DNA of 64,000 nt from Desulfobacterales bacterium. GTDB lineage: Bacteria; Desulfobacterota; Desulfobacteria; Desulfobacterales; JAHEIW01. The translations under genes were made by a program, and so were the position numbers. Shown here one piece after another: positions 1 to 64,000 of this stretch; the first letter of the stretch is position 1, and each line of letters opens with the position of its first letter. Location of the stretch: the NCBI GenBank assembly GCA_030066985.1, contig JASJAN010000001.1, positions 133,976 through 197,975 on the forward strand. Reading direction: 5' to 3'. Below the pieces are notes generated by a model. The model did not search any database, had not been told where the DNA came from, and saw only the letters and a list, made by a program, of their open reading frames with translations.

Positions 1-1
1 T

Positions 2-1549
2 GAACCGGCCGTACTTGATAAGGATCAATTGCCGCACAAGGTTGCGATTGTGCCTTTTGTCAACAAGACCTCTAACCCGGAGGCCGGCAGTATCGTTCGT
101 AAAATGTTTTACAACTTCTTTAGTTCACTGAATTATTTAGATATAGAGCCGTTTGTCATCGATGACAACTTGAGAAGAAATGAGCTTTATCAGGCGGTCG
201 TATCCGGTGATCCCGTTGCCGCAGCCCGACTGGGTCAATTGCTGGGTGTTGATGCGGTTATTTTCGGCGAGGTGACCAGCCTGGGTAAAACTTATGCGCT
301 AGTGTACTCGGACAACTCTGCGGGCTTGAAAGCCAGAATGGTGCGTTGCGATTCAGAGCAGATCATTTGGGAGCTTGAGCACAATATTCATATCCAGGAT
401 GGCAGTGTTCCCCTGAGTCTGACCGGATTGGCAGCAACGATTGTCAAAACCGCCATTACGCATCAAAAAGCCTCTCACCTCCAGGCCGCCGCCGAACTTT
501 GCATGCAGATGGTCGCCACCATTCCAGACCGCGAAGGGGTGAGCGAACCGCCCCCTAGAATTATTGCGCTGGTTCACAACGCGGCAGGCAAATTGCTGCG
601 ACCGGGGGATTTACTCAAAGTCGCCATGATCGGTGAAAAAAATCAAAAGGCCAGTTGGAGTATCCCGCCGCTGGTTAAAAATCTGCCACTAAAAGAAAAG
701 GAACCCGGTGTTTATATCGGTGCCTATCGCATCCGCAGCAAAGATCGCCTGCCCCACGGGCGTATAATCGGATATTTGCGATCCAATACCGGTACCGGCA
801 GCCAGTGGGTCGACACCCTGGGTCCCATCAAAATCGGCGAGCCAACAGTGCTGCCGCCAAAAATCACCAAAAACACCATTCTCACCGCTGCCAAAAGCCC
901 TTATCTGGTAGAAGACGCGCTGGTGGTCTTGCCAGGGGCAAAACTAACCGTCCAGCCCGGAACGGTCATATGGTTTCTGGATCTGGGTCTGATTGTAAAG
1001 GGCGAGCTTCGGATCAATGGAACAAAAGAAGCGCCTGTGCGTTTCGCCAGCTTGGGTGACGGGGGCTGGAAAGGTATTTTTTTAGATAAAACCAAAAACG
1101 GCACCCAGATCAATTACTGTCAAATTTCGGATGCCGAATTTGGCCTCAGAGTGACAGACGCGACGGTTAAATTACAAAATTGCCGCTTTCAGGATAATGT
1201 CTGGGGAATCGTTCTTGAGCATAGCACTGCTGAAATTCGCCATACGCTTGTGCGCACATCCGGCAAAATTGGGATCGCTGCCCGTAAAGCCCAGCTGACC
1301 GTCGAAAATTCAGTGATTACCGAAAATGGCGCCGGCGGGTTTATTCTGGAAAAATCAAAGGCCAAAATTCAGCAAAACAATATCGTCAACAATGGCAACT
1401 GGGCCATCAAGGTCGCAGACTCTGCCAGCAAGGTTAAAGCCAAACACAATTGGTGGGGGGTTGAGGATCCTGAACAGACCGAAATTGTCGGCCAATTCAA
1501 AATTCAGCCGATCCTGGAAAAACCGATTGAATTCAGGATTGACAGCTAG
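2..1549 (+). CDS. GNA1162-like lipoprotein-type domain fused to C-terminal right-handed beta-helix (5' end outside window)
   Basis: The reading frame is open to the left window edge, so the true start and any signal peptide or lipobox lie outside; a TTG at 29 is only an internal candidate. The first ~150 visible residues (KVAIVPFVNKTSN..., GQLLGVDAVIFGEVT) resemble the DUF799/GNA1162 family of putative outer-membrane lipoproteins that sense or assemble at the envelope. From about residue 265 the protein becomes short repeating strands rich in V/I, N and G (for example LVVLPGAKLTVQPGTVIW, then repeated coils), typical of a parallel beta-helix with PbH1-type repeats. The likely location is the periplasm or cell surface; the function is unknown. 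Stop is TAG at 1547-1549, directly followed by an inverted-repeat element. The domain assignments are from recognition of sequence style, not a search. Confidence 0.7.
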   Translation, partial: EPAVLDKDQLPHKVAIVPFVNKTSNPEAGSIVRKMFYNFFSSLNYLDIEPFVIDDNLRRNELYQAVVSGDPVAAARLGQLLGVDAVIFGEVTSLGKTYALVYSDNSAGLKARMVRCDSEQIIWELEHNIHIQDGSVPLSLTGLAATIVKTAITHQKASHLQAAAELCMQMVATIPDREGVSEPPPRIIALVHNAAGKLLRPGDLLKVAMIGEKNQKASWSIPPLVKNLPLKEKEPGVYIGAYRIRSKDRLPHGRIIGYLRSNTGTGSQWVDTLGPIKIGEPTVLPPKITKNTILTAAKSPYLVEDALVVLPGAKLTVQPGTVIWFLDLGLIVKGELRINGTKEAPVRFASLGDGGWKGIFLDKTKNGTQINYCQISDAEFGLRVTDATVKLQNCRFQDNVWGIVLEHSTAEIRHTLVRTSGKIGIAARKAQLTVENSVITENGAGGFILEKSKAKIQQNNIVNNGNWAIKVADSASKVKAKHNWWGVEDPEQTEIVGQFKIQPILEKPIEFRIDS

Positions 1550-1807
1550 TACCTGGCTTTTTCATAAAAATTACTGCGATGTAAAATTTTCATTTAAAGA
1601 AAACATATTAGGGAAATTAATTTTATTACCATAAAAAATCTGTTGGGTGAAACGGATAAAAATCATTTTATCGCATTAATTTTCACCCGATGGGCGAGCC
1701 GGAGGCTTACATCTACTGCGTTATTAGGGGCGAAGCATAGTTCACTATAGCTTCGCCCCTAAAATGCCTTGCATATGAAAGCCTCCAACTCGTGAAAAAG
1801 CCAGGTA
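1550..1807 (+). repeat. Type I stop-codon-abutting structured element, copy A
   Basis: This fills most of the 317-base gap after the beta-helix gene. Perfect 15-bp terminal inverted repeats lie at 1550-1564 (TACCTGGCTTTTTCA) and 1793-1807. Inside are a small CCC-GAT-GGG hairpin (1686-1694), arms at 1701-1712 and 1775-1786 (GGAGGCTTACAT / ATGAAAGCCTCC), and a long central hairpin at 1724-1762 whose tip reads GCATAGTTCACTATAGC with one unpaired base. The first base follows the upstream stop codon directly. It is homologous to 7086-7335 read on the minus strand and, more distantly, to 46493-46714. It could be a 3'-UTR structured RNA, an unusual terminator or a MITE-like repeat; no transposase is nearby. 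Confidence 0.75.
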
Positions 1808-1866
1808 TTGCCATCCGAAAATTGGTCAATCAAAGGGGCCCGATTGCTGGATGGCTGGTCAATCTT

Positions 1867-3591
1867 TTACAGTGTCTGGTATTTTTTAAGATACAGCTCG
1901 GCCTTGGTCACATCATCTAAGGCCTGATAGCATTGGGCGATAAAATAGACCCCTTCCTTCAGGTGCTGTAATTTTAAAAGCAAACCCAGCGCCTGGTGAT
2001 AATCTCCAACATTCATATAGCTGATCGCCACGCAAAGCTGCAATTGCTCCTCGTGTGGGAAAATTTCAAGTCCCGCTCGTAGAATTTGAATGGACTCATC
2101 GAAGGCTCTGCGCTGTTGATACAGCATGCCCAATCCCAGATAGGCACGCGCATTGGGGGCGTATGTCAGAGATCGGCGATAGAGTTTTTCGGCAATTTGG
2201 TCTTTATGAGCGATGGCGTCGATACCGGAATAATCGCCTTTGTCAAACGTCAGTGCCAAGCGCGAAAAAAAATCCGAATGCTGCGGGTAAAATTCCGGGT
2301 CATCGACCAGATCCAGAGCCTCGACAAATTCAGGGAGCTTTTCATAAAACCGGTTTCGGAGCTTTTTGCCAAATTCCAGGATGAGATCCTTTGATAGCGA
2401 GGGGTCGGTTTCAAAATACATGATATCTTCGATTCGTTGCAGCCAGATATCATCGCTAAGCGTGTTACGGTTTTTGTAATCATCAAAAAGGGCTGTTCCC
2501 GGATATAAATCCAAGATATAAAATATGATGCTCAATGGTTTTATGGCATCTATCAGCTCAATCGTTTCCTCAATGGTTTGCCAGCTTTCCTGGGGGCAGC
2601 CATAAATGAAAAATGCGCGCGCCATGATACCGTACTTTTGCGTCAGCTCAAATGCCTGGCGGATCTGCTGGCTGCTTATTGTTTTGCCAAGTAGTTTGCG
2701 TATTTTTTCAGAACCGCTCTCCACCCCGTAACTGATTTGGATACAGCCGGCTTTTCTCATCCAGTAGAGAATTTCGGCATTGATCATATCGACCCGCGAA
2801 ATGGCCGCCCACTGCACATCCATTTGGGTTTGAATGATTTTTTTACATATCTCAATGACCCGACGGGTGCTGATTGTAAACGTGTCATCAGAGACATAAA
2901 AAAACCGGATCCCTTGCTGGTAGAGCAACGAAAGCTGCTCGACAAAATAATCCACCGAATGAAATCGAACCTGGCGGCCCCAAAATTGGGGCGAGCCGCA
3001 AAAATGGCAATTGGCGGCACAGCCGCGAGTCAGCGATACGTGTTGATAGCTAAAATGCTGCGCCGGTACGGGAAGTTGATCGAGGTCGCATATCGGGTCG
3101 GCATCTGAGTTGCGGCGCACACGACCGTCCTTGCGAAAGGCCAGTCCCTTGACGTGGTCAAGTTGATAAGCTGTGCCTTGATCGAGGCATTGAATCAGGT
3201 TCAAAAAAGAGTATTCGCCTTCACCGATCACAACAAAATCCACCTCGGGAAAATGGGTTAAAAAGTGCTCCCACAAAAAGGTGGCGCCAATGCCGCCAAA
3301 AACAACTTTAACTTGCGGATTCACCTGTTTGGCAATACGCGCAATATCGATTCCCCCCCAGCGGTTGGCATGCAGGATGGAAAACCCGATCACATCCGGG
3401 TTTTTGTTTATCAGTTCGGCTTTGATGTCTTGGGAACGGTTGCTGGTGTTATGCCAGTTTAAGATCTCCACATCGTAGGCGTGTTTTTTGAGAAGCGCTG
3501 CAATGTAAAAGAGCCCCTGGGGTACCACACTGATATCCTCGTCGTTCAGCCGTGACTCGAGACAATACGGATATATTAATAATATTTTCAT
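1867..3591 (-). CDS. B12-binding-type radical SAM protein with C-terminal TPR repeats
   Basis: 574 residues. The N-terminus (MKILLIYPY..., VIGFSILHANRW..., VFGGIGATF, VIGEGEYSF; ~1-150) has the fold signature of cobalamin-binding radical SAM enzymes, but the DxHxxG cobalamin-ligand motif is not evident. The radical SAM cluster motif CxxxCxxC is Cys191-Cys195-Cys198 (RGCAANCHFCGSP), which would bind a 4Fe-4S cluster and S-adenosylmethionine. Residues ~290-400 carry the rest of the SAM barrel. The last ~120 residues (AYLGLGMLYQQRRAFDES..., CVAISYMNVGDYHQAL) are TPR-like. Family members are often methyltransferases or ring-forming enzymes, but the substrate cannot be read from sequence. Its ATG overlaps the TGA of a small upstream frame (ATGA). 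No strong Shine-Dalgarno is visible, so translational coupling is possible. Confidence 0.85.
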   Translation of the reverse strand: MKILLIYPYCLESRLNDEDISVVPQGLFYIAALLKKHAYDVEILNWHNTSNRSQDIKAELINKNPDVIGFSILHANRWGGIDIARIAKQVNPQVKVVFGGIGATFLWEHFLTHFPEVDFVVIGEGEYSFLNLIQCLDQGTAYQLDHVKGLAFRKDGRVRRNSDADPICDLDQLPVPAQHFSYQHVSLTRGCAANCHFCGSPQFWGRQVRFHSVDYFVEQLSLLYQQGIRFFYVSDDTFTISTRRVIEICKKIIQTQMDVQWAAISRVDMINAEILYWMRKAGCIQISYGVESGSEKIRKLLGKTISSQQIRQAFELTQKYGIMARAFFIYGCPQESWQTIEETIELIDAIKPLSIIFYILDLYPGTALFDDYKNRNTLSDDIWLQRIEDIMYFETDPSLSKDLILEFGKKLRNRFYEKLPEFVEALDLVDDPEFYPQHSDFFSRLALTFDKGDYSGIDAIAHKDQIAEKLYRRSLTYAPNARAYLGLGMLYQQRRAFDESIQILRAGLEIFPHEEQLQLCVAISYMNVGDYHQALGLLLKLQHLKEGVYFIAQCYQALDDVTKAELYLKKYQTL

Positions 3592-3854
3592 TCCAATATC
3601 GTGTCACCCAAATAATTTGTTAAAGGACCGGGGTGTTTTTGTACCCAACGGTTGATTATCGCGGGATGGTTTAAATAACAAAACGCCCCGACCCTCAATT
3701 GACGGTATTCACAGAGATTGGCAGCTATGAAGGCCATTGATAACTTTGATAGCGAGGACGAGATCACAGCAAACCAAAGATGCCCCATGTCGTGCTCATC
3801 CTCGATAAGAATATGTTTAAACCTGAAATTCGTTATTGTCAAAACAGGTATCAA
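3588..3854 (-). CDS. Possible small protein upstream of the radical SAM gene
   Basis: 88 codons from a TTG, or 66 from an internal ATG, ending in TGA that overlaps the ATG of the radical SAM gene by the ATGA arrangement seen in coupled genes. The product (…FCYLNHPAIINRWVQKHPGPLTNYLGD…) matches no family I recognise. No Shine-Dalgarno is visible for the TTG. It could be a genuine leader-like small protein, a remnant of a larger gene, or chance. It is kept only because the overlap is exact and nothing else occupies the stretch. Confidence 0.25.
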   Translation of the reverse strand: MIPVLTITNFRFKHILIEDEHDMGHLWFAVISSSLSKLSMAFIAANLCEYRQLRVGAFCYLNHPAIINRWVQKHPGPLTNYLGDTILE

Positions 3855-3906
3855 ATTGCAAAGTGACTAAAGCGCATGCGATTTGACTTTTCAATTGCAT
3901 TCTGGC

Positions 3907-5364
3907 ATGGAAACACGCATCATGACAAACCGACCCATCCATATCAAGGCTGTTCTATTGCGCCTTGAACCCACGACTGCTTTGCTGAAATCCAGTCAGG
4001 ATCTTATTGCAAAAGATCTGCAACTTGGCATTATCAGCCGCTCGGATTTAGACACTGTTCAGGAGGCATTGCGCAGTTGTCCTTTTATCAATGAAGATGA
4101 TATGGATGTCATCATCAGCCGGCCTGAAATCATGCGCCACAAAGCGGATGCGGACCTGATTCATCGTGCCGCACAAAAGATGAATATAGCGGTCGGCAGC
4201 GTCCTGTTCATATCACCGCATCCACCCGAGATCCGGGCCGCGCAGCAGATAGGCGCCATAACCGCATGGATGCGCGCTGGACAGGAAGCGGGCCCGGAGG
4301 CATCCTCCGCCGACTTTGAGTTCGAAAACATTGCCGAAATTAAAGATATGGTCCGCATGGGCATCCCGCTTCCGGCGGGCAAATTGCCGAATCCGCTATT
4401 ACGAAATTTTCTAGATCAATTTATTTTTGAAGACCCAAGCGTTTTGATCAATCCGGGTGTTGGCGAAGATATTGCCGCCGTTGATATCGAGACCGAAGAA
4501 GTCTTGGTCCTTAAATCCGATCCCATTACCTTTGCCACCGATTCCATCGGACAATATGCCGTCTTAATCAATGCCAATGACATTGCCACTTCCGGTGCGA
4601 CTCCCAGGTGGTTTTTAACAACGCTATTTTTCCCCTGCGGCACAACGCCTTCACAAATTAAAGGTGTGTTCGATGAACTCAAACGCTTTTGTCAGCATTG
4701 GGACATTACGCTGTGCGGCGGGCACACAGAGATTACAGACGCTGTCGTCAGACCCGTCGTGGCCGGAATGATGGCGGGTACGGTTTCCCGCAAGGATCTG
4801 ATTGATAAACGCCAGATGAAAAAAGGGGACCACGTGCTGTTATCCAAGGGAGTGGCGGTTGAAGGGACCGCTATTATTGCTAGAGAATTCGGTGACCGTC
4901 TCAAAAAGCGGGGCGTATCTGCCAACGAAATTGATCATTGCCGTCATTTTTTAGATCAGATCAGCGTAATGACTGAAGCTAAAATTGCCGCACAAAACCC
5001 AGGAACCGATGCCATGCATGATGTAACCGAAGGGGGGCTGGCGACAGCGCTGTCGGAATTGAGCGTGGCAGGGGCGCATAAAATCAGGATCGACATGGAT
5101 CAGATCCCCGTCTATCCGGAAACGCAAAAAGTATGTAATGTGTTGGATATTCATCCGCTGGGATTGATTGGTTCCGGCAGTCTTTTAATCTGCTGCCGCA
5201 GCACCGAGAGTCAAAAACTGATGCAGCGCATCGAAGCGGCTGGCGTCATGATAAGCTGCATTGGTGAAGTAATGGACAGTGGTCAGGGAATCCAGGCCTA
5301 TGAGGGTAACAAGCAAGTTGCTTGGCCCAGTTTTGAAGCGGATGAAATCACGAAGTTGTTTTGA
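3907..5364 (+). CDS. AIR-synthase/HypE-like protein with N-terminal HAD-like domain
   Basis: Residues ~170-485 are a PurM/HypE/ThiL-type ATP-binding unit: GVGEDIAAVDI, then INANDIATSGATPRWF, CGGHTEIT, and MHDVTEGGLATAL near the C-terminal half. Such proteins use ATP to activate a substrate carbonyl or thiocarboxamide. The first ~140 residues (LGIISRSDLDTVQEALRS, VLFISPHPPEIRAAQQIGAITAWM) read like the core of a HAD hydrolase, but the N-terminal DxDGT/DxD nucleophile segment is replaced by IHIKAVLLRLEP, so that domain is probably non-catalytic. The start is uncertain: ATG at 3907 or at 3925, neither with a clear ribosome site; an in-frame TTG lies at 3883. It stands alone, without hydrogenase maturation partners. 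The substrate is unknown. Confidence 0.75.
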   Translation: METRIMTNRPIHIKAVLLRLEPTTALLKSSQDLIAKDLQLGIISRSDLDTVQEALRSCPFINEDDMDVIISRPEIMRHKADADLIHRAAQKMNIAVGSVLFISPHPPEIRAAQQIGAITAWMRAGQEAGPEASSADFEFENIAEIKDMVRMGIPLPAGKLPNPLLRNFLDQFIFEDPSVLINPGVGEDIAAVDIETEEVLVLKSDPITFATDSIGQYAVLINANDIATSGATPRWFLTTLFFPCGTTPSQIKGVFDELKRFCQHWDITLCGGHTEITDAVVRPVVAGMMAGTVSRKDLIDKRQMKKGDHVLLSKGVAVEGTAIIAREFGDRLKKRGVSANEIDHCRHFLDQISVMTEAKIAAQNPGTDAMHDVTEGGLATALSELSVAGAHKIRIDMDQIPVYPETQKVCNVLDIHPLGLIGSGSLLICCRSTESQKLMQRIEAAGVMISCIGEVMDSGQGIQAYEGNKQVAWPSFEADEITKLF

Positions 5365-5464
5365 TGGTTGAGCCCGTAAGCCCGTTGCCGGTTAACCATA
5401 TAAATAGACTGTATTACTTTTTTGCGAGCCTGACGGCCTCACCGGCCAACCAGGAAGTTTTTGT

Positions 5465-6094
5465 CTACTTTTTGAGCCCGCGACGAAATATTTCAAAGCC
5501 AACATCAAGCGTTTGTTTTAGATAATCTTTTCTTTCATCGATTATTTTTTTACTGGTCAGCCATAAGACCACACCGGAAAACAAAGCCCAAAACGTGTCA
5601 GCCAGTGCCACTGGATGCTTGTCAATGAAGATGCCCTTTTCTACACCTTCTTTGAATATTTGCGCAATCGAACCGAGGGATTTACGCGACAGCATTTTAA
5701 TTTCTTCCATGAGCTGTGGCGATAAGTTCTTCAGCGTTTCACTGGATTGCAGGTGAAACATGTTGATAATGATCAACGGATCAAATTCATAGACATCGTA
5801 CATGGCATCTACCAGAGATTTCAACTTTTGTTCCGGCCCGGAGTCTTTTTCTTCATTGACATGTTCGACACGAATTAAGAGATATTGAAGAATTCGAAGC
5901 GATAACGAAGCATAAAGCTCTTCTTTGTTTTTGAAATAAAGATACAAAGTTCCCGGACTGAGTTCCGCTTCCTGAGCAATGTCTTCCATGGTGGCTTTAT
6001 TGAAACCTTTATCTGAGAAAACCCTTTTAGCGGCAACCATGATCTGCTGTCGCCGCCGCTCCTTTTCTCTTTCTTTCCTTTCCTGGATTCCCAT
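5465..6094 (-). CDS. TetR/AcrR family transcriptional regulator
   Basis: 209 residues. The N-terminal helix-turn-helix is clear: RRQQIMVAAKRVFSDKGFNKATMEDIAQEAELSPGTLYLYFKNKEELY (~14-60). A helical ligand-binding domain follows, ending in KKIIDERKDYLKQTLDVGFEIFRRGLKK. A charged N-terminus (ERKEREKERRR) precedes the HTH. A Shine-Dalgarno-like AAAGGA lies upstream of the ATG. Members of this branch often repress fatty-acid or efflux genes. The genes on either side (AIR synthase, YbaK) give no clear target. Very AT-rich upstream DNA contains TGACTA...TAGTCA half-sites that could be an autoregulatory operator. It is a possible but unproven partner for the TetR-type palindromes at 48.9-49.1 kb. 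Confidence 0.9.
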   Translation of the reverse strand: MGIQERKEREKERRRQQIMVAAKRVFSDKGFNKATMEDIAQEAELSPGTLYLYFKNKEELYASLSLRILQYLLIRVEHVNEEKDSGPEQKLKSLVDAMYDVYEFDPLIIINMFHLQSSETLKNLSPQLMEEIKMLSRKSLGSIAQIFKEGVEKGIFIDKHPVALADTFWALFSGVVLWLTSKKIIDERKDYLKQTLDVGFEIFRRGLKK

Positions 6095-6504
6095 GGCCCA
6101 GATCCTTTCTGAATATCATTTATTTATAATATGACTATATAATTATTATTTATTATTTAGTCAAGTAAAATATTTGCTGCCACCCCCATGCGCAGTGAGT
6201 CTAAATTGCTTTAACTAATTATAATAATTATAATTATTGATTAATATAAAAAAGTAAAAATATAAAAAAAAATGGAGATTGAAAGGCATTCATAAAATTG
6301 ATAAAAACTTAGCATGAAAGTCTACACAGCAAAAAACAGCATTTAGTCCGCTGTGGCTATTAGACCTGAAAGTCAGTAGCGACTGATGTTGGCAATAAAT
6401 ATTCTTTGATAAACGCACACAATCGGGTATATGAGATATGCGAATAAATACTTGCTCGCGGTTGCTTTAAATGACAAGGTGGGACAGCCCAAAATGGAGG
6501 ATAT
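6095..6504. other. AT-rich intergenic region between divergent tetR-type and ybaK-type genes
   Basis: 410 bases without a convincing gene. The part nearest the regulator (about 6115-6260) is extremely AT-rich, with runs of TATAATTATTATT and a spaced TGACTA...TAGTCA pair around 6131-6163. It probably carries the promoter and operator of the TetR gene. Nearer 6505 lies GGAGGATAT, the ribosome site of ybaK. I see no repeat element here, unlike most gaps of this size in the window. Confidence 0.5.
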
Positions 6505-6984
6505 ATGACCGCAAAACTAAAATCCAGTGCCAAAAAAGTGCAGGCGGCGTTAAAAGCCCACAATCTGAGCTGTGAAGTGGTTCAAATGAAAGACACTACG
6601 CGAAGCGCGGCGGATGCGGCCCGGGCCGTCGGATGTGAGGTGGGGCAAATCGTAAAATCGCTCATATTCGAGGGTGAGAACTCCCATCAGCCCATTTTGG
6701 TGACCACCAGTGGCGCCAACCGGGTCAATGAGCAGGCCATCGCGAACAATGTCTCCGAGCCCGTCAAAATGGCCACGCCTGATTACGTTCGCCAGATGAC
6801 CGGTTTTGCCATTGGTGGGGTTCCGCCGGTCGGCCATGACCGCCCGCTCAAGATTTTCATTGACGAAGATCTGTTGCAGTACGATGAAATCTGGGCGGCT
6901 GCCGGAACACCTCACGCTGTGTTCAAGCTAACCCCCGGCGATCTCAAAACCATCACCGCCGGCACCGTCATTTCTGTTAAGTAG
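6505..6984 (+). CDS. YbaK/EbsC family aminoacyl-tRNA deacylase
   Basis: 159 residues, full family length. It removes misacylated amino acids (in the family typically Cys or Ala from tRNA-Pro) and acts in the cytosol in trans. Recognisable core: KSLIFEGENSHQPILVTTSGANRVNE (the conserved Lys of the family is in VKSLIF), TPDYVRQMTGFAIGGVPPVGH with the GG-PP-GH signature, and AAGTPHAVFKLTPGDL at the C-terminus. The start ATG at 6505 has a strong GGAGG seven bases upstream. It is monocistronic: an inverted-repeat element and a convergent RNase gene follow. The exact tRNA specificity cannot be told from sequence. Confidence 0.9.
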   Translation: MTAKLKSSAKKVQAALKAHNLSCEVVQMKDTTRSAADAARAVGCEVGQIVKSLIFEGENSHQPILVTTSGANRVNEQAIANNVSEPVKMATPDYVRQMTGFAIGGVPPVGHDRPLKIFIDEDLLQYDEIWAAAGTPHAVFKLTPGDLKTITAGTVISVK

Positions 6985-7085
6985 CTATGAATGAGAGAAT
7001 TTTCAAAATGCCAGTTGTTACATGAAGCATCAGGTCGCTGATATCAAAGGTTAGCTCATCCCCAATAAAAAATAGGAAATGGATC

Positions 7086-7335
7086 CCTGAAGTTTGCACG
7101 CGTCGGAGGCTTTCATATGCAAGGCACTTAAGGGCGAAGCTATAGTTCACTATGCTTCGCCTTTGATAACGCAGCAGATGGAAGCCTCCGGCTCGCCCGA
7201 AGGGTGAAAATTAATGAGATAAAATGATATCCATCCTTGATAAAATTACGGTATTTTAGATTAATTTTTTAATTGCTCGACTGGGTCTCTTTTCGTGTTA
7301 GTTTTCTTCTCATTAATTTTCATGCAAGCTTCAGG
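7086..7335 (-). repeat. Type I stop-codon-abutting structured element, copy B
   Basis: This occupies most of the 353-base gap between the convergent ybaK-type and RNase genes. Terminal inverted repeats lie at 7086-7100 and 7321-7335 (13 of 15 paired). Inner arms are at 7105-7116 / 7178-7189, the central hairpin at 7130-7140 / 7154-7164 has the tip ATAGT-TC-ACTAT (7142-7153), and CCCGAAGGG sits at 7196-7204. Read on the minus strand it starts two bases after the RNase TAG and aligns along most of its length with the element at 1550-1807, including the shared first bases TACCTG. Its terminal arms differ from that copy but still pair with each other. Confidence 0.75.
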
Positions 7336-7337
7336 TA

Positions 7338-9335
7338 CTAGCCGATGGCCACTTGGATGATGTCTTGCCTAGCACTAACCCGCTGAATCGTCACCTGGAT
7401 CAAATCTTCCGGTTTTAACTCGATGCCGCTCGATATAGGCAAATCGCACTCCAACATGTAATGGTTCAACAGGATCTGGTAATTTCGGCGGGCCCGATGC
7501 AAAACGATGGCCTCTTCTTTTTGCCCGATTTGATTTTCAAGATATTTTAAGAGCCAATATCTATGGCGGGTGTATTGAAAACGGCCGACATGGCTCATGG
7601 GCAACTCAAGGGATTTAATGATATCCGCGATTTCTTCGGCGGTATAAGCTGTTTCCAGCCCCAACGCGGCTCTAATCTGGCGCTGATTGGTTAAATCCGA
7701 ATATTTCCGAATGGGCGAGGTTGCCGTGATATAAGCATCCAGTCCCAGACCCGAATGGGTATCCGGTTTGGCATCCAAAACAAAACGGCTAAGGAGTCTG
7801 CGCTGCATCCAGTTTTGAAAAAGCGTACCGGCATTTTTCTTGTATAAGCGTTCTCGGGGCTTGCGCTGCGACCTGAAAATGGCGGGTATTTGGCGTTCTT
7901 TTAAATAATTGGCCATTAACCAGTTGGCCATGATCATTAGCTCTGAAACCAGCATTCTGCCCGGACTTTCCCGATTAACTTGGTTTACAGAAACTTCCCG
8001 GTGCTCATTGACCCAGATGCTGATTTCCGGCACCGTAATTTGAACAGCCCCATCATCCAGTCTTTTTTGGCGAAATCTCTGGGCAATATCGCGCAAAATG
8101 CGTATATCCTGACTCTCATCTGCGGCACTATTAACATCAAAATAGGTCAGCTGATCTTTGACCTTTATCAAACTTTGTATAATTTCATAGTTCAAGACCT
8201 CAGCTTGCGGGCTCAATCCAATCATAATGCTGATGGCCGGGCGCAGCTCGCCGGCTTTCAAGCTGCAAAGACCTTCCGCTAGAACCGACGGCAGCATGGA
8301 TATCTTAAGATCCGGCATGTAAATGGAGCTGCCGCGCGATAGCGCTTCCTGGTCAACCACATCCTTTTTGGGTATAAAATGGCCTACATCGGCGATGTGA
8401 ACACCCAGTCGAAATCCATCAGCAGTTGTTTCAATGCTGATGGCATCATCGAAATCCAGGGTTCCCTGGCCATCGATGGTCATCAGGGACATATCGGTCA
8501 GATCGCTGCGCTCTGGTGCAGCGGAAAGCACCGGGTTTGCGCTGACAATCTGCGCCGCACGCGTCAACACCATTTCCGAAAATCCAGCCGATACCTGGCA
8601 GCGCAACAATTCAATATTTTCATTTTCATCAAACACACCCAGCTTCACCAGGACCCGAAAAATCTCCTCGATGCGCTCAACACCGGCTTTGGCCGCCATG
8701 GCCTTGGCAATTGTATAATCATTGCTATCTTTGCCAAAAAGATAATAAGATCTTAAAATGTCGCTAAATTCCTGGGTATCTGCATCTGCAAAGGAAGGCA
8801 CCTTGGATGGGTCCGAGTTTAACATCCACTTAAGCCAGCTGCCCCCGCTTTCAATCAGTTTGCGTTTTCGCTCGGCCTGTTTGCGTTGGGCAGCGAGCAG
8901 CTCGACCTGTTTTTCGGAGTTGGGCCGGAAACCATCGGGGTTAAATTTAAAATACAGCCGATCATTAAATAAAGCGCGCATCACCGCTGCTTCATGGTCA
9001 CCTGAGGCGCTTTCCGGAAAGCAGAATTCGGTCATGGTCCTCAGATCGATCCAGTTCTGCTCTGTGTTGAGCACTTCCCACAGATCACGGATATCAATAT
9101 GGTCAATCAATTGTTCGCGTTTGCGAACAACTTGCTTCAAGGTCTCAACCATTTGATCTCTGCCCAATGTGAGATCGAGACGCATTTTATCATGGTGCAG
9201 CAATCGTTTGCGGGAAAGGTTGACCTCGCGATTGTTTTCGGTTAACAAGCGTAGCCGCTGATTCTTGACTTCAAGAACCACGGCGCACGTTATTTTCTGG
9301 CGGTCAATATATTCAACAATACATCCTGATTCCAT
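7338..9335 (-). CDS. RNase II/RNase R family 3'-5' exoribonuclease (RNB domain)
   Basis: The RNB catalytic centre is plain. Counting from the upstream in-frame TTG (9371), MTIDGQGTLDFDDA places Asp300, Asp306, Asp308 and Asp309 with the same 6-2-1 spacing as the four metal-binding aspartates of E. coli RNase II. The rest of the RNB domain follows (HIADVGHFI, ALSRGSSIYMPDLKISMLPS, and YITATSPIRKYSDLTNQRQI). The N-terminal ~270 residues are not the usual cold-shock pair but resemble the short-RNB proteins of deltaproteobacteria and cyanobacteria. A weak S1/OB-like tail ends the protein. The ATG at 9335 is preferred over the TTG 36 bases upstream; neither has a good ribosome site. It would degrade RNA processively in the cytosol. 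Confidence 0.88.
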   Translation of the reverse strand: MESGCIVEYIDRQKITCAVVLEVKNQRLRLLTENNREVNLSRKRLLHHDKMRLDLTLGRDQMVETLKQVVRKREQLIDHIDIRDLWEVLNTEQNWIDLRTMTEFCFPESASGDHEAAVMRALFNDRLYFKFNPDGFRPNSEKQVELLAAQRKQAERKRKLIESGGSWLKWMLNSDPSKVPSFADADTQEFSDILRSYYLFGKDSNDYTIAKAMAAKAGVERIEEIFRVLVKLGVFDENENIELLRCQVSAGFSEMVLTRAAQIVSANPVLSAAPERSDLTDMSLMTIDGQGTLDFDDAISIETTADGFRLGVHIADVGHFIPKKDVVDQEALSRGSSIYMPDLKISMLPSVLAEGLCSLKAGELRPAISIMIGLSPQAEVLNYEIIQSLIKVKDQLTYFDVNSAADESQDIRILRDIAQRFRQKRLDDGAVQITVPEISIWVNEHREVSVNQVNRESPGRMLVSELMIMANWLMANYLKERQIPAIFRSQRKPRERLYKKNAGTLFQNWMQRRLLSRFVLDAKPDTHSGLGLDAYITATSPIRKYSDLTNQRQIRAALGLETAYTAEEIADIIKSLELPMSHVGRFQYTRHRYWLLKYLENQIGQKEEAIVLHRARRNYQILLNHYMLECDLPISSGIELKPEDLIQVTIQRVSARQDIIQVAIG

Positions 9336-9435
9336 AAAATTTACAATAACAACCGACACCGACGAAGTCAACGAAAGATAGAATTTTGTTTATTTTCAGA
9401 TTGTTATAATAAATAACCGTTTGACGTCACGCTGC

Positions 9436-11190
9436 ATGAAAACCATTACTCTCATCAAGCCTTATTTTAGAGAAAATCGCTGGAAAATTGCCATCGGTCT
9501 GTTCAGCTTAATTATCGTTGACGTGCTGCAGCTGTTTATACCGCGCATTATCAAATGGGCCGTAGATGGGCTGACCGTTTTGCAAATCGACGTGGGCCAG
9601 CTGATGCGCTATGCGGTTTATATGGCCGTGATTGCCATTTGGATTGGCATATTTCGTTATGTGTGGCGGCGTTGCTTGCTGGGAACATCGCGACGCGTTG
9701 AAGAGGGATTGCGTAACCGTCTGTTTACCCATATCCAGACGCTGTCTGCCTCTTATTTTGATAAGACTCAGACCGGCGATTTAATGGCCCATGCCACCAA
9801 TGATATTCAACAGGTCCGAATGGCCACCGGAATGGGAATGGTGGCATTAAATGATGCCGTTGTATTGGGTGCAGCCGCGATTGGATTTATGCTCTACATC
9901 AATGTTACCTTGACCCTTTTTGTCCTGATCCCCATGCCGTTGATTACCATCGCGACCAAAATTTTCAGCAAACAAATGCACCAGCGCTATCAGCGTGTTC
10001 AAGCCACCTTTGCTGACTTAACCGAGGTCATTCGAGAACGTTTCGCCGGTATTCGCATTATCAAAGCCCACAACCATAAGCAAAAAGCAGCCGCCCGGGT
10101 AGAAAGCGTCTCACGAGACTATGTCAAAGAGAACCTGGGTCTGGTCAAAATTGTGGGTTCCTTTTTTCCGATGATGTTGCTGTTTACCAATTTGAGTTTG
10201 GCCATCGTACTGTATCTGGGTGGACGCCAGACGATCGCTCAGACCATCACACCCGGAGACTTTGTGGCCTTCATCAGCTATTTGGCGCTATTGACCTGGC
10301 CGATGATGGCCCTTGGTTGGGTAACCAACTTGATTCAAAGAGGGCGCGCTTCACTGGATCGCTTAAATCAAATTCTAAAGACCCGTCCTGAAATAAAGGA
10401 TCTTAAGGGTGCCAAGGAGCTCGATCGGTTTGACGGTCGCATTGTCTTTGATAGCGTTGATTTCTCATATGCACCGAATGGTAACCACAGCCCGGCGGCA
10501 CTTTCGGGGATATCGCTGATAATTGAGCCCGGAACCGTTCTCGGTATTGTCGGCCCGCCGGGCAGCGGTAAAACAACCCTGGTGAATCTGATACCCAGAC
10601 GATATGAGGTGTCCGGCGGCAGCATCCAGATTGACGGCCATGACATCCGATCGCTGAAAATTGGCAGTTTAAGATCACAGATCGCCTTCATGCCCCAAGA
10701 GCCCTTTTTGTTTGCCGGAACCGTCAGGGAAAATATCACTTTTGACCATCTGGCGACGTCCGAATCCCGGCTGCAGAAGGTGACCCAGAAAGCTGCCGTT
10801 TACGATACGATCCAGGCATTTCCCAATAACTATGACACACTGGTCGGTGAAAAAGGCGTGATTCTATCCGGCGGTCAAAAACAACGTATTGCCCTGGCGC
10901 GGGTATTCAACCAGGATGCCGGCATATTAATTTTGGATGACCCCATTAGCCAGGTGGATCTGGCTACCGGAAAAGCCATCATCGAAACGCTCAAATCAAT
11001 GATCGGCCAAAAAACGATCATCATCGTATCCCATCGCATTTCCGCCGTTCGTTTTGCGGACCAGATCATCGCCCTCGAGCAGGGACGCATTATCGAGCAG
11101 GGCACCCACCAGGATTTGGTCGCAACCGATCGATATTACGCCAGAGCATTTCATTTGCAGGAATTGGAAGAGGACCTGAATGCATCCTGA
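9436..11190 (+). CDS. ABC exporter half-transporter, degenerate catalytic site subunit (MsbA/BmrC-like)
   Basis: About 584 residues from the ATG at 9436; an in-frame TTG at 9421 is less likely. The N-terminal ~310 residues form six membrane spans of the type IV exporter fold (DVLQLFIPRIIKWAVDGL..., YFDKTQTGDLMAHATNDI). The C-terminal nucleotide-binding domain has Walker A GPPGSGKT, Q-loop FMPQEPFLF, signature LSGGQKQR, Walker B ILILDDP and H-loop SHRIS. The usual catalytic Glu after Walker B is Asp here, so its own ATP site is predicted to be weakly hydrolytic. The next gene starts 11 bases before this one ends and encodes the partner. A TATAAT-like box sits at 9405-9410. The exported substrate (lipid or drug) is unknown. 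Confidence 0.9.
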   Translation: MKTITLIKPYFRENRWKIAIGLFSLIIVDVLQLFIPRIIKWAVDGLTVLQIDVGQLMRYAVYMAVIAIWIGIFRYVWRRCLLGTSRRVEEGLRNRLFTHIQTLSASYFDKTQTGDLMAHATNDIQQVRMATGMGMVALNDAVVLGAAAIGFMLYINVTLTLFVLIPMPLITIATKIFSKQMHQRYQRVQATFADLTEVIRERFAGIRIIKAHNHKQKAAARVESVSRDYVKENLGLVKIVGSFFPMMLLFTNLSLAIVLYLGGRQTIAQTITPGDFVAFISYLALLTWPMMALGWVTNLIQRGRASLDRLNQILKTRPEIKDLKGAKELDRFDGRIVFDSVDFSYAPNGNHSPAALSGISLIIEPGTVLGIVGPPGSGKTTLVNLIPRRYEVSGGSIQIDGHDIRSLKIGSLRSQIAFMPQEPFLFAGTVRENITFDHLATSESRLQKVTQKAAVYDTIQAFPNNYDTLVGEKGVILSGGQKQRIALARVFNQDAGILILDDPISQVDLATGKAIIETLKSMIGQKTIIIVSHRISAVRFADQIIALEQGRIIEQGTHQDLVATDRYYARAFHLQELEEDLNAS

Positions 11191-13156
11191 TTACGGATAT
11201 TTTGAGGAAACACAGCTGGGCAAACCCTATGACCTCAAACTGATGAGAAGATTGTTGCCGTTTGTGCGGGCTTACCGGCACCTCATCCTCTACTCCATTT
11301 TGCTGGTATTGGGCATAACCGCCTTGGATTTGGCACTGCCTTATGTGACCAAAGTCGCCATTGACCGCTATATCGTTCCGCAAGCAGCCCCGATGAGAAC
11401 AACCCCATCGCAGACCGACGGGACCCGCGCCCGCTATTTGAAGGCTGATCTAACGGATGCCGTTCAGAGGGAGATCGTTCAAAAATACAGCGCCTTGTTC
11501 CAACTGCAGGGCCAAACGGCCCTGATTCCGATCGATGCTTTGGGACAGCTCGAGAAATCCGATCTGAAAGCATTGCGTCAAAATGATGTGGCCGGTCTGG
11601 GTAAAATGGCGCTCATCTTTCTGGCCATCGTCTTTTTTAATTTCATTCTCAACTTTAGCCAGAAAATGATCATGGAATATTGCGGTCACATGATCATGCA
11701 CGATCTAAGGATGAAGCTCTTTACGCATGTACAAAACCTGGCGATTGAATTTTTCACACGCAATCCGGTAGGTCGTTTGGTCACCCGATTGACAAATGAT
11801 GTCCAGAACATGCATGAATTATTTACCTCGGTCATTTCACTGGTGTTTAAGGACATCTTTTTGCTGATCGGTATTGCCACCATTATGCTGGCCCTCAATT
11901 GGAAGCTTGCCCTAGCAACGTTTACGGTCCTGCCCATCGTGGTTTACGCTTCGGCCGTATTTTCCGTAAAAGCCCGGGACGTTTTCCGGACGCTGCGCAT
12001 CAAATTGGCTGAGATCAACACTCGTTTTGCAGAAACCATCGAAGGTATTGGTGTGATTCAGCTGTTTGTCCAGGAATCAAAAAACTACCAAAAGTTCAGA
12101 CAGCTAAATCACGAAAATTATATGGCCGGTATGCGCCAAATCCATGTCCTGGCCATCTTTATGCCCATCATTGAACTGATGGGGGTAATCGCCATCGCCG
12201 TGGTGATTTTCTATGGCGGCGGTCGGGTGCTGGAAGAATCGCTAAGTTTAGGGACCCTGGTAGCTTTTTTATCCTATATCAAAATGTTTTTCAGACCGAT
12301 TCGGGATCTGGCTGAAAAATATAATATTCTGCAAAATGCGATGTCCTCGGCTGAACGGATATTGTTGATCTTGGACACGCAAAACACCCTGCCAAAAGAT
12401 CGTGTTCGGCCGGATGCAGCGGGTCTGGATCGCATCCATGAAGTGCGACTGGATGCGGTTTCCTTTAGCTATATCAGTGATGAAAAAGTGCTTAAAAACA
12501 TCTCTTTGCAAATTAAAGCTGGTGACACGGTGGCGGTGGTCGGCCCGACAGGTGCCGGTAAAACATCACTGGTGAACCTGATTCCCAGGTTTTACGATCC
12601 CACTGCCGGCCGTATACTGATCAACAATGTCGATATCGTAGAATTGGATCCAACTGAGTTTCGCCACAAGATGGCTCTGGTGATGCAAGAGCCGTTTCTG
12701 TTTAGCGGCACCATCCGCGAAAATATATTTGACAATACCCATCGCTTAACCGATGAGCAAATGCAGGAGGTCATTGAAGCGGCCAACTGCACCCGCCTGA
12801 TTCAAAGATTACCTGACGGACTGGACACCGTCCTTTCTGGAGGGGGAATTTCCCTTTCGAGCGGCGAGCGGCAGCTGATATCGATTGCGCGGGCATTTGC
12901 CAGAAATCCGCAGCTGATATTATTCGACGAAGCCACCTCTTACATTGATTCGCAAACTGAGCTATGGATTCAACAGGCCCTTGAAAAATTGATGAAGGGC
13001 AGGACCGCATTGGTAGTAGCCCATCGCTTGTCAACCGTGCGCCACGCCGACCGAATCATCGTCATGAACAGAGGCCGTATCGTTGAAACCGGAACGCATG
13101 CAGAATTAATGGCCCGACAAGGGTTCTATTTTCAACTCAATCAGCTGCACAGCTAA
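11180..13156 (+). CDS. ABC exporter half-transporter, partner subunit with canonical Walker B
   Basis: 658 residues. Membrane domain plus nucleotide-binding domain: Walker A GPTGAGKT (~455), Q-loop LVMQEPFLFSGT, signature LSSGERQ (~558, departing from LSGGQ), Walker B LILFDEATSYID with the catalytic Glu, and H-loop AHRLS. An insertion of ~75 residues between the first two membrane spans (about residues 70-145) should face the periplasm. The degenerate Walker B of the first subunit and the altered signature of this one would meet in the same composite ATP site, as in heterodimeric exporters such as TM287/288 and BmrCD. The start ATG has GAGGAC upstream and overlaps the previous gene, so the pair should be translated together. 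Confidence 0.9.
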   Translation: MHPDYGYFEETQLGKPYDLKLMRRLLPFVRAYRHLILYSILLVLGITALDLALPYVTKVAIDRYIVPQAAPMRTTPSQTDGTRARYLKADLTDAVQREIVQKYSALFQLQGQTALIPIDALGQLEKSDLKALRQNDVAGLGKMALIFLAIVFFNFILNFSQKMIMEYCGHMIMHDLRMKLFTHVQNLAIEFFTRNPVGRLVTRLTNDVQNMHELFTSVISLVFKDIFLLIGIATIMLALNWKLALATFTVLPIVVYASAVFSVKARDVFRTLRIKLAEINTRFAETIEGIGVIQLFVQESKNYQKFRQLNHENYMAGMRQIHVLAIFMPIIELMGVIAIAVVIFYGGGRVLEESLSLGTLVAFLSYIKMFFRPIRDLAEKYNILQNAMSSAERILLILDTQNTLPKDRVRPDAAGLDRIHEVRLDAVSFSYISDEKVLKNISLQIKAGDTVAVVGPTGAGKTSLVNLIPRFYDPTAGRILINNVDIVELDPTEFRHKMALVMQEPFLFSGTIRENIFDNTHRLTDEQMQEVIEAANCTRLIQRLPDGLDTVLSGGGISLSSGERQLISIARAFARNPQLILFDEATSYIDSQTELWIQQALEKLMKGRTALVVAHRLSTVRHADRIIVMNRGRIVETGTHAELMARQGFYFQLNQLHS

Positions 13157-13160
13157 GGTC

Positions 13161-13260
13161 TCAGTTCACAGAGGTCAGACGACAGAGGACAGAGGATAAA
13201 GATTGGAAAAAGATGGGGTATGTCTGACTTCTGTTTTCTGTCATCTGTTTACCGACACCT
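13161..13260. repeat. Word-repeat hairpin (ACAGAGG/TCAGA words)
   Basis: Starts four bases after the ABC exporter stop codon. The left arm (13161-13197) is built of CAGAGG, TCAGACG and ACAGAGG words. The right arm (13221-13260) carries their complements (TCTGACTT, CTGTTTTCTG, TCATCTG). The rest of the 257-base gap up to fhs holds no gene; the last bases give the AAAGGAGGG ribosome site. Confidence 0.6.
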
Positions 13261-13413
13261 GAAACCTGAAACCTTCTTTAATAAATCTCTTGCCAAACGC
13301 CTGGTCAGATGGTACACGCATATTGTCTTAAATAACCACGGTATTAGGCTGTTTATAGGACCGAAACGACTTTGTAATAGCTCAATCAACAAATGGAAAG
13401 GAGGGTTAAGTAG

Positions 13414-15177
13414 ATGGCTTATGATGCAGTAAAGATGGCAGACTGGCAAATTTCGGAGGCGGCAGAAAAGAACATGCCGACACCGGAAGAATGGCAGGAA
13501 AAATTGGGTCTTGAGAAGAATGAAATTCTTCCGATGGGCCGACTGGCGAAACTCGATTTTCTTAAAATTATCGACCGGCTCAAAGACAAGCCGGACGGCA
13601 AATACATTGAGGTGACCGCCATCACACCGACCCCGCTCGGAGAGGGCAAAAGCACCACCTCCTGCGGTTTGATGGAAGGTCTCGGCAAGCGCGGCAAGAA
13701 TGTGGGCGGCGCGCTGCGTCAGCCCTCCGGTGGGCCCACCATGAATGTCAAGGGAACTGCGGCCGGCGGCGGCAACTCCCTGCTGATTCCGATGACCGAA
13801 TTTTCCCTGGGTTTGACCGGTGATATCAACGACATCATGAACGCCCACAACCTGGCAATGGTGGCCTTGACCGCGCGCATGCAGCATGAGCGCAACTACT
13901 CCGATGAACAACTGGACCGCTTGACGCGCATGGCGCGCCTGAACATCGATCCCACTCGTGTGGAGATGGGCTGGATCATCGACTTCTGTGCCCAGGCCCT
14001 GCGCAACATCATTATCGGTATCGGGGGCCGCTTCGACGGATTCACCATGCAGTCCAAGTTCGGGATCGCCGTGGGCTCTGAGTGCATGGCCATTCTGTCG
14101 ATTATCCGCGATCTGGCCGACCTCAAAGAACGGCTCAACAACATCACAGTGGCCTTCGATAAGAGCGGCAAGCCCATCACGACGGGCGATCTGGAATGCG
14201 GCAACGCCATGACCGCTTTTATGCGCAACACCATCAACCCCACCATGATGTGCACCGCCGAATACAACCCCTGCATGGTGCATGCCGGACCGTTCGCCAA
14301 TATCGCCGTCGGTCAGTCTTCGATTATCGCCGACCGCGTCGGCCTGAAACTGTTCGACTACCATGTCACCGAGTCGGGTTTCGGTGCTGATATCGGCTTC
14401 GAAAAATTCTGGAACGTCAAATCCCGCTTCAGCGGTTTGAAACCGCATGTATCCGTATTGACCACCACCATCCGCGCGCTGAAGAGCCACGGCGGCGGCC
14501 CCAAAGTGACGCCGGGCATCGCCATGCCGGAAGAATACACCAAAGAAAACGTCGGAATGGTTGAAAAAGGCTGCGTGAACATGGTGCATCACATCAACAC
14601 CATCCGTAAGGCCGGCATCAACCCGGTGGTTTGTATCAACCGCTTCTACACCGATACGGATGAAGAATGTAAGGTGGTGCGTGCAGCAGCTGAGGCGGCC
14701 GGTGCCCGCTGTGCTGAGTCCAAGCACTGGGAGCTGGGTGGCGACGGCGCCCTGGAATTTGCCGATGCCGTGGTCGAAGCCTGTGAAGAGGAAAACGACT
14801 TCAAATTCCTCTATCCGCTGGAGATGAAACTGCGCGACCGCGTCGACATCATCGCCAAAGAAGTCTACGGTGCCGACGGTGTGGCCTGGACTCCAGAAGC
14901 CGAGGCCAAGGCCAAAATGCTCGAGGACGACCCCAAGTACGCCGACTTTACAACCATGATGGTCAAAACCCACCTGAGCCTGAGCCACGACCCGACGCTC
15001 AAGGGTGCGCCCAAAGGCTGGACGCTGCCCGTGCGGGACGTGCTGATTTATTCCGGCGCCAAATTTCTGTGCCCCTGCGCCGGCACCATCAGCCTGATGC
15101 CCGGCACCGGCTCCGACCCGGCTTTCAGACGGGTGGATGTTGACGTCAATACCGGACAGGTGTCCGGATTGTTCTAA
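13414..15177 (+). CDS. fhs: Formate-tetrahydrofolate ligase
   Basis: 587 residues, close to the family's usual length. It converts formate, tetrahydrofolate and ATP to 10-formyl-THF in the methyl branch of the Wood-Ljungdahl pathway, or supplies one-carbon units for biosynthesis. Visible are the P-loop TPLGEGKST (~70), [26 protein letters not shown], and the C-terminal [30 protein letters not shown] lies upstream of the ATG and a strong terminator follows. Codons are much more GC-ending than in neighbours (long runs of -C/-G third positions), enough that the opposite strand is open for almost the whole gene. This suggests high expression or a different origin. In purine degraders this enzyme can also run backwards to recover ATP from formyl-THF. 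Confidence 0.97.
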
Positions 15178-15204
15178 TTCGGCCCATATAAACCCTAAAA
15201 AACA

Positions 15205-15242
15205 ATGGGGCCTGGTAACACTTTCCAGGCCCCATTTTTTTT
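15205..15242 (+). terminator. Rho-independent terminator of fhs
   Basis: An 11-bp perfect stem ATGGGGCCTGG (15205-15215) pairs with 15225-15235 across a nine-base loop, followed by eight T. It begins 28 bases after the fhs stop codon. This is the clearest intrinsic terminator in the window. Confidence 0.93.
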
Positions 15243-15385
15243 CAAAGGTTCAGGGATCAACGGTCACCCACCTTCGCAAATGCTACGGCGCGGCGGGGGA
15301 ATTTCTATGGTTTTGTTATCTGGCTTCTGCCGACTGGCAGCGTGATTCGCAGCATGGAACACAGTGAGTTTGAAGCTGACTTGAT

Positions 15386-16231
15386 TTAGTTCCAGGTGGT
15401 CATCAGTTTCTTGACATACGTCGCTGTTTGTTGGGCCATTTTTTCGAGATTTTCAGGTGCCAGCCCCAGTCGATCCGCTACCGGTCCGAAGTGCTCCAAA
15501 GCAAGATCCTGATCGATTTTTCCAAAACCGGTCATGATGCCCATGGTGTTGGCCACGTGCACAATGTCGCTCAGATTGCAATGTTCCTCGCAGGATTCCG
15601 GATCATGGTGCCACTGAACCGCACTGACCAGATCTGATGGAAAAGACCATTTATCCAATATCTGGCCGCCGATTTCAGCATGGTTGGTTCCCAGTACCAT
15701 GGATTCTGCCACGTCGAAGGCAATGCCTTTGGTTACCATGTCTTCGATATTTTGCAGATCTTCTTTGACAAACCCGCCCAGAATTAATTTGCCCACGTCA
15801 TGCAACAGCGCCGCGGTAAAAACTTCATCGGCGTCGGGTATTTTCAGCTCTTTAACCAGAATCTCTGCTGCCACCGATACGGCCACCGAATGCTGCCAGA
15901 GGGCTCCTCTGGGAAGATCGTATCCGGGGATCGTTTTATTCATCAGCGGACTCATGCAGATGGTCGTCACCACCTGCAAGAGTCGCTTCCAACCCAACAA
16001 AACGATGGCCTGCTTAACCGAACTGATGCGGGTAGGGATGCCAAAATAGGCTGAGTTGGTCAATTTTAAAATATTGGCGGTCAATCCCGGATCATATTTT
16101 AGGATGCTTTCAATTTCTGATGCGGTTGAGTCGGCATTGTCCAGAAGGGGAAGCAGTTTGGCTGCCGTGGTTGGCATGCCTGGGAAAGCTTCAACTTTCA
16201 GTGCAATGCGGTAAATCTTTCGGTTTGTCAC
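15386..16231 (-). CDS. HDOD domain protein
   Basis: 281 residues forming a single HDOD domain: FPGMPTTAAKLLPLLDN, SEIESILKYDPGLTANILKLTNSAYFG, SVKQAIVLLGWKRLLQVV, then AALLHDVGKLIL with the HD dipeptide retained, and AEIGGQILDKWSFPSDLVSAVQWHHDP. These proteins act in signalling (motility, cell cycle, nitrate or stress responses), usually without demonstrated phosphodiesterase activity. The start is GTG at 16231 with GGGGAGGG upstream. It lies alone between convergent fhs and the bacterioferritin gene. No partner domain (REC, EAL) is attached. Confidence 0.88.
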   Translation of the reverse strand: MTNRKIYRIALKVEAFPGMPTTAAKLLPLLDNADSTASEIESILKYDPGLTANILKLTNSAYFGIPTRISSVKQAIVLLGWKRLLQVVTTICMSPLMNKTIPGYDLPRGALWQHSVAVSVAAEILVKELKIPDADEVFTAALLHDVGKLILGGFVKEDLQNIEDMVTKGIAFDVAESMVLGTNHAEIGGQILDKWSFPSDLVSAVQWHHDPESCEEHCNLSDIVHVANTMGIMTGFGKIDQDLALEHFGPVADRLGLAPENLEKMAQQTATYVKKLMTTWN

Positions 16232-16410
16232 AGATTACCCTCCCCCGAGGTGGTCTCATTTGGATCGCAATGGTATAAGGAGTATATCGGTCAACGGATG
16301 AAAATCTTAAGGAAATTGGGCGTTTTCAGAAGATATGGCGTTTCTGAAGGTCATGGTGGTATGCTGCCACGACAAGTTGCGGATGGTAATTGGTAAGTTC
16401 AAAAATTTCA

Positions 16411-16449
16411 AAAAAAAGATCGAGTCATCCTAAGGATTTCTCGATCTTT
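16411..16449 (-). terminator. Terminator downstream of bacterioferritin
   Basis: AAAGATCGAG at 16415-16424 pairs with CTCGATCTTT at 16440-16449. On the minus strand the stem is followed by a run of T (A tract 16411-16417 on the plus strand). It lies ~40 bases beyond the end of the bacterioferritin gene. Confidence 0.8.
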
Positions 16450-16486
16450 GCACAGAATCTTTAACTGTCTAATATTATTAATTTTA

Positions 16487-17023
16487 TTATCCGTCTTCGG
16501 ATACAGCAAATCCACTGGGTCCCAGCCCTGTGGATGATGGTGTCCCGGCAATTTTAGCAAGATACGTATCTCCCAGTTTTTTGATATGATGGTCAACACT
16601 ATCAAAATAATTATAATGGGCCTGCTCTTCCTCAATGATTTCTTCAAATAACTTCATACTGACGCTGTCTCCATTTTCGCGACAAACCAGAAGGAACTGA
16701 TTATACACATCAATGGTGTCATCCTCCAGATTGGCGTCAAATGGGAAAATACCTTCGACCGCCTGACCTTTTTTAACGCTGCCGTCATGCCCTGCAACGG
16801 GTTCGCCGCCCAGCTCTTTAATCCGCTCGGCAAAATGCTCGGCGTGTCGCATTTCATCGATGGCAATCAGCTTTACTTTTGCCGCCAGCTCTCCATAGTC
16901 GAGGTCGTCCAGGTTATAATGTTGGTTCATGTACTGATGTATCGCTTGCAACTCCATGGCACGGGCCTTGTTCAACACCTCAATGACTTTTTTGGTTCTT
17001 TTCTCTTTAGAAACTTTTGCCAT
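16487..17023 (-). CDS. bfr: Bacterioferritin
   Basis: 178 residues, a four-helix ferritin-like protein that oxidises and stores iron in a hollow shell in the cytosol. Ferroxidase ligands are visible in the two helix pairs: Glu in RAMELQAIHQY, the EMRHAEH motif (IDEMRHAEHFAERIKELGG), and LFEEIIEEEQAHYN. The Met in DEMRHAE is at the position that binds haem in E. coli bacterioferritin. A glycine- and serine-rich tail (TPSSTGLGPSGFAVSEDG) extends beyond the usual end. GGAGG precedes the ATG and an intrinsic terminator follows, so it is a single-gene unit. In anaerobes it serves mainly in oxygen and iron protection. Confidence 0.93.
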   Translation of the reverse strand: MAKVSKEKRTKKVIEVLNKARAMELQAIHQYMNQHYNLDDLDYGELAAKVKLIAIDEMRHAEHFAERIKELGGEPVAGHDGSVKKGQAVEGIFPFDANLEDDTIDVYNQFLLVCRENGDSVSMKLFEEIIEEEQAHYNYFDSVDHHIKKLGDTYLAKIAGTPSSTGLGPSGFAVSEDG

Positions 17024-17230
17024 AATTTACCTCCGATAAAAGGCGATCTTTAGCAGCCAATGACGCCAGGTTTAAGGTTTTATGTTTGGCAGGGTCAATC
17101 CGCATAGAAACAGTTTAATTTAACATAATATGGTCGAAAGAATTGTCAAATCGAGTTGACTATTGCGGAGCTCAAATTCGAATAGTAAAGCGCGTTCCTG
17201 GGCAGCAAGTCATTTGCGGGAAACTGACGA

Positions 17231-17704
17231 TTAATCGTCATCATCCAGACATTTTTGCACGGCGCTTACGATCGTGTCATAACCCGTGCAGCGGCAAAGG
17301 TTGCCGGCCAGACCGCGCCGGATCTCATAGCGGCTGACTTTTTGCTGCTTGTGTTTTTCGACCAATGATGTGGCCGCCATTACAAATCCGGGTGTACAAA
17401 TGCCACACTGCACCGCACCTTCATCCACAAAGCTTTGTTGCACCCGGGATAGTTTATCGTCGCGGCTTTCGCCCTCCACCGTGCGAATGGACTTGCCGTC
17501 GGCCCAAACCGCCAGATACAGGCAGGCATCGATGGGCACATCATCGATTAAAACCGTACAGGCGCCGCATTCACCCACAGCACATCCCTGCTTGACGCTC
17601 AGCAGTCCTATCTGTTCCCGTAGGACTTCCAGCAAAGATTGTCGTACATCAACGCTGATTTCTTTTGGCTTACCGTTTACCGTAAGGGTAATTTTATGAT
17701 TCAC
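17231..17704 (-). CDS. xdhC: Xanthine dehydrogenase iron-sulfur subunit
   Basis: 157 residues, the two-[2Fe-2S] subunit of a three-part molybdenum hydroxylase. Plant-type cluster ligands are Cys41, Cys46, Cys49 and Cys61. The second cluster is Cys100, Cys103, Cys137 and Cys139 (QCGICTPGF ... CRCTGYD). It passes electrons from the molybdenum cofactor to FAD in the partner subunit. Its ATG overlaps the end of the FAD subunit by four bases (ATGA), so the two are coupled. It closes the purine locus, the last gene on the minus strand. Symbols follow the E. coli xdhABC naming (XdhA Mo, XdhB FAD, XdhC FeS). Confidence 0.93.
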   Translation of the reverse strand: MNHKITLTVNGKPKEISVDVRQSLLEVLREQIGLLSVKQGCAVGECGACTVLIDDVPIDACLYLAVWADGKSIRTVEGESRDDKLSRVQQSFVDEGAVQCGICTPGFVMAATSLVEKHKQQKVSRYEIRRGLAGNLCRCTGYDTIVSAVQKCLDDDD

Positions 17705-18579
17705 TGTATGATTCCTCCCGCCTTCAATACTGCCTGCTCCACAACCCGCTGGGCCAGAGTGGTGATGATTTGCAGCCGGAATTCCTTGGCCGCCCGCCAG
17801 GATGTCCGCGGGCGAACATCAGCCGGCACAGCCGTGGCAATATCATCCAACAGTTTCGATGTGATCTTCCGGCCCCGAACTTTATCTTCAGTCCCTTTGC
17901 AGCGAATGGGAACAGGTGCGGCCACCCCAAAGGCCAGCCGAAGGTCTTGTAGGATGCCATCTTTAATCTTGCAAACCGCTGAACAGCCGATGGTGGAAAT
18001 ATCCATAGCATCCCGCATGGCATACTTATGAAAATGCCCAAAATAGCCAGTATAGTTGTCCCGGGTAATGGTAATCGCGGTCAGTATTTCATGTTGTTTG
18101 ACCGCCACCTGGCTGGGACCCAGAAAAAATGATTCCAAAGGCATTTGGCGGGAACCATTTCCACCGTCAATGGTCACAGTGGCATTAAGGGCGATCAGGG
18201 GTGTGGCGCTGTCGGCACTGGGCACACCGTTGCATAGATTACCGCCGATGGTTGCCATGTTTCGAACCTGAGGCCCGCCGATGGTAAGGACGGCTTCGGC
18301 TAAGACCGGTATGTGCTTGCAAATCAACTCGGATTCAGCCACATGCGTAAAGCACGCCAGAGGTCCAATGATGATATCGCCCGCATCGTTTTGGGTGATA
18401 TAATTGAGCTCGGCGATATCGTGAATATCCACCAGGTGATCAAACTGCGCTTTGCCCTTGTGCAGTTTGACCAGCATATCGGTGCCACCGGCAATCAGAT
18501 GCGCCGCGGGATTTTGCTCTAAGAGCTGAATCGCCTCTTGAACACTGCCGGCCTTGGAATAGCTCTTAAAATTAAACAT
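17701..18579 (-). CDS. xdhB: Xanthine dehydrogenase FAD-binding subunit
   Basis: 292 residues, a CoxM/XdhB-type FAD protein. Flavin-binding motifs are LIAGGTDMLV (~31-40) and RNMATIGGNLCNGVPSADSATPL (~105-127), followed by a C-terminal CO-dehydrogenase-flavoprotein domain (FGVAAPVPIRCKGTE...). It receives electrons from the 2Fe-2S subunit and passes them to NAD or another acceptor. AAAGGAGAG lies just ahead of the ATG. It overlaps xdhC by four bases. It is separated from the Mo subunit by a ~280-base hairpin-rich gap, which may uncouple expression. Confidence 0.93.
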   Translation of the reverse strand: MFNFKSYSKAGSVQEAIQLLEQNPAAHLIAGGTDMLVKLHKGKAQFDHLVDIHDIAELNYITQNDAGDIIIGPLACFTHVAESELICKHIPVLAEAVLTIGGPQVRNMATIGGNLCNGVPSADSATPLIALNATVTIDGGNGSRQMPLESFFLGPSQVAVKQHEILTAITITRDNYTGYFGHFHKYAMRDAMDISTIGCSAVCKIKDGILQDLRLAFGVAAPVPIRCKGTEDKVRGRKITSKLLDDIATAVPADVRPRTSWRAAKEFRLQIITTLAQRVVEQAVLKAGGIIQ

Positions 18580-18599
18580 TCACTCTCCTTTTTAGGATG

Positions 18600-18860
18600 A
18601 ATTTGATTTTGTTCACCGCAGAGACGCAGAGGACGCTGAGTTTTTTTATTTTTTCGCTTTTCGCTGAGACGCCGAAAAGCGAAAATCATCAAGCTCTACG
18701 GGCTGTGATGATAAGCTTCCTAAAATCTCAGAAGCCTAGTTTTTATTATTTTGCAGCGCAGCTGCTAAGTGGTTTTCCTTTGTCGTCCTCTCAACGACAA
18801 AGGAAAAAGAGCCTTCTCTGCGATCTCTGCGCCTTGAGCGAAGCGGGCGTTGATATCATA
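18600..18860. repeat. Word-repeat hairpin (GCAGAGAC words) between xdhA and xdhB
   Basis: The left part near 18615-18645 has CCGCAGAGACGCAGAGGACGC words. The right part near 18812-18838 has their complements (TCTCTGCGATCTCTGCGCC). Between lie further inverted pairs such as TTTTCGCTTTTCG / CGAAAAGCGAAAA (18652-18683) and GGTTTTCCTTTGTCG / CGACAAAGGAAAA (18772-18807). No gene is seen in it. Confidence 0.6.
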
Positions 18861-18861
18861 G

Positions 18862-21150
18862 TCAAATCAACCCGGCTTTTTTAAAATACCGAAACAGCGT
18901 ATGCGGCGTCATGGGCAGCTCATTGATGGCAATGCCGGTGGCGTCATAGATGGCATTGCGAATCGCCGGTGGCGGTGAAATAATCGGCGGCTCGCCTAAC
19001 GCCTTGTTGCCGTAACCGGATGACGGCTCATAGGTTTCGACAAACTCACAGCCAATGTCCGGCACATCCACAACCGTGGGTATTTTATAATCCAGAAAAT
19101 TATTATTGTATATCTTGCCGGTTTCAGAATCGATCTTCATCTCCTCATAAAGCCCGGCAGCGATGCCCATGGCCACCCCGCCGTGCACCTGGCCTTTTGC
19201 CATCACGGGGTGCAGGATAACACCGGAATCATGCACGTTGTAAATTTCTTTTATCTCCACTTTGCACAAAGGTATATCCACCTCGATTTCAACAAAGGTG
19301 CAGCCGAAAGTCGGCGCGTTGGTGCAGGTTTTGTGAGAGACATCTGCGGTTAACTGACCGCCGTGCTGCTTGTCGTAATAAGCGTCCAGCGCCACTTCTT
19401 TGAGCGCAATAACCTTGCGTGCGGGGTCTTTGCGATCCACAATATCTCCGTTTAGAATGTCGAGCTCCCCGCCCAGGATTCCGGTTACCCGGCCGGCGTG
19501 TTCAAGGATTTTGGCTTTTAGCTCTCGCGCCGCCCGGAACACGGCGTTGCTGGCCACATAGGCCTGGCGCGAGGCATAAGCGCCGGTATCAAAGGGGGCC
19601 ACGTCCGTGTCCTGGGTGGAGACCACATGCACAACCGCATATGGCACACCTACCGTCTCGGCAGCCATCTGGGCCACAATCGTATCCAGACCCTGCCCGA
19701 TTTCGGTGGCGCCCACCTGAATATGCAAAGAGGCATCCTGGTTGAGAATGATGCGCGCTCCGGCAATTTCCAGGCAGGCCGGATAGGTACCGGAGGCATA
19801 GCTAAAACAGGCCACACCCAGGCCGTGCCGCAGCGGCCCGGTCTGTTTTTTGCGCCAAGCCGCCCGCTTTTTATCCCAGTCAATCAGGTCTTTGCCCTTT
19901 TGGAGGCATTCGATTAGACCGCAGCTTTCAAAGCGCTCACCGGTTAACGGATCCGCATCGCCCTGCCGCGCAACGTTTTGCACTCGAAAGGCCACCGGAT
20001 CCATCCCGATTTTACGGGCCGCCTCTTCAACGATGCACTCCACGGCAAAGATGACCTGCGGCGCCCCGTAGGCCCTCATGGCGCCGGCGGTCGGCGTATT
20101 GGTATAGACGGTTTTAGCGTGATAGTGCATGGCCGCCCGCGGATAAAGCGAGCGGGATTTTGAACCGGCGGCACCGGCTACCGAATGCCCGTGAGATGCA
20201 TAGGCACCCGTATTGGCCACTGCATCTATTTCCAGCGCCACCAGGGTTCCATCTTGATTGGCGCCGGCGCGCATCTTTATGTCAAAGGGGTGACGCGTTC
20301 GGGTGCCGATCATACACTCTTCACGAGACAGATCGATCTTGACCGGTCGTCCATCCAATTTCAAGGTTAGAAAAGCCACCATGGGTTCAAGAATGACATC
20401 CTGTTTGGCACCGAATCCGCCACCGATATAGGGTTTAACAATTCGGATTCGCCCCCACGGTATGTCTAAAGCCTCACCGACGATTCTTCTGGCAATGTGT
20501 GGAATTTGGGTCGATGACACCACAACGATGTGCTCCAGGTCATCCATGTAAGCATAGGCAATATGATTTTCGATATGGCAGTGCTGGCACATCTGTGTAC
20601 GGTATTGGTTGTCCAGGGTAATGTCGGCACGACTAAGAGCATCTTCGATTTTGCCGCCCACGGTATATTCAGACTCACCAATCACATTCTTGGATCCAGC
20701 ATGAATCTCGCGTGCGCCTTTCGCCAGCGAGGTCTGCGGATCGACCAGGGGCTCATAGGTCTCGTATTCCACCTCGATCAGCTTAAGTGCCTCTTGCAAA
20801 ACAATATTGTTTTCGGCCACCACGATGGCGATTTCATCACCCCAGTAGCGGACATGCTCGGTGAGCAGCAGGCGGTCTTCGACGTCCTTGTGGGCCGGAT
20901 CCAGTGAGTATGGATGGCCGGCAGTGGCATAAAGGCTTTTGGGAACATCTTCATACGTGAATACGGCTTCCACCCCGGGGAGCTCTCTTGCTTTGCGGGT
21001 ATCAATTTTTTTCACACGGCCATGAGCCATGGTGCTGCGTAAATATTTGGCCACCAACATGCCGGGCATGTAAAAGTCGTCGGTATACTTAGCTCGGCCG
21101 GTTACCTTCGCCACCGCATCGACCCGTTTAACAGATTTGCCAATTGCCAT
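18862..21150 (-). CDS. xdhA: Xanthine dehydrogenase molybdopterin-binding subunit
   Basis: 762 residues, the catalytic subunit that hydroxylates xanthine, hypoxanthine or a related purine at a Mo-pterin centre. Recognisable segments are the aldehyde-oxidase hammerhead (KVTGRAKYTDDFYMPGML), PYIGGGFGAKQD, GAMRAYGAPQVIFAVE, VGATEIGQGLDTIVAQ, and the near-C-terminal GEPPIISPPPAIRNAIYDATG, which carries the active-site Glu region. Length and features match E. coli XdhA. GAGAGGC precedes the ATG. Gene order xdhA-xdhB-xdhC matches E. coli. Neighbours (nucleobase permease, ygfK, ygeW, ssnA, xdhD) place it in purine breakdown. Whether it also reduces urate in the anaerobic direction cannot be told from sequence. 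Confidence 0.93.
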   Translation of the reverse strand: MAIGKSVKRVDAVAKVTGRAKYTDDFYMPGMLVAKYLRSTMAHGRVKKIDTRKARELPGVEAVFTYEDVPKSLYATAGHPYSLDPAHKDVEDRLLLTEHVRYWGDEIAIVVAENNIVLQEALKLIEVEYETYEPLVDPQTSLAKGAREIHAGSKNVIGESEYTVGGKIEDALSRADITLDNQYRTQMCQHCHIENHIAYAYMDDLEHIVVVSSTQIPHIARRIVGEALDIPWGRIRIVKPYIGGGFGAKQDVILEPMVAFLTLKLDGRPVKIDLSREECMIGTRTRHPFDIKMRAGANQDGTLVALEIDAVANTGAYASHGHSVAGAAGSKSRSLYPRAAMHYHAKTVYTNTPTAGAMRAYGAPQVIFAVECIVEEAARKIGMDPVAFRVQNVARQGDADPLTGERFESCGLIECLQKGKDLIDWDKKRAAWRKKQTGPLRHGLGVACFSYASGTYPACLEIAGARIILNQDASLHIQVGATEIGQGLDTIVAQMAAETVGVPYAVVHVVSTQDTDVAPFDTGAYASRQAYVASNAVFRAARELKAKILEHAGRVTGILGGELDILNGDIVDRKDPARKVIALKEVALDAYYDKQHGGQLTADVSHKTCTNAPTFGCTFVEIEVDIPLCKVEIKEIYNVHDSGVILHPVMAKGQVHGGVAMGIAAGLYEEMKIDSETGKIYNNNFLDYKIPTVVDVPDIGCEFVETYEPSSGYGNKALGEPPIISPPPAIRNAIYDATGIAINELPMTPHTLFRYFKKAGLI

Positions 21151-21210
21151 TGCCGCCTCTCTTTCTATAATATTCCTGGCGTAATCTATGAAATCAAATA
21201 CTTATTATTC

Positions 21211-21310
21211 ACCACAGAGTTCACAAAGCCCACAGAGAAAAATTCTGATGCTGTTTTCTTAAAGATAATACACTTAGTTCTTTCTCCGTGATCTCTGTGT
21301 TCTCTGTGGT
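21211..21310. repeat. Word-repeat hairpin (ACCACAGAG words)
   Basis: Left arm 21211-21240 and right arm 21281-21310 pair at 24 of 30 positions. Each arm is three imperfect CACAGAG-type words (ACCACAGAG, TTCACAAAG, CCCACAGAG). The 40-base spacer is AT-rich. It lies between the xanthine dehydrogenase and the nucleobase permease. Confidence 0.75.
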
Positions 21311-21342
21311 AAATTTTAAAAGATCATAACCAAAGTAAATTA

Positions 21343-22758
21343 TTATACCGTTGCAGGTTCGGGCTCATCTTTAACTTGCTCATCCATCACCCCCCCGCGC
21401 GGCAATACGATATTTAAAAAAATGGCCGTCAAGCCGCCGGTGGTAATTGCCGAGCCAAATATCTTTTGAATAATATCCGGGAATTTACTCAATATCTGGG
21501 GAACGAAGACAACTCCCAAACCGGTACCCAGCGATATGGCCATGATCAGCATACCGCGGCGGTTGATCACACTGGAAGCGATGATTTTAATACCAGCGGC
21601 AGCGACGGTGCCAAACATAATAATGGTCGCACCACCCAATACGGAATTGGGAATAATGCTGAATATACCGCCCACCACAGGAAACATGCCGACAATGACC
21701 AGCAAAAGGGCAATAAAATAGCCCACCTTGCGGCTGGCCACACCGGTGAGTTGAATAACACCATTGTTTTGACTGAAGGTCGTGTTTGGAAAAGAATTAA
21801 AAAGCGCCGCCAAGGCCGAGTTGACCCCATCGCCCAGTATGCCGCCCGAAATGGTCTTAAAATATCGGTCCCCGCTGATAGGTTGTTTGGATACCATCGA
21901 GGTGGCGGTCAAATCGCCAATGGATTCCACGGTTGTAATCAGGTATAACAGCGCTATTGGAATAAATGCCGTCCATGAAAATTGAAAAAACCCAAACTTA
22001 AAGGGATGCGGGACCGCCAGCCAGCTCATACCGGCCAGCCTTGCAAAGTTCACCTTCCCCAGCATGGCGGCCACAACGTAGCCCAATACCAAACCGACGA
22101 CGATCGCGCTCATACGAACAAATTTGTTCTGGCTTCGATTTAAGAAAATAATGGTACACAGGACAAGGGCTCCCAGGAAAATGTTGGTCGGGCTGGCAAA
22201 TAATTCAGGTTTGTTGTCCAGCAGCCATTTACCGCCGCCGAAATCAGTGATGCCGACTTTTAGCAGGGACAGACCAATCAGCGTAACCACAATGCCGCTT
22301 ACCAGCGGGGTGATAATTTTACGCAGCAAGGGAATAAACCGGCTGAAGATCATTTCAATGAAAGATCCCACAAAACAGACCCCTAAAATCATACACATAA
22401 TCTCTTCCTGGCTGGCACCCGATTTTTTGGCCGCAATGCCGACGGATATAATGGCGCCTAAAAACGCAAAACTGGTGCCCTGAATGCTTAAAAGCCCTGA
22501 CCCAACCGGTCCAATTTTTTTAACCTGAATAAAGGTGGCAATGCCGGATACAAAAAGCGCCATACTGATCAGATAGGCCTTCATTTCCGGAGAAAACCCC
22601 AGCACATTGGCAATGATCAGCGGTGGTGTCATGATGCCGACAATGATGGCCAACAGATGCTGCAGGGCCGCAAACAGGGTTTCCCCCAACGGTGGTTTAT
22701 CATTCAGCCCGTAGACTATTTCCAGGGCGGGATCGACGGCATTGTTCGAATTTTGCAT
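21343..22758 (-). CDS. NCS2 family nucleobase (xanthine/urate/uracil) permease
   Basis: About 471 residues from the ATG at 22758, which has AGGAG upstream; an extra 11 codons upstream are less likely. Roughly 12-14 membrane spans are evident (HLLAIIVGIMTPPLIIANVLG, LISMALFVSGIATFIQV, and so on). The nucleobase-ascorbate family signature QNNGVIQLTG is present, and so is SIQGTSFAFLGA. Members import xanthine, urate or uracil with H+. Its position between xdhA and ygfK argues for a purine (xanthine or urate) substrate. It acts in the inner membrane and supplies the dehydrogenases encoded alongside. Confidence 0.92.
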   Translation of the reverse strand: MQNSNNAVDPALEIVYGLNDKPPLGETLFAALQHLLAIIVGIMTPPLIIANVLGFSPEMKAYLISMALFVSGIATFIQVKKIGPVGSGLLSIQGTSFAFLGAIISVGIAAKKSGASQEEIMCMILGVCFVGSFIEMIFSRFIPLLRKIITPLVSGIVVTLIGLSLLKVGITDFGGGKWLLDNKPELFASPTNIFLGALVLCTIIFLNRSQNKFVRMSAIVVGLVLGYVVAAMLGKVNFARLAGMSWLAVPHPFKFGFFQFSWTAFIPIALLYLITTVESIGDLTATSMVSKQPISGDRYFKTISGGILGDGVNSALAALFNSFPNTTFSQNNGVIQLTGVASRKVGYFIALLLVIVGMFPVVGGIFSIIPNSVLGGATIIMFGTVAAAGIKIIASSVINRRGMLIMAISLGTGLGVVFVPQILSKFPDIIQKIFGSAITTGGLTAIFLNIVLPRGGVMDEQVKDEPEPATV

Positions 22759-22794
22759 GGTATCTCCTGATCCGGCTTGGCCGGAAAACAAGCC

Positions 22795-22972
22795 TCACGC
22801 AAAGACGCTAAGGCGCAAAGATTTTTCTAATCTTCGGAAATCCATTGGCCAGCTTTGCGGTTTTGCGCGATAATGCACTTTAACCACAAAGACATCAAGA
22901 CCACAAAGGTCACGAAAAGTAAATTGTTTAAAGCGTTTCTTTGTGACCTTCGTGTCTTTGTGGTAAGAAAAT
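22795..22972. repeat. Paired word-repeat hairpins (GCAAAGACGC and CCACAAAGAC words)
   Basis: Two nested inverted word sets lie here. CACGCAAAGACGCTAAGGCGC (about 22795-22815) faces TTTGCGGTTTTGCGC (22855-22869). ACCACAAAGACATC..CCACAAAGGTCACG (about 22881-22915) faces CTTTGTGACC..GTGTCTTTGTGG (22939-22966). Short reading frames across this stretch consist only of repeat and are not counted as genes. Confidence 0.65.
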
Positions 22973-23013
22973 ATATGCATATTTCTGCGGGGCAGAATCA
23001 GACCATATTGCAT

Positions 23014-26000
23014 TCACACAAATATGGGCAAATCTTTCAAAGCCGTATACAGAACCGCCATCCGGGCGGCATGGCGCAGCTCAATCGGGGTGTTTGCATC
23101 TGACAGCAGCGTCGCGTCTTCAACCTTAAACGTTTTACCATTCAGCTGCGCTCTGATCTCCGATGATTCATAAATGAGGCGGTCTGCATCCTGGGATAAG
23201 CTTTCCAGTTTGCCATCCACTCGGGCTTTCAATACCCCATCCATAAATGTGTAGCCGTTTTGTTCGTTTTTAAAACTGTCGGCAGTCAAATAAAATTTGG
23301 GTTTGACTTTATACGGTGCGCCACTGGTCGGGCAGAAAGTGGTGCAGTTGCCGCATTCGTTACAGAAATCGCCGATGTTAATAATCTGAAACGGCTGGGT
23401 GATGCTGACTTTCTCCAATTCTTCGATGCGGATGTCTTTGCCAAGGCGCACGACCTGGCAAACATGAAATTCAATCGGATCCAACGCGTAAGCCATATTG
23501 GCCCGATTGGGGCAAACCGTGGTGCAAATATTACACAGCAGATCGCATTGCAAACAGCGCTTGGCTTCCTGCTTGGCGGCGGCCTCATCCAGGGTTTGGA
23601 TCACCAAATCAAAGCTATGCCGTTTGTCGGTGGACGTTTCAGGCATCCGAGGGCCGAACATTCGCCGCGCCTGGGCAATCTGCAGCGTTTTCAAATCGGG
23701 CTTGCGATCGCTGCAAGCTGCCGGCAGCTCAAATTCGACGGCTGCCCGTTGCCTGATGGTCTCAGCGACCCGCTTGCCGTCAGCGATGGCCTTGATTAAG
23801 GTGGACGGCCCGCGCACAGCATCTCCGCCAGCAAAGACATTGATCAGCTGGGTTTCAAAGGTGTCGGGATCAGGTTGCAAATCCTCATCCGGAAAAAAAT
23901 CCAGCTCGACCCGCTGTCCGATAGCGGAGATCACACTGTCCACCTGAATTTCAAATTCAGTCCCCTCGATTTTGATTGGCCGCGGCCGGCCGCTGGCATC
24001 GGTCTGACCCAGTTCCATCTTGAAACAAACGTTGGATGTCACGCGCCCATCTTCCACCAGCAGGCATTCCGGTGCTGTCAGCTCAATCAGTTCGACACCT
24101 TCTGCGAGTGCGGCTTGAACCTCTTCAAGGTCCGCCGGCATTTCTTCGCGGGTGCGGCGGTAAACAATACTGACTTTACCCTCCGGACCCACCAATCGGT
24201 TGGCGGTGCGGGCCGCATCCATGGCCGAATTGCCGCCGCCGATAACGACCACATTTTTGCCCAGCTCCGGTGCCTGGTTGCGGTTAACCGCCCTTAGAAA
24301 ACTGATCTGATCATATACGCCCGGTGCATCTTCACCGGGAATGCCTAAATTCAAACCGCTTTGGGCGCCCACCGCAATGTAAACATATTGATAGGTGCTT
24401 CTCAGTTGTTCGAATCTTTGCGAATTTATGGTCGAACCAAAATGAATTTTAACCCCCAGCGCAACAATGCCCTCGATGTCTTTTTTCAGGCTGTCGTCAT
24501 CCAGGCGAAAGCTGGGGATACCGTCAGCTGCCATACCTCCGGGTTTATCCTTGGCTTCGTAAACATCGACGTCAAAACCGTCCAGCGCCAGAAAATATGC
24601 ACAGGCCAGCCCGGATGGGCCGGCGCCGATGATGGCAACTTTGAGCCCATTGGGCGCAGTCGGTTTGCGCGGTCCGGTGCGATCCTGTTTTTGGGCAACA
24701 AAGCGTTTGATCTCCCGGATTAACAGAGAGCCATCATAATTCATACGGGTGCATTTGTACTGGCACAAATGATCACACACCATTCCCTGCATGTTGGGAA
24801 ACGGGTTGGTTTCCAAAATGACATCCAGGGCCTTCTGGTAGTCGGCCGAAGCTGTGTAGTGCATATAACCGGGAATATCCTGGCTGGCCGGGCAGGTGGA
24901 GACACACGGTGCCTGGACACAATCAAAGGCCGTCAGTTTTCGCGGTGTCTTAATGTTTTCATAGGGAAACTGTGATTTCTGATAGGCCTCATCAGCGACG
25001 ACGGCCGCAGCATAGGTTTTAAGATTAATCAAGGATGCCCGTGTTGAATCCTCAGTTTGGGCCCGGGCGGTAATAAAGGTGTTGATCGAATCCGCACCGG
25101 CTTTCTCAAAACGGGCTGAAATTTCCTCAATATACTGGCTCAGACGCCCGTATCCGCCGGGCTTTAGGATATCGGAGCAAACCGTTACCGGGCGCAAATT
25201 GCAGGCCAGAAGTTCGCTTACATTGAAGCAATCGCAGCCGGCCGAAAAGCTGATATCCAGCTGACCGTCGAATTCGGCCTGCAGGCGCTCGGCCAGATGG
25301 ATACTGATCGGATGCAGCGCGCGACCGCTCATGTAAATCATTTGCTCGCTGTCGGGCAGGTTCTGATGATCGTTGGTGGTTTCCAGCGTATTGGTCAACT
25401 TCAGATTAAATTTAACGCCGATTTTATCAGCGCTGGTTCGCAGCGCTTGGATCAATGCAACACCGGCCTCATATTTTAGATCATGCTCAAAGGCCAGATT
25501 CGGGACATGGACTTCAAAGCCCAATTTATCGTTCAGGATATGACGTAGCTTTTCGGGCCCCAGCAGTGTTGGATTCAACTTGATGGTGGTGTGCAGTTTG
25601 CGCTCCTCGACAAAATAGCGACCGATCTTTTCGACCTCATCCGGCGGGCAGCCGTGCATGGTGGAAATGGTAATATTATCGGTCAGTCGGTCAGGGATAT
25701 CTAGATCCCGGACTCGCGGATAGATCTTTGCCAGTTGTTCAATTTTGGCGCTTTTCTCGGCACCACAGTCGGCCATCTTATCCAGAAACTGTTGGACATT
25801 GGCATTGAGGATGCCCTCCAGATTATAGCCGACGCTCATGTTAAAGATAAATCCGGCCGACCCGGATTCTCCCCAGCCGAATTTATCTTTGAGAATGTGC
25901 AAAACAATCCAGGCGTTCAGGTATTCGTCAAACGACTGCTCCAGCTTAAGTTCCTGGGACCATTCGCAGTTATAGCCCTCATCGGTCATATCGATGCAGG

Positions 26001-26289
26001 GTTTGGTCACCTCCAACTCATCCAGCGTCTGGATGGTTTTAAGCTCTATATACCGGGCACCGGTTAGCCAGGCACTAATGATGTTCTGTGAAAGCTGTGT
26101 GTGCGGGCCTGCAGCCACCCCGATGGGTGTCTCCAGCGTCTGACCGTAACGCTGCATTTTAAAGGTATCACCCGGTTGGGGCACAAAGAAAAGCTCTTGA
26201 CGAATCCCGAAGATCTGGCCTTGCTTTTCTTCTTCCAGAATCCATTGCAGCAGACGGCCTATCGGGCAACAGGTGAATTTATCACTCAT
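23014..26289 (-). CDS. ygfK: YgfK-type multidomain FAD/iron-sulfur oxidoreductase (putative selenate reductase subunit family)
   Basis: 1091 residues. Residues ~1-400 form a dihydroorotate-dehydrogenase-like barrel (ETPIGVAAGPHTQLSQNI, ITISTMHGCPPDE, TNTLETTNDHQ). Next comes a glutamate-synthase small-subunit-like part with Cys-rich PCVSTCPASQDIPGYMHY. An FAD/NAD(P) two-Rossmann unit follows (VAIIGAGPSGLACAYFLA, VVVIGGGNSAMDAARTA). The C-terminal cysteine clusters (CLQCDLLCNICTTVCPN; CNECGNCTTFCPTSGAP) are for 4Fe-4S centres. The family occurs beside selenium-dependent Mo hydroxylases and in anaerobic purine degradation clusters, where it is thought to transfer electrons to a purine-derived intermediate. 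GGAG precedes the ATG. The exact reaction is not established by sequence. Confidence 0.92.
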   Translation of the reverse strand: MSDKFTCCPIGRLLQWILEEEKQGQIFGIRQELFFVPQPGDTFKMQRYGQTLETPIGVAAGPHTQLSQNIISAWLTGARYIELKTIQTLDELEVTKPCIDMTDEGYNCEWSQELKLEQSFDEYLNAWIVLHILKDKFGWGESGSAGFIFNMSVGYNLEGILNANVQQFLDKMADCGAEKSAKIEQLAKIYPRVRDLDIPDRLTDNITISTMHGCPPDEVEKIGRYFVEERKLHTTIKLNPTLLGPEKLRHILNDKLGFEVHVPNLAFEHDLKYEAGVALIQALRTSADKIGVKFNLKLTNTLETTNDHQNLPDSEQMIYMSGRALHPISIHLAERLQAEFDGQLDISFSAGCDCFNVSELLACNLRPVTVCSDILKPGGYGRLSQYIEEISARFEKAGADSINTFITARAQTEDSTRASLINLKTYAAAVVADEAYQKSQFPYENIKTPRKLTAFDCVQAPCVSTCPASQDIPGYMHYTASADYQKALDVILETNPFPNMQGMVCDHLCQYKCTRMNYDGSLLIREIKRFVAQKQDRTGPRKPTAPNGLKVAIIGAGPSGLACAYFLALDGFDVDVYEAKDKPGGMAADGIPSFRLDDDSLKKDIEGIVALGVKIHFGSTINSQRFEQLRSTYQYVYIAVGAQSGLNLGIPGEDAPGVYDQISFLRAVNRNQAPELGKNVVVIGGGNSAMDAARTANRLVGPEGKVSIVYRRTREEMPADLEEVQAALAEGVELIELTAPECLLVEDGRVTSNVCFKMELGQTDASGRPRPIKIEGTEFEIQVDSVISAIGQRVELDFFPDEDLQPDPDTFETQLINVFAGGDAVRGPSTLIKAIADGKRVAETIRQRAAVEFELPAACSDRKPDLKTLQIAQARRMFGPRMPETSTDKRHSFDLVIQTLDEAAAKQEAKRCLQCDLLCNICTTVCPNRANMAYALDPIEFHVCQVVRLGKDIRIEELEKVSITQPFQIINIGDFCNECGNCTTFCPTSGAPYKVKPKFYLTADSFKNEQNGYTFMDGVLKARVDGKLESLSQDADRLIYESSEIRAQLNGKTFKVEDATLLSDANTPIELRHAARMAVLYTALKDLPIFV

Positions 26290-26401
26290 GGAATTTCTCC
26301 AATAATTGGAGTGACTAAAGTTAAGGAATTCTATCTTTTTAAAAGATATAGCGAAGCGAGACCATTATTTTAGGCTCATTAGGCATTTTAGATCACCTTA
26401 G

Positions 26402-27601
26402 TCACTTATGAACCCTTCGTTTAACATTTTGAACCAGCTCGGATAATTTCTCCGCCGGCTTCTCAAATTTACTCAGAAAAATCATCGCCGCAATAATATA
26501 TGGTTTATAGCTGGCCTGGGTGTACTGCGCCACCCGGTAACGCTCAAAGACCGACGCCGCCACTTCGCCCCTTTCGCAACTGACACCGCTGATATCAGCC
26601 GGCAGACAGTGCATATACAGCGCCCGGCCCTGCCGGGTAGTTTTCATCAACTGCTCGGTGCATTCCCAATCGATATGTTGCTGGTTGATCTCCAGGCAGC
26701 GTTTTTCAAGCGCTTGCAGTCCTTTGCGATCGCCGTCCTGCAGCAAGCGCGTGCGCTCCTCCATAACGCTATAGGGCGCCCAGCTTTTCGGATAAACGAT
26801 GTCGGCATCCTTGAAAGCGTCCGCCATGCTCGTCACCTGACTGAAAGACCCACCGAATTGTGTGCTGTTTGATTGCGCAACGCCTACCACATCCGTCATC
26901 AGGTCATAGCCTTCGGGATGGGCCAGCACAACTTCCATCCCAAAGCGGCTCATCAGGCCGATAATGCCCTGGGGCACCGACAGCGGTTTGCCATAGGAAG
27001 GCGAGTAGGCCCAGGACATAGCGATTTTTTTGCCTTTCAAATTTTCAGGGCCGCCGAAAGTGTTGATCAGATGAAGCACATCGGACATCGTCTGGGTGGG
27101 ATGATCAATATCACACTGCAGGTTGACCAAAGTCGGCCGCTGCGGCAACACGCCCTCTTGGTGTCCCTGACTGACCGCCTGGGCCACCTCTTTCATATAG
27201 GTGTGGCCCTGGCCGATATAAATGTCATCTCGAATACCAATCACCTCCGCCAGGAATGAAATCATATTTGCCGTTTCCCGCACGGTTTCGCCATGGGCAA
27301 CCTGTGATTTTTCTTCGTCTAGATCCTGAATGGCCAGACCGAGCAAATTACAGGCGCTGGCAAAACTAAAGCGGGTCCGGGTGGATTGGTCTCTGAAAAT
27401 TGAAATGGCCAGACCGGTGTCAAATAAACGGCTGGAGATATTCTGCTGACGCAAAGCACGCAATATTTCCGCTGTCTGCAAAGTGGCGGCAATTTCATCC
27501 TCAGATTTATCCCAGGTCAGCAGAAAATCGTTCAGATACATCCCGCTGACATTTTTTTGCTTCAGGGATTCGATCCTTTTCAAAAGTTCTTGTTTGACCA
27601 T
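26402..27601 (-). CDS. ygeW: YgeW-type knotted carbamoyltransferase
   Basis: About 399 residues from the ATG at 27601, which has AGGGG upstream. It belongs to the aspartate/ornithine transcarbamoylase superfamily: a carbamoyl-phosphate site in SIFRDQSTRTRFSFASACNLLG, IGIRDDIYIGQGHTYMKEV, and the C-terminal HCLPADISGVSC. The long insertions are those of the YgeW group, whose natural substrate is uncertain. In anaerobic purine degradation clusters it is proposed to phosphorolyse a ureido compound, giving carbamoyl phosphate and an amino acid such as 2,3-diaminopropionate. The carbamate kinase encoded nearby would then make ATP from carbamoyl phosphate. Confidence 0.92.
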   Translation of the reverse strand: MVKQELLKRIESLKQKNVSGMYLNDFLLTWDKSEDEIAATLQTAEILRALRQQNISSRLFDTGLAISIFRDQSTRTRFSFASACNLLGLAIQDLDEEKSQVAHGETVRETANMISFLAEVIGIRDDIYIGQGHTYMKEVAQAVSQGHQEGVLPQRPTLVNLQCDIDHPTQTMSDVLHLINTFGGPENLKGKKIAMSWAYSPSYGKPLSVPQGIIGLMSRFGMEVVLAHPEGYDLMTDVVGVAQSNSTQFGGSFSQVTSMADAFKDADIVYPKSWAPYSVMEERTRLLQDGDRKGLQALEKRCLEINQQHIDWECTEQLMKTTRQGRALYMHCLPADISGVSCERGEVAASVFERYRVAQYTQASYKPYIIAAMIFLSKFEKPAEKLSELVQNVKRRVHK

Positions 27602-27654
27602 GATATGTAAACCCCTACTTATTTGATGTACGTACAATCATTTAGCAATATAAT

Positions 27655-27870
27655 ATCACCGCCCGCTGCGCTCGAGGCGCAAAGATCGCAAAGATTTAAA
27701 TTCTTTGATTTGCCGGGAGATGACGGCAAATCAACACAACTATGCCTGCGGCAGCTGAAAATTACCTCCACACCCATAGAGCTGAGTTTTTGTCCGATCG
27801 CAATCTCCCGATCGGACAAAAGGTAAAAACTCTCTGCGTGCTCTGCGTCTTTGCGGTGAGAAAAAAACAG
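27655..27870. repeat. Word-repeat hairpin (GCAAAGATCGC / CTCTGCGT words)
   Basis: The left arm CGAGGCGCAAAGATCGCAAAG (about 27671-27691) faces CTCTGCGTGCTCTGCGTCTTTGCGG (about 27833-27857). A second inner pair is TGCCGGGAGATGACGGCAAA, and TTTTGTCCGATCG / CGATCGGACAAAA (27788-27821) is perfect. It starts a few bases past the ssnA stop codon on the minus strand. Confidence 0.65.
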
Positions 27871-27871
27871 C

Positions 27872-29161
27872 TTATTTGTCACCACTCATTTTCGCCCATA
27901 GCATGCGGCCCATCTCCCGTGAATAGGCCAAGATTTCGTCTTCGGCCATCGTCAGCAGTTTTCTGTTTTCGATTATCAGCTTGCCGCCTGCAATTACGCT
28001 CTCCACGTGGCGGGCATCAATCCCATAGACAAAGTGCCCTAAAAAATTTCCGGCATTGATATCCGTGGGCGAATCATAATCTAAGATAACCAGATGATTG
28101 TCCCCGTCGCCGCTAAATCCGTTTTCCCGAATATAATCATGTACCTTTCGAAAGCGGTTGTAAACCGTGTCCATACCCAGGCCTTCGGTCGCCTGACCGG
28201 TTAAAAACGCAGCTTTGGCGCTGCGCAGCATATCGCTGTGCATGCCATCAGTTCCAAGGATGATGTTATCGCCCAGCTCCCGGTAATTGGTAACGCCCAC
28301 ATTGTTATTCAAGTTACTTTCGGTGTTCTGCACGACGTAAATACCGGAGTCGCGCAGCAGTTGTTTTTCCTTTTCGCTCAAATGGATGCAATGGGAAAAT
28401 ATCGATTTGGACAGCTCCAGCGCACCGGTGTCCGCATAACGCTCCACTACCCTTTTGTTGTATTGTTTTAAACAGGCATCCTGATCGACCGCATCCTCGG
28501 CAACATGCACATGCAGACCGGTATCATGCTTGTGGGCCAGATCGATGGCCCGTTTGAGCAAATCATCACCGACGGTAAAAGAGGCATGCAAGCCGACATG
28601 GCCCTGACGTCCAGAGCTTAGAAAGGAATCGGTTTCCTGCAGGCCTTTTTCTTTAGATCCCTCCCCGTCCCGGTCGGATATCTCATAACACAGCAAATGG
28701 GAAATGCCGATACGATCAAATGCCCTGGCGATGGTTTCCAGCGAATCATCGATGGCAAAAGGCGAGGCATGATGATCAATCACAAAGGTGGCCCCGTTTT
28801 TGGCGCAATACAATGCGGAGACCAGCGCACTGGCTTCGATCATATCCGTGTTAAGGGATTTATCCAGGTGCCACCATATATATTGCAGAATTTCCGAAAA
28901 ATTTTGGGGAATTTTCGCCGGTGCCGGCATCCCTCTGGCCAGAGCGGAATAGATATGATGATGAGCGCAACCAAATGCCCGGGTAACCAGCTGATGTCGA
29001 CAATCCAAAATCTGATCATCGGCGCCCAAGTCATCTGCTGACGGCAGCGCATCTATAAACTCGATACCGCCGTCATCACCAGGGGAAACCGCCAAATGAG
29101 TCGCGGTAAACGCCAGGGTCTTCCAATCGATATAGGTGGCATCCTTCAGGTATAGGGTCAT
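27872..29161 (-). CDS. ssnA: SsnA family amidohydrolase
   Basis: 429 residues, an aminohydrolase of the guanine-deaminase/SsnA branch. Metal-site elements are CAHHHIYSAL near residue 60, a second His in LHVHVAED (~205), SHCIHLS, and Asp in ILGTDGMHSD (~300). E. coli SsnA was named from a stationary-phase phenotype. In purine clusters it is thought to hydrolyse a purine ring product or act as a guanine- or imidazole-type deaminase. TAAGGAGA lies ahead of the ATG. It sits between ygeW and xdhD. The specific substrate is inference from context only. Confidence 0.9.
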   Translation of the reverse strand: MTLYLKDATYIDWKTLAFTATHLAVSPGDDGGIEFIDALPSADDLGADDQILDCRHQLVTRAFGCAHHHIYSALARGMPAPAKIPQNFSEILQYIWWHLDKSLNTDMIEASALVSALYCAKNGATFVIDHHASPFAIDDSLETIARAFDRIGISHLLCYEISDRDGEGSKEKGLQETDSFLSSGRQGHVGLHASFTVGDDLLKRAIDLAHKHDTGLHVHVAEDAVDQDACLKQYNKRVVERYADTGALELSKSIFSHCIHLSEKEKQLLRDSGIYVVQNTESNLNNNVGVTNYRELGDNIILGTDGMHSDMLRSAKAAFLTGQATEGLGMDTVYNRFRKVHDYIRENGFSGDGDNHLVILDYDSPTDINAGNFLGHFVYGIDARHVESVIAGGKLIIENRKLLTMAEDEILAYSREMGRMLWAKMSGDK

Positions 29162-29269
29162 CCCTTCTCCTTATCATTGGTTAGTGCAGGTTCCAGGTTT
29201 AGAGATCTTATTTCAATGGTTCAGCAGTTATTAGCAGTAGACAGATGACTATTTTTTGGATGGCAAGCA

Positions 29270-29466
29270 TCACATTCTGTACTCTGTCGCCTGTCCTCTG
29301 GTTGCTGGCTGTCTGGCACTTTTTTTATGCAGCGGTGTAAGTGCCGATTGTTTGATACAAAGAACACCTCCAAAAAGCCGAGGACGAGGACGAGTAGGAG
29401 GACGAGTACGATAAAGCATATAACGTTTCGTCCTCGTCGTCGTCCTCGTAAACGTCCTCGATAAAA
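29270..29466. repeat. Word-repeat hairpin (GAGGACGAG words) in the ssnA-xdhD gap
   Basis: Within the 334-base gap 29162-29495. An almost pure repeat of GAGGACGAG and GGACGAGTA words (about 29379-29411) faces CGTCCTCGTCGTCGTCCTCG (about 29429-29461), with an AT-rich loop between them. Upstream, TCTGTCGCCTGTCCTCTGG (29282-29300) is a single arm of the ACAGAGG word family. Frames read through this stretch are low-complexity and not genes. Confidence 0.7.
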
Positions 29467-29495
29467 CAAATCATATGCTACACGTAACAAAGAAC

Positions 29496-32060
29496 CTATA
29501 ATACTTTTTGCCGCTTATTGATCGGAAGTTGATAGCGCGGCACCCCATCATAGCGAAACAATGCATTGGCAACAGCACCGGCCGTGGGGATGTTGCCAAT
29601 CTCCCCTATCCCTTTGGCACCGTAAGGGCCCAGCGGATCTTTGACTTCTACCTTCTTGACCTCAATGCGCGGTACCTGTTTGATGCGCGGAAGACCCAGC
29701 TTGCCGTAACGTTTTATTTTCAGCTGCCCTTCCTCCATGGGCAGTTCCTCGCTAAGCGCATAACCAAGCCCCATGACGACCGCCCCTTCAATTTGGCTTT
29801 CAAACAGGATCGGGTTGATGATTTTCCCTCCGTCATGGGCCGCGATGACCCGGTCCACCTGTCCGGATTCGTCCAAGATCACCAGATGGGTGGCATAACC
29901 ATAAGAATAATGGGTCAGCACTTCTCCCGGTTCATCGAGCGGGGTGGTCCAATCACAAACCCAGCGGCCAGTATATACCTTGCCCTTTAATTGCGCCAGG
30001 CTCTTGGAGGTTAAATCCTTTTTAAGATCACTTGCTGCGCTGATGATGGCATGTCCCATTTGAAAGGTTGCACGGCTGGCGGTAGTCATGCCGGCCCGTG
30101 CTTTGGACTCGGTGTTGACGCTGACTTCAACACAATCCGGATTATCGATTCCGATTTCTTCGCACAGAATCTGCTGGGCGACGGTATCCACCCCCTGGCC
30201 CATTTCGGTCCAGCCGTGCTGTAATAGGATGCGATTTTCAGGTTGAATTTCAATTTTAACGTCACATTCTTCAAGGACGCCGTTGCCGATGCCGCAGTTT
30301 TTGATGCCACAGGCCAGCCCCGCTGTTTTGGCCGCGTAAAATTCGTCTTTGACCGTCAGCAGAGTCTCTTTCAAACCGACGCCTTCACCCAGAATCTGCC
30401 CGGTGGCCGTGGCTTTGCCGGTTTCAAGCACATTATCATACCGGAACTGCCAGGGGTCAAACCCGCCTTTAACACACAGCTTTTCAATACAGCCTTCCAT
30501 GGCAAAGGTGACCTGATTAACCCCGAAGCCCCGCATGGCGCCGCAGGGGATATTGTTGGTATAAACCGCTTTGGATTCAATATCGACATTCGGAACGTAA
30601 TAAGCTCCGGTGGCGTGACCGGCAGCCCTTTCCAGCACTTCACCCCCCAATGATGCATAAGCGCCGGTATCTCCTAAAATGCGCGCGGACAAGCCGGTCA
30701 GCTTACCGTGTTCATCACACCCCAGGGTGTACTGCATGTAAAAGGGATGTCGCTTGGGATGCATGCGAATGGATTCTGAGCGGCTTAAGCTGACCTTGAC
30801 CGGTTGATTGAGCAGGTAACTGAAAACAGCCGCATGACCCTGAACGGTCAAATCTTCTTTGCCGCCAAATCCCCCGCCAGTGGGAACCAGTTTAACGCTG
30901 ACCTTATCGCTGGCAACACCGAGGATGCGGGCGATCTGCCGCTGGTCTTCATATACACCCTGGCTTTGAACATAAAGTTCAATCCCGTCCCGTCCCATGG
31001 GCAATGCAATCGCGACCTCAGTTTCCAAAAAGCCGTGCTCCACCCGCTGGGTCTGATAAGTCGCTTCGACCACATGGGCTGATGCCTTAAAAACCGAATC
31101 AATATCATCGCCGCGTTGAATATGGGATACACTCAGCAGGTTGCCGGACTCATGGACGTTAACGGGGCTGTTTTCAGCACGATGCACATCTGTCAACGGC
31201 TCTTGGACATCATATTCCACATCGATCGCAGCAGCAGCCCGGCGGGCAGTATCTTCGTCTTGGGCCACCACGCCGGCCAGGACATCTCCGATGTAGCGCG
31301 TAGACTCACCGGCTGCAATCATCACGGGCCAATCCTGGTGAATCACGCCGATGGTGCGTTCACCGGGAATATCATTGGCCGTAAAAACCCGCACGACACC
31401 CTGTATGTTTTCTGCTGCGGCAACGTCAATCCGGCGGACTTGCGTCCGGGGATGGTCGCTGAATTTGAGGGCCCCATGCAGCATGCCATCAATGCGCATA
31501 TCATCAATAAACGCGCTGCGGCCAACTGCTTTGTCATAGGCATCGTATTTGGGCTGAGATGTGCCCACCTTGCCGCTAGCGGTAAGTTGAATCTCCTGAT
31601 TATTGCGCAAATGCTCGGCCGCCAGTTCGATGGCATCGACAATTTTGATATAACCGGTACAGCGACACAGGTTAAATCGAAGGGCTTTAATAATTTCCTG
31701 GCGGCTGGGTTGGGGGTTGTTTTCCAAAAGTATTTTGGAGCGCGATAAAAAGCCAGGTGTGCAAAAACCGCACTGCACCGCTCCTTGGGCCACAAATGCC
31801 CGCCCGAGTGTTTGGCGCAGGCTTGCCGGAAAACCTTCAATGGTGACGATGCTGGCACCATCCAGTTTGCGCATGGGGGTTACACAGGATAACGCCGGCT
31901 TGGCATCCACCTCGACCAAGCAAGCACCGCAGGTTGCTTCCCCACTGCAACCATTTTTAACCGAAACAATGCCGGCCGTCTCTCTTAGATAATTTAACAA
32001 TGACCGCTTGTGGTCACCGTCATAGGATATGTCCACGCCGTTTAATGTAAATTTTATCAT
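29496..32060 (-). CDS. xdhD: XdhD-type molybdenum hydroxylase with fused 2Fe-2S domain
   Basis: 854 residues joining a two-cluster 2Fe-2S domain to a Mo-pterin domain, without an FAD domain. Cluster ligands are Cys38, Cys44, Cys47 and Cys59, then Cys97, Cys100, Cys132 and Cys134 (QCGFCTPGF ... CRCTGY). The Mo part has VPTGGGFGGKEDLTVQ, CGAMRGFGVNQVTFAME, GWTEMGQGVDTVAQ and GPYGAKGIGEIGNIP. E. coli XdhD belongs to the selenium-dependent Mo hydroxylases, where a labile selenium is a cofactor ligand rather than an encoded selenocysteine. No in-frame TGA was found, consistent with that. The missing FAD subunit suggests electrons go to YgfK. The ribosome site is weak. Confidence 0.92.
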   Translation of the reverse strand: MIKFTLNGVDISYDGDHKRSLLNYLRETAGIVSVKNGCSGEATCGACLVEVDAKPALSCVTPMRKLDGASIVTIEGFPASLRQTLGRAFVAQGAVQCGFCTPGFLSRSKILLENNPQPSRQEIIKALRFNLCRCTGYIKIVDAIELAAEHLRNNQEIQLTASGKVGTSQPKYDAYDKAVGRSAFIDDMRIDGMLHGALKFSDHPRTQVRRIDVAAAENIQGVVRVFTANDIPGERTIGVIHQDWPVMIAAGESTRYIGDVLAGVVAQDEDTARRAAAAIDVEYDVQEPLTDVHRAENSPVNVHESGNLLSVSHIQRGDDIDSVFKASAHVVEATYQTQRVEHGFLETEVAIALPMGRDGIELYVQSQGVYEDQRQIARILGVASDKVSVKLVPTGGGFGGKEDLTVQGHAAVFSYLLNQPVKVSLSRSESIRMHPKRHPFYMQYTLGCDEHGKLTGLSARILGDTGAYASLGGEVLERAAGHATGAYYVPNVDIESKAVYTNNIPCGAMRGFGVNQVTFAMEGCIEKLCVKGGFDPWQFRYDNVLETGKATATGQILGEGVGLKETLLTVKDEFYAAKTAGLACGIKNCGIGNGVLEECDVKIEIQPENRILLQHGWTEMGQGVDTVAQQILCEEIGIDNPDCVEVSVNTESKARAGMTTASRATFQMGHAIISAASDLKKDLTSKSLAQLKGKVYTGRWVCDWTTPLDEPGEVLTHYSYGYATHLVILDESGQVDRVIAAHDGGKIINPILFESQIEGAVVMGLGYALSEELPMEEGQLKIKRYGKLGLPRIKQVPRIEVKKVEVKDPLGPYGAKGIGEIGNIPTAGAVANALFRYDGVPRYQLPINKRQKVL

Positions 32061-32108
32061 GATTCACATATCTTGTTCGAATGGATGGTTTATCTAAATA
32101 TATAAATC

Positions 32109-32290
32109 TACCACGAAGTGCACGAAGTTCACGAAGGGCTTTAAAAAGTAAAATTTTGTTTTCTTTTCGTTCTTCGTGTTCTTCGTGGTTAAATATTATT
32201 CGTTGTCGTCAGCTTCAAAGCCACTGCGGATGTTCATCGTACACGAAGATAAACTTATTTTTTTATCTTGGCGTCTTTGCGGCTTTGCGT
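32109..32290. repeat. Word-repeat hairpin (CCACGAAG words)
   Basis: Left arm 32109-32138 is ACCACGAAG, TGCACGAAG, TTCACGAAG. Right arm about 32164-32190 is the complement TTCTTCGTGTTCTTCGTGG. A further TTTGCGGCTTTGCGTGAGA word set at about 32276-32295 has no local partner. The gap between xdhD and the carbamate kinase holds nothing else. Confidence 0.7.
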
Positions 32291-32298
32291 GAGACATT

Positions 32299-33246
32299 TC
32301 AAATTATACGCGTACCGGCTTCTCCTTCTATGGCCGCCTTCAAGAGGTGCGGGCTGGTAATGATCGCGCTCTCACCACCGTGCTCGAGGAAATCCAGCGC
32401 AGCTTTAATTTTGGGCAGCATACTGCCGGCGGCAAAATGGCCTTCGGCCATCAAACGTTTGGTCTCCTCTGCACTTATGGCGTCCAAGGCCTTTTGGTCA
32501 GCTGTTCCATAATTTAAAAAAACATTGTCAACGGCCGTTGATATCAACAGAATGTCGGCATTTAAGCGGGTGGCCAGCAAACTGGAGGCATAGTCTTTGT
32601 CGACAACGGCATCACGGCCTTCAAACGTGCCATCGTCAAGGCGGACGACCGGTATGCCACCACCGCCAATGGCAATAACGCAAAACCCTTGATTGACTAA
32701 AGTTTCAATCGCATCCAGCTCAATGATGCGGACAGGCATCGGGGAAGGCACCGCTCGCCGGTAACCGCGTCCGGCATCGCGGATGACCGCCCATTCCGGA
32801 TGATCTTTTTGCAGGTTTTTAATCTGCAGTTCGTTGTAAGAAGAACCAATGGGCTTGTCTGGATCAGCGAATGAAGGATCATACGGATCAACTTCGACCC
32901 GCGTAACGACTGTCACGGCCATCTGGTTCAAGCGGCGCTTGTTGAACTCATTTTCAAGTGCCTGCTGGATCTGGTAGCCCAGGGCGCCCTGGGTGTCGGC
33001 CACACAGCTTGCCAGGGGCACAAAATGCAGCCCTTCATGCATGTAGGCAATTTCCGATCGTCGTAGAATAAAGCCTACCTGAGGGCCATTCCCATGGCTG
33101 ATGATCGTTCGGTAACCGCCTTCGATAAGATCAACAATCGGGCGGGCGGTTTCACAGATGGCGGCATATTGATCCTCGACACGCTGATAACGGGGATCCT
33201 TTATCAAAGAATTGCCGCCGATAGCGATGACAAGCAATTTGGGCAT
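32299..33246 (-). CDS. yqeA: Carbamate kinase (ArcC/YqeA type)
   Basis: About 315 residues from the ATG at 33246, with GGTGGG just upstream; an in-frame GTG lies nine bases earlier. Amino-acid-kinase fold motifs are VIAIGGNSLI, ISHGNGPQVG, IAIGGGGIPVV, VDKDYASSLLA and FAAGSMLPKIKAAL. It converts carbamoyl phosphate and ADP to ATP, CO2 and ammonia. Standing between xdhD and ygeY, and downstream in pathway terms of the YgeW carbamoyltransferase, it is the likely energy-recovering step of purine fermentation in the cytosol. The symbol follows the E. coli paralogue in the same type of locus. Confidence 0.93.
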   Translation of the reverse strand: MPKLLVIAIGGNSLIKDPRYQRVEDQYAAICETARPIVDLIEGGYRTIISHGNGPQVGFILRRSEIAYMHEGLHFVPLASCVADTQGALGYQIQQALENEFNKRRLNQMAVTVVTRVEVDPYDPSFADPDKPIGSSYNELQIKNLQKDHPEWAVIRDAGRGYRRAVPSPMPVRIIELDAIETLVNQGFCVIAIGGGGIPVVRLDDGTFEGRDAVVDKDYASSLLATRLNADILLISTAVDNVFLNYGTADQKALDAISAEETKRLMAEGHFAAGSMLPKIKAALDFLEHGGESAIITSPHLLKAAIEGEAGTRII

Positions 33247-33290
33247 GGTTCCCACCTTGCTGAAATATTTCTATTCATCCAAGCAATACA

Positions 33291-34505
33291 CTAATTTCTG
33301 GTAATAAGATCAATATACATTGCCGGTATGACAGCATACATGGCTGCGGCCTGAACCAGCTCGCTTTTCCAGGTCTTCTCGTTAGGTGCGTGAGCCTGAT
33401 CTTCATGTCCCGGCCCAAAACCGATACAGGGAATATCAGACATCCCGGTGATGGCCACCCCGTTGGTTGAAAATGTCCATTTATCCACCACCGGGTCTTT
33501 TCCAAAAAGGTTTTGATAGCCGGCCACCAGCGTCTGACAGGCCGGATGTTTTTCTTCCAGAGTCCAGGCCGGAAAATAGGAATCCGTTGCATAGACCAGA
33601 CCGGTATACGATGGCCGGTCATAGGTATACATCTCCACCCGGGCACCGCTTTTTCTGACAGCTGGCAATTCCCGAATTTCCTGCAATGCCAATTCGCTGG
33701 TTTCACCGGTAGTCAAGCGTCGATCGATGGAGATCCAGCAGCCGTCGGCAACCGCACAGCGTGAGGGCGAACTGGAAAAAATTTCTGAAACCGTCAGCGA
33801 CCCCTTGCCTAAAAAATCGTCTTCCCGTAAACGACCGTTTAACACCTGAAGCTCATTGAGAATCGGCGCCATTTTGAATATGGCATTATCGCCCCTTTCA
33901 GGTGCCGAGCCATGACAGCTGACCCCGCTGGTCGACACTTTGATCTCCATCCGACCGCGCTGGCCTCTGTAGATCCGACAGGAGGTGGGTTCAGTAGAAA
34001 CAACGAAATCGGGCCGGATGTTGCTTTCATTGATGATATATTGCCAGCAGAGGCCGTCGCAGTCTTCTTCCTGAACCGTTCCGCTCAGCAACAGTGTATA
34101 GTCATCTTGCAGATCCAGATCTTTGATGATTTTGCCGGCATAGACCATAGCGGCCATACCGCCTTCCTGGTCGCTGGCGCCGCGCCCCACGATGATCTCA
34201 TCATCTTCATACCCCTGATAGGGATCAACATCCCACTGTTCGGGATCACCGACACCCACTGTGTCCACATGGGCGTCCATTGCAACCAGATGCCGTCCGT
34301 TTCCGATATACCCCAAGACATTTCCCATGGGGTCGATATCCACCCGGTCGAATCCAACTGCTTCCATTTCCTGCTTGATGCGCTGGATGACCTTTTCTTC
34401 CTGACGGCTTTCGCTGGGAATGGCAATCATATCGCGCAAGAATTTTGAGATCTCGGGCTTATATTTGTTGGCACGATTCAAAACTGCTTTAAAATCAATG
34501 TTCAT
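33291..34505 (-). CDS. ygeY: YgeY-type M20 family amidohydrolase/peptidase
   Basis: 404 residues, di-zinc M20 family. Metal and catalytic motifs are MDAHVDTVG (~76), [13 protein letters not shown] (~110), TVQEEDCDG (~145), [15 protein letters not shown], and near the end [16 protein letters not shown] dimerisation insert lies between. In selenium-linked and purine loci it is the hydrolase of the YgeXYW set, proposed to open a ureido or amide product before the amino acid lyase. AGAGGA precedes the ATG. It is separated from the carbamate kinase by only ~45 bases, so those two are probably co-transcribed. The substrate is inferred from the locus. Confidence 0.92.
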
Positions 34506-34540
34506 GTCAAATCCTCTATCAATCTGAATGGATCCTGATT

Positions 34541-34850
34541 TTATTTTTCTATGACAGGATTAACAGGATTTACCGGATCTTTTTATGTTCATCACTTTCC
34601 GGAAGAAAGTGATGAAACCTAATCCGCTTCGCGGAATGCGCAGTATCCTAATATATGATAAAGTACCAATTTCCAAAATGAGATGTAAAACAACGCCTCT
34701 TTACAGAGAGTTCATCATATCGCAGCCGTCTTTGATTGATGTATAGCCAATTTATAACCCTGATTGTTTCCGCCGTAAGGCGGATTGTATTTTCACGGTT
34801 TCATCCGGAAACCGTGAAAGAAAAGAAAATCCTGTCTAATTTCTAAAATT
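34541..34850. repeat. ACAGGATT word-repeat hairpin in a 372-base gap
   Basis: Gap 34506-34877. ACAGGATTAACAGGATTTACC (34553-34573) faces AAAATCCTGTCTAAT near 34827-34841. Nested inside are CACTTTCCGGAAGAAAGTG (34591-34609), ATCCGCTTCGCGGAAT (34622-34637), the palindrome TCCGCCGTAAGGCGGA (34769-34784) and CACGGTTTCATCCGGAAACCGTG (34795-34817). No gene is seen. ACAGGATT words are a common intergenic repeat of Desulfobacterota genomes. Confidence 0.65.
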
Positions 34851-34877
34851 TAAATGGAATCCATTCCGCTTTAACAG

Positions 34878-36347
34878 CTATAGCTTATCGAGTAGTCCGG
34901 TTTTGGAATTGAACTCCTCGATCAGGGCATCGATTTGATCCGCATTGGTAGGGATACTGTTCCAGTAATCATCATCATACCATTGCTGCTGGATCTCTTC
35001 GTAGGTTTTACCCTGCTGCTCAACCCAGGTATAATACTTGAGATTGTGGATGCGTTTCCGCCCGTAGTATGTCAGTTCCTCCATGTTGTCGATGGTCAGC
35101 CCCTCAATATGGCGGGCATAAACAGCAGCCGCATCGCTATCGCTAAACTTGCCGCGTTCCTGGTTGAGCTCGACCAGCCGGCTGGCGTACATCTCCATCG
35201 AATCGGTCAGCACCGTCATGACAATATCCTGATCCCCCAGTTCATAATAGCGCGCGAATTTAATGGCTGTCACCAAATTGCCGATGCAGGATATGCCCAG
35301 CAGGTCAAGCATTTCAAGCAGCTCCGCAGGAACGCCTTTGGCCGCCAGATATTTTTTGCCGGCCGGCTCGTTAAACAGACGCATCAGGCTGATGGGAATT
35401 TCGTCGTCAACGGCCACGACCATGTCCAGATTTTTGACATTGTGAATCCAGGGCACATGCTTGTCACCGATGCCCTCGATGCGGTGTTCGCCAAACCCGT
35501 TGCGTAGCAACGTTGGGCACTGCAGCGCCTCACTGGCCACAATTTTACTGGCCGGAAACTGCTTTTTGAGAAAATCGCCACAGGCGATCGTGCCGGCCGA
35601 GCCGGTAGCTGACATAAAGCCGCAAAATTTATCTTTAGGGCCCATGATGCGTTTGAGGACTTTCAGCACCGCTGGCCCGGTGATTTCATGATGCCAGAGA
35701 TAATTGCCAAATTCGTCAAACTGATTAAAAATCGTCAGATCCTGTCCGGATTGCCGCAGCTCCCAGCACTTGTCAAAAATTTCTTTAACATTGCTTTCGC
35801 TGCCCGGGGTTTTAATGATTTCCCCGGAAACCGATGCGAGCCAGTCAAAGCGTTCCCGGCTCATCCCCTCCGGCAGGATGGCAATGGATTCGCAGCCCAG
35901 CAAAGTGGAATCGTATGCCCCGCCGCGGCAGTAATTACCCGTCGACGGCCATACGGCTTTCTGGACAGCAGGGTCGAACTGACCGGTTACCAAACGCGGT
36001 ACCAGGCAGCCAAAGGCGGCTCCCACCTTATGCGCGCCGGTAGGAAACCATTTACCGACAATTGCCACGATGCGCGCCTCGACACCGGTGATTGCCTTGG
36101 GGAATTCAATGAAATTCACATCGCCAAATCCGCCGCCTTGAGGCACCGGCTCATTGTGCCACGTGATCCGAAAGAGGTTTAAGGGATCGATGTCCCACAG
36201 CCCGATATTTTTCAGCCGGGCGACGATGGCCTCGGGTATGCGGCCGGGATCTTGCTGCTGCTTGAATGTGGGAATGATGATCTTTTTTTCTTTGGCCCTT
36301 TGAACGGCGCTTTCAAGCCCTTCGGGAACAATGGTCAAATCAATCAC
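34878..36347 (-). CDS. PLP-dependent fold-type II enzyme of unknown specificity (stands at the ygeX position)
   Basis: 489 residues, tryptophan-synthase-beta-like fold. The predicted PLP Lys is Lys107 in FPTGAHKVGAAFG. STGNYCRGGAYDSTLLG (~134) resembles the substrate loop, and SATGSAGTIACGDFLKK (~250) the phosphate loop. It is ~90 residues longer than diaminopropionate ammonia-lyase (YgeX) and lacks that family's visible motifs. Its place beside ygeY suggests it replaces YgeX in degrading the amino acid product, for example 2,3-diaminopropionate to pyruvate and ammonia. This is inference only. The start is GTG at 36347 with GAGGAG upstream. Annotated homologues are usually named only as a PLP-dependent enzyme or cysteine-synthase-like protein. 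Confidence 0.75.
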   Translation of the reverse strand: MIDLTIVPEGLESAVQRAKEKKIIIPTFKQQQDPGRIPEAIVARLKNIGLWDIDPLNLFRITWHNEPVPQGGGFGDVNFIEFPKAITGVEARIVAIVGKWFPTGAHKVGAAFGCLVPRLVTGQFDPAVQKAVWPSTGNYCRGGAYDSTLLGCESIAILPEGMSRERFDWLASVSGEIIKTPGSESNVKEIFDKCWELRQSGQDLTIFNQFDEFGNYLWHHEITGPAVLKVLKRIMGPKDKFCGFMSATGSAGTIACGDFLKKQFPASKIVASEALQCPTLLRNGFGEHRIEGIGDKHVPWIHNVKNLDMVVAVDDEIPISLMRLFNEPAGKKYLAAKGVPAELLEMLDLLGISCIGNLVTAIKFARYYELGDQDIVMTVLTDSMEMYASRLVELNQERGKFSDSDAAAVYARHIEGLTIDNMEELTYYGRKRIHNLKYYTWVEQQGKTYEEIQQQWYDDDYWNSIPTNADQIDALIEEFNSKTGLLDKL

Positions 36348-36365
36348 GGTACAATCTCCTCAAGT

Positions 36366-36496
36366 AAGAGGTTTCAAGTGTTCCGCCTGAGGCGGATTCA
36401 GGTGTCAGCAAAGGGATGACAGAGTGCAGGATCTGGTGATTTCGAAAGTCATGAGGTTCGCAATCCTGACACCTGACACCCGAAACCTGACACCTA
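36366..36496. repeat. GACACCTGA word-repeat hairpin
   Basis: AAGAGGTTTCAAGTGTTCC, the palindrome TCCGCCTGAGGCGGA (36382-36396) and TTCAGGTGTCAGC (36397-36409) form the left side. CTGACACCTGACACC and CGAAACCTGACACC (36468-36495) form the right. It lies between the two PLP enzyme genes and starts shortly after the stop of the upstream gene on the minus strand. Confidence 0.65.
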
Positions 36497-36504
36497 TTTT
36501 ATAT

Positions 36505-37761
36505 TTACCATGTGGCAACTACCTGCTTGAGAGCATCAAGATCCGGCTCGACATGAACCGGCTGGGTCCCAACTTGCTCAACCGCCTGCATGGCGCCGGC
36601 GACATCTTTTAAACCATTGCCGGTGTTTAAAACGACGATGGAATCATCGCTGGACACCAGCTGCCGATCAACCGCTTTGACAAGGCCGGCGTAAGCGGCT
36701 GCGCCGGCTGGCTCGGCAAAAACGCCTGTTTTGCGGGCCAATTCGGGTATGGCGGCAAGTATGTCGTCATCCTCAACACAGATAAAGGCGCCTTCAGAAT
36801 CATTGACGGCGACCAGGGCCTTGATGCGGTCCCGCGGCAATCCCGCGCTGATACTGTCTGCCACGGTATGGGCATCGATGGGTGATTTGGTGAGAATATC
36901 TTCCTTATTTTTCCAGGCGGTGTACAAATAGTTACTGCCGGCAGCCTGCACCCCCATTAATTTAGGCATCTTATCGATCCAGCCCAGAGCTTGCAGGTCT
37001 TTGAGGCCCTTGTGCAAGCCCCCGATGATACATCCATCCCCCACGCTCACAAAGATGCAGTCGGGTGCCCGCCAGTCCAATTGCTCACAAATTTCATAAG
37101 CGGCTGTTTTTTTGCCTTCGGTCATGTAAGGATTGAACCCGGAATTGCGATTGTACCAGCCATATTTCCGCGTGGCCTGCAGACACAGCTCAAACGCATC
37201 ATCGTAAGTTCCTTTGACCAGAAAGACGTGCGAGCCAAATACCAGCAGTTGGGCGATTTTGGCCTGCGGGGCGGTTTCCGGAACAAAGATCACATTGGCC
37301 TGCTGCATGCTGGCGCACAAACCGCTTAAAGCAGCGGCGGCATTTCCGGTGCTGGCCGTGGTAATGAGCCGGGCGCCTTTTTCTTTGGCTTTCACCACGG
37401 CAATGGCGCTGGCGCGGTCTTTAAAGGAGGCGGTGGGTTGGCGTCCGTCGTCTTTGACCCAGACGTTCTTCAGACCCAGGTCTGTCGACAGGCGTTGCGC
37501 CGGATACAAAGGCGTCCAGCCGATTGAAAGGCCCGGGACATCAATGCGCGCGTCAACGGGCAGCAGCAGCCGATAGCGCCAGATGGAAAGATCATCGGAC
37601 TGCAGCAGAGATTCTTTGCTCAACTGCCGGCTGATCACATCGTAATCGTAAACCACATCCAGAACGCCCTCGTCTCCATGATCCGGGCAGACGTAGTCGA
37701 CGTCTTCAGGCCGATAGAGCTTACCGCAAACCAGACATTTCAAACCGTGTATGTGCTGCAA
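36505..37761 (-). CDS. Threonine synthase-like PLP enzyme with N-terminal zinc-ribbon segment
   Basis: 418 residues. PLP Lys114 lies in PTASFKDRASAIAV, the phosphate-binding loop is TTASTGNAAAALSG, and VLNTGNGLKD is near the end, all as in threonine synthase. An N-terminal segment with Cys9, Cys12 and Cys25 (CLVCGKLY ... CPDH) looks like a zinc-ribbon remnant common in this family. No threonine-biosynthesis genes are near. As the first gene of the minus-strand purine locus it may act on phosphohomoserine or serve as an amino acid lyase with the adjacent PLP enzyme. The start is a TTG with AAGGAG eight bases upstream. The name reflects the fold, not a proven activity. Confidence 0.8.
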   Translation of the reverse strand: MQHIHGLKCLVCGKLYRPEDVDYVCPDHGDEGVLDVVYDYDVISRQLSKESLLQSDDLSIWRYRLLLPVDARIDVPGLSIGWTPLYPAQRLSTDLGLKNVWVKDDGRQPTASFKDRASAIAVVKAKEKGARLITTASTGNAAAALSGLCASMQQANVIFVPETAPQAKIAQLLVFGSHVFLVKGTYDDAFELCLQATRKYGWYNRNSGFNPYMTEGKKTAAYEICEQLDWRAPDCIFVSVGDGCIIGGLHKGLKDLQALGWIDKMPKLMGVQAAGSNYLYTAWKNKEDILTKSPIDAHTVADSISAGLPRDRIKALVAVNDSEGAFICVEDDDILAAIPELARKTGVFAEPAGAAAYAGLVKAVDRQLVSSDDSIVVLNTGNGLKDVAGAMQAVEQVGTQPVHVEPDLDALKQVVATW

Positions 37762-37794
37762 TCAATTCGCTCCTTATAGAATAAAATAGAATAA

Positions 37795-37966
37795 AACTGG
37801 TGTCAGGTGTCAGGCCTTCGGTGACCAGTGTCAAGTCTTTGCTACTCAATAGCAATAATGGTCGCATGTTTGTCCTGGTTCGGATTTTGGTCTTAACTTC
37901 CCTGACACCTGAATCCGCCTCAAGCGGAACACCTGATACCTGTATTGCCGAATAAAACGACTGACA
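37795..37966. repeat. GTGTCAGGTGTCAGG word-repeat hairpin
   Basis: The left arm CTGGTGTCAGGTGTCAGG (about 37797-37814) with GTGACCAGTGTCAAGTC faces CCTGACACCTGAATCC (about 37901-37916) and ACACCTGATACC. The palindrome TCCGCCTCAAGCGGA is at 37914-37928. It lies on the minus-strand side of the divergent promoter region. Confidence 0.65.
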
Positions 37967-38310
37967 AAATCGTTCACTATTTATTAAATCACTTGCGGGA
38001 CGCAAACCTAATAATTTGTATTTAAGACCATACCCGCATTTATAAAAAAAATAAAGGATCGGTTGTTAAAACAGACCGTTCTTTGCCGAATGATTAAAGA
38101 TGCGCATCTGAAGCTTGCACTCGCAAACAGGTTGTGATACGTCACCTGAATCCAATCATAATGATCCAACCACGCTCAGCAGACCGAAAAAATGGCGGCT
38201 GGGCCATAGCTCTCAATGTCCATTTTCATTATTCGTCAATAAATTTAGGATATTAAACCCATTTTTGGCATTTAAATGTCCTGAGTCATCAATTTTGAAA
38301 GGAGGCTGTC
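37967..38310. promoter_or_regulatory. Divergent control region between the purine catabolic and purine uptake gene sets
   Basis: The 549 bases from 37762 to 38310 separate the minus-strand catabolic genes from the plus-strand importer; the half nearest 37762 is repeat. This part is AT-rich and gene-free. It contains the inverted pair CGGTTGTTAAAACAGACCG (38063-38081) and AGGTTGTGATACGTCACCT (38130-38148), either of which could be an operator, and ends with the strong AAAGGAGG ribosome site of the BMP gene. I see no purine riboswitch fold. Promoter boxes cannot be placed with confidence. Confidence 0.4.
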
Positions 38311-39414
38311 ATGAAAAGAAATAAATTTTTTATAGCACTGGTGGTTTTCGTCGCATTTACCTGGGGTTTATTCGGCGGTGGGGCACCGGGACCGGCGAAA
38401 GCGGACGCTGCGGAAGCCTTGAAAGCGGCATTTATTTATGTCGGTCCCATTGGAGATCTCGGCTGGAGCTGGGAGCACGATACGGGCAGAAAAATGCTGG
38501 AGAAAGAATTTGGCGACAAAGTCAAGACCACTTATATCGAAAGCGTGCCCGAGGGGCCGGATGCGGCCCGGGTCATTCGGCAGTATGCCATGCAGGGCTA
38601 TAATGTCATTTTCGCAACCTCATTCGGGTACATGGACCCCATGCTGGAGGTTGCAGGGGATTTTCCCAAGGTTTATTTCGAGCACTGCTCGGGATTTAAA
38701 ACCGCTCCCAATATGAGCACTTACTTTGGCCGCATGTATCAACCGCGCTATCTCTCAGGAATTGTGGCTGGAAAAGCGACCAAAACCAACATTATCGGTT
38801 ATGCAGCGGCTTTTCCCATTCCAGAGGTGATTCGGGGCATCAACGCCTTTACCCTGGGTGTTCGTTCGGTTAATCCCAAAGCTCAGGTCAGGGTGGTGTG
38901 GACCAATACCTGGCTTGATCCGGTCAAGGAAAGAGAAGCGGCTATTGCGCTGCTGGACGCCGGTGCAGACGTCATTGCCCAACATCAGGACACCACCGAG
39001 CCGCAGAAGGCCGCCAAAGAAAGGGGCTTAGTAAGCATTGGCTACGACTCGGATATGCGCGCGTTTGTCGGTGACAGCGTCCTGGTCAGCCCGGTCTGGA
39101 ACTGGGGGTCCTATTATGTCGCCACCGTCAAAGCCATTATGGACGGCTCATGGAAAACGCACCAGTACTGGGGCGGGTTGAAAGACGGCATGGTCAAACT
39201 GTCGGATTTTAGCCCCAGAGTGCCGCAGGATGTCAAAGACCTGGTGACTGCCAAGCAAAAACAGATGATAGACGGAACCTGGGATGTCTTCTGGGGTCCG
39301 ATTAAGGATCAAAACGGAAAGGAAGTGGTTCCGGCCGGTGGCAAGATGAGCGACCCGGATATGCTCAATATGAGCTATTTTGTTGAGGGGGTTGTCGGCA
39401 AAGCCGGCCAGTAA
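38311..39414 (+). CDS. BMP family ABC transporter substrate-binding protein (nucleoside/purine type)
   Basis: 367 residues. An N-terminal signal peptide (KRNKFFIALVVFVAFTWGLFGGGAPGPAKA) is probably cut after AKA; no lipobox Cys is visible, so the protein is periplasmic rather than lipid-anchored. The mature part has the BMP/PnrA fold: YVGPIGDLGWSWEHDTGRKMLEKEFGD, QGYNVIFATSFGYMDP, YLSGIVAGKATKTNIIGY, and ADVIAQHQDTTEPQKAA. This family binds nucleosides, nucleobases or related purines. AAAGGAGG precedes the ATG. The ATPase and two permeases follow in order. Next to xanthine dehydrogenase genes the ligand is probably a purine or urate. Confidence 0.9.
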   Translation: MKRNKFFIALVVFVAFTWGLFGGGAPGPAKADAAEALKAAFIYVGPIGDLGWSWEHDTGRKMLEKEFGDKVKTTYIESVPEGPDAARVIRQYAMQGYNVIFATSFGYMDPMLEVAGDFPKVYFEHCSGFKTAPNMSTYFGRMYQPRYLSGIVAGKATKTNIIGYAAAFPIPEVIRGINAFTLGVRSVNPKAQVRVVWTNTWLDPVKEREAAIALLDAGADVIAQHQDTTEPQKAAKERGLVSIGYDSDMRAFVGDSVLVSPVWNWGSYYVATVKAIMDGSWKTHQYWGGLKDGMVKLSDFSPRVPQDVKDLVTAKQKQMIDGTWDVFWGPIKDQNGKEVVPAGGKMSDPDMLNMSYFVEGVVGKAGQ

Positions 39415-39416
39415 AA

Positions 39417-39603
39417 GTGAATTTTAAAGCCCATCTAATCCCCGATGGCTGCGTTATCCAGGATAAATGGATTACACATCTATTTTATGAAAATAAAGGT
39501 GTGCATTAAGCCGGTTCGAAATGCTCGAATACTACATGTATGCTCCACTTTCGAACCGGCTTACGCCTTGCCCTCGGGGATAATCTGGGGCTTTAAAATC
39601 CAC
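39417..39603 (+). repeat. Type II stop-codon-abutting structured element, copy D
   Basis: In the 388-base gap after the BMP gene, starting two bases after its stop codon. Outer arms are GTGAATTTTAAAGCCC (39417-39432) / 39588-39603, continued by ATCCCCGA / TCGGGGAT. The central 14-bp stem AAGCCGGTTCGAAA (39508-39521) pairs perfectly with 39549-39562 and encloses TGCTC ... TGTATGCTCCAC. ACGCCTTGC follows at 39563-39571. The same loop and trailing ACGCCTTGC occur, with a different stem, at 57577-57732 on the opposite strand. The rest of the gap to 39802 is T-rich with nothing identifiable. Confidence 0.75.
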
Positions 39604-39802
39604 TTTTTAACATTTAATTTATTTAAAATCGCGCCGTGCCATTAGGCGTAATCTAAAGTTTTAAAACCACTTTTAAAGTTTCGTTTTTCTTTAAAAAACT
39701 TTTTAATCTGCTTTGCGGCCCACGCCCGCCATGCGAGCAAGGCGAGGCGGGCAGGTTTGCGTGAGGCTATCTTTTAAGCAAACACCGGATCATCCTAAAG
39801 CC

Positions 39803-41338
39803 ATGTCAGACGAAACCAAAACGCCCATTCTGGAGATGAAGGGGATCACCAAACGGTTCCCCAATGTGGTCGCCAACGAAGATGTGGATGTGGAGCTTTA
39901 TCCGGGTGAGGTTCTGGCCCTGCTGGGTGAAAACGGTGCGGGCAAGAGTACCCTGATGAATGTCCTGGCCGGCATGTACCGGGCGGATGAGGGCGAGGTC
40001 TTTATCCGGGGCAAACGCGTCGAGATTGATTCGCCGCGAGATGCCATGCGGCTCGGCATCGGAATGGTCCACCAGAACTTTATGCTGGTGGACACCATGA
40101 CGGTGGCGGAAAATATCATCCTGGGATTACCCGACCTGCCGTTTGTCCCGGATATGGCAGATATCCGTGGCCGCATCCGGCAGCTTTCTGAACGCTACAA
40201 TCTTCAGGTCGATCCGGACAGTCGCATCTGGCAGTTGAGCGTCGGCGAGCAGCAGCGGGTTGAAATTTTAAAGCTCATTTACCGCGGCGCTGAAATCCTG
40301 ATACTGGATGAACCCACCGCCGTCTTAACCCCCCAGGAATCCAAAGAGCTCAACGGTATTCTGCAGCAGATGACCGGTGAAGGCAAATCCGCCATCTTCA
40401 TCACCCATAAAATGGAGGAGGTCATTGCGTTCTCCGACTGGGTGAGGGTGCTCAACAAAGGCCGCCTGGTCACCGTTAAACAAACTGGCAAAACCAATCC
40501 CCAGGAGCTGGCCCGCTTGATGGTCGGTCGGGACGTGCTCTTTCAGCTTGAAAAAAAGGAGCGCGAGCTGGGAGAAGTTGCCCTTGAATTAGCAGATGTC
40601 AGTGCAAACGACGACAAGGGGATGGCGGCCTTGAGCGAAATCTCTCTTAAGATACATTGCGGTGAAATCCTGGGTGTTGCCGGCGTGGCCGGAAACGGCC
40701 AGAAACAGCTGGTTGAAATTCTCACCGGTCTGCGCAATGTCAGCAGTGGAACCATCCGCATCTTTAATGAAGACAAAACCAACAAATCACCGCTGGATAT
40801 CATCAATTCCGGCGTCAGTCACATCCCGGCGGACCGGATCGCCAGAGGCGTTGCCGGTGATATGAGTGTGGCCAACAATCTGGCCATGAAATGCTATCGC
40901 AAGCCCCCACTGGTAAAAAAGGGCCTTCTGCACCCTGCCCGCATACTCGATCTGGCAAGCCGTATGATTGATCTGTTTCGCATTGATACCCCCACCCCGC
41001 ATACCCACGCCAAGTTTTTGTCCGGGGGCAATATCCAAAAAACCATTTTAGCCCGCGAAATCGATGCCTGTCGTGGGCTGCTGGTGGCCGCTTACCCGGC
41101 CCGGGGTCTGGATGTGGGTGCCACTGAATTTGTGCGCAAACAGATGATCGAGCAAAGCGAGGCGGGTACCGCTGTTTTGCTGGTATCGGAAGACCTCGAG
41201 GAACTGGTGACCGTAGCGGATCGAATTGCGGTGTTGTTCGAAGGCAAAATTATGGGAATTCTGCCCTCCAGCAAGGCTGACACCGAAACATTGGGAATGA
41301 TGATGGCCGGTGTGACATTAGAGGAGATAACAGCTTGA
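39803..41338 (+). CDS. BMP-type ABC importer ATP-binding protein (tandem nucleotide-binding domains)
   Basis: About 511 residues from the ATG at 39803; frame upstream from a TTG at 39713 lacks family sequence. There are two nucleotide-binding domains, as in RbsA/YufO-type ATPases. NBD1 has GENGAGKST (~40), signature LSVGEQQRVEI and Walker B LILDEPTAVLTPQE. NBD2 has LGVAGVAGNGQKQLVEIL in place of a full P-loop, signature LSGGNIQKTILARE, and a Walker B region LLVAAYPARGLDVG lacking DEP. NBD2 is therefore probably regulatory, which is usual for the family. It powers the permeases encoded directly after it. The ribosome site is weak. Confidence 0.92.
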   Translation: MSDETKTPILEMKGITKRFPNVVANEDVDVELYPGEVLALLGENGAGKSTLMNVLAGMYRADEGEVFIRGKRVEIDSPRDAMRLGIGMVHQNFMLVDTMTVAENIILGLPDLPFVPDMADIRGRIRQLSERYNLQVDPDSRIWQLSVGEQQRVEILKLIYRGAEILILDEPTAVLTPQESKELNGILQQMTGEGKSAIFITHKMEEVIAFSDWVRVLNKGRLVTVKQTGKTNPQELARLMVGRDVLFQLEKKERELGEVALELADVSANDDKGMAALSEISLKIHCGEILGVAGVAGNGQKQLVEILTGLRNVSSGTIRIFNEDKTNKSPLDIINSGVSHIPADRIARGVAGDMSVANNLAMKCYRKPPLVKKGLLHPARILDLASRMIDLFRIDTPTPHTHAKFLSGGNIQKTILAREIDACRGLLVAAYPARGLDVGATEFVRKQMIEQSEAGTAVLLVSEDLEELVTVADRIAVLFEGKIMGILPSSKADTETLGMMMAGVTLEEITA

Positions 41339-41365
41339 TCTGGGCTTAATCGAATTGGAGACGAA

Positions 41366-42451
41366 TTGATGCGGTTTGTTTTCGAAAAACGAAAAACACT
41401 TTCTCGCAAAGCCATCTTCCTGGTTCCACTGGCGTCTTTTTTTATCTCGCTTATCTTAACCGCCATCTTGCTGGCCATCTTCAAAACCAATCCGTTTGTG
41501 ACCTTTATTGCCATGTTTAAGGGCGCTTTCGGATCATGGCCGAATTTCACCGAAACTCTGGTAAAAGCCACACCGCTGATGCTGGCCGGTCTGGGCATAT
41601 TGATCGCTTTCCGTTTAAAATTCTGGAATATCGGCGCCGAAGGCCAGCTGACCTTTGGCGGCATTGCGGCGACCTGGGTGGCGCTGTTTTGGTCCCCTTT
41701 TCTGCCATCCTGGATGGTTTTGCCGCTGGCCATCCTGGTGGGCATGCTGGCGGGGGCTTTCTGGGCCGGCATTCCCGCCCTGCTCAAAGTGCGCTTAAAG
41801 GTGGATGAAGTGCTGACCACCTTGATGCTCAATTACGTGGCGATTCTTTTTGCAGAACATCTCTATTACGGACCATGGCGCGACCCCAAAGGCTTCGGCT
41901 TCCCCGGCACACCACAGTTCCCGGATTTTACCTGGCTGCCGAGGATTGCCGGACGCGCCCATCTGGGGCTGATATTTGCGCTGGCCCTGGCATTGGTGCT
42001 CTGGTTTGTGCTCAACCGCACCCGCTGGGGTTTTGAACTCAAGGTCATCGGTAATAATCCTGGCGCTGCCCAGACCCAGGGCATTAAAATCGCTAAAAAT
42101 ATCATGATTGCTTTACTGCTGGCCGGTGCCCTGGCCGGGCTGGCCGGGGTCTGTGAGGTTACCGGGATTTCGCGCAGATTGCAGCAAGGCCTTTCCATCG
42201 GCTATGGGTATACGGCGATCATTGTCGCCTGGCTGGCACAACTTAATCCCATCGCAGCCATATTTGTGGCCCTATTAATCGCTGCCCTTCTGGTCGGCGG
42301 CGACCAGGTTCAAATGATGATGGGATTACCGGCCGCCATGGGCCTCGTATTGCAAGGCATGCTGCTTTTTCCCATGCTGGCGGGCTCCCTGTTTACCGAA
42401 TATAAATTACGTATCATCAAACCCAAAACAAGGGAGGCCCAATCTGGATGA
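41366..42451 (+). CDS. BMP-type ABC importer permease subunit 1
   Basis: 361 residues with about eight to ten membrane spans (FLVPLASFFISLILTAILLAIF, LMLAGLGILIAFRLKFWNIGAEGQLTFGG, FIALLIAALL-type segments). LAFRLKFWNIGAEGQ is the BPD_transp_2 family signature near residue 90. GGAGACG precedes the ATG and the gene begins 28 bases after the ATPase, so they are co-transcribed. It forms the channel with the next permease for uptake of a nucleoside or purine bound by the BMP protein. Confidence 0.9.
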   Translation: MMRFVFEKRKTLSRKAIFLVPLASFFISLILTAILLAIFKTNPFVTFIAMFKGAFGSWPNFTETLVKATPLMLAGLGILIAFRLKFWNIGAEGQLTFGGIAATWVALFWSPFLPSWMVLPLAILVGMLAGAFWAGIPALLKVRLKVDEVLTTLMLNYVAILFAEHLYYGPWRDPKGFGFPGTPQFPDFTWLPRIAGRAHLGLIFALALALVLWFVLNRTRWGFELKVIGNNPGAAQTQGIKIAKNIMIALLLAGALAGLAGVCEVTGISRRLQQGLSIGYGYTAIIVAWLAQLNPIAAIFVALLIAALLVGGDQVQMMMGLPAAMGLVLQGMLLFPMLAGSLFTEYKLRIIKPKTREAQSG

Positions 42452-42600
42452 TATCAGAAGACAGAGGTCAGACGACAGAAGTCAGATTGAAATAATGGAT
42501 ATTGAAACGCTTCATCTGTCCTCTGTTTTCTGTCCTCTGTTATCTGTTCGCTGACACCTGAATCCGCCTCAGGCGGAACACCTGAAACCATTGGTAGTAA
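42452..42600. repeat. ACAGAGGTCAGACG word-repeat hairpin inside the importer operon
   Basis: It begins at the stop codon of the first permease. GAAGACAGAGGTCAGACGAC and AGAAGTCAGA (42458-42486) face CATCTGTCCTCTG and TTTTCTGTCCTCTGTTATCTG (42510-42546). The palindrome TCCGCCTCAGGCGGA at 42563-42577 and CACCTGAAACC follow. The words are the same as in the hairpin at 13161-13260, 29 kb away. Confidence 0.65.
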
Positions 42601-42604
42601 GAAT

Positions 42605-43558
42605 ATGATCGAACTGGTAACATCTTTAATGGCCATCACCCTGCGCTCCGGGACGTCTCTGATGTATGCCACCGTCGGAGAAATTTATACCGAACGCTCG
42701 GGGATTCTCAACTTAGGCGTTGAAGGCACAATGCTTATGAGTGCGGTGACCTCGTTTGCCACCGTTTATCATACCGGCAGCCTGTTTTTGGGAATTCTGG
42801 TGGCCATGCTGGTGGGTGGGGCCATGTCCAGCATTCATGCATTTTTATCGATTACCATGCGGGCCAACCAGGTGGTCAGTGGTTTGAGCATCACCCTCTT
42901 CGGTTCCGGGATGGCCAGTTTTTTAGGGCAGCGGCTGGGCCCGGAATCAAACAGAGGCTATCTGGTGGGGCTGGTAGGCCCCAAATTTGAACCCTTTGCT
43001 ATACCGCTTTTAAGCGATTTGCCGATCATCGGCGCCGTCTTCAATCAAGATGTGATGACCTATATTGTTTATCTCCTGCTGCCAGCCGGCTGGTACTACC
43101 TTTACAAAACCAGTAATGGCTTGAATTTGCGGGCGGTGGGCGAGAACCCGCAAACCGCCGATGCCATGGGAATCAATATTGCACGGACGCGCTACCTGTA
43201 TACCATCCTTGGCGGCATGCTGGTGGGTATTGGCGGCGCCCATCTGTCACTGTCCTACGCCCCGGGGTGGACCGAAAACATTACCGGCGGCAGAGGCTGG
43301 ATCGTCATCGCTCTGGTGATCTTTTCGATGTGGAATCCGGCCAGGGCGGTCTGGGGCGCCATCCTTTTCGGCGGCATCAATGCCGTACAGTTCCGCCTGC
43401 AGGCATCGGGAACAAACATTCCGGCCGCCTTTTTAAATATGATGCCGTACCTGGCCACCGTTTTGGTGCTCGTCGTTTTAACCTGGTGGGAAGCATTGAG
43501 CAAACGCGTGGGCGCGCCCAGTGCGTTGGCCAAGTCCTACATGCGGGAAGATAAATAG
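42605..43558 (+). CDS. BMP-type ABC importer permease subunit 2
   Basis: 317 residues, a second BPD_transp_2 permease: LRSGTSLMYATVGEIYTERSGILNLGVEGTMLMSAV (the family's GEI-ERSGxLNLGxEG signature, ~20-50), VSGLSITLFGSGMASFLGQRLG, LRAVGENPQTADAMGINIARTRY, GGRGWIVIALVIFSMWNP. It pairs with the previous permease; such importers normally use two different ones. The ribosome site is poor (TAAGAAT), and the gene is separated from its partner by a 150-base hairpin. Confidence 0.9.
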   Translation: MIELVTSLMAITLRSGTSLMYATVGEIYTERSGILNLGVEGTMLMSAVTSFATVYHTGSLFLGILVAMLVGGAMSSIHAFLSITMRANQVVSGLSITLFGSGMASFLGQRLGPESNRGYLVGLVGPKFEPFAIPLLSDLPIIGAVFNQDVMTYIVYLLLPAGWYYLYKTSNGLNLRAVGENPQTADAMGINIARTRYLYTILGGMLVGIGGAHLSLSYAPGWTENITGGRGWIVIALVIFSMWNPARAVWGAILFGGINAVQFRLQASGTNIPAAFLNMMPYLATVLVLVVLTWWEALSKRVGAPSALAKSYMREDK

Positions 43559-43564
43559 AGTCTT

Positions 43565-43700
43565 TATTGCGCTTGAAAGCGCAATATCAGTTGTCAATCG
43601 CCAGTTGTCCGTAGCAAAATCTTTTGGATTCACAAGGCAGTAGCATAAATTCTACATCATTCTTTTTACAACGGACAACAAACAACTGACGACTAACAAA
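43565..43700. repeat. Intergenic hairpin plus ACAACTGAC word repeat
   Basis: A perfect 8-bp stem TATTGCGC (43565-43572) / GCGCAATA (43579-43586) lies seven bases past the permease stop. It has no following T run, so it is a poor intrinsic terminator. It is followed by CAGTTGTCAATCGCCAGTTGTCCG (word repeats, 43588-43611) facing ACAACGGACAACAAACAACTGACG (43669-43692). Confidence 0.6.
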
Positions 43701-43733
43701 TTTAGTAATCCCTCAATTTTAGAGAGGTACAAT

Positions 43734-44228
43734 ATGCAAGCGACTCAAACGCGTTACACGAAGACATTCCCCATATCCTGGGAACAGCTGCATCGGGATT
43801 CCAAGGCGTTGGCCTGGCGTCTGGTGGATATGCAGGCCTGGAAAGGCATCGTTACCATTACCCGGGGCGGTCTGGTGCCGGCGTCCATCATTGCGCGCGA
43901 GTTGGAAATTCGCCTGGTGGATACCGTCTGTGTTTCCAGTTACGATGGTCGCGATCAGGGCTCAAGCTCGATATTAAAATCGGTGGATATCGACAGCGAG
44001 GACTGGCTGCTGGTGGATGATCTGGTGGATACCGGCCAGACGGCCCGTCTGGTCCGGGAGATGATGCCCAAAGCGCACTTTGCCACCGTCTACGCCAAGC
44101 CCGAGGGGCGGCCGCTGGTTGACACCTTTATCACCGAGGTCAGCCAGGATACCTGGATTTTGTTTCCTTGGGATACCGAATCCCAATTTGTACAGCCCAT
44201 CGTGGATATCAAACAGGACCAGCCATAA
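43734..44228 (+). CDS. gpt: Xanthine(-guanine) phosphoribosyltransferase
   Basis: 164 residues, close to E. coli Gpt. The PRPP-binding motif is [17 protein letters not shown] (~88-105). The N-terminal [29 protein letters not shown] matches the family, and the C-terminal [11 protein letters not shown] is the base-contacting segment in Gpt. It joins xanthine, guanine or hypoxanthine to PRPP for nucleotide salvage. GAGAGG precedes the ATG. Ending the importer gene set, it lets incoming purine be salvaged as well as oxidised. I saw no purine riboswitch upstream. Confidence 0.93.
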
Positions 44229-44573
44229 ATTGGTGTAACCCAAAATTTTATCTGACTTCACTTGTTTAGAACTTACACTCAAATCTGACATCGACTTAAT
44301 TACAAATCCTATTGTCACCATTACTAGTAGTTGCAAACTGAGCGGATATCAGCTACATAGCTGTAGTTTGATGATATCTGAAGGTTTCTCCAAATATCGT
44401 TACCCGATTAATATCGTGTTTACGGGTAACCTATCTGCTCATTAAAACTTAAGAATAAGCACAAGGCGAAAGAATGGTTTGCGGAATAAGATACGGAGAG
44501 CCTATATGATCTGATGATTCTTTTGAGCAACATGCCCCCTGAGTAACTCAATCCCATCAAGAAAGAACGGCTT
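44229..44573. other. Gap between gpt and the PilZ gene
   Basis: 345 bases, no convincing gene. It contains imperfect inverted pairs GGATATCAGC..GATGATATC (about 44343-44379) and GTTACCCG / CGGGTAAC (about 44400-44430). It may hold the PilZ promoter; no clear boxes are seen. Confidence 0.4.
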
Positions 44574-45014
44574 ATGTATGTTTCAAACGAACTTGCAGGC
44601 AAACCCAAAAACATGCGCTACAATACAACCTTTTCACGTTTGTTAAAGCTTGTTTTGGATATGTCAGAAAGAGAACGGTTTTTGTTGTTAGAATACGCAA
44701 AGTCAATCACCGATGAACGCTTGTCTCCCAGGAAATCGTGTTTAATACCGGTCAATTGTATCCTTAATAATCACAGCCATAAAGGATTAATCCTCGATTT
44801 TAATTCGACTGGCGCTTATATTGATATTAACGCATCTCTTCCTGTCGGTCAGAAAATAACTCTCGCTTTTTTTAGTCCATTCACTTTTGAGAATATTCAA
44901 CTCGGCGGGAAAATTATACGCAGCAGCACATATGGAATCGCTGTAAGCTTCGACAGTTGTTCTATTATGACTTATATTAAAATGCACAAAAATAGAGTAC
45001 GCAATAGGTGGTAA
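44574..45014 (+). CDS. PilZ domain protein
   Basis: 146 residues. The C-terminal ~95 residues fit a PilZ domain, a cyclic-di-GMP binding module: RKSCLIPVNC in place of the RxxxR motif, then LDFNSTGAYID for the (D/N)xSxxG motif, and LGGKIIRSSTYGIAVSFD. The first arginine motif is reduced (RKSCL), so c-di-GMP binding is uncertain. The N-terminal 50 residues are helical and carry no named domain. The gene is AT-rich compared with its neighbours and isolated. The ribosome site is weak. Confidence 0.7.
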   Translation: MYVSNELAGKPKNMRYNTTFSRLLKLVLDMSERERFLLLEYAKSITDERLSPRKSCLIPVNCILNNHSHKGLILDFNSTGAYIDINASLPVGQKITLAFFSPFTFENIQLGGKIIRSSTYGIAVSFDSCSIMTYIKMHKNRVRNRW

Positions 45015-45329
45015 TTCATTTTAATTTTTTAAAATCAAAAATTTATCCTCAACTAATTGTTTTATGAATTATTTAAAATTTACCAGGCAGGAATTTTGCA
45101 GATCAATTCTTTAATAATCTCGAAAAAATTCAAATATCCCCCCCTGATGACAATTTCTTCATTTAAAGAAAACTATTAAACTACATGCGCCGATCGTTAT
45201 AATTATCTTTTCTAATGCGATCATCCTCCCATATGCTTATAAGCACTTAATTGACATTTAAGATCTATTATTTATTTTCTTTTCATATAGTTACTTGGTT
45301 GCGGTTATCAAAATTATTGAAGTTCAGCA
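45015..45329. other. AT-rich gap between the PilZ and zinc-ribbon genes
   Basis: 315 bases of AT-rich sequence with no gene, repeat or clear terminator visible. TTGACA-like TTGACATT at 45251-45258 could be a promoter -35 element for the small downstream gene. Confidence 0.35.
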
Positions 45330-45356
45330 ATGATAGAAATATTATCGGTAAGTAAA

Positions 45357-45542
45357 ATGAAAGCTACCATAATCCATTGCCCAAGATGTAAATTGCCACA
45401 ACAAAAAACACAAAGATGCCAATATTGTGGTTATATATTTTCTAAAAATACGCTGCACAAAAAAACAATCCGAAACAAGCTAAAAGATATCATCGGTGCG
45501 CTTCGCAAAAACCAATCTTATTCAGCTAAGAAGCCAAAATGA
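45357..45542 (+). CDS. Small double-CxxC (zinc-ribbon-like) protein
   Basis: About 61 residues from the ATG at 45357; the frame opens nine codons earlier. Two CxxC pairs lie 13 residues apart (HCPRCKLPQQ ... RCQYCGYIF), a typical treble-clef or zinc-ribbon knuckle. A strongly basic tail follows (KKTIRNKLKDIIGALRKNQSYSAKKPK). Such proteins may bind nucleic acid or partner proteins, and the function is unknown. It is low in GC like the PilZ gene before it, which suggests a shared origin different from the surroundings. Confidence 0.5.
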   Translation: MKATIIHCPRCKLPQQKTQRCQYCGYIFSKNTLHKKTIRNKLKDIIGALRKNQSYSAKKPK

Positions 45543-45693
45543 CAGATGACCGACGCAATATGTTGCCTGATACTTGGAACCTACCTAATAGAGGCTGATA
45601 GAAAACCTTTGACAGCTCAAATATCCACCAAGTCTTTGAAGGCCTCTAATCCCGTGATACTATTGACCTCTTGTAGCTCAGTGCGCTATCGGA

Positions 45694-46449
45694 TCAAGTA
45701 TTGTCTCGTTTAATTTTAAAACGCCAGGCACAATACCAATCATCCGGGTGCTTATCGGGCGGGCAGGCAATGCATTCGGTGGAGATGCGCTGATCGATGC
45801 TGCGCGCAAAATAGGTATATTCGACCATCCCGCCTGATTTGCAGGGATAATCATCCAGTCCTTTTCTCTTGCGTGCGTTTTGCACCCGGCATTCATTCAT
45901 CTGAAAAACAATACTGCCGTCATCTTCGTCGATAATGCTTTGTTCGTTGATGCGTGCATACACCCTGAAATTGAGCGCCTTTTTCAAACCATCCAGCCCG
46001 GGCGCCTCGGGCAGTTCCAGGAAATTTTTAATCGATTGGGCTTCGAACGGTGAAAAATGGGCCCAGCAGGTGTCGTTACAGCGCTTGGCATCATCCATAC
46101 CGCTGCTAAACTCCACTGCCTGAAACCAGACCCCGTCATTGGCCAGCCAGTTGACGGCCACCTGGTCCATCAGTTGCTGAAGCGAAGCTTTTGACATGTT
46201 CAGTAACGGCTCCGGCACACCGTCTTTCATTTCAAATCCGATAAATTTGGCCAGCCGACTTAGCTGAATGCCGATACTTCTTTCCGAGGCGGTCTTCAAG
46301 ATATCCAGCGCGCGCTCCATGCCCATCTGATGCCGCACTTCGGTGAACCACAGGGCATAATGAATCATAATGCGATGGAACATATCCATCACCAGTCGCG
46401 CGGTATCCTCCTGACTCAACTCATCGATGCTTCCCACATTTTCATTCAT
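45694..46449 (-). CDS. DUF6125-like cysteine-rich cytosolic protein
   Basis: 251 residues. The N-terminal half is helical (DTARLVMDMFHRIMIHYALWFTEVRHQMG). The C-terminal half carries conserved-looking Cys: NECRVQNARKRKGLDDYPCKSGG and ECIACPPDKHPDDWYCAWRF. The pattern matches DUF6125/amino-thiazoline-hydrolase-like proteins that I have seen beside acyl-CoA and HMG-CoA-lyase genes in deltaproteobacteria, but the family call is from memory. TAGGAGAA precedes the ATG. It is followed upstream by the type I repeat and the HMG-CoA-lyase-like gene on the same strand. Confidence 0.6.
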   Translation of the reverse strand: MNENVGSIDELSQEDTARLVMDMFHRIMIHYALWFTEVRHQMGMERALDILKTASERSIGIQLSRLAKFIGFEMKDGVPEPLLNMSKASLQQLMDQVAVNWLANDGVWFQAVEFSSGMDDAKRCNDTCWAHFSPFEAQSIKNFLELPEAPGLDGLKKALNFRVYARINEQSIIDEDDGSIVFQMNECRVQNARKRKGLDDYPCKSGGMVEYTYFARSIDQRISTECIACPPDKHPDDWYCAWRFKIKRDNT

Positions 46450-46492
46450 AGATGATTCTCCTACGGAGTGCGATAATTCAGAAATTTCTGTA

Positions 46493-46714
46493 GAAACGCT
46501 TGATTCAGATTAAACCTGAATCGAGCGATTGACGAGGTTGCCGCAGCTACACGGCAGATGGCGTTCCGCTATAGTGTACTATGCGGAACGCCATCTAACA
46601 CTGTAGATGCGGTAAGATCGGCAAGCCCGAAGGGTTTCAAATTTAAAAATCAAAAACGATAGAATTCCTTAAGAAAAATTTATCCTTTTTTAAATTTGAA
46701 ACGCTTGATTCAGA
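46493..46714 (-). repeat. Type I stop-codon-abutting structured element, copy C
   Basis: It starts at the stop codon of the HMG-CoA-lyase-like gene (minus strand). Terminal arms 46516-46527 and 46702-46713 pair at 11 of 12. Inner arms CCGCAGCTACA (46541-46551) / 46602-46612. The central 13-bp stem GATGGCGTTCCGC (46557-46569) / 46583-46595 carries the tip ATAGT-GT-ACTAT, and CCCGAAGGG is at 46626-46634. The order of helices, tip and CCC-GGG hairpin is that of copies A and B, but nearly all stem bases differ. A 17-bp direct repeat GAAACGCTTGATTCAGA occurs at both outer ends (46493-46509, 46698-46714). Confidence 0.7.
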
Positions 46715-47881
46715 CTATGGGCGGTATTGCTCCGGCAACACAGGCTCAGCATCCCATTCCGAGGGAAAAAGCTGACTGGGTGTTTCCCCTATTTTTTCTT
46801 TTAACTTCTTAAGACCCGGGCGGGCAAATTTGGGATGGCCTTCTACAAGGGTTCTACCATTGATGGCGGCCTCGCTGCGCAGACGATGGCCAACGGTGCG
46901 CTCCATCTGGCGCCCCAGCCATAATACCCGATCAACATTGTAGCCGTGTTCAATGCCCATCTCGTCGATCTGAACCAGCATATCCTCCAGGCAGGTCAGG
47001 CCGACAAAGCGGGGGTCTTCATAATAGTACTCACCGGTCCCCGGCACCGGGCAGTCATCCAGGAAATTGGCCGGCTGTCCGCCCATGCCGCCCAGGGTGG
47101 CTTCAAAATGGGTGATGCCAGCCTGCAGGGTTGCCAGAATCGAAGCCGAGGCCACCCGTTTGGTCTCATGAAAATGGGCGATATGCAGCGAGGTATCCGG
47201 TATTTGATCCAGGATCATTGAAAAATAGCGATAGACATCCGGGGCTGATGCGCTGCCGTCGTGGTCGGCATGCTCGATGTCAGAGGCACCAATTTCCAGC
47301 CAGCGTTTGGTGAAATCGACGGCATCCTGAAGCTCGGTGGCACCGGCGATCGGGCTGCCCCAGATGGTGCTGACCGTACCGCACATTTTTAAACCGGCAT
47401 CGGTGCATTTTTTGATACAGCGCTCTGCTTCTTTCCAGTACTCGGGCAGCGTTGTCCCCGAATTGGCGAAATGATGCTCTTCTTCGGTTGAAACCATCAT
47501 CAAGCAGCGATCCGGACCGAGCCCTTTTTCCTTGAGCCGGATGGCCCGATCAACCGAACCTTCGCGAATCGTGACCGCCGTAATGGTGAGGTCGTCATAG
47601 TTGATCCCTTTTTTGGCACAGCGGTTTTTGAAGCGGTCGCTGCGCAGATGGGCCAACACCTCTTCGGCATCGCTAAATTGCGGCATCAGATAAGGATTGC
47701 CCAGATTGGTCACCTCGATGTTGCGGCAGCCAGCAAAAATGAGCTCTTCGGCATAAAATATTTTTGCCCGGGTGGAGATAAATTGCTCCAGATGTTGAAA
47801 CCCGTCTCTGACGGTAATATCGCCAACGGTTACCTTTTTGGGCATTCTCGGAAAAATTTTCCAGTAATCATATTCAGTCAT
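46715..47881 (-). CDS. HMG-CoA lyase-like / DRE-TIM metallolyase family protein
   Basis: 388 residues, a HMGL-like TIM barrel. The active-site stretch TVGDITVRDGFQHLEQF gives the RDGxQ motif. IEVTNLGNPYLMPQF, HIAHFHETKRVASASILATLQAGITHFEATLGGMGGQPANF provides the metal His-x-His region and the GGMGG-QP motif near the family's G-loop. The HMG-CoA-lyase catalytic-loop Cys is not obvious. Family members cleave or condense acyl-CoAs or 2-oxo acids with a divalent metal. AAGGAGGG precedes the ATG. It neighbours a crotonase and divergent thiolase, pointing to ketone-body or leucine-type acyl-CoA metabolism. The precise substrate is uncertain. Confidence 0.82.
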   Translation of the reverse strand: MTEYDYWKIFPRMPKKVTVGDITVRDGFQHLEQFISTRAKIFYAEELIFAGCRNIEVTNLGNPYLMPQFSDAEEVLAHLRSDRFKNRCAKKGINYDDLTITAVTIREGSVDRAIRLKEKGLGPDRCLMMVSTEEEHHFANSGTTLPEYWKEAERCIKKCTDAGLKMCGTVSTIWGSPIAGATELQDAVDFTKRWLEIGASDIEHADHDGSASAPDVYRYFSMILDQIPDTSLHIAHFHETKRVASASILATLQAGITHFEATLGGMGGQPANFLDDCPVPGTGEYYYEDPRFVGLTCLEDMLVQIDEMGIEHGYNVDRVLWLGRQMERTVGHRLRSEAAINGRTLVEGHPKFARPGLKKLKEKIGETPSQLFPSEWDAEPVLPEQYRP

Positions 47882-47975
47882 TTTGTTTTCTTCCCTCCTT
47901 ATGATGAGTTTACGATCAAAAATGGCTTAGTTAATAATGTAATTGTCTCCTGAATTTTAGATAAAATTTAGGAGA

Positions 47976-48758
47976 TTATTCGCCTATGTAGTTTGGTTTG
48001 CGTTTTTCTTTAAACGCCGCCAGCCCTTCGAGTCGATCCTTGGTCGGGATGCAGACCCAGTAGGCATTGGATTCAATGGCAAGACCGGTGTGGATGTCGG
48101 TTTCCAACCCGCGATTGATGGCGTACTTGGCCTGTTCGATGGCCACCGGCCCGGCTTCACAGATCATGGCAGCCATTTTCTTGCATTCGTCGAGCAAGTC
48201 TTTCTGATCACAGACTTTGTTGACCAGACCGATCTTGAGCGCTTCCTCGGCGCTGATGCGCTGTCCAGTAAAAATGAGCTCCTTGGCTTTACCACGACCC
48301 ACCAGCCGTGGCAGTCGCTGGGTACCACCAGCACCAGGAATGATCGCCAACCGCGTTTCTGTCAAACCCATGGTGGCATTGGTGGCGGCAATGCGGATAT
48401 CACAGGCCAAAGACAGCTCGGTCCCGCCACCCAGCGCGATACCGTTGACAGCCGCAATCACCGGCTTGTTGAGCTCCTCAATGGAAGTGAACAGATTGCG
48501 GATGGTGAAAATATATTCCCTTACCTTCTCCGGCGGCAATGTGGCCCGCTCTTTAAGATCAGCACCCGCACAAAAGGCCTTCTCACCGGCTGCGGTAATA
48601 ATCACCACACGCACATCCCGCTGAAACCGCAACGCATCGATCTGATCTTTCAACGCATGCAGCAACGGAAAATTTAATGAATTCATGACCTCCGGGCGGT
48701 TTAAGGTCAATGTAACGATATTCTCTTCCCGTTCAACCGCTAAAACATTTTCACTCAT
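47976..48758 (-). CDS. Enoyl-CoA hydratase/isomerase (crotonase)
   Basis: 260 residues, full crotonase length. Oxyanion-hole segments are AFCAGADLKERA (~60) and GIALGGGTELSLACDIRIAA (~105). TRLAIIPGAGGTQRLPRLVGRGKAKELIFTGQ contains the region of the two catalytic glutamates, with the first expected in GGTELSL and the second near TRLAIIPGAGG. It hydrates 2-enoyl-CoA in beta-oxidation. GGGAGG lies just ahead of the ATG. It is transcribed away from the thiolase-dehydrogenase genes, sharing the operator-bearing gap. Confidence 0.92.
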   Translation of the reverse strand: MSENVLAVEREENIVTLTLNRPEVMNSLNFPLLHALKDQIDALRFQRDVRVVIITAAGEKAFCAGADLKERATLPPEKVREYIFTIRNLFTSIEELNKPVIAAVNGIALGGGTELSLACDIRIAATNATMGLTETRLAIIPGAGGTQRLPRLVGRGKAKELIFTGQRISAEEALKIGLVNKVCDQKDLLDECKKMAAMICEAGPVAIEQAKYAINRGLETDIHTGLAIESNAYWVCIPTKDRLEGLAAFKEKRKPNYIGE

Positions 48759-48868
48759 ACATGTCCTCCCACATCAAAAAAGCATCATTAAAGGATAGAT
48801 CTTATATCGACCCCAAATTAAGAGGTTAAATATTTAAATTTAACAATAATATTAGCATATTATCAATA

Positions 48869-48888
48869 TTGAGCGAGCGCTCGGTCAA
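48869..48888. promoter_or_regulatory. TetR-type operator candidate 1
   Basis: The 20-bp palindrome TTGAGCGAGCGCTCGGTCAA has one mismatched pair. It lies ~110 bases upstream of the crotonase start in the divergent gap. TetR regulators of acyl-CoA metabolism often bind such sites with GCGC centres. No regulator is encoded beside it. Confidence 0.65.
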
Positions 48889-49020
48889 TTATTCATTAGT
48901 AATGGAACTGTACCCATTTGTCAATAGGAATATTGCCCAGATGCAATTAGAGATCAAAAAGCAATTATTTCATAATATTTCAATTAGATAAATAATATGC
49001 GCACCTGTAGATTGAAAAAC

Positions 49021-49068
49021 TTGACAAGCCAAATCGAGACATGCTATCCATCGAACGAGCGCTCGTTC
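49021..49068 (+). promoter_or_regulatory. Promoter with overlapping TetR-type operator 2 upstream of thiolase
   Basis: TTGACA at 49021-49026 and a TGCTAT box at 49042-49047 make a weak sigma70-like promoter. The perfect 16-bp palindrome GAACGAGCGCTCGTTC is at 49053-49068, right at the expected transcription start. It shares the core CGAGCGCTCG with the palindrome at 48869-48888. A repressor here would block the thiolase operon when no inducing acyl-CoA is present. Confidence 0.6.
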
Positions 49069-49191
49069 AGTTTGCATTTGAAGCTTGCTTTCATCTGCTA
49101 TGCCGTATAGGAAAAAGTGAAAGATACTGAACCATTTTTGACATAGCAGTCATCCGAATTTAATTCCCATTTTCAGTAAGGAGTATTAAAC

Positions 49192-50367
49192 ATGAATGAG
49201 GCAGTCATAGTTAGTGCCGTGCGGACCCCGTTGGGCAATTTTAACGGCTCCCTGGCCAATATCGGTGCCACTCGGTTGGGGGCCATGGTAATTCAAGAAG
49301 CCATCAACAGGGCCGGCATTCAGAAAAATGACGTCGATGAAGCTATTATGGGGATGGTGCTGCCCTGCGGCTATGGGCAGAATCCAGCCAAGCAGGCTGC
49401 CGTCAAGGCGGAATTGCCCTGGGAAACCGAGTGTTTCACCATCAACAAAGTTTGCGGCTCGGGGCTAAAATCTGTCATGCTGGCCGCCCAGGCCATTCAG
49501 ACCGGTGACGCGGATATCGTTGTGGCCGGGGGCATGGAAAATATGAGTATGGCCCCCTATTTTCTGGAAAAAGCCCGCTTTGGTTATCGCATGGGCACCG
49601 GGAAGCTGCAGGACCATATGGTGCACGACGGTTTATGGGATATCGTCAATGATTTTCATATGGGCATTTCTAATGATCTGTGTTCGGAAAAATATGATGT
49701 CAGCCGAGAAGATCAGGATCGTTATGCCGCTGAATCGTATCGCCGAACTTTAGAAGCCATCAGCTCCGGAAAATTTAAAGACGAGATCATGCCGGTGGCG
49801 ATTCCCCAGCGCAAGGGGGACCCGGTGCTGTTCGAACAGGATGAATGCCCGCGGGAGACGAATTATGAAATTCTGGCCAAGATGTCGCCGGCCTTTCAAA
49901 AAAACGGCTGGGCCACCGCCGGTAATGCCTCCATCATCAGTGACGGCGCTGCCGCCGTGGTCGTGATGTCCCGGGAAAAAGCCAATGAATTGGGCTGCGA
50001 CGTTATGGCCACCATCGGCGCCCAGGCATCTGCCGGGCTGGAAATGAAGTATGTTCTGGTGGCGCCTATTTTGGCCATCCCCAAGGTCTTGAAAAAAGAA
50101 GGCATATCCCAGGACGCGATTGATTTGTTCGAAGTTAATGAAGCTTTCAGTGGATCCACGGTGGCCGTTTTAAAAGAACTCAATCTGGATGCGGCAAAGG
50201 TCAATGTCAATGGCGGTAGTGTGGCCCTGGGCCATCCCATTGGTGCCAGCGGCTGCCGGGTCCTGGTCACCCTTTTGTATGAAATGATCAAACAGAATAA
50301 AAAAACCGGTCTGGCCACCTTGTGCTTAGGAGGCGGTGAAGCCGTAGCGATGATTGTCAAAAGGTAA
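49192..50367 (+). CDS. Acetyl-CoA acetyltransferase (thiolase)
   Basis: 391 residues. The nucleophile is Cys88 ([12 protein letters not shown]). The His motif [18 protein letters not shown] (~345) and the second catalytic Cys in [14 protein letters not shown] (~378) complete a full biosynthetic- or degradative-type thiolase. It condenses two acetyl-CoA or cleaves 3-ketoacyl-CoA. AAGGAG lies eight bases upstream of the ATG. It is the first gene of the plus-strand acyl-CoA set, with a hydroxyacyl-CoA dehydrogenase next. Confidence 0.95.
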
Positions 50368-50370
50368 TGA

Positions 50371-50450
50371 AGTTTTCAGGTTTTCCGCCGCAGGCGGATT
50401 CAGGTGTCAGCACTTCTAATTGACCCTGACACCCGAAACCTTTTGAATAT
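50371..50450. repeat. GACACC word-repeat hairpin with TCCGCCGCAGGCGGA palindrome
   Basis: It begins about four bases after the thiolase stop. TTTTCAGGTTTTCC, the palindrome at 50384-50398, and TTCAGGTGTCAGC face CCTGACACCCGAAACC (about 50426-50441). The same words occur at 36366-36496 and 37795-37966. Confidence 0.65.
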
Positions 50451-50501
50451 TAATAGCTGGAATCTATGATTCAAGACGAGAAGAATGAAGAGGTGAAAAA
50501 G

Positions 50502-51353
50502 ATGGAGATTAAGACATTTGGTATAATCGGTGCCGGTCAGATGGGCGGCGGAATCGCCCAGGTTGCGGCGATGAGTGGTCTGGATGTCATCATGAATGAC
50601 ATCAAAACAGAATTTGTAGAAAAAGGCTTTGAAAGCATTTCCAAAATTTTGAGCCGCAGCGTTGATAAAGGCAAAATGTCAGAAGACGACAAAAGTGCGA
50701 TTTTAGGCCGCATCAAAACCAGCGTGAGTTTAGCGGATATGGCATCGGCCGACTATGTGGTCGAGGCTGCCACAGAAAATGAAGAAATAAAATATCAGCT
50801 CTTTAAGGATCTGGATGAAATCTGCAACGATGCTGTGATATTGGCCACAAATACGTCATCTATTCCGATCGGTCGCATCGCTGCCCAAACCCAGCGGCCC
50901 GAGAAAGTGATCGGCATGCATTTTATGAACCCGGTGCCCATTATGAAGCTGGTGGAAGTCATCCCCGGCATTGCCACATCGGATGAAACCCTGCAGGTCA
51001 CCTGGGAACTGGCTGAAAAATTCGGCAAAACACCGGCGAAAGCAAATGACTTCCCTGGGTTTATCGCCAATCGCATATTGCTGCCGATGATCAATGAAGC
51101 GGTTTATTGCCTCTACCACGGCGTCGGTAACCGTGAAGATATTGATACGGTCATGAAACTGGGAATGAACCATCCCATGGGTCCGCTGGCCCTGGCAGAT
51201 TTAATCGGTCTGGATACCTGTCTGGCCATTATGGAAACCCTTTATGACGGGTTCAAAGATTCAAAATATCGCCCCTGCCCGCTGCTGCGCAAATATGTCG
51301 AAGCCGGCTGGTTGGGGAGAAAAACAGGTAAAGGCTTTTTCGAATATAAATAA
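50502..51353 (+). CDS. 3-hydroxyacyl-CoA (3-hydroxybutyryl-CoA) dehydrogenase
   Basis: About 283 residues from the ATG at 50502, which has GAGGTG six bases upstream; an ATG 12 codons earlier is possible. The NAD-binding Rossmann motif is FGIIGAGQMGGGIAQ. Catalytic His is in GMHFMNPVPIMKLVEVI, with partner Glu in VEVI. DFPGFIANRILLPMINEAV and NHPMGPLALADLIGLDTCL complete a short (single-dimer) dehydrogenase. It oxidises 3-hydroxyacyl-CoA to the ketoacyl-CoA for the adjacent thiolase. Confidence 0.95.
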   Translation: MEIKTFGIIGAGQMGGGIAQVAAMSGLDVIMNDIKTEFVEKGFESISKILSRSVDKGKMSEDDKSAILGRIKTSVSLADMASADYVVEAATENEEIKYQLFKDLDEICNDAVILATNTSSIPIGRIAAQTQRPEKVIGMHFMNPVPIMKLVEVIPGIATSDETLQVTWELAEKFGKTPAKANDFPGFIANRILLPMINEAVYCLYHGVGNREDIDTVMKLGMNHPMGPLALADLIGLDTCLAIMETLYDGFKDSKYRPCPLLRKYVEAGWLGRKTGKGFFEYK

Positions 51354-51355
51354 TC

Positions 51356-51463
51356 CCGGTTTGCCCGTAGGCCCGTTGAGCCCGTTTGCCGGTCATTGTA
51401 AACTGTGAGTAATGATGACAACCGGCCAACGGGACAACCGGTCAACCGGCTAACCGACTGGGA
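51356..51463. repeat. GCCCGTTGAGCCCG / CAACCGG word-repeat hairpin
   Basis: It begins two bases after the dehydrogenase stop. Left arm 51358-51395 (CCGGTTTGCCCGTAGGCCCG words) pairs at most positions with right arm 51422-51459 (CAACCGGCCAACGGG words), with an AT-rich middle. The GCCCGTAAGCCCGTTGCCGG stretch at 5374-5393 belongs to the same word set. Confidence 0.7.
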
Positions 51464-51469
51464 GGGAAG

Positions 51470-52021
51470 ATGCCGCGAAGAAAGGTTAAAAAACGCATCC
51501 CTATCGGCCAAAAAATCAAAAAGGCCCGCACAGGGAAAAAAATGAAGCTTGAGCAGCTGGCAAATGAAACCGGCTTTTCCACCGATTACCTGAAAGAAAT
51601 TGAAGCTGGCAAGTCCATTCCCCCGGTGGGCGCCCTGCTGCAAATTTCCAGAGCACTGGAAATCGACTCAGGAGCTCTGCTCAAAGAGCCGGAGTCAAAG
51701 CTTGAAAGTCGCATCAAGGCACACACCAAGCGAACCAAAAATTACGCTTACACGACGCTGACACCCGGAGCTGAAAATAAACACCTGAAGGCGTTTTTGG
51801 TCACCGTTGAACCCAAACAAGACCATAAGGGCGTCGGTTACCATCACGAAGGTGAAGAGTTTGTCTATGTCCTGACGGGTAAAATCGAGGTTATTGTGGG
51901 AGAGCACGTCAACGTATTGAGTAATGGCGATTCGCTGCATTTCAACTCCGGTATTCGTCACAAGATGACAAACGTCAGCGAAGAGTCGGCTGAGTTGTTG
52001 GTTGTAATTTATTCACCTTAA
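51470..52021 (+). CDS. XRE-cupin transcriptional regulator
   Basis: 183 residues. The N-terminal lambda-type helix-turn-helix is IGQKIKKARTGKKMKLEQLANETGFSTDYLKEIEAGKSIPPVGALLQISRALE (~11-65). The C-terminal cupin barrel has YHHEGEEFVYVLTGKIEVIVG and GDSLHFNSGIRHKMTN with metal-ligand-type His and Glu. These regulators typically sense a small metabolite (amino acid, polyamine or CoA-derived) and control adjacent genes, here plausibly the acyl-CoA dehydrogenase and M20 peptidase that follow. GGGAGGG is upstream of the ATG. Confidence 0.9.
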   Translation: MPRRKVKKRIPIGQKIKKARTGKKMKLEQLANETGFSTDYLKEIEAGKSIPPVGALLQISRALEIDSGALLKEPESKLESRIKAHTKRTKNYAYTTLTPGAENKHLKAFLVTVEPKQDHKGVGYHHEGEEFVYVLTGKIEVIVGEHVNVLSNGDSLHFNSGIRHKMTNVSEESAELLVVIYSP

Positions 52022-52140
52022 CTGGCTGCTGGTCTTTGGCAGCTGGCTTCTGGATCGCGGCTTTATGAGAAAGCTATCGTTTTATTCACAGGATCTGGTC
52101 GGTGCCAGCAGCGTGCAGCCGGTGACCGGCAGCTAACAAG
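52022..52140. repeat. CTGGCTGCTGG word-repeat hairpin
   Basis: It begins at the regulator's stop codon. ACTGGCTGCTGGTCTTTGGC and AGCTGGCTTCTGG (52022-52054) face GTGCCAGCAGCG, TGCAGCCGG and TGACCGGCAGC (52105-52136). Pairing is imperfect. No gene is present. Confidence 0.6.
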
Positions 52141-52150
52141 GAATTAAAAC

Positions 52151-53305
52151 ATGTCTTTCAAGTTAACCGAAGAACAACTCATGGTTCAGTCGATGGTTCG
52201 GGATCTGGCCAGAGCTGTATTTGCGCCCAAGGCCATGGAGCGGGATAAGACCAAAGAATTTCCGGGCGACAACTTAAAAAAACTGGGCGAGCTGGGGTTG
52301 ATGGGCATGATGGTACCCCCCGAATATAACGGCTCCGGCGCCGATTCGGTGAGTTATGTCCTGGCACTTTCGGAAGTGGCTTACGCCTGTGCATCGACTG
52401 CCGTGGTCATGTCAGTCCATAACTCCATTGTCTGTGAAAGCATCCTACGCTATGGCAGCGAAGAGCAAAAAAAGAACTATCTTACCCGACTGGCAACCGG
52501 CGACATCATCGGGGCCTTTGCCCTGACCGAACCCAATGCAGGCTCAGATCCGGCCCGGCAAACCACCAAAGCCGAATTTGATGGTGACAGCTACATCCTT
52601 AACGGCACCAAGCGATTTACCACCACCGGCAAAAATGCAGGCCTTATTATCGTCACCGCCAAAACCGATGAGAGCAAACGCCATCGTGGAATCAGTGCCT
52701 TTTTAGTTGAACAGGGCACGCCGGGATTAACGGTCGGTGCGCTTGAAGACAAAATGGGGCTGCGCGCCTCCGATACCACTGATCTTATTTTTGAGGATTG
52801 CCGCATCCCGGCCGAAAACCGATTGGGCAACGACGGCGATGGCTTTTTAATCGCCATGACGGGCCTCGATGGCGGCCGTATTGGGATTGCGGCCCAATCG
52901 GTGGGCGTGGCCCAGGCGGCCTTTGACGCCGCCGTTCAGTATGCCCAGGAAAGGGAACAGTTTGGCCAGGCCATATCCAAATTCCAGGGGCTGCGCTGGA
53001 TGATTGCCGATATGGCGACGGAAATCGAAGCGGCCCGGCTGATGACCTTTGCGGCTGCCGAAATGAAAGATCGCGGGGAAAATTACACGGCCCAGGCCTC
53101 AATGGCCAAGCTGTTTGCTTCCGAAATGGTCAACCGCACCACCGCCAAAGCCCTGCAAATGCACGGTGGCTACGGTTTTACCAAAGAATATCCGGTCGAG
53201 CGCTTTTACCGCGATGCCCGCGTATTCACCATCTATGAAGGCACTTCCGAAATTCAGCGGGTGGTGATTTCCAATCATGTGCTTAAAGACAAGCGCAAAC
53301 CTTAA
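52151..53305 (+). CDS. Acyl-CoA dehydrogenase
   Basis: 384 residues, full length for the family. FALTEPNAGSDPARQTT, YILNGTKRFTTTG, EREQFGQAISKFQGLRWMIADMATEIEAARL and the C-terminal MHGGYGFTKEYPVERFYRDARVFTIYEGTSEIQRVVI are the FAD and catalytic segments. Glu in IYEGTSEIQ is the expected base. It oxidises a short- or branched-chain acyl-CoA to the enoyl-CoA with electron transfer flavoprotein as partner. AAGGAA precedes the ATG. The cluster's thiolase, dehydrogenase and divergent crotonase complete a beta-oxidation round. Confidence 0.95.
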   Translation: MSFKLTEEQLMVQSMVRDLARAVFAPKAMERDKTKEFPGDNLKKLGELGLMGMMVPPEYNGSGADSVSYVLALSEVAYACASTAVVMSVHNSIVCESILRYGSEEQKKNYLTRLATGDIIGAFALTEPNAGSDPARQTTKAEFDGDSYILNGTKRFTTTGKNAGLIIVTAKTDESKRHRGISAFLVEQGTPGLTVGALEDKMGLRASDTTDLIFEDCRIPAENRLGNDGDGFLIAMTGLDGGRIGIAAQSVGVAQAAFDAAVQYAQEREQFGQAISKFQGLRWMIADMATEIEAARLMTFAAAEMKDRGENYTAQASMAKLFASEMVNRTTAKALQMHGGYGFTKEYPVERFYRDARVFTIYEGTSEIQRVVISNHVLKDKRKP

Positions 53306-53316
53306 AACTGGATTCA

Positions 53317-53340
53317 AAACCCTCATCTTTTGTCCGATGG
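53317..53340. repeat. Solo copy of the type II outer-arm sequence
   Basis: Starting 11 bases after the dehydrogenase stop codon, 22 bases are identical to the outer right arm of the element at 57577-57732 (reading AAACCCTCATCTTTTG and on to TCCGAT, opposite strand). The following GATGGCTG resembles copy D at 39445-39451. No matching second arm is found before the next gene. Confidence 0.6.
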
Positions 53341-53442
53341 CTGTATTATTTTAAATCGAACCGGTTTGAGAATTCCGGTGTGGTTTCAGTGTCAGTGCCA
53401 TATTAACATCTTTATTGATCCCTCAAAAAGAAAGAGAATCCA

Positions 53443-54603
53443 ATGTACGATCTTATTGCGTCACGCTATGATCAATTTATCAGTGATCTTGAAACCGTCG
53501 TCAATATCGACAGTGGCAGTCATTACCCGGAAGGCCTGGATCAAGTCGCCGGTTTTTTCCGTAAACGATTTGATCAGATCGGATGGCCGACGACCCTCCA
53601 CGCATTTGATGATGGTAAAGTGCCATGTCTGGAGGTATCCAACCGGCCGCTCGATGGGGAGGATGCGGCCGTCGATCTGCTGTTTATCGGGCATATGGAT
53701 ACGGTTTTTAAAAAGGGAACCGTCGCCAGCCGCCCTTTTTCCAAGGACGACAAAAGGGCTTATGGTCCGGGCGTAAGCGATATGAAAGGTGGTCTGGTCA
53801 CCATGCTGCATGTTGCCGAAGTCATGCAGCAAACGGATGGAGCTGATAATATCACCATTGCCATGGCTTTTAACAGCGATGAGGAAATCGGATCGCGCGT
53901 CTCACGTCCCTGGTACGAAGGCCTGGCCAAAAGAAGTCGTTGTGTCTTTGTGTTTGAACCCTGGCGAGCCAGCGGTGAGCGGCTCCTGCACCGCAAAGGC
54001 GGCGGTGTGTTTCATGTCACCTGTCACGGCAGGGCAGCTCATGCCGGGGTTGCTCCGGAAGATGGCGCCAATGCCGTCATCGAATTGGCCCATCAAATCC
54101 TGGCCATCAAAGATCTGGCCCGCGATGACATCGGCACTACCGTCAATGTCACCGTGGTTTCAGGTGGGACGGCTGCTAATGTGATCCCGGACCTGGCCAA
54201 CGCAAGCGTGGATGTGCGTATCGCCGAGCCGGACGAAGCGCAACGAATCGAAGACGGTTTTCAAGCCCTTAGCCGTAATATTCAAACACCGGATGTCCGG
54301 GTTGAGATCGCAGGCGGGATCAATCGTCCGCCGATGGTGCCGTCTGAAAAAACGCTGCAACTGTGGGAGCAGATAAAGGTCATCGGTGAAGGGATTGGTA
54401 TCGATATGCAGTTGACATCCACCGGCGGTTGTTCGGACGGCAACTTTACAGCCTGCCTCGGCATTCCCACAATCGATGCCATGGGGATTCGCGGCGGCGG
54501 TGCGCATGGTCTAGATGAGTACATCGAACTGGACAGTATCGTGCCGAACGTTCACCTGGTGTGTGAGATCGTAAAAGCATTTGCAGACGGCCGGATTTCC
54601 TGA
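53443..54603 (+). CDS. M20 family metallopeptidase (glutamate carboxypeptidase/ArgE-DapE type)
   Basis: 386 residues. Di-zinc motifs are LLFIGHMDTVF (~85), GPGVSDMKGGLVTM (~108), FNSDEEIGSR with the catalytic Glu (~145), CVFVFEPWRASGER and, near the C-terminus, GGGAHGLDEYIELDSI with the last His. A dimerisation domain lies between. It hydrolyses an N-acyl amino acid, dipeptide or folyl-glutamate. Distinct from YgeY at 33291, it sits at the end of the acyl-CoA gene set, possibly releasing amino acids or carboxylic acids from conjugates. No Shine-Dalgarno beyond AAAGAGA is seen. Confidence 0.88.
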   Translation: MYDLIASRYDQFISDLETVVNIDSGSHYPEGLDQVAGFFRKRFDQIGWPTTLHAFDDGKVPCLEVSNRPLDGEDAAVDLLFIGHMDTVFKKGTVASRPFSKDDKRAYGPGVSDMKGGLVTMLHVAEVMQQTDGADNITIAMAFNSDEEIGSRVSRPWYEGLAKRSRCVFVFEPWRASGERLLHRKGGGVFHVTCHGRAAHAGVAPEDGANAVIELAHQILAIKDLARDDIGTTVNVTVVSGGTAANVIPDLANASVDVRIAEPDEAQRIEDGFQALSRNIQTPDVRVEIAGGINRPPMVPSEKTLQLWEQIKVIGEGIGIDMQLTSTGGCSDGNFTACLGIPTIDAMGIRGGGAHGLDEYIELDSIVPNVHLVCEIVKAFADGRIS

Positions 54604-54730
54604 AATCGCACCCCTGGCTTCTTCCCCAACCCAAAGTCAGCAGGCCTATGTTTGCTGAAATGAACAGTGGCATTGCCACAAAAGCCAAGAGGTGTGAATT
54701 CTTAATATACCCTATCTAGCCTCTTGGTCA

Positions 54731-55561
54731 TTAGCGACAATACTGCCAAGCTTCCTCTTCGCGGATATCGCGCATAAACACCAGAGCGGCAAGTGATCTG
54801 CCATAGGGTATGACGCTGACATTGAGCTCGACGTCGATGGTCGACCCGTCTGCATGAATCACCTGTGATCTGTAAATACGCGGTAGATTCAAACCGGCGA
54901 TCCTGTCGGAATAGCGCGTGGTATTTTTGATAAATTCTTCTTCTGAAATAAATTTCTTAAGATGCGCGCCGATCAGCTCTTTTTCGGGGATGCCGATCAT
55001 TTTGCTAAAGGCAGGATTGGCGAATTTGACTCTAAAATCGTGAATAATGGCAATGCCGTCTCTGGCATGCTCAACCAGCGCGCGGTAGCTATCTTCAATT
55101 TCTCTGCGTTCCTTAATTTCCTCATCCAGCTTGCTCATATGCTGTTTAACGCTATTTTCAAATTTCTCTCGAAATCCCTTCAGCTCTAAGTGGGTTTTAA
55201 CCCTGGCTTTGACCACAGCGCTGTTGAACGGTTTTGTAATGACATCCGCCGCACCGACCTCAAATCCCTTTGCTACCTGATCATCAAAGGTCGGCTCCGA
55301 TAGAAGGACTATTGGGATGTTCTTGGTGGCTGGATCCGCTTTTAACTGCTGGCAAACCCCAAGCATATCTGCGGTCGGCATCATGATGTTTAAAAGGATC
55401 AATGCGGGGGTATCGGAAGATAAGGCCAGCCGGATGGTTTCCTTTGCATCTTTGGCAACTTTGATGCCAAAGTCAGGTAACAAAATCTTTTTCAGAACGC
55501 TACTGTTTTCCGCATTGGCGTCCGCGATTAAAATTGTTTGTTTTGATGGCAGGCGATCCAT
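54731..55561 (-). CDS. Pseudo-receiver plus PAS domain signalling protein
   Basis: 276 residues. The N-terminal receiver-like domain (~1-125) has TILIADANAENSSVLKKILL, ALILLNIMMPTADM, and ITKPFNSAVVKARV with the conserved Lys. The phosphoacceptor Asp is replaced by Asn in LLNIMMP, and the acidic pair region is altered. A coiled-coil-like linker (FREKFENSVKQHMSKLDEEIKERREIEDSYRALVEHARDGIAI) leads to a PAS domain (~155-275). There is no kinase, GGDEF or DNA-binding output. It probably acts by protein-protein interaction. No partner kinase is adjacent. Confidence 0.85.
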   Translation of the reverse strand: MDRLPSKQTILIADANAENSSVLKKILLPDFGIKVAKDAKETIRLALSSDTPALILLNIMMPTADMLGVCQQLKADPATKNIPIVLLSEPTFDDQVAKGFEVGAADVITKPFNSAVVKARVKTHLELKGFREKFENSVKQHMSKLDEEIKERREIEDSYRALVEHARDGIAIIHDFRVKFANPAFSKMIGIPEKELIGAHLKKFISEEEFIKNTTRYSDRIAGLNLPRIYRSQVIHADGSTIDVELNVSVIPYGRSLAALVFMRDIREEEAWQYCR

Positions 55562-56116
55562 AATCTGAGATGGAAAAAGGTTTAGCTTTTAGTGTCATGG
55601 ACAATGTAAACATGCTGAACCGATTCGTTAAGTGGGATTTATACCAGTATCCATGCGGATTGTAAATAATGGCCGTAAGACAGCTTTTTGATAACCATGA
55701 GCTGTATAACGATGGTGATCATTTGGAAGGTTTCAAGCGCTTTCTTCGGCATAAACAATGCAACTATTGTTGCTGTATAAATTATTGTTGCCCACGCTAA
55801 ACCGCTTAATCGCATGGTCTTTGATGAAGAGGGCACAATTTTTGTCAACATGGGTTGCACCATTGCAGTTGGTTGATCCAAACCATGCCACTTCCCAGAA
55901 TAATGTCAACCAATAAGCCTATTATTCAGATGTGGTTTTAATATTCTGTAATTATGTAAGATAATTGATAGCCCGCTAAAAGACACCTTATACCGTTGCA
56001 GTTTTATATAATAAAGCGCTGTTGAAGAAAATTTGGCATATTGATTGCTTTTATACCTAAGCAGAAAAGGAACAAAAATCCATGATATCTAAACTATTTA
56101 ACCTTGATGACATCTC
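55562..56116. other. Long gap with a doubtful 80-codon minus-strand frame
   Basis: 555 bases between the receiver-PAS gene and the lipoprotein pair. A minus-strand frame at 55639-55881 encodes 80 residues with a hydrophobic stretch (LAWATIIYTATIVALFMPKK...). It has no Shine-Dalgarno and no family I recognise, so it is not called as a gene. No repeat element of the kinds found elsewhere is seen. The last ~100 bases should hold the promoter of the lipoprotein genes. Confidence 0.35.
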
Positions 56117-56569
56117 ATGAGCCCACACACCCAGATAATAACGAACACTAAAATATTTGCATTTTTACCTATCTTACTGGTCTTGAGTGGGTGCATCACC
56201 ATACCAACGCCAGAAAACAAGGTATTATCAGGAGAAAAAGTCACCGATCAGCAGCTTGTCTTTGTTAAGCAGGGAATAACCACTAAATCCGAAATAACGG
56301 ACCAATTGGGCCCGCCGCATATTTTCCTGATAGATAAAAACATCTTCGCGTATGACTGGCAGACACGCCAGGCGATCATGATTTGGGCCATTGCAGGCGG
56401 CTATCAGGCTTCTGTCGGCGCAGCAGATATTCCGAAAAATTATGTTTTGCTAATTCGATTTGATGCGGAAGATATTGTGCAGAATTATGAAATAACAACG
56501 CGATCATTATTTGTGTCCTATGGTGATCATTTGATGCGATGGATCAGGAAAGATGAAACACCTGAATAA
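56117..56569 (+). CDS. Lipoprotein, BamE/SmpA-like
   Basis: 150 residues. The signal peptide ends in the lipobox LSGC (Cys26), so an outer- or inner-membrane lipoprotein is predicted. The mature part contains QLVFVKQGITTKSEITDQLGPPHIFLIDKNIFAYDWQTR, reminiscent of the SmpA/OmlA (BamE) helix-turn-strand motif in which a Gly-Pro-Pro follows the helix. The next gene, also a lipoprotein, overlaps it by 17 bases, so the two are expressed together and may form an envelope complex. The exact role is not known. Confidence 0.75.
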   Translation: MSPHTQIITNTKIFAFLPILLVLSGCITIPTPENKVLSGEKVTDQQLVFVKQGITTKSEITDQLGPPHIFLIDKNIFAYDWQTRQAIMIWAIAGGYQASVGAADIPKNYVLLIRFDAEDIVQNYEITTRSLFVSYGDHLMRWIRKDETPE

Positions 56570-57206
56570 AATAGCGCTTGTGGTGTTGTTTTTTGGTGTG
56601 TTTGGCGGATGTGCGATCAGCCTGCCCCCAAGCCGCAGCGACCTTTCGGCAATAGAGCAGGGGCAAAAATCACTCGTGCTTCTCAGAGTGACCTGCAAAA
56701 TATCAGGTGAAGATGGTGAGGAGCCGATTCAGGGATGCATAACGGGTGAAAATATGTCCATGGCAATCGGTGATTTTGAGTCCGGCGGCGCGCTAAAGCC
56801 CGTCTATTTGCCAAAATTACTGACAGCTAAAACCGGCAAGCAGGGGTGGACCTATCTGATTCTGGAACCGGGCATTTATTACCTTGGATTTCAAGGCCAG
56901 CGCAGAACGAATGCTTTTGATTATGCCGCCCGCTGGCAAAATGTACAACGCTATCGATTTGACATTCAACCCAATTCACCGGTAGTTTACATTGGCTCAA
57001 TACATTTTGAATGTCGCAGCGATTGGTTTCTTTTTGGCGCCAAATACTGCTGCTTTATTGATGATCAGATCGTAAAAAATGAAGAGAAGATTGCGCAGAA
57101 AATTGTTTCTGATAATTTAAAGAACATCAACTATCCACAAACCGCTTTAATGCAATACCATACAGATGAAACCCTTATCTTCCGAACACCTCAATCCAAA
57201 AGATAA
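56553..57206 (+). CDS. Lipoprotein of unknown function
   Basis: 217 residues. Lipobox FGGC (Cys20) follows a short signal peptide (MKHLNKIALVVLFFGVF). The mature protein is beta-rich (LLRVTCKISGEDGEEPIQG, YLILEPGIYYLGFQGQRRTNAFDYAARW, VVYIGSIHFECRSDWFLFGAKYCCFIDD) with a conserved-looking Cys pair (KYCCF). No family is recognised. It starts inside the previous lipoprotein gene with AGGAAAG just ahead of the ATG. A hairpin terminator follows five bases after the stop. Confidence 0.75.
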   Translation: MKHLNKIALVVLFFGVFGGCAISLPPSRSDLSAIEQGQKSLVLLRVTCKISGEDGEEPIQGCITGENMSMAIGDFESGGALKPVYLPKLLTAKTGKQGWTYLILEPGIYYLGFQGQRRTNAFDYAARWQNVQRYRFDIQPNSPVVYIGSIHFECRSDWFLFGAKYCCFIDDQIVKNEEKIAQKIVSDNLKNINYPQTALMQYHTDETLIFRTPQSKR

Positions 57207-57210
57207 TACT

Positions 57211-57240
57211 TCACCCTTGAGGGGTGATGTGCCATCATTT
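57211..57240 (+). terminator. Probable terminator after the lipoprotein pair
   Basis: TCACCC (57211-57216) pairs with GGGTGA (57222-57227) across a five-base loop. The following stretch is mixed (CATCATTTCTTTT), so the terminator is moderate. Confidence 0.5.
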
Positions 57241-57576
57241 CTTTTAGCCAGAAAATTAAAACGGCACGAAATTCAGCAAATTCATTCGTGCCGCAGCCAC
57301 TTTCAATTTCCGCCTTCTGTCTTCTGACCTCTGCTTGCCCGGCGTAGCTTGATAAAGCGAAAACGGGTCCTCTATTCTCTGACACTTGACACCTATTTGC
57401 ACCACCTATTTCTTAGAAGTAGAGAGATCACCTTACAGCTGGCGAAACACATTCCTGACTCGCAGCTATATCGAATAAAAAAGGAGATGATAGAAGGTAG
57501 GATAGCCTGCTACTTAACAGGGCTCGATGAAGTTTGCGTCAACCATATCTGGCGAGGATAGTAAAGTTAAAAAATT
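57241..57576. other. Gap with word-repeat remnant and a doubtful short frame
   Basis: The gene-free stretch runs from 57207 to 57733; the last part is the type II element. CTTCTGTCTTCTGACCTCTG (57311-57330) is a single arm of the ACAGAGG word family. A plus-strand frame at 57349-57561 encodes ~70 residues (LQLAKHIPDSQLYRIKKEMIEGRIACYLTGLDEVC) of no recognised family and without a ribosome site. It may be a gene remnant. Confidence 0.35.
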
Positions 57577-57732
57577 AAACCCTCAAGTTTTGTTCGATAG
57601 CAAGGCGTCTATTCGCTTCAAAAGCGGAGCGTACACGATAATACGTGAGCATTTTGAAGCGGCCTGCGACGAGCTCAGTCGAGTCGATCGCAATCCGCCT
57701 GAGGCGGACTATCGGACAAAAGATGAGGGTTT
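57577..57732 (-). repeat. Type II stop-codon-abutting structured element, copy E
   Basis: It lies one base from the stop codon of the ACT gene (minus strand). Outer arms 57577-57600 and 57709-57732 pair at about 21 of 24. The central stem CGCTTCAAAA (57614-57623) / TTTTGAAGCG (57652-57661) encloses the loop also seen in copy D (on the minus strand TGCTC ... TGTACGCTCCGC). GCAAGGCGT (57600-57608) is the complement of the trailing ACGCCTTGC. The palindrome TCCGCCTGAGGCGGA is embedded at 57694-57708. Confidence 0.75.
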
Positions 57733-57733
57733 G

Positions 57734-58213
57734 CTATGAAAATATCTTTGATGCCTTGTCAATATCCTCCGGACAAAAAACAAACAGACATTTCTCATCA
57801 GGCGAGGAAACCGATCCATAGACATAATTGATGTTAATGCCCTCTTGGCCAAACTTAGAAGAAATGTTGGCCAGTTCCCCCGGCTTATTGTCAAGCTCAA
57901 GGGCAATCACGGGCATGACATCAAAAATAAAATCATTTTTTGACAGCAGATCAACTGCCTTGTCCGTGTCGCCGGCCAAAAGGCGGATCAGGGCAAATTC
58001 AACTGAATCTTTGCGCATCGAATTATAGCTGGCAGCTGATGCAATGCGTTTCAGTGATTTACCTCTAGCCTTAAATAGCTCTTGAACATAGGCTGATGCA
58101 TCCTGGATGGTGATGGCATCGATATTGATACCGGCTTCTCCAAACATAGCTGCCAACCGGCCAAGCTCGCCGGGTACATTCTTTAGAAAAAGAGATATCT
58201 CCTGTCTGACCAT
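57734..58213 (-). CDS. Tandem ACT domain protein
   Basis: 159 residues made of two ACT domains: ISLFLKNVPGELGRLAAMFGEAGINIDAITIQDA (~6-75) and PVIALELDNKPGELANISSKFGQEGININYVYGSV (~80-150). ACT domains bind amino acids and regulate partners. Stand-alone tandem ACT proteins commonly sit beside phenylacetate-CoA ligase or 2-oxo-acid oxidoreductase genes in anaerobes, and an AMP-forming acyl-CoA synthetase is upstream here on the same strand. GAGGAG precedes the ATG. It is likely a sensor for branched-chain or aromatic amino acids. Confidence 0.9.
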   Translation of the reverse strand: MVRQEISLFLKNVPGELGRLAAMFGEAGINIDAITIQDASAYVQELFKARGKSLKRIASAASYNSMRKDSVEFALIRLLAGDTDKAVDLLSKNDFIFDVMPVIALELDNKPGELANISSKFGQEGININYVYGSVSSPDEKCLFVFCPEDIDKASKIFS

Positions 58214-58417
58214 TGGTTTCTCCTCGTATGTTCGTCTTGCGATCTTATATCAAAAACATTTAGACATAAAAGATCAATGATAAACGTAGGATATAAGGAT
58301 AATACGGCAGGAAGTCAACACTCTTTGAATCGGAAGGAAAAAGTATTCGGAAAGATTTTTATCCAAATATGATAATAGACGAAAAGCCATAAACCAGGAG
58401 CTGGCGGCTGAAGCCGC

Positions 58418-59944
58418 CTATTCCTGCGTCCCGCCGTACAGCTCTTTGATTTTGGCCCGATCCGGGGAGCCGTCCTCCAGAAGGGGCAATTCATCGACAA
58501 AGTCGACATAACTTGGTTTTTTATAGCTGGCAATGTGTTGGCTGACAAAGGCGGTCAGTTCACGGTGGTCCAGTTCCTGGCCTTCTTTTAAAATACAGAC
58601 CGCTTTGATAGCTTCTTTCCAGGTCGGATCCGGAACGCCGAAGACCACGGTTTGTTCAACGGCCGGATGCTCTAATATGGCGCGTTCAACCTCGGCCGGG
58701 TAAACGTTTTCCCCACCCGGCTTGATCAGCTCTTTTTCGGCTTTGCGGCCCTCGTACCACAGGAATCCGTCTACATCAAAACGGCCCAGGTCACCGGTAT
58801 GATGCCAGCCGCCGCGGAAAGTGTAGGCGGTATCTTCCGGCAGGTTCCAGTAGCCTTTGAAGACCATCGGTCCTTTGACGGCGATTTCTCCGATCTCCCC
58901 GGTGCCGACGAGGTCGTCATTGTCATCCACCAACCTCACATCAGCCAGTTCAAGAATCCGGCCGGCGGAACCCGGCTTGTCATCGTAGCGACCCAGAGTG
59001 GCCATGGCCGATGTTTCGGTCTGGCCGTAAACGCAAAAAAAGGTGCCGCCGGTGACCTTTTGATATCTTTCAATAGTTTCCGGATTTTCAATGCCTTTTA
59101 CGGTTATCAAAGAGGTGATGTCTTTGTCGGATTTCTCGTGTGCATCCAGTATAGAGCCTAAAATCGGTGAAAAATCGTACAGAACCGTGACCTTTTTCTC
59201 ATCAATCAAATCCACCGCCTGGGAGGCATCAAATTTGCTCATGTTGACGCTCTGTACTCCGGCGTGGAAACTGCCGGTGGCCATAAACAACCCGGCGACA
59301 TGAAATAACGGCAACAGGTTTAAATGCACATCATCAACCGATAAATGAAACAGCAGGTTCAAGCTGACATTGGCAGCGATCACATTGCCATGGGTCAACA
59401 GCGCACCCCGGGGTCTGCCGGCCACAGCGGCGGTATGAATAATCACCAGGCCGTCATCTGAGACGACATCCACCGCATCAAACTCGCCCGGGTTATCCAA
59501 CAGGGTGGCAAATGCAGCAAATTCACCATCTGCAGAATTTAAATTGAAAAAATGCTCAACCGACGGTAATTTGTCCTTGCGCTCCTGAGCCAGTTCCTCA
59601 AATTCTTTGTCCACAAAAAAAATTTTAGGTTCACAATCATTTACATTAAAAAGAGCTTCATCCACCGACAGGCGCCAGTTGATAGGCAAAACAATCGCGC
59701 CCAGTGCTGCTGCGGCACCATACAGCAGAAAAAATTCCAGACTGTTTTTGCCTACCGCACAGATGCGATCGCCTTTTTGGAGGCCCAATTTCTGCAGGCC
59801 GAAAGCCAGGCGATCCACCTGTTCTTTTATATCTGCAAATGTCAGCGTTCTTTCATCATCGACTTCAAACCATGCAGGACGGTTTGTGAAGTTTTGAGCG
59901 TTGCGTTGAATCACGTCATAGAAGGTCAAATCATAAAGGCCCAT
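58418..59944 (-). CDS. AMP-forming acyl-CoA synthetase
   Basis: 508 residues, ANL superfamily. The usual P-loop TSGTTGxPKG is altered to HTAAVAGRPRGALLTHGN (~170). The A5-A8 motifs are intact (VYGQTETSAM, GWHHTGDLGRFDVDGFLWYEGRKAEKELIKPGGENVYPAEVE). The catalytic Lys near the end should be in DRAKIKELYG. It activates a carboxylic acid to its CoA ester using ATP; chain type is unknown. With a Liv-type importer and a universal stress protein downstream in the cluster, an imported organic or amino-acid-derived carboxylate is plausible. The ribosome site is weak. A GGCGGCT..AGCCGCC hairpin overlaps its stop codon (58403-58418). Confidence 0.87.
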   Translation of the reverse strand: MGLYDLTFYDVIQRNAQNFTNRPAWFEVDDERTLTFADIKEQVDRLAFGLQKLGLQKGDRICAVGKNSLEFFLLYGAAAALGAIVLPINWRLSVDEALFNVNDCEPKIFFVDKEFEELAQERKDKLPSVEHFFNLNSADGEFAAFATLLDNPGEFDAVDVVSDDGLVIIHTAAVAGRPRGALLTHGNVIAANVSLNLLFHLSVDDVHLNLLPLFHVAGLFMATGSFHAGVQSVNMSKFDASQAVDLIDEKKVTVLYDFSPILGSILDAHEKSDKDITSLITVKGIENPETIERYQKVTGGTFFCVYGQTETSAMATLGRYDDKPGSAGRILELADVRLVDDNDDLVGTGEIGEIAVKGPMVFKGYWNLPEDTAYTFRGGWHHTGDLGRFDVDGFLWYEGRKAEKELIKPGGENVYPAEVERAILEHPAVEQTVVFGVPDPTWKEAIKAVCILKEGQELDHRELTAFVSQHIASYKKPSYVDFVDELPLLEDGSPDRAKIKELYGGTQE

Positions 59945-60260
59945 ACTCTAGTCCTATTTATTAAAGGTTTTGGAGAATTTTTCATTCAAACACTTACAAG
60001 GAGCGCCATGGGTGATCGCTCGTAAACACGACGTCCGCCGCAGGCGGATTTGAGTGCATTAGGGATCGTTTGAAAAAACAGGAATAGGCGAGGTGCTGCA
60101 GATCGCTAAAAACGCGCAAATTTTTATCTAATTATTAGAGTGCCATTTAACTGTTTTTTTGCTACAAACCCTTAAGCACGAGTTCGCGCGGATTTCACGA
60201 GTGATTATTCATGGCGCTGCTCAATCCAATATAATTACCAACCCGCTAAATAATCATCGC
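59945..60260. other. Gap between the synthetase and universal stress protein genes
   Basis: 316 bases. It contains the palindrome TCCGCCGCAGGCGGA (60034-60048) and AT-rich sequence, but no gene and no full hairpin element. It may carry the synthetase promoter on its left side. Confidence 0.4.
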
Positions 60261-60653
60261 TTATTTAGTGGTAATCACCGGACACGGCGCTTTTAAAATC
60301 ACAAACTGAGCCGTAGACCCGAGTATTAGCTTGCTGGTTCTGGATTTTTTTTCAATGCCGACAAAAATCTGGTCGATTTGATTTTCCTCGGCGAATCTCA
60401 CCAGATCCTCGCCGGGTGTCAAACCCCGGGCCATCTGGTGGGTTTCACATTCAACACCCTGTTCGTCAAAAAAATCTTTGGCTTCGCGCAGATTCTGTTC
60501 GGCTTGATTGATATCTTCAGGTTTTTCCCCGGCGCCACCCTCCAGGGATGACATTACATAGACTTTGGCACTAAAGGTTTTCGCGAAATCTCTTGCCAGA
60601 GATAAAGCCGCTTTTGCTTCAGAAGAACCATTGTAGCCAATCAAAAATTGCAT
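60261..60653 (-). CDS. Universal stress protein
   Basis: 130 residues, a single Usp domain: MQFLIGYNGSSEAKAALSLARDFAK at the N-terminus, and the ATP-binding signature GIEKKSRTSKLILGSTAQFVILKAPCPVI near the end (G-x2-x-9-GS form). It is a cytosolic nucleotide-binding stress or signalling protein. AGAGGTG precedes the ATG. It lies between the synthetase and the Liv ATPase on the same strand, a common place for Usp genes beside transporters. Confidence 0.92.
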   Translation of the reverse strand: MQFLIGYNGSSEAKAALSLARDFAKTFSAKVYVMSSLEGGAGEKPEDINQAEQNLREAKDFFDEQGVECETHQMARGLTPGEDLVRFAEENQIDQIFVGIEKKSRTSKLILGSTAQFVILKAPCPVITTK

Positions 60654-60676
60654 GTCGCACCTCTATATTCGGTGAT

Positions 60677-60752
60677 GATTAAATGCTTAAATCGTTAACG
60701 GTAAGATGATATTTTCCCAGTTAACCATTCAACCATTTAACCACTTATCAAC
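60677..60752. repeat. AACCATTTAACC word-repeat hairpin
   Basis: Left arm GATTAAATGCTTAAATCG (60677-60694) with TTAACGG faces GTTAACCATTCAACC and ATTTAACC (60720-60743). About 16 of 20 positions pair. It lies between the Liv ATPase gene and the Usp start. Confidence 0.6.
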
Positions 60753-60776
60753 CACCGTCTCTGGCGATGGTTACTT

Positions 60777-61628
60777 CTACATCCAGCGTTTGCGCCGTTT
60801 GTAGGATTTAACATCTTTGAAGGATTTACGACCGCCGCCCTGGGTGACCCCCATGTAAAACTCCTTAACATCCGGGTTGTCTTTCAATTCATCAGAAGGC
60901 CCTTCAAGAACGATTTTGCCGGTCTCCATGATGTAGGCGTAATTTGACACTTCCAGCGCAATTTTGGCGTTTTGCTCCACGATCAGCAGAGTAGTGTCCA
61001 TCTCTTCGTTGATGCGCTTGATGTTTTCAAAAATTTCCTTGACCAGCAACGGCGCCAATCCCAAAGAGGGTTCATCCAGCATCAGCATCTTGGGCGCCGA
61101 CATCAGCGCGCGTGCAATAGCGATCATTTGCTGCTCACCCCCGGAGCAGTAGCCTGCTAAGCGGTTGGTGACCCGGGCCAGGCGCGGGAAGTGCTCGAAC
61201 ATGAGTTTCTGGTCGTCGCGCACGTTCTGGGTGCCGTCTTTGCGGGTGATGGACCCCACGCGCACGTTCTCGTCTACGGTCAAATGCTTGAACACACGCC
61301 GCCCTTCCGGCACCATAACCGCTCCCAGCTTGACAACCTGGGTGCCCAGGACGTTGGTGATGTCGTTGTCATCGAATTTGATGTAGCCATCCTTGATAAA
61401 GCCGTTTTCAGGCTTGAGCAGGCCGCTAATGGCCCGCAGGGTGGTCGTCTTACCGGCCCCGTTGGTTCCCAGCAGGGCAACGATACCGCCCTTGGGCACG
61501 CTCAGGCTAACGCCGCGCAGCACCTGAACAATGTCGTTGTAGACCACTTCGATGTTATTGACATCGAGCAGATTGCCATTGGATGTTTCGTTTGTCATTT
61601 TTTTTACTTTTGAAAGGGAGAGTTGCAC
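60777..61628 (-). CDS. livF: Branched-chain amino acid-type ABC transporter ATP-binding protein LivF
   Basis: 283 residues. Walker A GTNGAGKTT (~50), Q-loop and signature CSGGEQQMIAIARALM, Walker B MLMLDEPSLGLAPLLV, H-loop LIVEQNA; all typical of LivF. The start is GTG at 61628, preceded seven bases upstream by AGGGAGGG. An ATG ten codons later lacks a ribosome site. The basic C-terminal extension (SFKDVKSYKRRKRWM) is longer than the usual tail. It is the last gene of the Liv cluster in this window, after livK-like and livM. Confidence 0.93.
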   Translation of the reverse strand: MQLSLSKVKKMTNETSNGNLLDVNNIEVVYNDIVQVLRGVSLSVPKGGIVALLGTNGAGKTTTLRAISGLLKPENGFIKDGYIKFDDNDITNVLGTQVVKLGAVMVPEGRRVFKHLTVDENVRVGSITRKDGTQNVRDDQKLMFEHFPRLARVTNRLAGYCSGGEQQMIAIARALMSAPKMLMLDEPSLGLAPLLVKEIFENIKRINEEMDTTLLIVEQNAKIALEVSNYAYIMETGKIVLEGPSDELKDNPDVKEFYMGVTQGGGRKSFKDVKSYKRRKRWM

Positions 61629-61642
61629 GCGGCAACCCTCCC
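61616..61642 (-). other. Hairpin overlapping the livF ribosome site
   Basis: GGGAGAGTTGC (61616-61626) pairs with GCAACCCTCCC (61632-61642) at 10 of 11 positions. It spans the GTG start and the AGGGAGGG ribosome site of livF. On the minus strand no T run follows, so it is more likely an RNA stabiliser or translation control than a terminator. Confidence 0.5.
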
Positions 61643-61702
61643 TTTTTAGGTAGCTTAATGCTGCAAAGCTGCATTAATTAACATCGCAGAGCGATGTCGT
61701 TA

Positions 61703-62935
61703 TTATTTGATCTTCTGGACATACTCGGAAACGAACGGGGCACCGATTTCATAGAATAGCCCCCCCCTGGAAACGTAAAGCTGCAGGGTGTCCACACCTT
61801 CGCGATCGGTTTTCGAGAATGTCACCGGACCCACGGTGGTCAAGGTGTTATAGGCATTGAACCCGTTCATGGCCAGCAGTTCTTGGTACAAGGTCTCACG
61901 GTTTATCTTTTTGCCTTTTGCTTTGGCCCGCCGCATGGTCTCTACGGCCACCTGAATTACCATGATGCCGTTGGTGTAGTTGGCATCTTTGGCCACTTTC
62001 TCATCCCGGCCATAGCGTTTGGCCAGGGCAAACTGTGCGTCCCTTCCCGGCCCCATGGCGGTCATCATTTTGTAAGATGTTGTCCAATAGTAGTTCTCAT
62101 CGGCAGCCGAACCGGCCAAAGAGACAAGCGCAGGCCCACCACCATAATGACAACCCAGGAAGGTAATTTTACCGGCCTCACCGTAAGTCGAAGCGATCAT
62201 GCCCAGGCTCTGAGCCCCTTTGAGCATGGTGGCCACCGGCGGTTGCACGGTCTGGCTGATCACATACTGCACGCCTTTGCTCTTAAGGCGTTTGAGCATG
62301 GCCGTGTTGTCCAGGTCCTTGCCGTGCTCCACGATTTCCACCAGATCGACGCCCAGTCCTGCGGCGATTGATTTTTTAACATCATCGCGGGGCGCGCGTC
62401 CGAACGCGGAGGGATGTAGAAACAGGGCAATTTTGGGTTTGCCGCTGCCCTTGTGGTTTGCAGCCACATACTCGGCCAGGCCGACTGCCTGGCTGGAATA
62501 AGAAGCGATGGGCAGAAAAATATAATCGTTTCCCTCCAGGTTACCGGCATGAAAGGAAGCCGGCAGAACCGGGATTTTCTCCTCTTGAAAATCCTGTCGC
62601 AAAGCCATCGTGCTGCCGGTGGAATAGTTCAAATAGAAGACGATGTCTTCATCTAAAAATTCTTCAAAGTTTCGTTTGGTCACTTCCGTCTTGTAGCCAT
62701 CGTCGCGGATGATGCACACCAGCTTGTCATCGCCGAGAATTTTTTCATCGTTGACATATTTGCAATAATCCTCGACACCCTTTGCATACTGGCTGCCGAC
62801 GTCAGATGTCGGGCCGGTAATTGCCAGGGATAAAGCGACCTTGTAGGTTTCTGCGGCTATGGCCTGAGTGGAAAAGCCCAGCATCAGCACAAAAGACAGA
62901 ACAACCAGCATGAAAGTGACTTGTTTGTTTTTCAT
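61703..62935 (-). CDS. ABC transporter substrate-binding protein, Liv/Leu-Ile-Val type
   Basis: About 410 residues from the ATG at 62935, which has AAAGGAGG just upstream. Signal peptide MKNKQVTFMLVVLSFVLMLGFSTQAIA, no lipobox, so a soluble periplasmic protein. The type I periplasmic fold is evident: VALSLAITGPTSDVGSQYAKGVEDYCKYV, LDEDIVFYLNYSTGSTMALRQDFQEEKIPVLPAS, LKRLKSKGVQYVISQTVQPPVATMLKGAQSLGM. The ligand is not fixed by sequence: branched-chain amino acids, amides or aromatic acids are all possible in this family, and the adjacent acyl-CoA synthetase favours an organic acid. Confidence 0.9.
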   Translation of the reverse strand: MKNKQVTFMLVVLSFVLMLGFSTQAIAAETYKVALSLAITGPTSDVGSQYAKGVEDYCKYVNDEKILGDDKLVCIIRDDGYKTEVTKRNFEEFLDEDIVFYLNYSTGSTMALRQDFQEEKIPVLPASFHAGNLEGNDYIFLPIASYSSQAVGLAEYVAANHKGSGKPKIALFLHPSAFGRAPRDDVKKSIAAGLGVDLVEIVEHGKDLDNTAMLKRLKSKGVQYVISQTVQPPVATMLKGAQSLGMIASTYGEAGKITFLGCHYGGGPALVSLAGSAADENYYWTTSYKMMTAMGPGRDAQFALAKRYGRDEKVAKDANYTNGIMVIQVAVETMRRAKAKGKKINRETLYQELLAMNGFNAYNTLTTVGPVTFSKTDREGVDTLQLYVSRGGLFYEIGAPFVSEYVQKIK

Positions 62936-63017
62936 TTCTTCCTCCTTTTGTTTGATTAGCATTTTGCCATCTTAAGGAACGTTTAAGACTGCATAGGGTT
63001 ATTTCAGCGCCTAACCG

Positions 63018-64000
63018 TCAAAAGCGGAAGGGCCAAAGCTTGAAATAGGTGCGTGCGATCCGCCACCAGTTGGCGATGCCACGCGGCTCGAATATCAAAA
63101 ACAAAACGATCACCAGACCAAAGGACAGCGGCCGAAAGGCCGTAGCCACATCCCCCACGGCCGTAAAATAGTGCCCCACAAATTCGGCAAAGTTTTCCAC
63201 CTGCAGCTCCAGCATCAAAATGGCCGCCGGGCCGAAGAAAGAACCCACCAGGGTCCCCAGGCCGCCCACAATGGCCATGGCCAGGTAGGAAATGGAGTGA
63301 TGCAGCGTAAAGGACTCAAAACCCACCCCCCGCCACAAATAGGCATGCAGGGCCCCGGCAACGCCGGCGAAAAAGCCCGACAGCGCAAAGGCATACACTT
63401 TGGTAAATCCGGGGTGCATGCCCATGGCATCGGCGGCACGGTCATTGTCGCGCACGGCCACCAGGCAGCGCCCGTGTTTGCTGCGCAGCAGGTTGCGAAC
63501 CGCAAATCCCAGGATCACCACGATGATCAGAATCACATAGTACCAGAACAAATAGTGCTGTTTGCGCGCAACCTTGCCGGCAAACCAGAACACGCGCCCG
63601 ATGGCTATGGTCTGTCCCTGGTTAAAAAATTGCGCAAAATTAATGACCCACTGAAAAATCATCTGAAAAGAGAGCGTGGCGATCACCAGGTAAAGGTGTT
63701 TGAGCCGCAACGACGGCAGCCCCACGATGGCGCCGATAACCGCGCCGACCCCGCCGGCGACCAGAATCATCAGGGGCCAGAAATGGGTCAGCAGCACGTG
63801 GTCGCTGCCCAGAACGGTTGAAAAAGAAGCCAGGGTGTAAGCCCCCACCCCCACGAAAGCGGCATGGCCGATGGATATCAACCCGGCAAAGCCGGTCAGC
63901 AGGTTGAGGCCATAGACCGCCACGATGGCTATCAGAATGCTGTCGATGACCAGCATGTATTTATTGCCGACCTTGAAAAAAAGCGGCCAGACGAACAGCA
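63018..64000 (-). CDS. livM: Liv-type ABC transporter permease LivM (5' end beyond window)
   Basis: The frame stays open past the ATG at 63956 to the right edge of the window (…VWPLFFKVGNKY before that Met), so the protein is truncated here. Membrane spans run throughout: LIAIVAVYGLNLLTGFAGLISIGHAAFVGVGAY, YLVIATLSFQMIFQWVINFAQFFNQG, and GLGTLVGSFFGPAAILMLELQV. The NLLTGFAGLISIGHAAF motif is the family signature. C-terminal YFKLWPFRF ends the protein. LivH and LivG, not seen here, probably lie outside to the right. Confidence 0.93.
   Translation of the reverse strand, partial: LFVWPLFFKVGNKYMLVIDSILIAIVAVYGLNLLTGFAGLISIGHAAFVGVGAYTLASFSTVLGSDHVLLTHFWPLMILVAGGVGAVIGAIVGLPSLRLKHLYLVIATLSFQMIFQWVINFAQFFNQGQTIAIGRVFWFAGKVARKQHYLFWYYVILIIVVILGFAVRNLLRSKHGRCLVAVRDNDRAADAMGMHPGFTKVYAFALSGFFAGVAGALHAYLWRGVGFESFTLHHSISYLAMAIVGGLGTLVGSFFGPAAILMLELQVENFAEFVGHYFTAVGDVATAFRPLSFGLVIVLFLIFEPRGIANWWRIARTYFKLWPFRF

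Follow-up and report, generated by a model that had tools for sequence, protein, structure and literature searches.

A threonine synthase paralogue as candidate replacement for YgeX in a reductive urate gene cluster of a Desulfobacterales bacterium

Background

A 2025 paper (PMC12507026) described the reductive urate pathway and assigned its last step to YgeX; PMC12990295 likewise covers both the pathway and the place of YgeX within it. In E. coli and C. difficile the pathway comprises YgfK/UacX, SsnA, HyuA, YgeW/UacY, YgeY and YgeX, and the E. coli ygeX gene is located between ygeW and ygeY. According to the Figure 3 legend of PMC12507026, YgeX was marked around SsnA in that survey by means of the general domain PF00291, so that its replacement by other PALP enzymes would have stayed hidden there.

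Here a 64,000-nucleotide stretch of DNA from a Desulfobacterales bacterium (contig JASJAN010000001.1; the whole stretch is termed here the window) is compared with these systems. The pathway is already known; what is new is a variant of its last step, in which two other PLP enzymes, termed here PLP418 and PLP489, are found and YgeX is not.

Results and discussion

The gene run and its setting

The features of the window that bear on this comparison are the following:

36505..37761, minus strand: PLP418, a PLP enzyme of threonine synthase fold, 418 residues, with an N-terminal cysteine motif (C9, C12, C25) and Lys114
37123..37125, minus strand: codon of PLP418 Met213, placed by alignments and by arithmetic from the first base, 37761; it corresponds to the threonine synthase Arg160 position (Thermus numbering)
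34878..36347, minus strand: PLP489, a CysK/CBS-like fold-type II PLP enzyme, 489 residues, with Lys107
33291..34505, minus strand: ygeY (TIGR03526, 685 bits, cut-off 321.5)
32299..33255, minus strand: carbamate kinase, arcC (NF009007, 436 bits, cut-off 266)
29496..32060, minus strand: selenium-dependent xanthine dehydrogenase-type protein, Se-XDH (TIGR03311, 910 bits, cut-off 830)
27872..29161, minus strand: SsnA homologue (best models are SsnA, scores under their cut-offs)
26402..27637, minus strand: ygeW, knotted carbamoyltransferase (TIGR03316, 697 bits, cut-off 500)
23014..26289, minus strand: ygfK (TIGR03315, 954 bits, cut-off 835)
21343..22791, minus strand: NCS2-type xanthine permease, pbuX (TIGR03173, 452 bits, cut-off 414)
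38311..43558, plus strand: divergent importer genes for a Bmp-domain substrate-binding protein, an ATPase and two permeases (the last three assigned by sequence reading)
38311-39414, plus strand: the Bmp-domain substrate-binding protein (Pfam)
43734..44228, plus strand: phosphoribosyltransferase-domain protein

The nine genes from PLP418 through PLP489, ygeY, arcC, Se-XDH, ssnA, ygeW and ygfK to pbuX form a co-directional run, in that order, with neighbours spaced 35-372 bp apart. As in the E. coli and C. difficile pathway, the upstream and ureido-cleaving families occur here together with purine transport in one run, the E. coli-type content being represented by YgfK, YgeW, YgeY and Se-XDH over cut-off and by SsnA below it. 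Unlike that pathway, the window has PLP418 and PLP489 and lacks YgeX, and its genome (97.8% complete) has no HyuA among the nine genes but a 39% HyuA homologue on another contig.

A sequence-only reading of this DNA had already noted the two PLP genes, and both are as it described them: they lie on the minus strand, encode 489 and 418 residues without an internal stop, and contain Lys107 (in PTGAHKVG) and Lys114 (in PTASFKDRASA). Its placing of the pair in the position of YgeX needs one refinement: the pair is directly upstream of ygeY, and ygeW is the fifth gene after PLP489. It was also correct that the run lacks YgeX and, on the point on which it had staked itself, no protein of the window genome reaches the TIGR01747 (YgeX) cut-off of 274 bits, the best score being 27.2; PLP418 scores 19.4 bits, PLP489 is absent from the matches listed, and under NF006058 PLP418 has 51.9 bits against a cut-off of 276.

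PLP418 and the lost arginine

PLP418 matches Pfam PALP over the gathering score, and its Lys114 is invariant in 31 of 31 aligned sequences. Like YgeX it has the fold-type II PALP domain, and it is proposed to act, as YgeX does, at the last step of the pathway. Among the best 25 of 43 families in its table, it exceeds the cut-offs of the threonine synthase models NF006050 (306.7 vs 303) and TIGR00260 (198 vs 167.1), so that the NCBIfam models would label it threonine synthase, and the solved structures closest to its predicted model are threonine synthases (2c2b: Z 50.6, 411 residues, 3.2 Å). The cysteate synthase CapA2 (9k3c) also resembles it in fold (Z 41.5, 369 residues, 2.8 Å), but its 99 bits under TIGR03844 compare with a cut-off of 324.9. 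YgeX is not among the fold matches listed for the PLP418 or the PLP489 model, which has no bearing on kinship.

These model scores and structural matches favour the reading of PLP418 as a plain threonine synthase that is in the cluster by chance, a reading that is nevertheless extremely improbable in view of its residues. All five solved threonine synthases aligned contain an 'NP.R.EGQKT'-type arginine (Arg160, read off the aligned 1uim), which we take to be a phosphate-binding residue. In PLP418 the motif has GKKT for GQKT and the arginine is replaced by Met213; this position holds Met, Thr or Val in all 31 PLP418 sequences aligned and Gln in four of four haloarchaeal PLP418-like sequences, so that the arginine is gone from every PLP418 relative examined. 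By contrast, 13 of 14 other threonine synthase-family sequences from the same genomes retain it, the sole exception being a protein outside the PLP418 group with Tyr (L203). This count covers matches that have a locus, matches without one being left out, as are four TIGR00260 loci (L188, L189, L190, L196) without a blastp match to PLP418. PLP418 as the genome's threonine synthase was set aside, since there is a second, separate ThrC-type gene, which is one of the 13 that keep the arginine.

A tree of 12 Arg-bearing and 38 non-Arg sequences (the latter including L203, on a long branch) divides the two kinds at a branch with support 100/99, with PLP418 on the side away from the arginine. Eleven sequences had been removed beforehand: a short, Arg-bearing one (L194) and ten of PLP418 type, nine of which are the same genes as rows of the PLP418 alignment (A1), the tenth being L191 from the L052 genome.

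YgeX residues are likewise not kept: at the places aligned with Asp120 and Asp189 of E. coli YgeX, which are presumably catalytic, PLP418 has Thr138 and Asn206. Searches of the literature for the roles of threonine synthase Arg160 and of YgeX Asp120 and Asp189, and for biochemical data on the PLP418 or PLP489 family, found nothing. PMC12172450 offers a precedent, stating that canonical threonine synthases are able to deaminate threonine in vitro.

PLP489, a CysK/CBS-like enzyme

PLP489 also matches Pfam PALP over the gathering score. All 29 aligned sequences keep its Lys107. In an alignment with yeast CBS this residue falls on the SIKDR lysine, which we assume to be the PLP lysine of that enzyme. 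The predicted model is nearest in fold to CysK, cystathionine beta-synthase, beta-cyanoalanine synthase and O-ureido-L-serine synthase, a fold shared by residues ~28-411 (Z 27.0-29.8 over ~300 residues among the matches listed). PLP489 departs from that group in having TGAHK for SIKDR at the lysine and ~70-90 extra C-terminal residues, and it reaches no curated cut-off listed (87.5, 82.6 and 64.3 bits under TIGR01139, TIGR01136 and TIGR01137 vs 350.95, 344.15 and 510.25). Only the Asp120 region of YgeX aligns to it, weakly, and Thr136 stands there. An identity as OrtB was set aside, there being no NF040741 row in the complete table of six families at E 0.001; under that model the haloarchaeal PLP418-like protein has 67.7 bits vs 550.

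Could PLP489 itself be the diaminopropionate lyase, with PLP418 cleaving, for example, a different purine- or amino-acid-derived substrate? Its fold group contains beta-replacing and beta-eliminating enzymes, it is better conserved than PLP418 (mean column identity of 76% in alignment A2 vs 63% for PLP418 in A1), and in one genome (G105) a 41% homologue lies between ygeY and a divergent threonine synthase-like gene. This is quite unlikely, however, given its distribution, as set out below: PLP489 is missing from the haloarchaeal loci and from most of the Chloroflexota places with YgeY and YgeW, and some of its own loci have none of the tested genes.

Neighbourhoods in bacteria

The 80 PLP489 loci sampled (65-92% identity) include ArcC in 37 and YgeW-like genes in 34, and homologues of the importer genes occur in such loci too. 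A PLP418 match is found in 54 of the 80, a pairing beyond chance. Of the 38 loci flanked on each side by 8 kb or more, 29 have such a match and eight have none of the tested genes. The order ygeY-ygeW-PLP418-PLP489 is consecutive in two genomes (G007 and G237). More distant PLP489 homologues (42-43%) are carried by plasmids of Rhizobium and Bosea, with M20 and TauE genes nearby and, in the Bosea case, RidA as well. PLP489 thus also turns up with neither PLP418 nor any other tested gene nearby and so cannot be regarded as just one half of a stand-in for YgeX; it is CysK/CBS-like and linked to the pathway often, not always.

YgeW over cut-off is present in eight of 395 Desulfobacterota genomes: four have PLP489 without YgeX (one of them just a 42% homologue), three YgeX without PLP489, one both and none neither. 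Among YgfK-bearing genomes, eight have PLP489 without YgeX over cut-off vs three with YgeX and no PLP489 (Fisher p 0.006, which ignores kinship), leaving out G012, whose YgfK is a fragment and which lacks both PLP489 and a YgeX over cut-off. At 1e-100, 112 of 297 genomes match YgfK and only four are over cut-off; as almost all other listed matches cover just the C-terminal part of the model, the over-cut-off ones alone were used. The YgfK of seven PLP489 loci was found by tblastn (42-87% identity; some are cut by contig or locus ends) and not by the model. Most genomes compared are MAGs.

YgeX over cut-off occurs in eight of 79 PLP489 genomes, and a further one has a fragment. Three genomes (G323, G335 and G384) have YgeX in a YgeW-type cluster plus a separate PLP418-PLP489 pair, on the same contig ~25 kb away in G335 and ~29 kb away in G384; since these genomes hold YgeX, the pair is not needed there as a substitute. 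Such genomes agree with a third reading, that neither enzyme acts on diaminopropionate, the pair serving an adjoining amino-acid or purine-salvage route while diaminopropionate is either excreted or deaminated by another, generalist PALP enzyme of the genome. So do the further PALP genes of the window genome and an 8-oxoguanine deaminase gene adjoining PLP489 in one locus (L045). That reading is very unlikely all the same: linkage to YgeY, YgeW-like and ArcC genes recurs across phyla, and in haloarchaea PLP418 is linked to a different ureido-cleaving gene set.

In Chloroflexota, which were sampled by YgeY, 22 places have both YgeY and YgeW, with PLP418 at ten, PLP489 at two and YgeX at none. 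None of the three is within reach at 11 of these 22, nor at 24 of 35 YgeY places. Some of the stretches read stopped short of PLP418, and 15 of the 35 were extended by 15 kb, so that the counts of genes present are lower bounds. A locus with 31% matches beside YgeY (L274, below the 42% bar) was scored as lacking PLP418, and 26-28% matches beside PLP418 in L259 and L260 were not scored as PLP489. Whether the pair always accompanies ygeY and ygeW when ygeX is absent, a question the sequence-only reading had raised, is answered: often, not always, in view of those 11 places. PLP418 relatives adjoin ureido-cleaving genes in both Desulfobacterota and Chloroflexota. At nine Chloroflexota YgeY places PLP418 has no PLP489 with it within the stretch read.

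Haloarchaeal plasmid loci

Nineteen haloarchaeal records matched, three of which (H40, H43 and H46, other Haloarcula records) were left out, giving 16 loci. In 12 of these plasmid loci a PLP418-like gene stands beside SsnA-like, hydantoinase-like, LLM and D-aminoacylase genes; the full set is missing from L180, L219, L220 and L221, and in L180 the PLP418 relative has no partner gene at all. The stretches read show no PLP489 in any of the 16 and no YgeX in the 12. At 1e-20, a search of the 80 bacterial PLP489 loci gave no match to the LLM or D-aminoacylase proteins of haloarchaea, one to the M20 amidase (L016) and 15 to SsnA. Common to the bacterial and archaeal clusters are PLP418 and SsnA-type genes; LLM and D-aminoacylase are not shared.

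Both the PLP418-type and the PLP489-type fold are known for amino-acid lyases. It is thus conceivable that the job is split by enantiomer, PLP418 taking one and PLP489 the other, or one enzyme racemising for the other, so that both would be needed; the frequent pairing of the two genes is in keeping with this, and YgeX is described in PMC12507026 as equally active on D- and L-diaminopropionate. Such a division is unlikely, however, inasmuch as PLP418 does without PLP489 in the 16 haloarchaeal loci and the nine Chloroflexota places, and PLP489 elsewhere does without PLP418.

A proposed last step

Starting from these genes, the absence of a YgeX over cut-off, the predicted folds, the residue loss and the neighbourhoods, we infer every one of the reactions assigned here to PLP418 and PLP489. 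The run would constitute an E. coli-type reductive urate pathway, in which reduction by XDH and YgfK would be followed by ring opening through SsnA and the hydantoinase encoded elsewhere, and by removal of the two ureido groups by YgeW (with carbamate kinase) and YgeY, yielding 2,3-diaminopropionate. The last step, an alpha,beta-elimination to pyruvate and ammonia, would be catalysed by PLP418 instead of YgeX, that is, by a threonine synthase paralogue that retains the PLP lysine and no longer has the arginine credited with binding the phosphate of the substrate. In the proposed mechanism Lys114 would abstract the C-alpha proton, the beta-amino group being expelled from the quinonoid. The D-aminoacylase-type gene found alongside PLP418 in haloarchaea makes it probable that PLP418 acts on the D isomer or on either isomer. 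PLP489 is proposed as a second, CysK/CBS-like beta-eliminating lyase, a candidate role most likely directed at another isomer or at a different beta-substituted alanine arising from those ureido-cleaving reactions.

The sequence and neighbourhood comparisons point to PLP418 as the better candidate of the two for a non-orthologous YgeX. The replacement suggested by the sequence-only reading is supported mainly for PLP418, which takes the position of the lyase in haloarchaeal and Chloroflexota clusters as well, and is disfavoured for PLP489 as a simple half-substitute. This whole explanation (PLP418 replacing YgeX as last-step lyase, with PLP489 as second lyase) is the best one and is judged slightly more likely than not.

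Conclusions

More tentatively, and short of calling it probable, diaminopropionate ammonia-lyase may have arisen at least twice: as YgeX, and from a threonine synthase that lost its phosphate-binding arginine, the PLP418 form serving the reductive urate pathway in Desulfobacterota, Chloroflexota and haloarchaea. If so, many proteins currently annotated as threonine synthases would be urate-pathway enzymes, haloarchaea would run an F420-type reductive urate pathway on plasmids, and PLP489 would be an extra lyase in bacteria. The stereochemistry of the pathway is called open in a commentary (PMC12990295). If PLP418 is a diaminopropionate lyase, then it would provide an enzyme of different ancestry with which to probe that stereochemistry, the common 'threonine synthase' annotation would be wrong in a recognisable subset of proteins, and the known range of the pathway would reach Archaea.

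The urate cluster and its unusual end

In the known pathway, urate is reduced to yanthine, there are YgfK and SsnA steps, a hydantoinase and two ureido cleavages, and YgeX finally cleaves 2,3-diaminopropionate, as described in PMC12507026 and in PMC12990295 (a commentary on that report plus a second one). The corresponding genes of the window are:

36505-37761, minus strand: PLP418, a 418-residue fold-type II PLP enzyme (Lys114), in a one-direction run with urate-pathway genes
34878-36347, minus strand: PLP489, a 489-residue fold-type II PLP enzyme (Lys107), in the same run
minus strand, co-directional with both: ygeY, arcC, a selenium-dependent xanthine-dehydrogenase-type (XDH) gene, ssnA, ygeW, ygfK and a purine permease gene
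divergent from the run: importer genes (Bmp domain) and a phosphoribosyltransferase-domain gene

YgeY, YgeW, YgfK and XDH pass the curated cut-offs of their HMM families; the best family of the ssnA product is SsnA, at a score under the SsnA cut-off; and a HyuA homologue (39% identity) lies on another contig. The gene set is typical of a reductive urate cluster except at its end: as the sequence-only reading held, the ygeY/ygeW locus contains two PLP enzymes and no YgeX, and a search of the host genome (5.07 Mb, 81 contigs, 97.8% complete) for a ygeX elsewhere found no match over the cut-off. That genome has a second threonine-synthase gene, within a 527-codon open frame. A DUF6125 protein (45694-46449, 254.6 bits) is encoded near the cluster, and its homologue at locus L008 is also near PLP489.

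PLP418 as a threonine-synthase relative

HMM models group PLP418 with threonine synthase, and its predicted structure (mean pLDDT 91.0) finds threonine synthases as best fold matches (2c2b: Z 50.6, 411 residues, 3.2 A), in agreement with its earlier label of threonine-synthase-like. Five solved threonine synthases carry the segment NP.R.EGQKT, or one near it, whose arginine (Arg160 in Thermus) we take to bind the substrate phosphate. In the alignment this column holds Met213 in the window's PLP418 and Met, Thr or Val in all 31 aligned PLP418 rows, where GKKT comes next (GKKS in a single row), and Gln followed by GKRT in four haloarchaeal relatives (45% identity); other threonine-synthase-family sequences of the same genomes have Arg in 13 of 14 cases and Tyr in one (L203). 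A tree built from 50 of these sequences sets the 38 rows without Arg apart at a branch supported at 100/99; its bootstrap had not converged, and the position of L203, a long branch, is uncertain.

Two canonical members of the threonine-synthase fold are reported to deaminate threonine in vitro (PMC12172450), which makes a change to ammonia-lyase chemistry plausible. In this reading of the cluster, PLP418 probably derives from threonine synthase and is predicted to be, on balance, a diaminopropionate ammonia-lyase; the proposed replacement of YgeX is retained mainly for PLP418. Counting against PLP418 as the stand-in, YgeX residues Asp120 and Asp189, presumably catalytic, are absent at its aligned places.

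The NCBIfam threonine-synthase models NF006050 and TIGR00260 accept PLP418 despite the missing Arg160 equivalent; hence automatic annotation likely mislabels such proteins. Among 19 PLP418-like genes on haloarchaeal plasmids, 14 are annotated thrC, two (both two-piece matches) have no feature and three are in records without annotation.

PLP489 as a putative accessory enzyme

By sequence and fold, the nearest solved relatives of PLP489 (mean pLDDT of the predicted model, 85.9) are CysK, CBS, beta-cyanoalanine synthase and O-ureido-L-serine synthase, and it is read as a putative beta-eliminating lyase for beta-substituted alanines, with no fixed substrate. The family is strongly conserved (65-92% identity across the 80 best loci). 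A PLP418 match is present in 54 of these loci and none of the tested genes in 21; where at least 8 kb is available on both sides, PLP489 stands without any tested gene in 8 of 38. Four Desulfobacterota loci (L161-L164, from genomes G215, G199, G222 and G026) have PLP489 without PLP418 in the stretches read; three have an M20-type gene nearby (at most 25% to ygeY; an ArgE/DapE-family deacylase in L163), and L163 and L164 have genes read as TRAP or tricarboxylate-type transporters. Homologues of 42-43% on Rhizobium and Bosea plasmids lie near M20 and TauE genes (RidA too in Bosea), and one of 41-42% adjoins ygeY and ygeW in G105. PLP489 is judged an accessory PLP lyase.

At L038 and comparable Chloroflexota loci, an apparent sodium-pumping decarboxylase set, as read from ORF starts, lies immediately before PLP489, and a gene for a conserved protein of about 190 residues comes after it; the representative of that protein at L064 (11468-12061) matches nothing in Pfam or NCBIfam.

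Co-occurrence across genomes

YgeW exceeds its cut-off in 8 of 395 Desulfobacterota genomes: PLP489 occurs without YgeX in four (the host, G105 at 42%, G007 and G237), YgeX without PLP489 in three (G050, G086, G241) and both in G384, such genome-level absences resting mostly on MAGs. Within 297 doubly searched genomes, YgeW (7) and PLP489 (8) overlap in four (hypergeometric p 7e-6, phylogeny ignored), or in two (p 0.003, phylogeny again ignored) once the host and G237, a congener of G007, are dropped. Of the 79 genomes reached via PLP489 loci, 8 have YgeX over cut-off, and a further one, G299, has a YgeX fragment next to ygeY and arcC at the end of a contig. None of the seven genomes whose PLP489 locus also holds YgfK (L008, L010, L022, L031, L041, L062, L072) has YgeX over cut-off. 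Because G323, G335 and G384 hold both YgeX and the PLP418-PLP489 pair, the two can coexist, which counts against the replacement reading.

At L045 (G323) an 8-oxoguanine deaminase gene (NF006055, 695 bits) comes after the pair, and BMP-type importer genes, some of them duplicated, come before it. At L159 (G007) and L160 (G237), genes interpreted as encoding a TRAP transporter precede a ygeY-ygeW-PLP418-PLP489 run, and the stretches read gave no match to ygfK or ssnA; this gene content suggests that a ready-made ureido acid is taken up.

The Chloroflexota provide a sample chosen by YgeY, independently of PLP489. YgeY exceeds its cut-off in 33 of 251 genomes, and 35 YgeY places of these genomes were read in windows of unequal length, so that counts are lower bounds; PLP418, PLP489 and YgeX are all absent from the stretches read at 24. 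Where ygeX is missing, the two genes accompany ygeY/ygeW frequently but not in every case: among 22 places with a YgeW-like gene, the stretches read show PLP418 (at least 42%) at 10, PLP489 at 2 and YgeX at none, and at 11 all three are missing, which counts against replacement.

Two nearby carbamoyltransferase-type genes lie beside arcC at L040 (3531-5640), where PLP418 is also adjacent, and at L255, L256, L258, L279 and L280. Both L040 proteins and one of L064 score under every cut-off, YgeW included; at such loci both ureido groups would possibly be removed by phosphorolysis.

Haloarchaeal plasmid clusters

Neither such a YgeX replacement nor an archaeal reductive urate pathway is reported in the titles and abstract starts searched, a body of literature largely outside subscription papers and preprints. 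The main text of PMC12507026, in whose survey the general PALP domain served to mark YgeX (legend of Figure 3), has no words starting 'archae'.

In 12 of the 16 haloarchaeal loci read (L178, L179, L181, L210-L218), the PLP418-like gene accompanies an SsnA-like amidohydrolase, a hydantoinase/allantoinase-like protein, an LLM-class oxidoreductase and a D-aminoacylase, with an M20 amidase in 11 and a molybdopterin XDH in 8 within the stretches read. Elsewhere it adjoins an M20 peptidase gene (L219, L221), lies beside D-aminoacylase and M20 amidase (L220) or lacks all these partners (L180). Among members scanned, SsnA and hydantoinase are best matches, yet under their own cut-offs; the LLM protein matches PF00296 and the D-aminoacylase PF07969 (UacY domain); the amidase scores over the cut-off of TIGR01879. 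No locus of the 16 has a PLP489 or YgeX match at 1e-25. Some contain nucleobase symporter or BMP importer genes, npdG, CofG/CofH or adenine deaminase; npdG or CofG/CofH would point to F420.

These clusters share the luciferase-type reductase family reported from Chloroflexota and the UacY-type hydrolase family reported from C. difficile, and the PLP418-like gene stands in the place that YgeX would hold. On gene content, these haloarchaeal plasmid loci are apparent reductive urate gene clusters.
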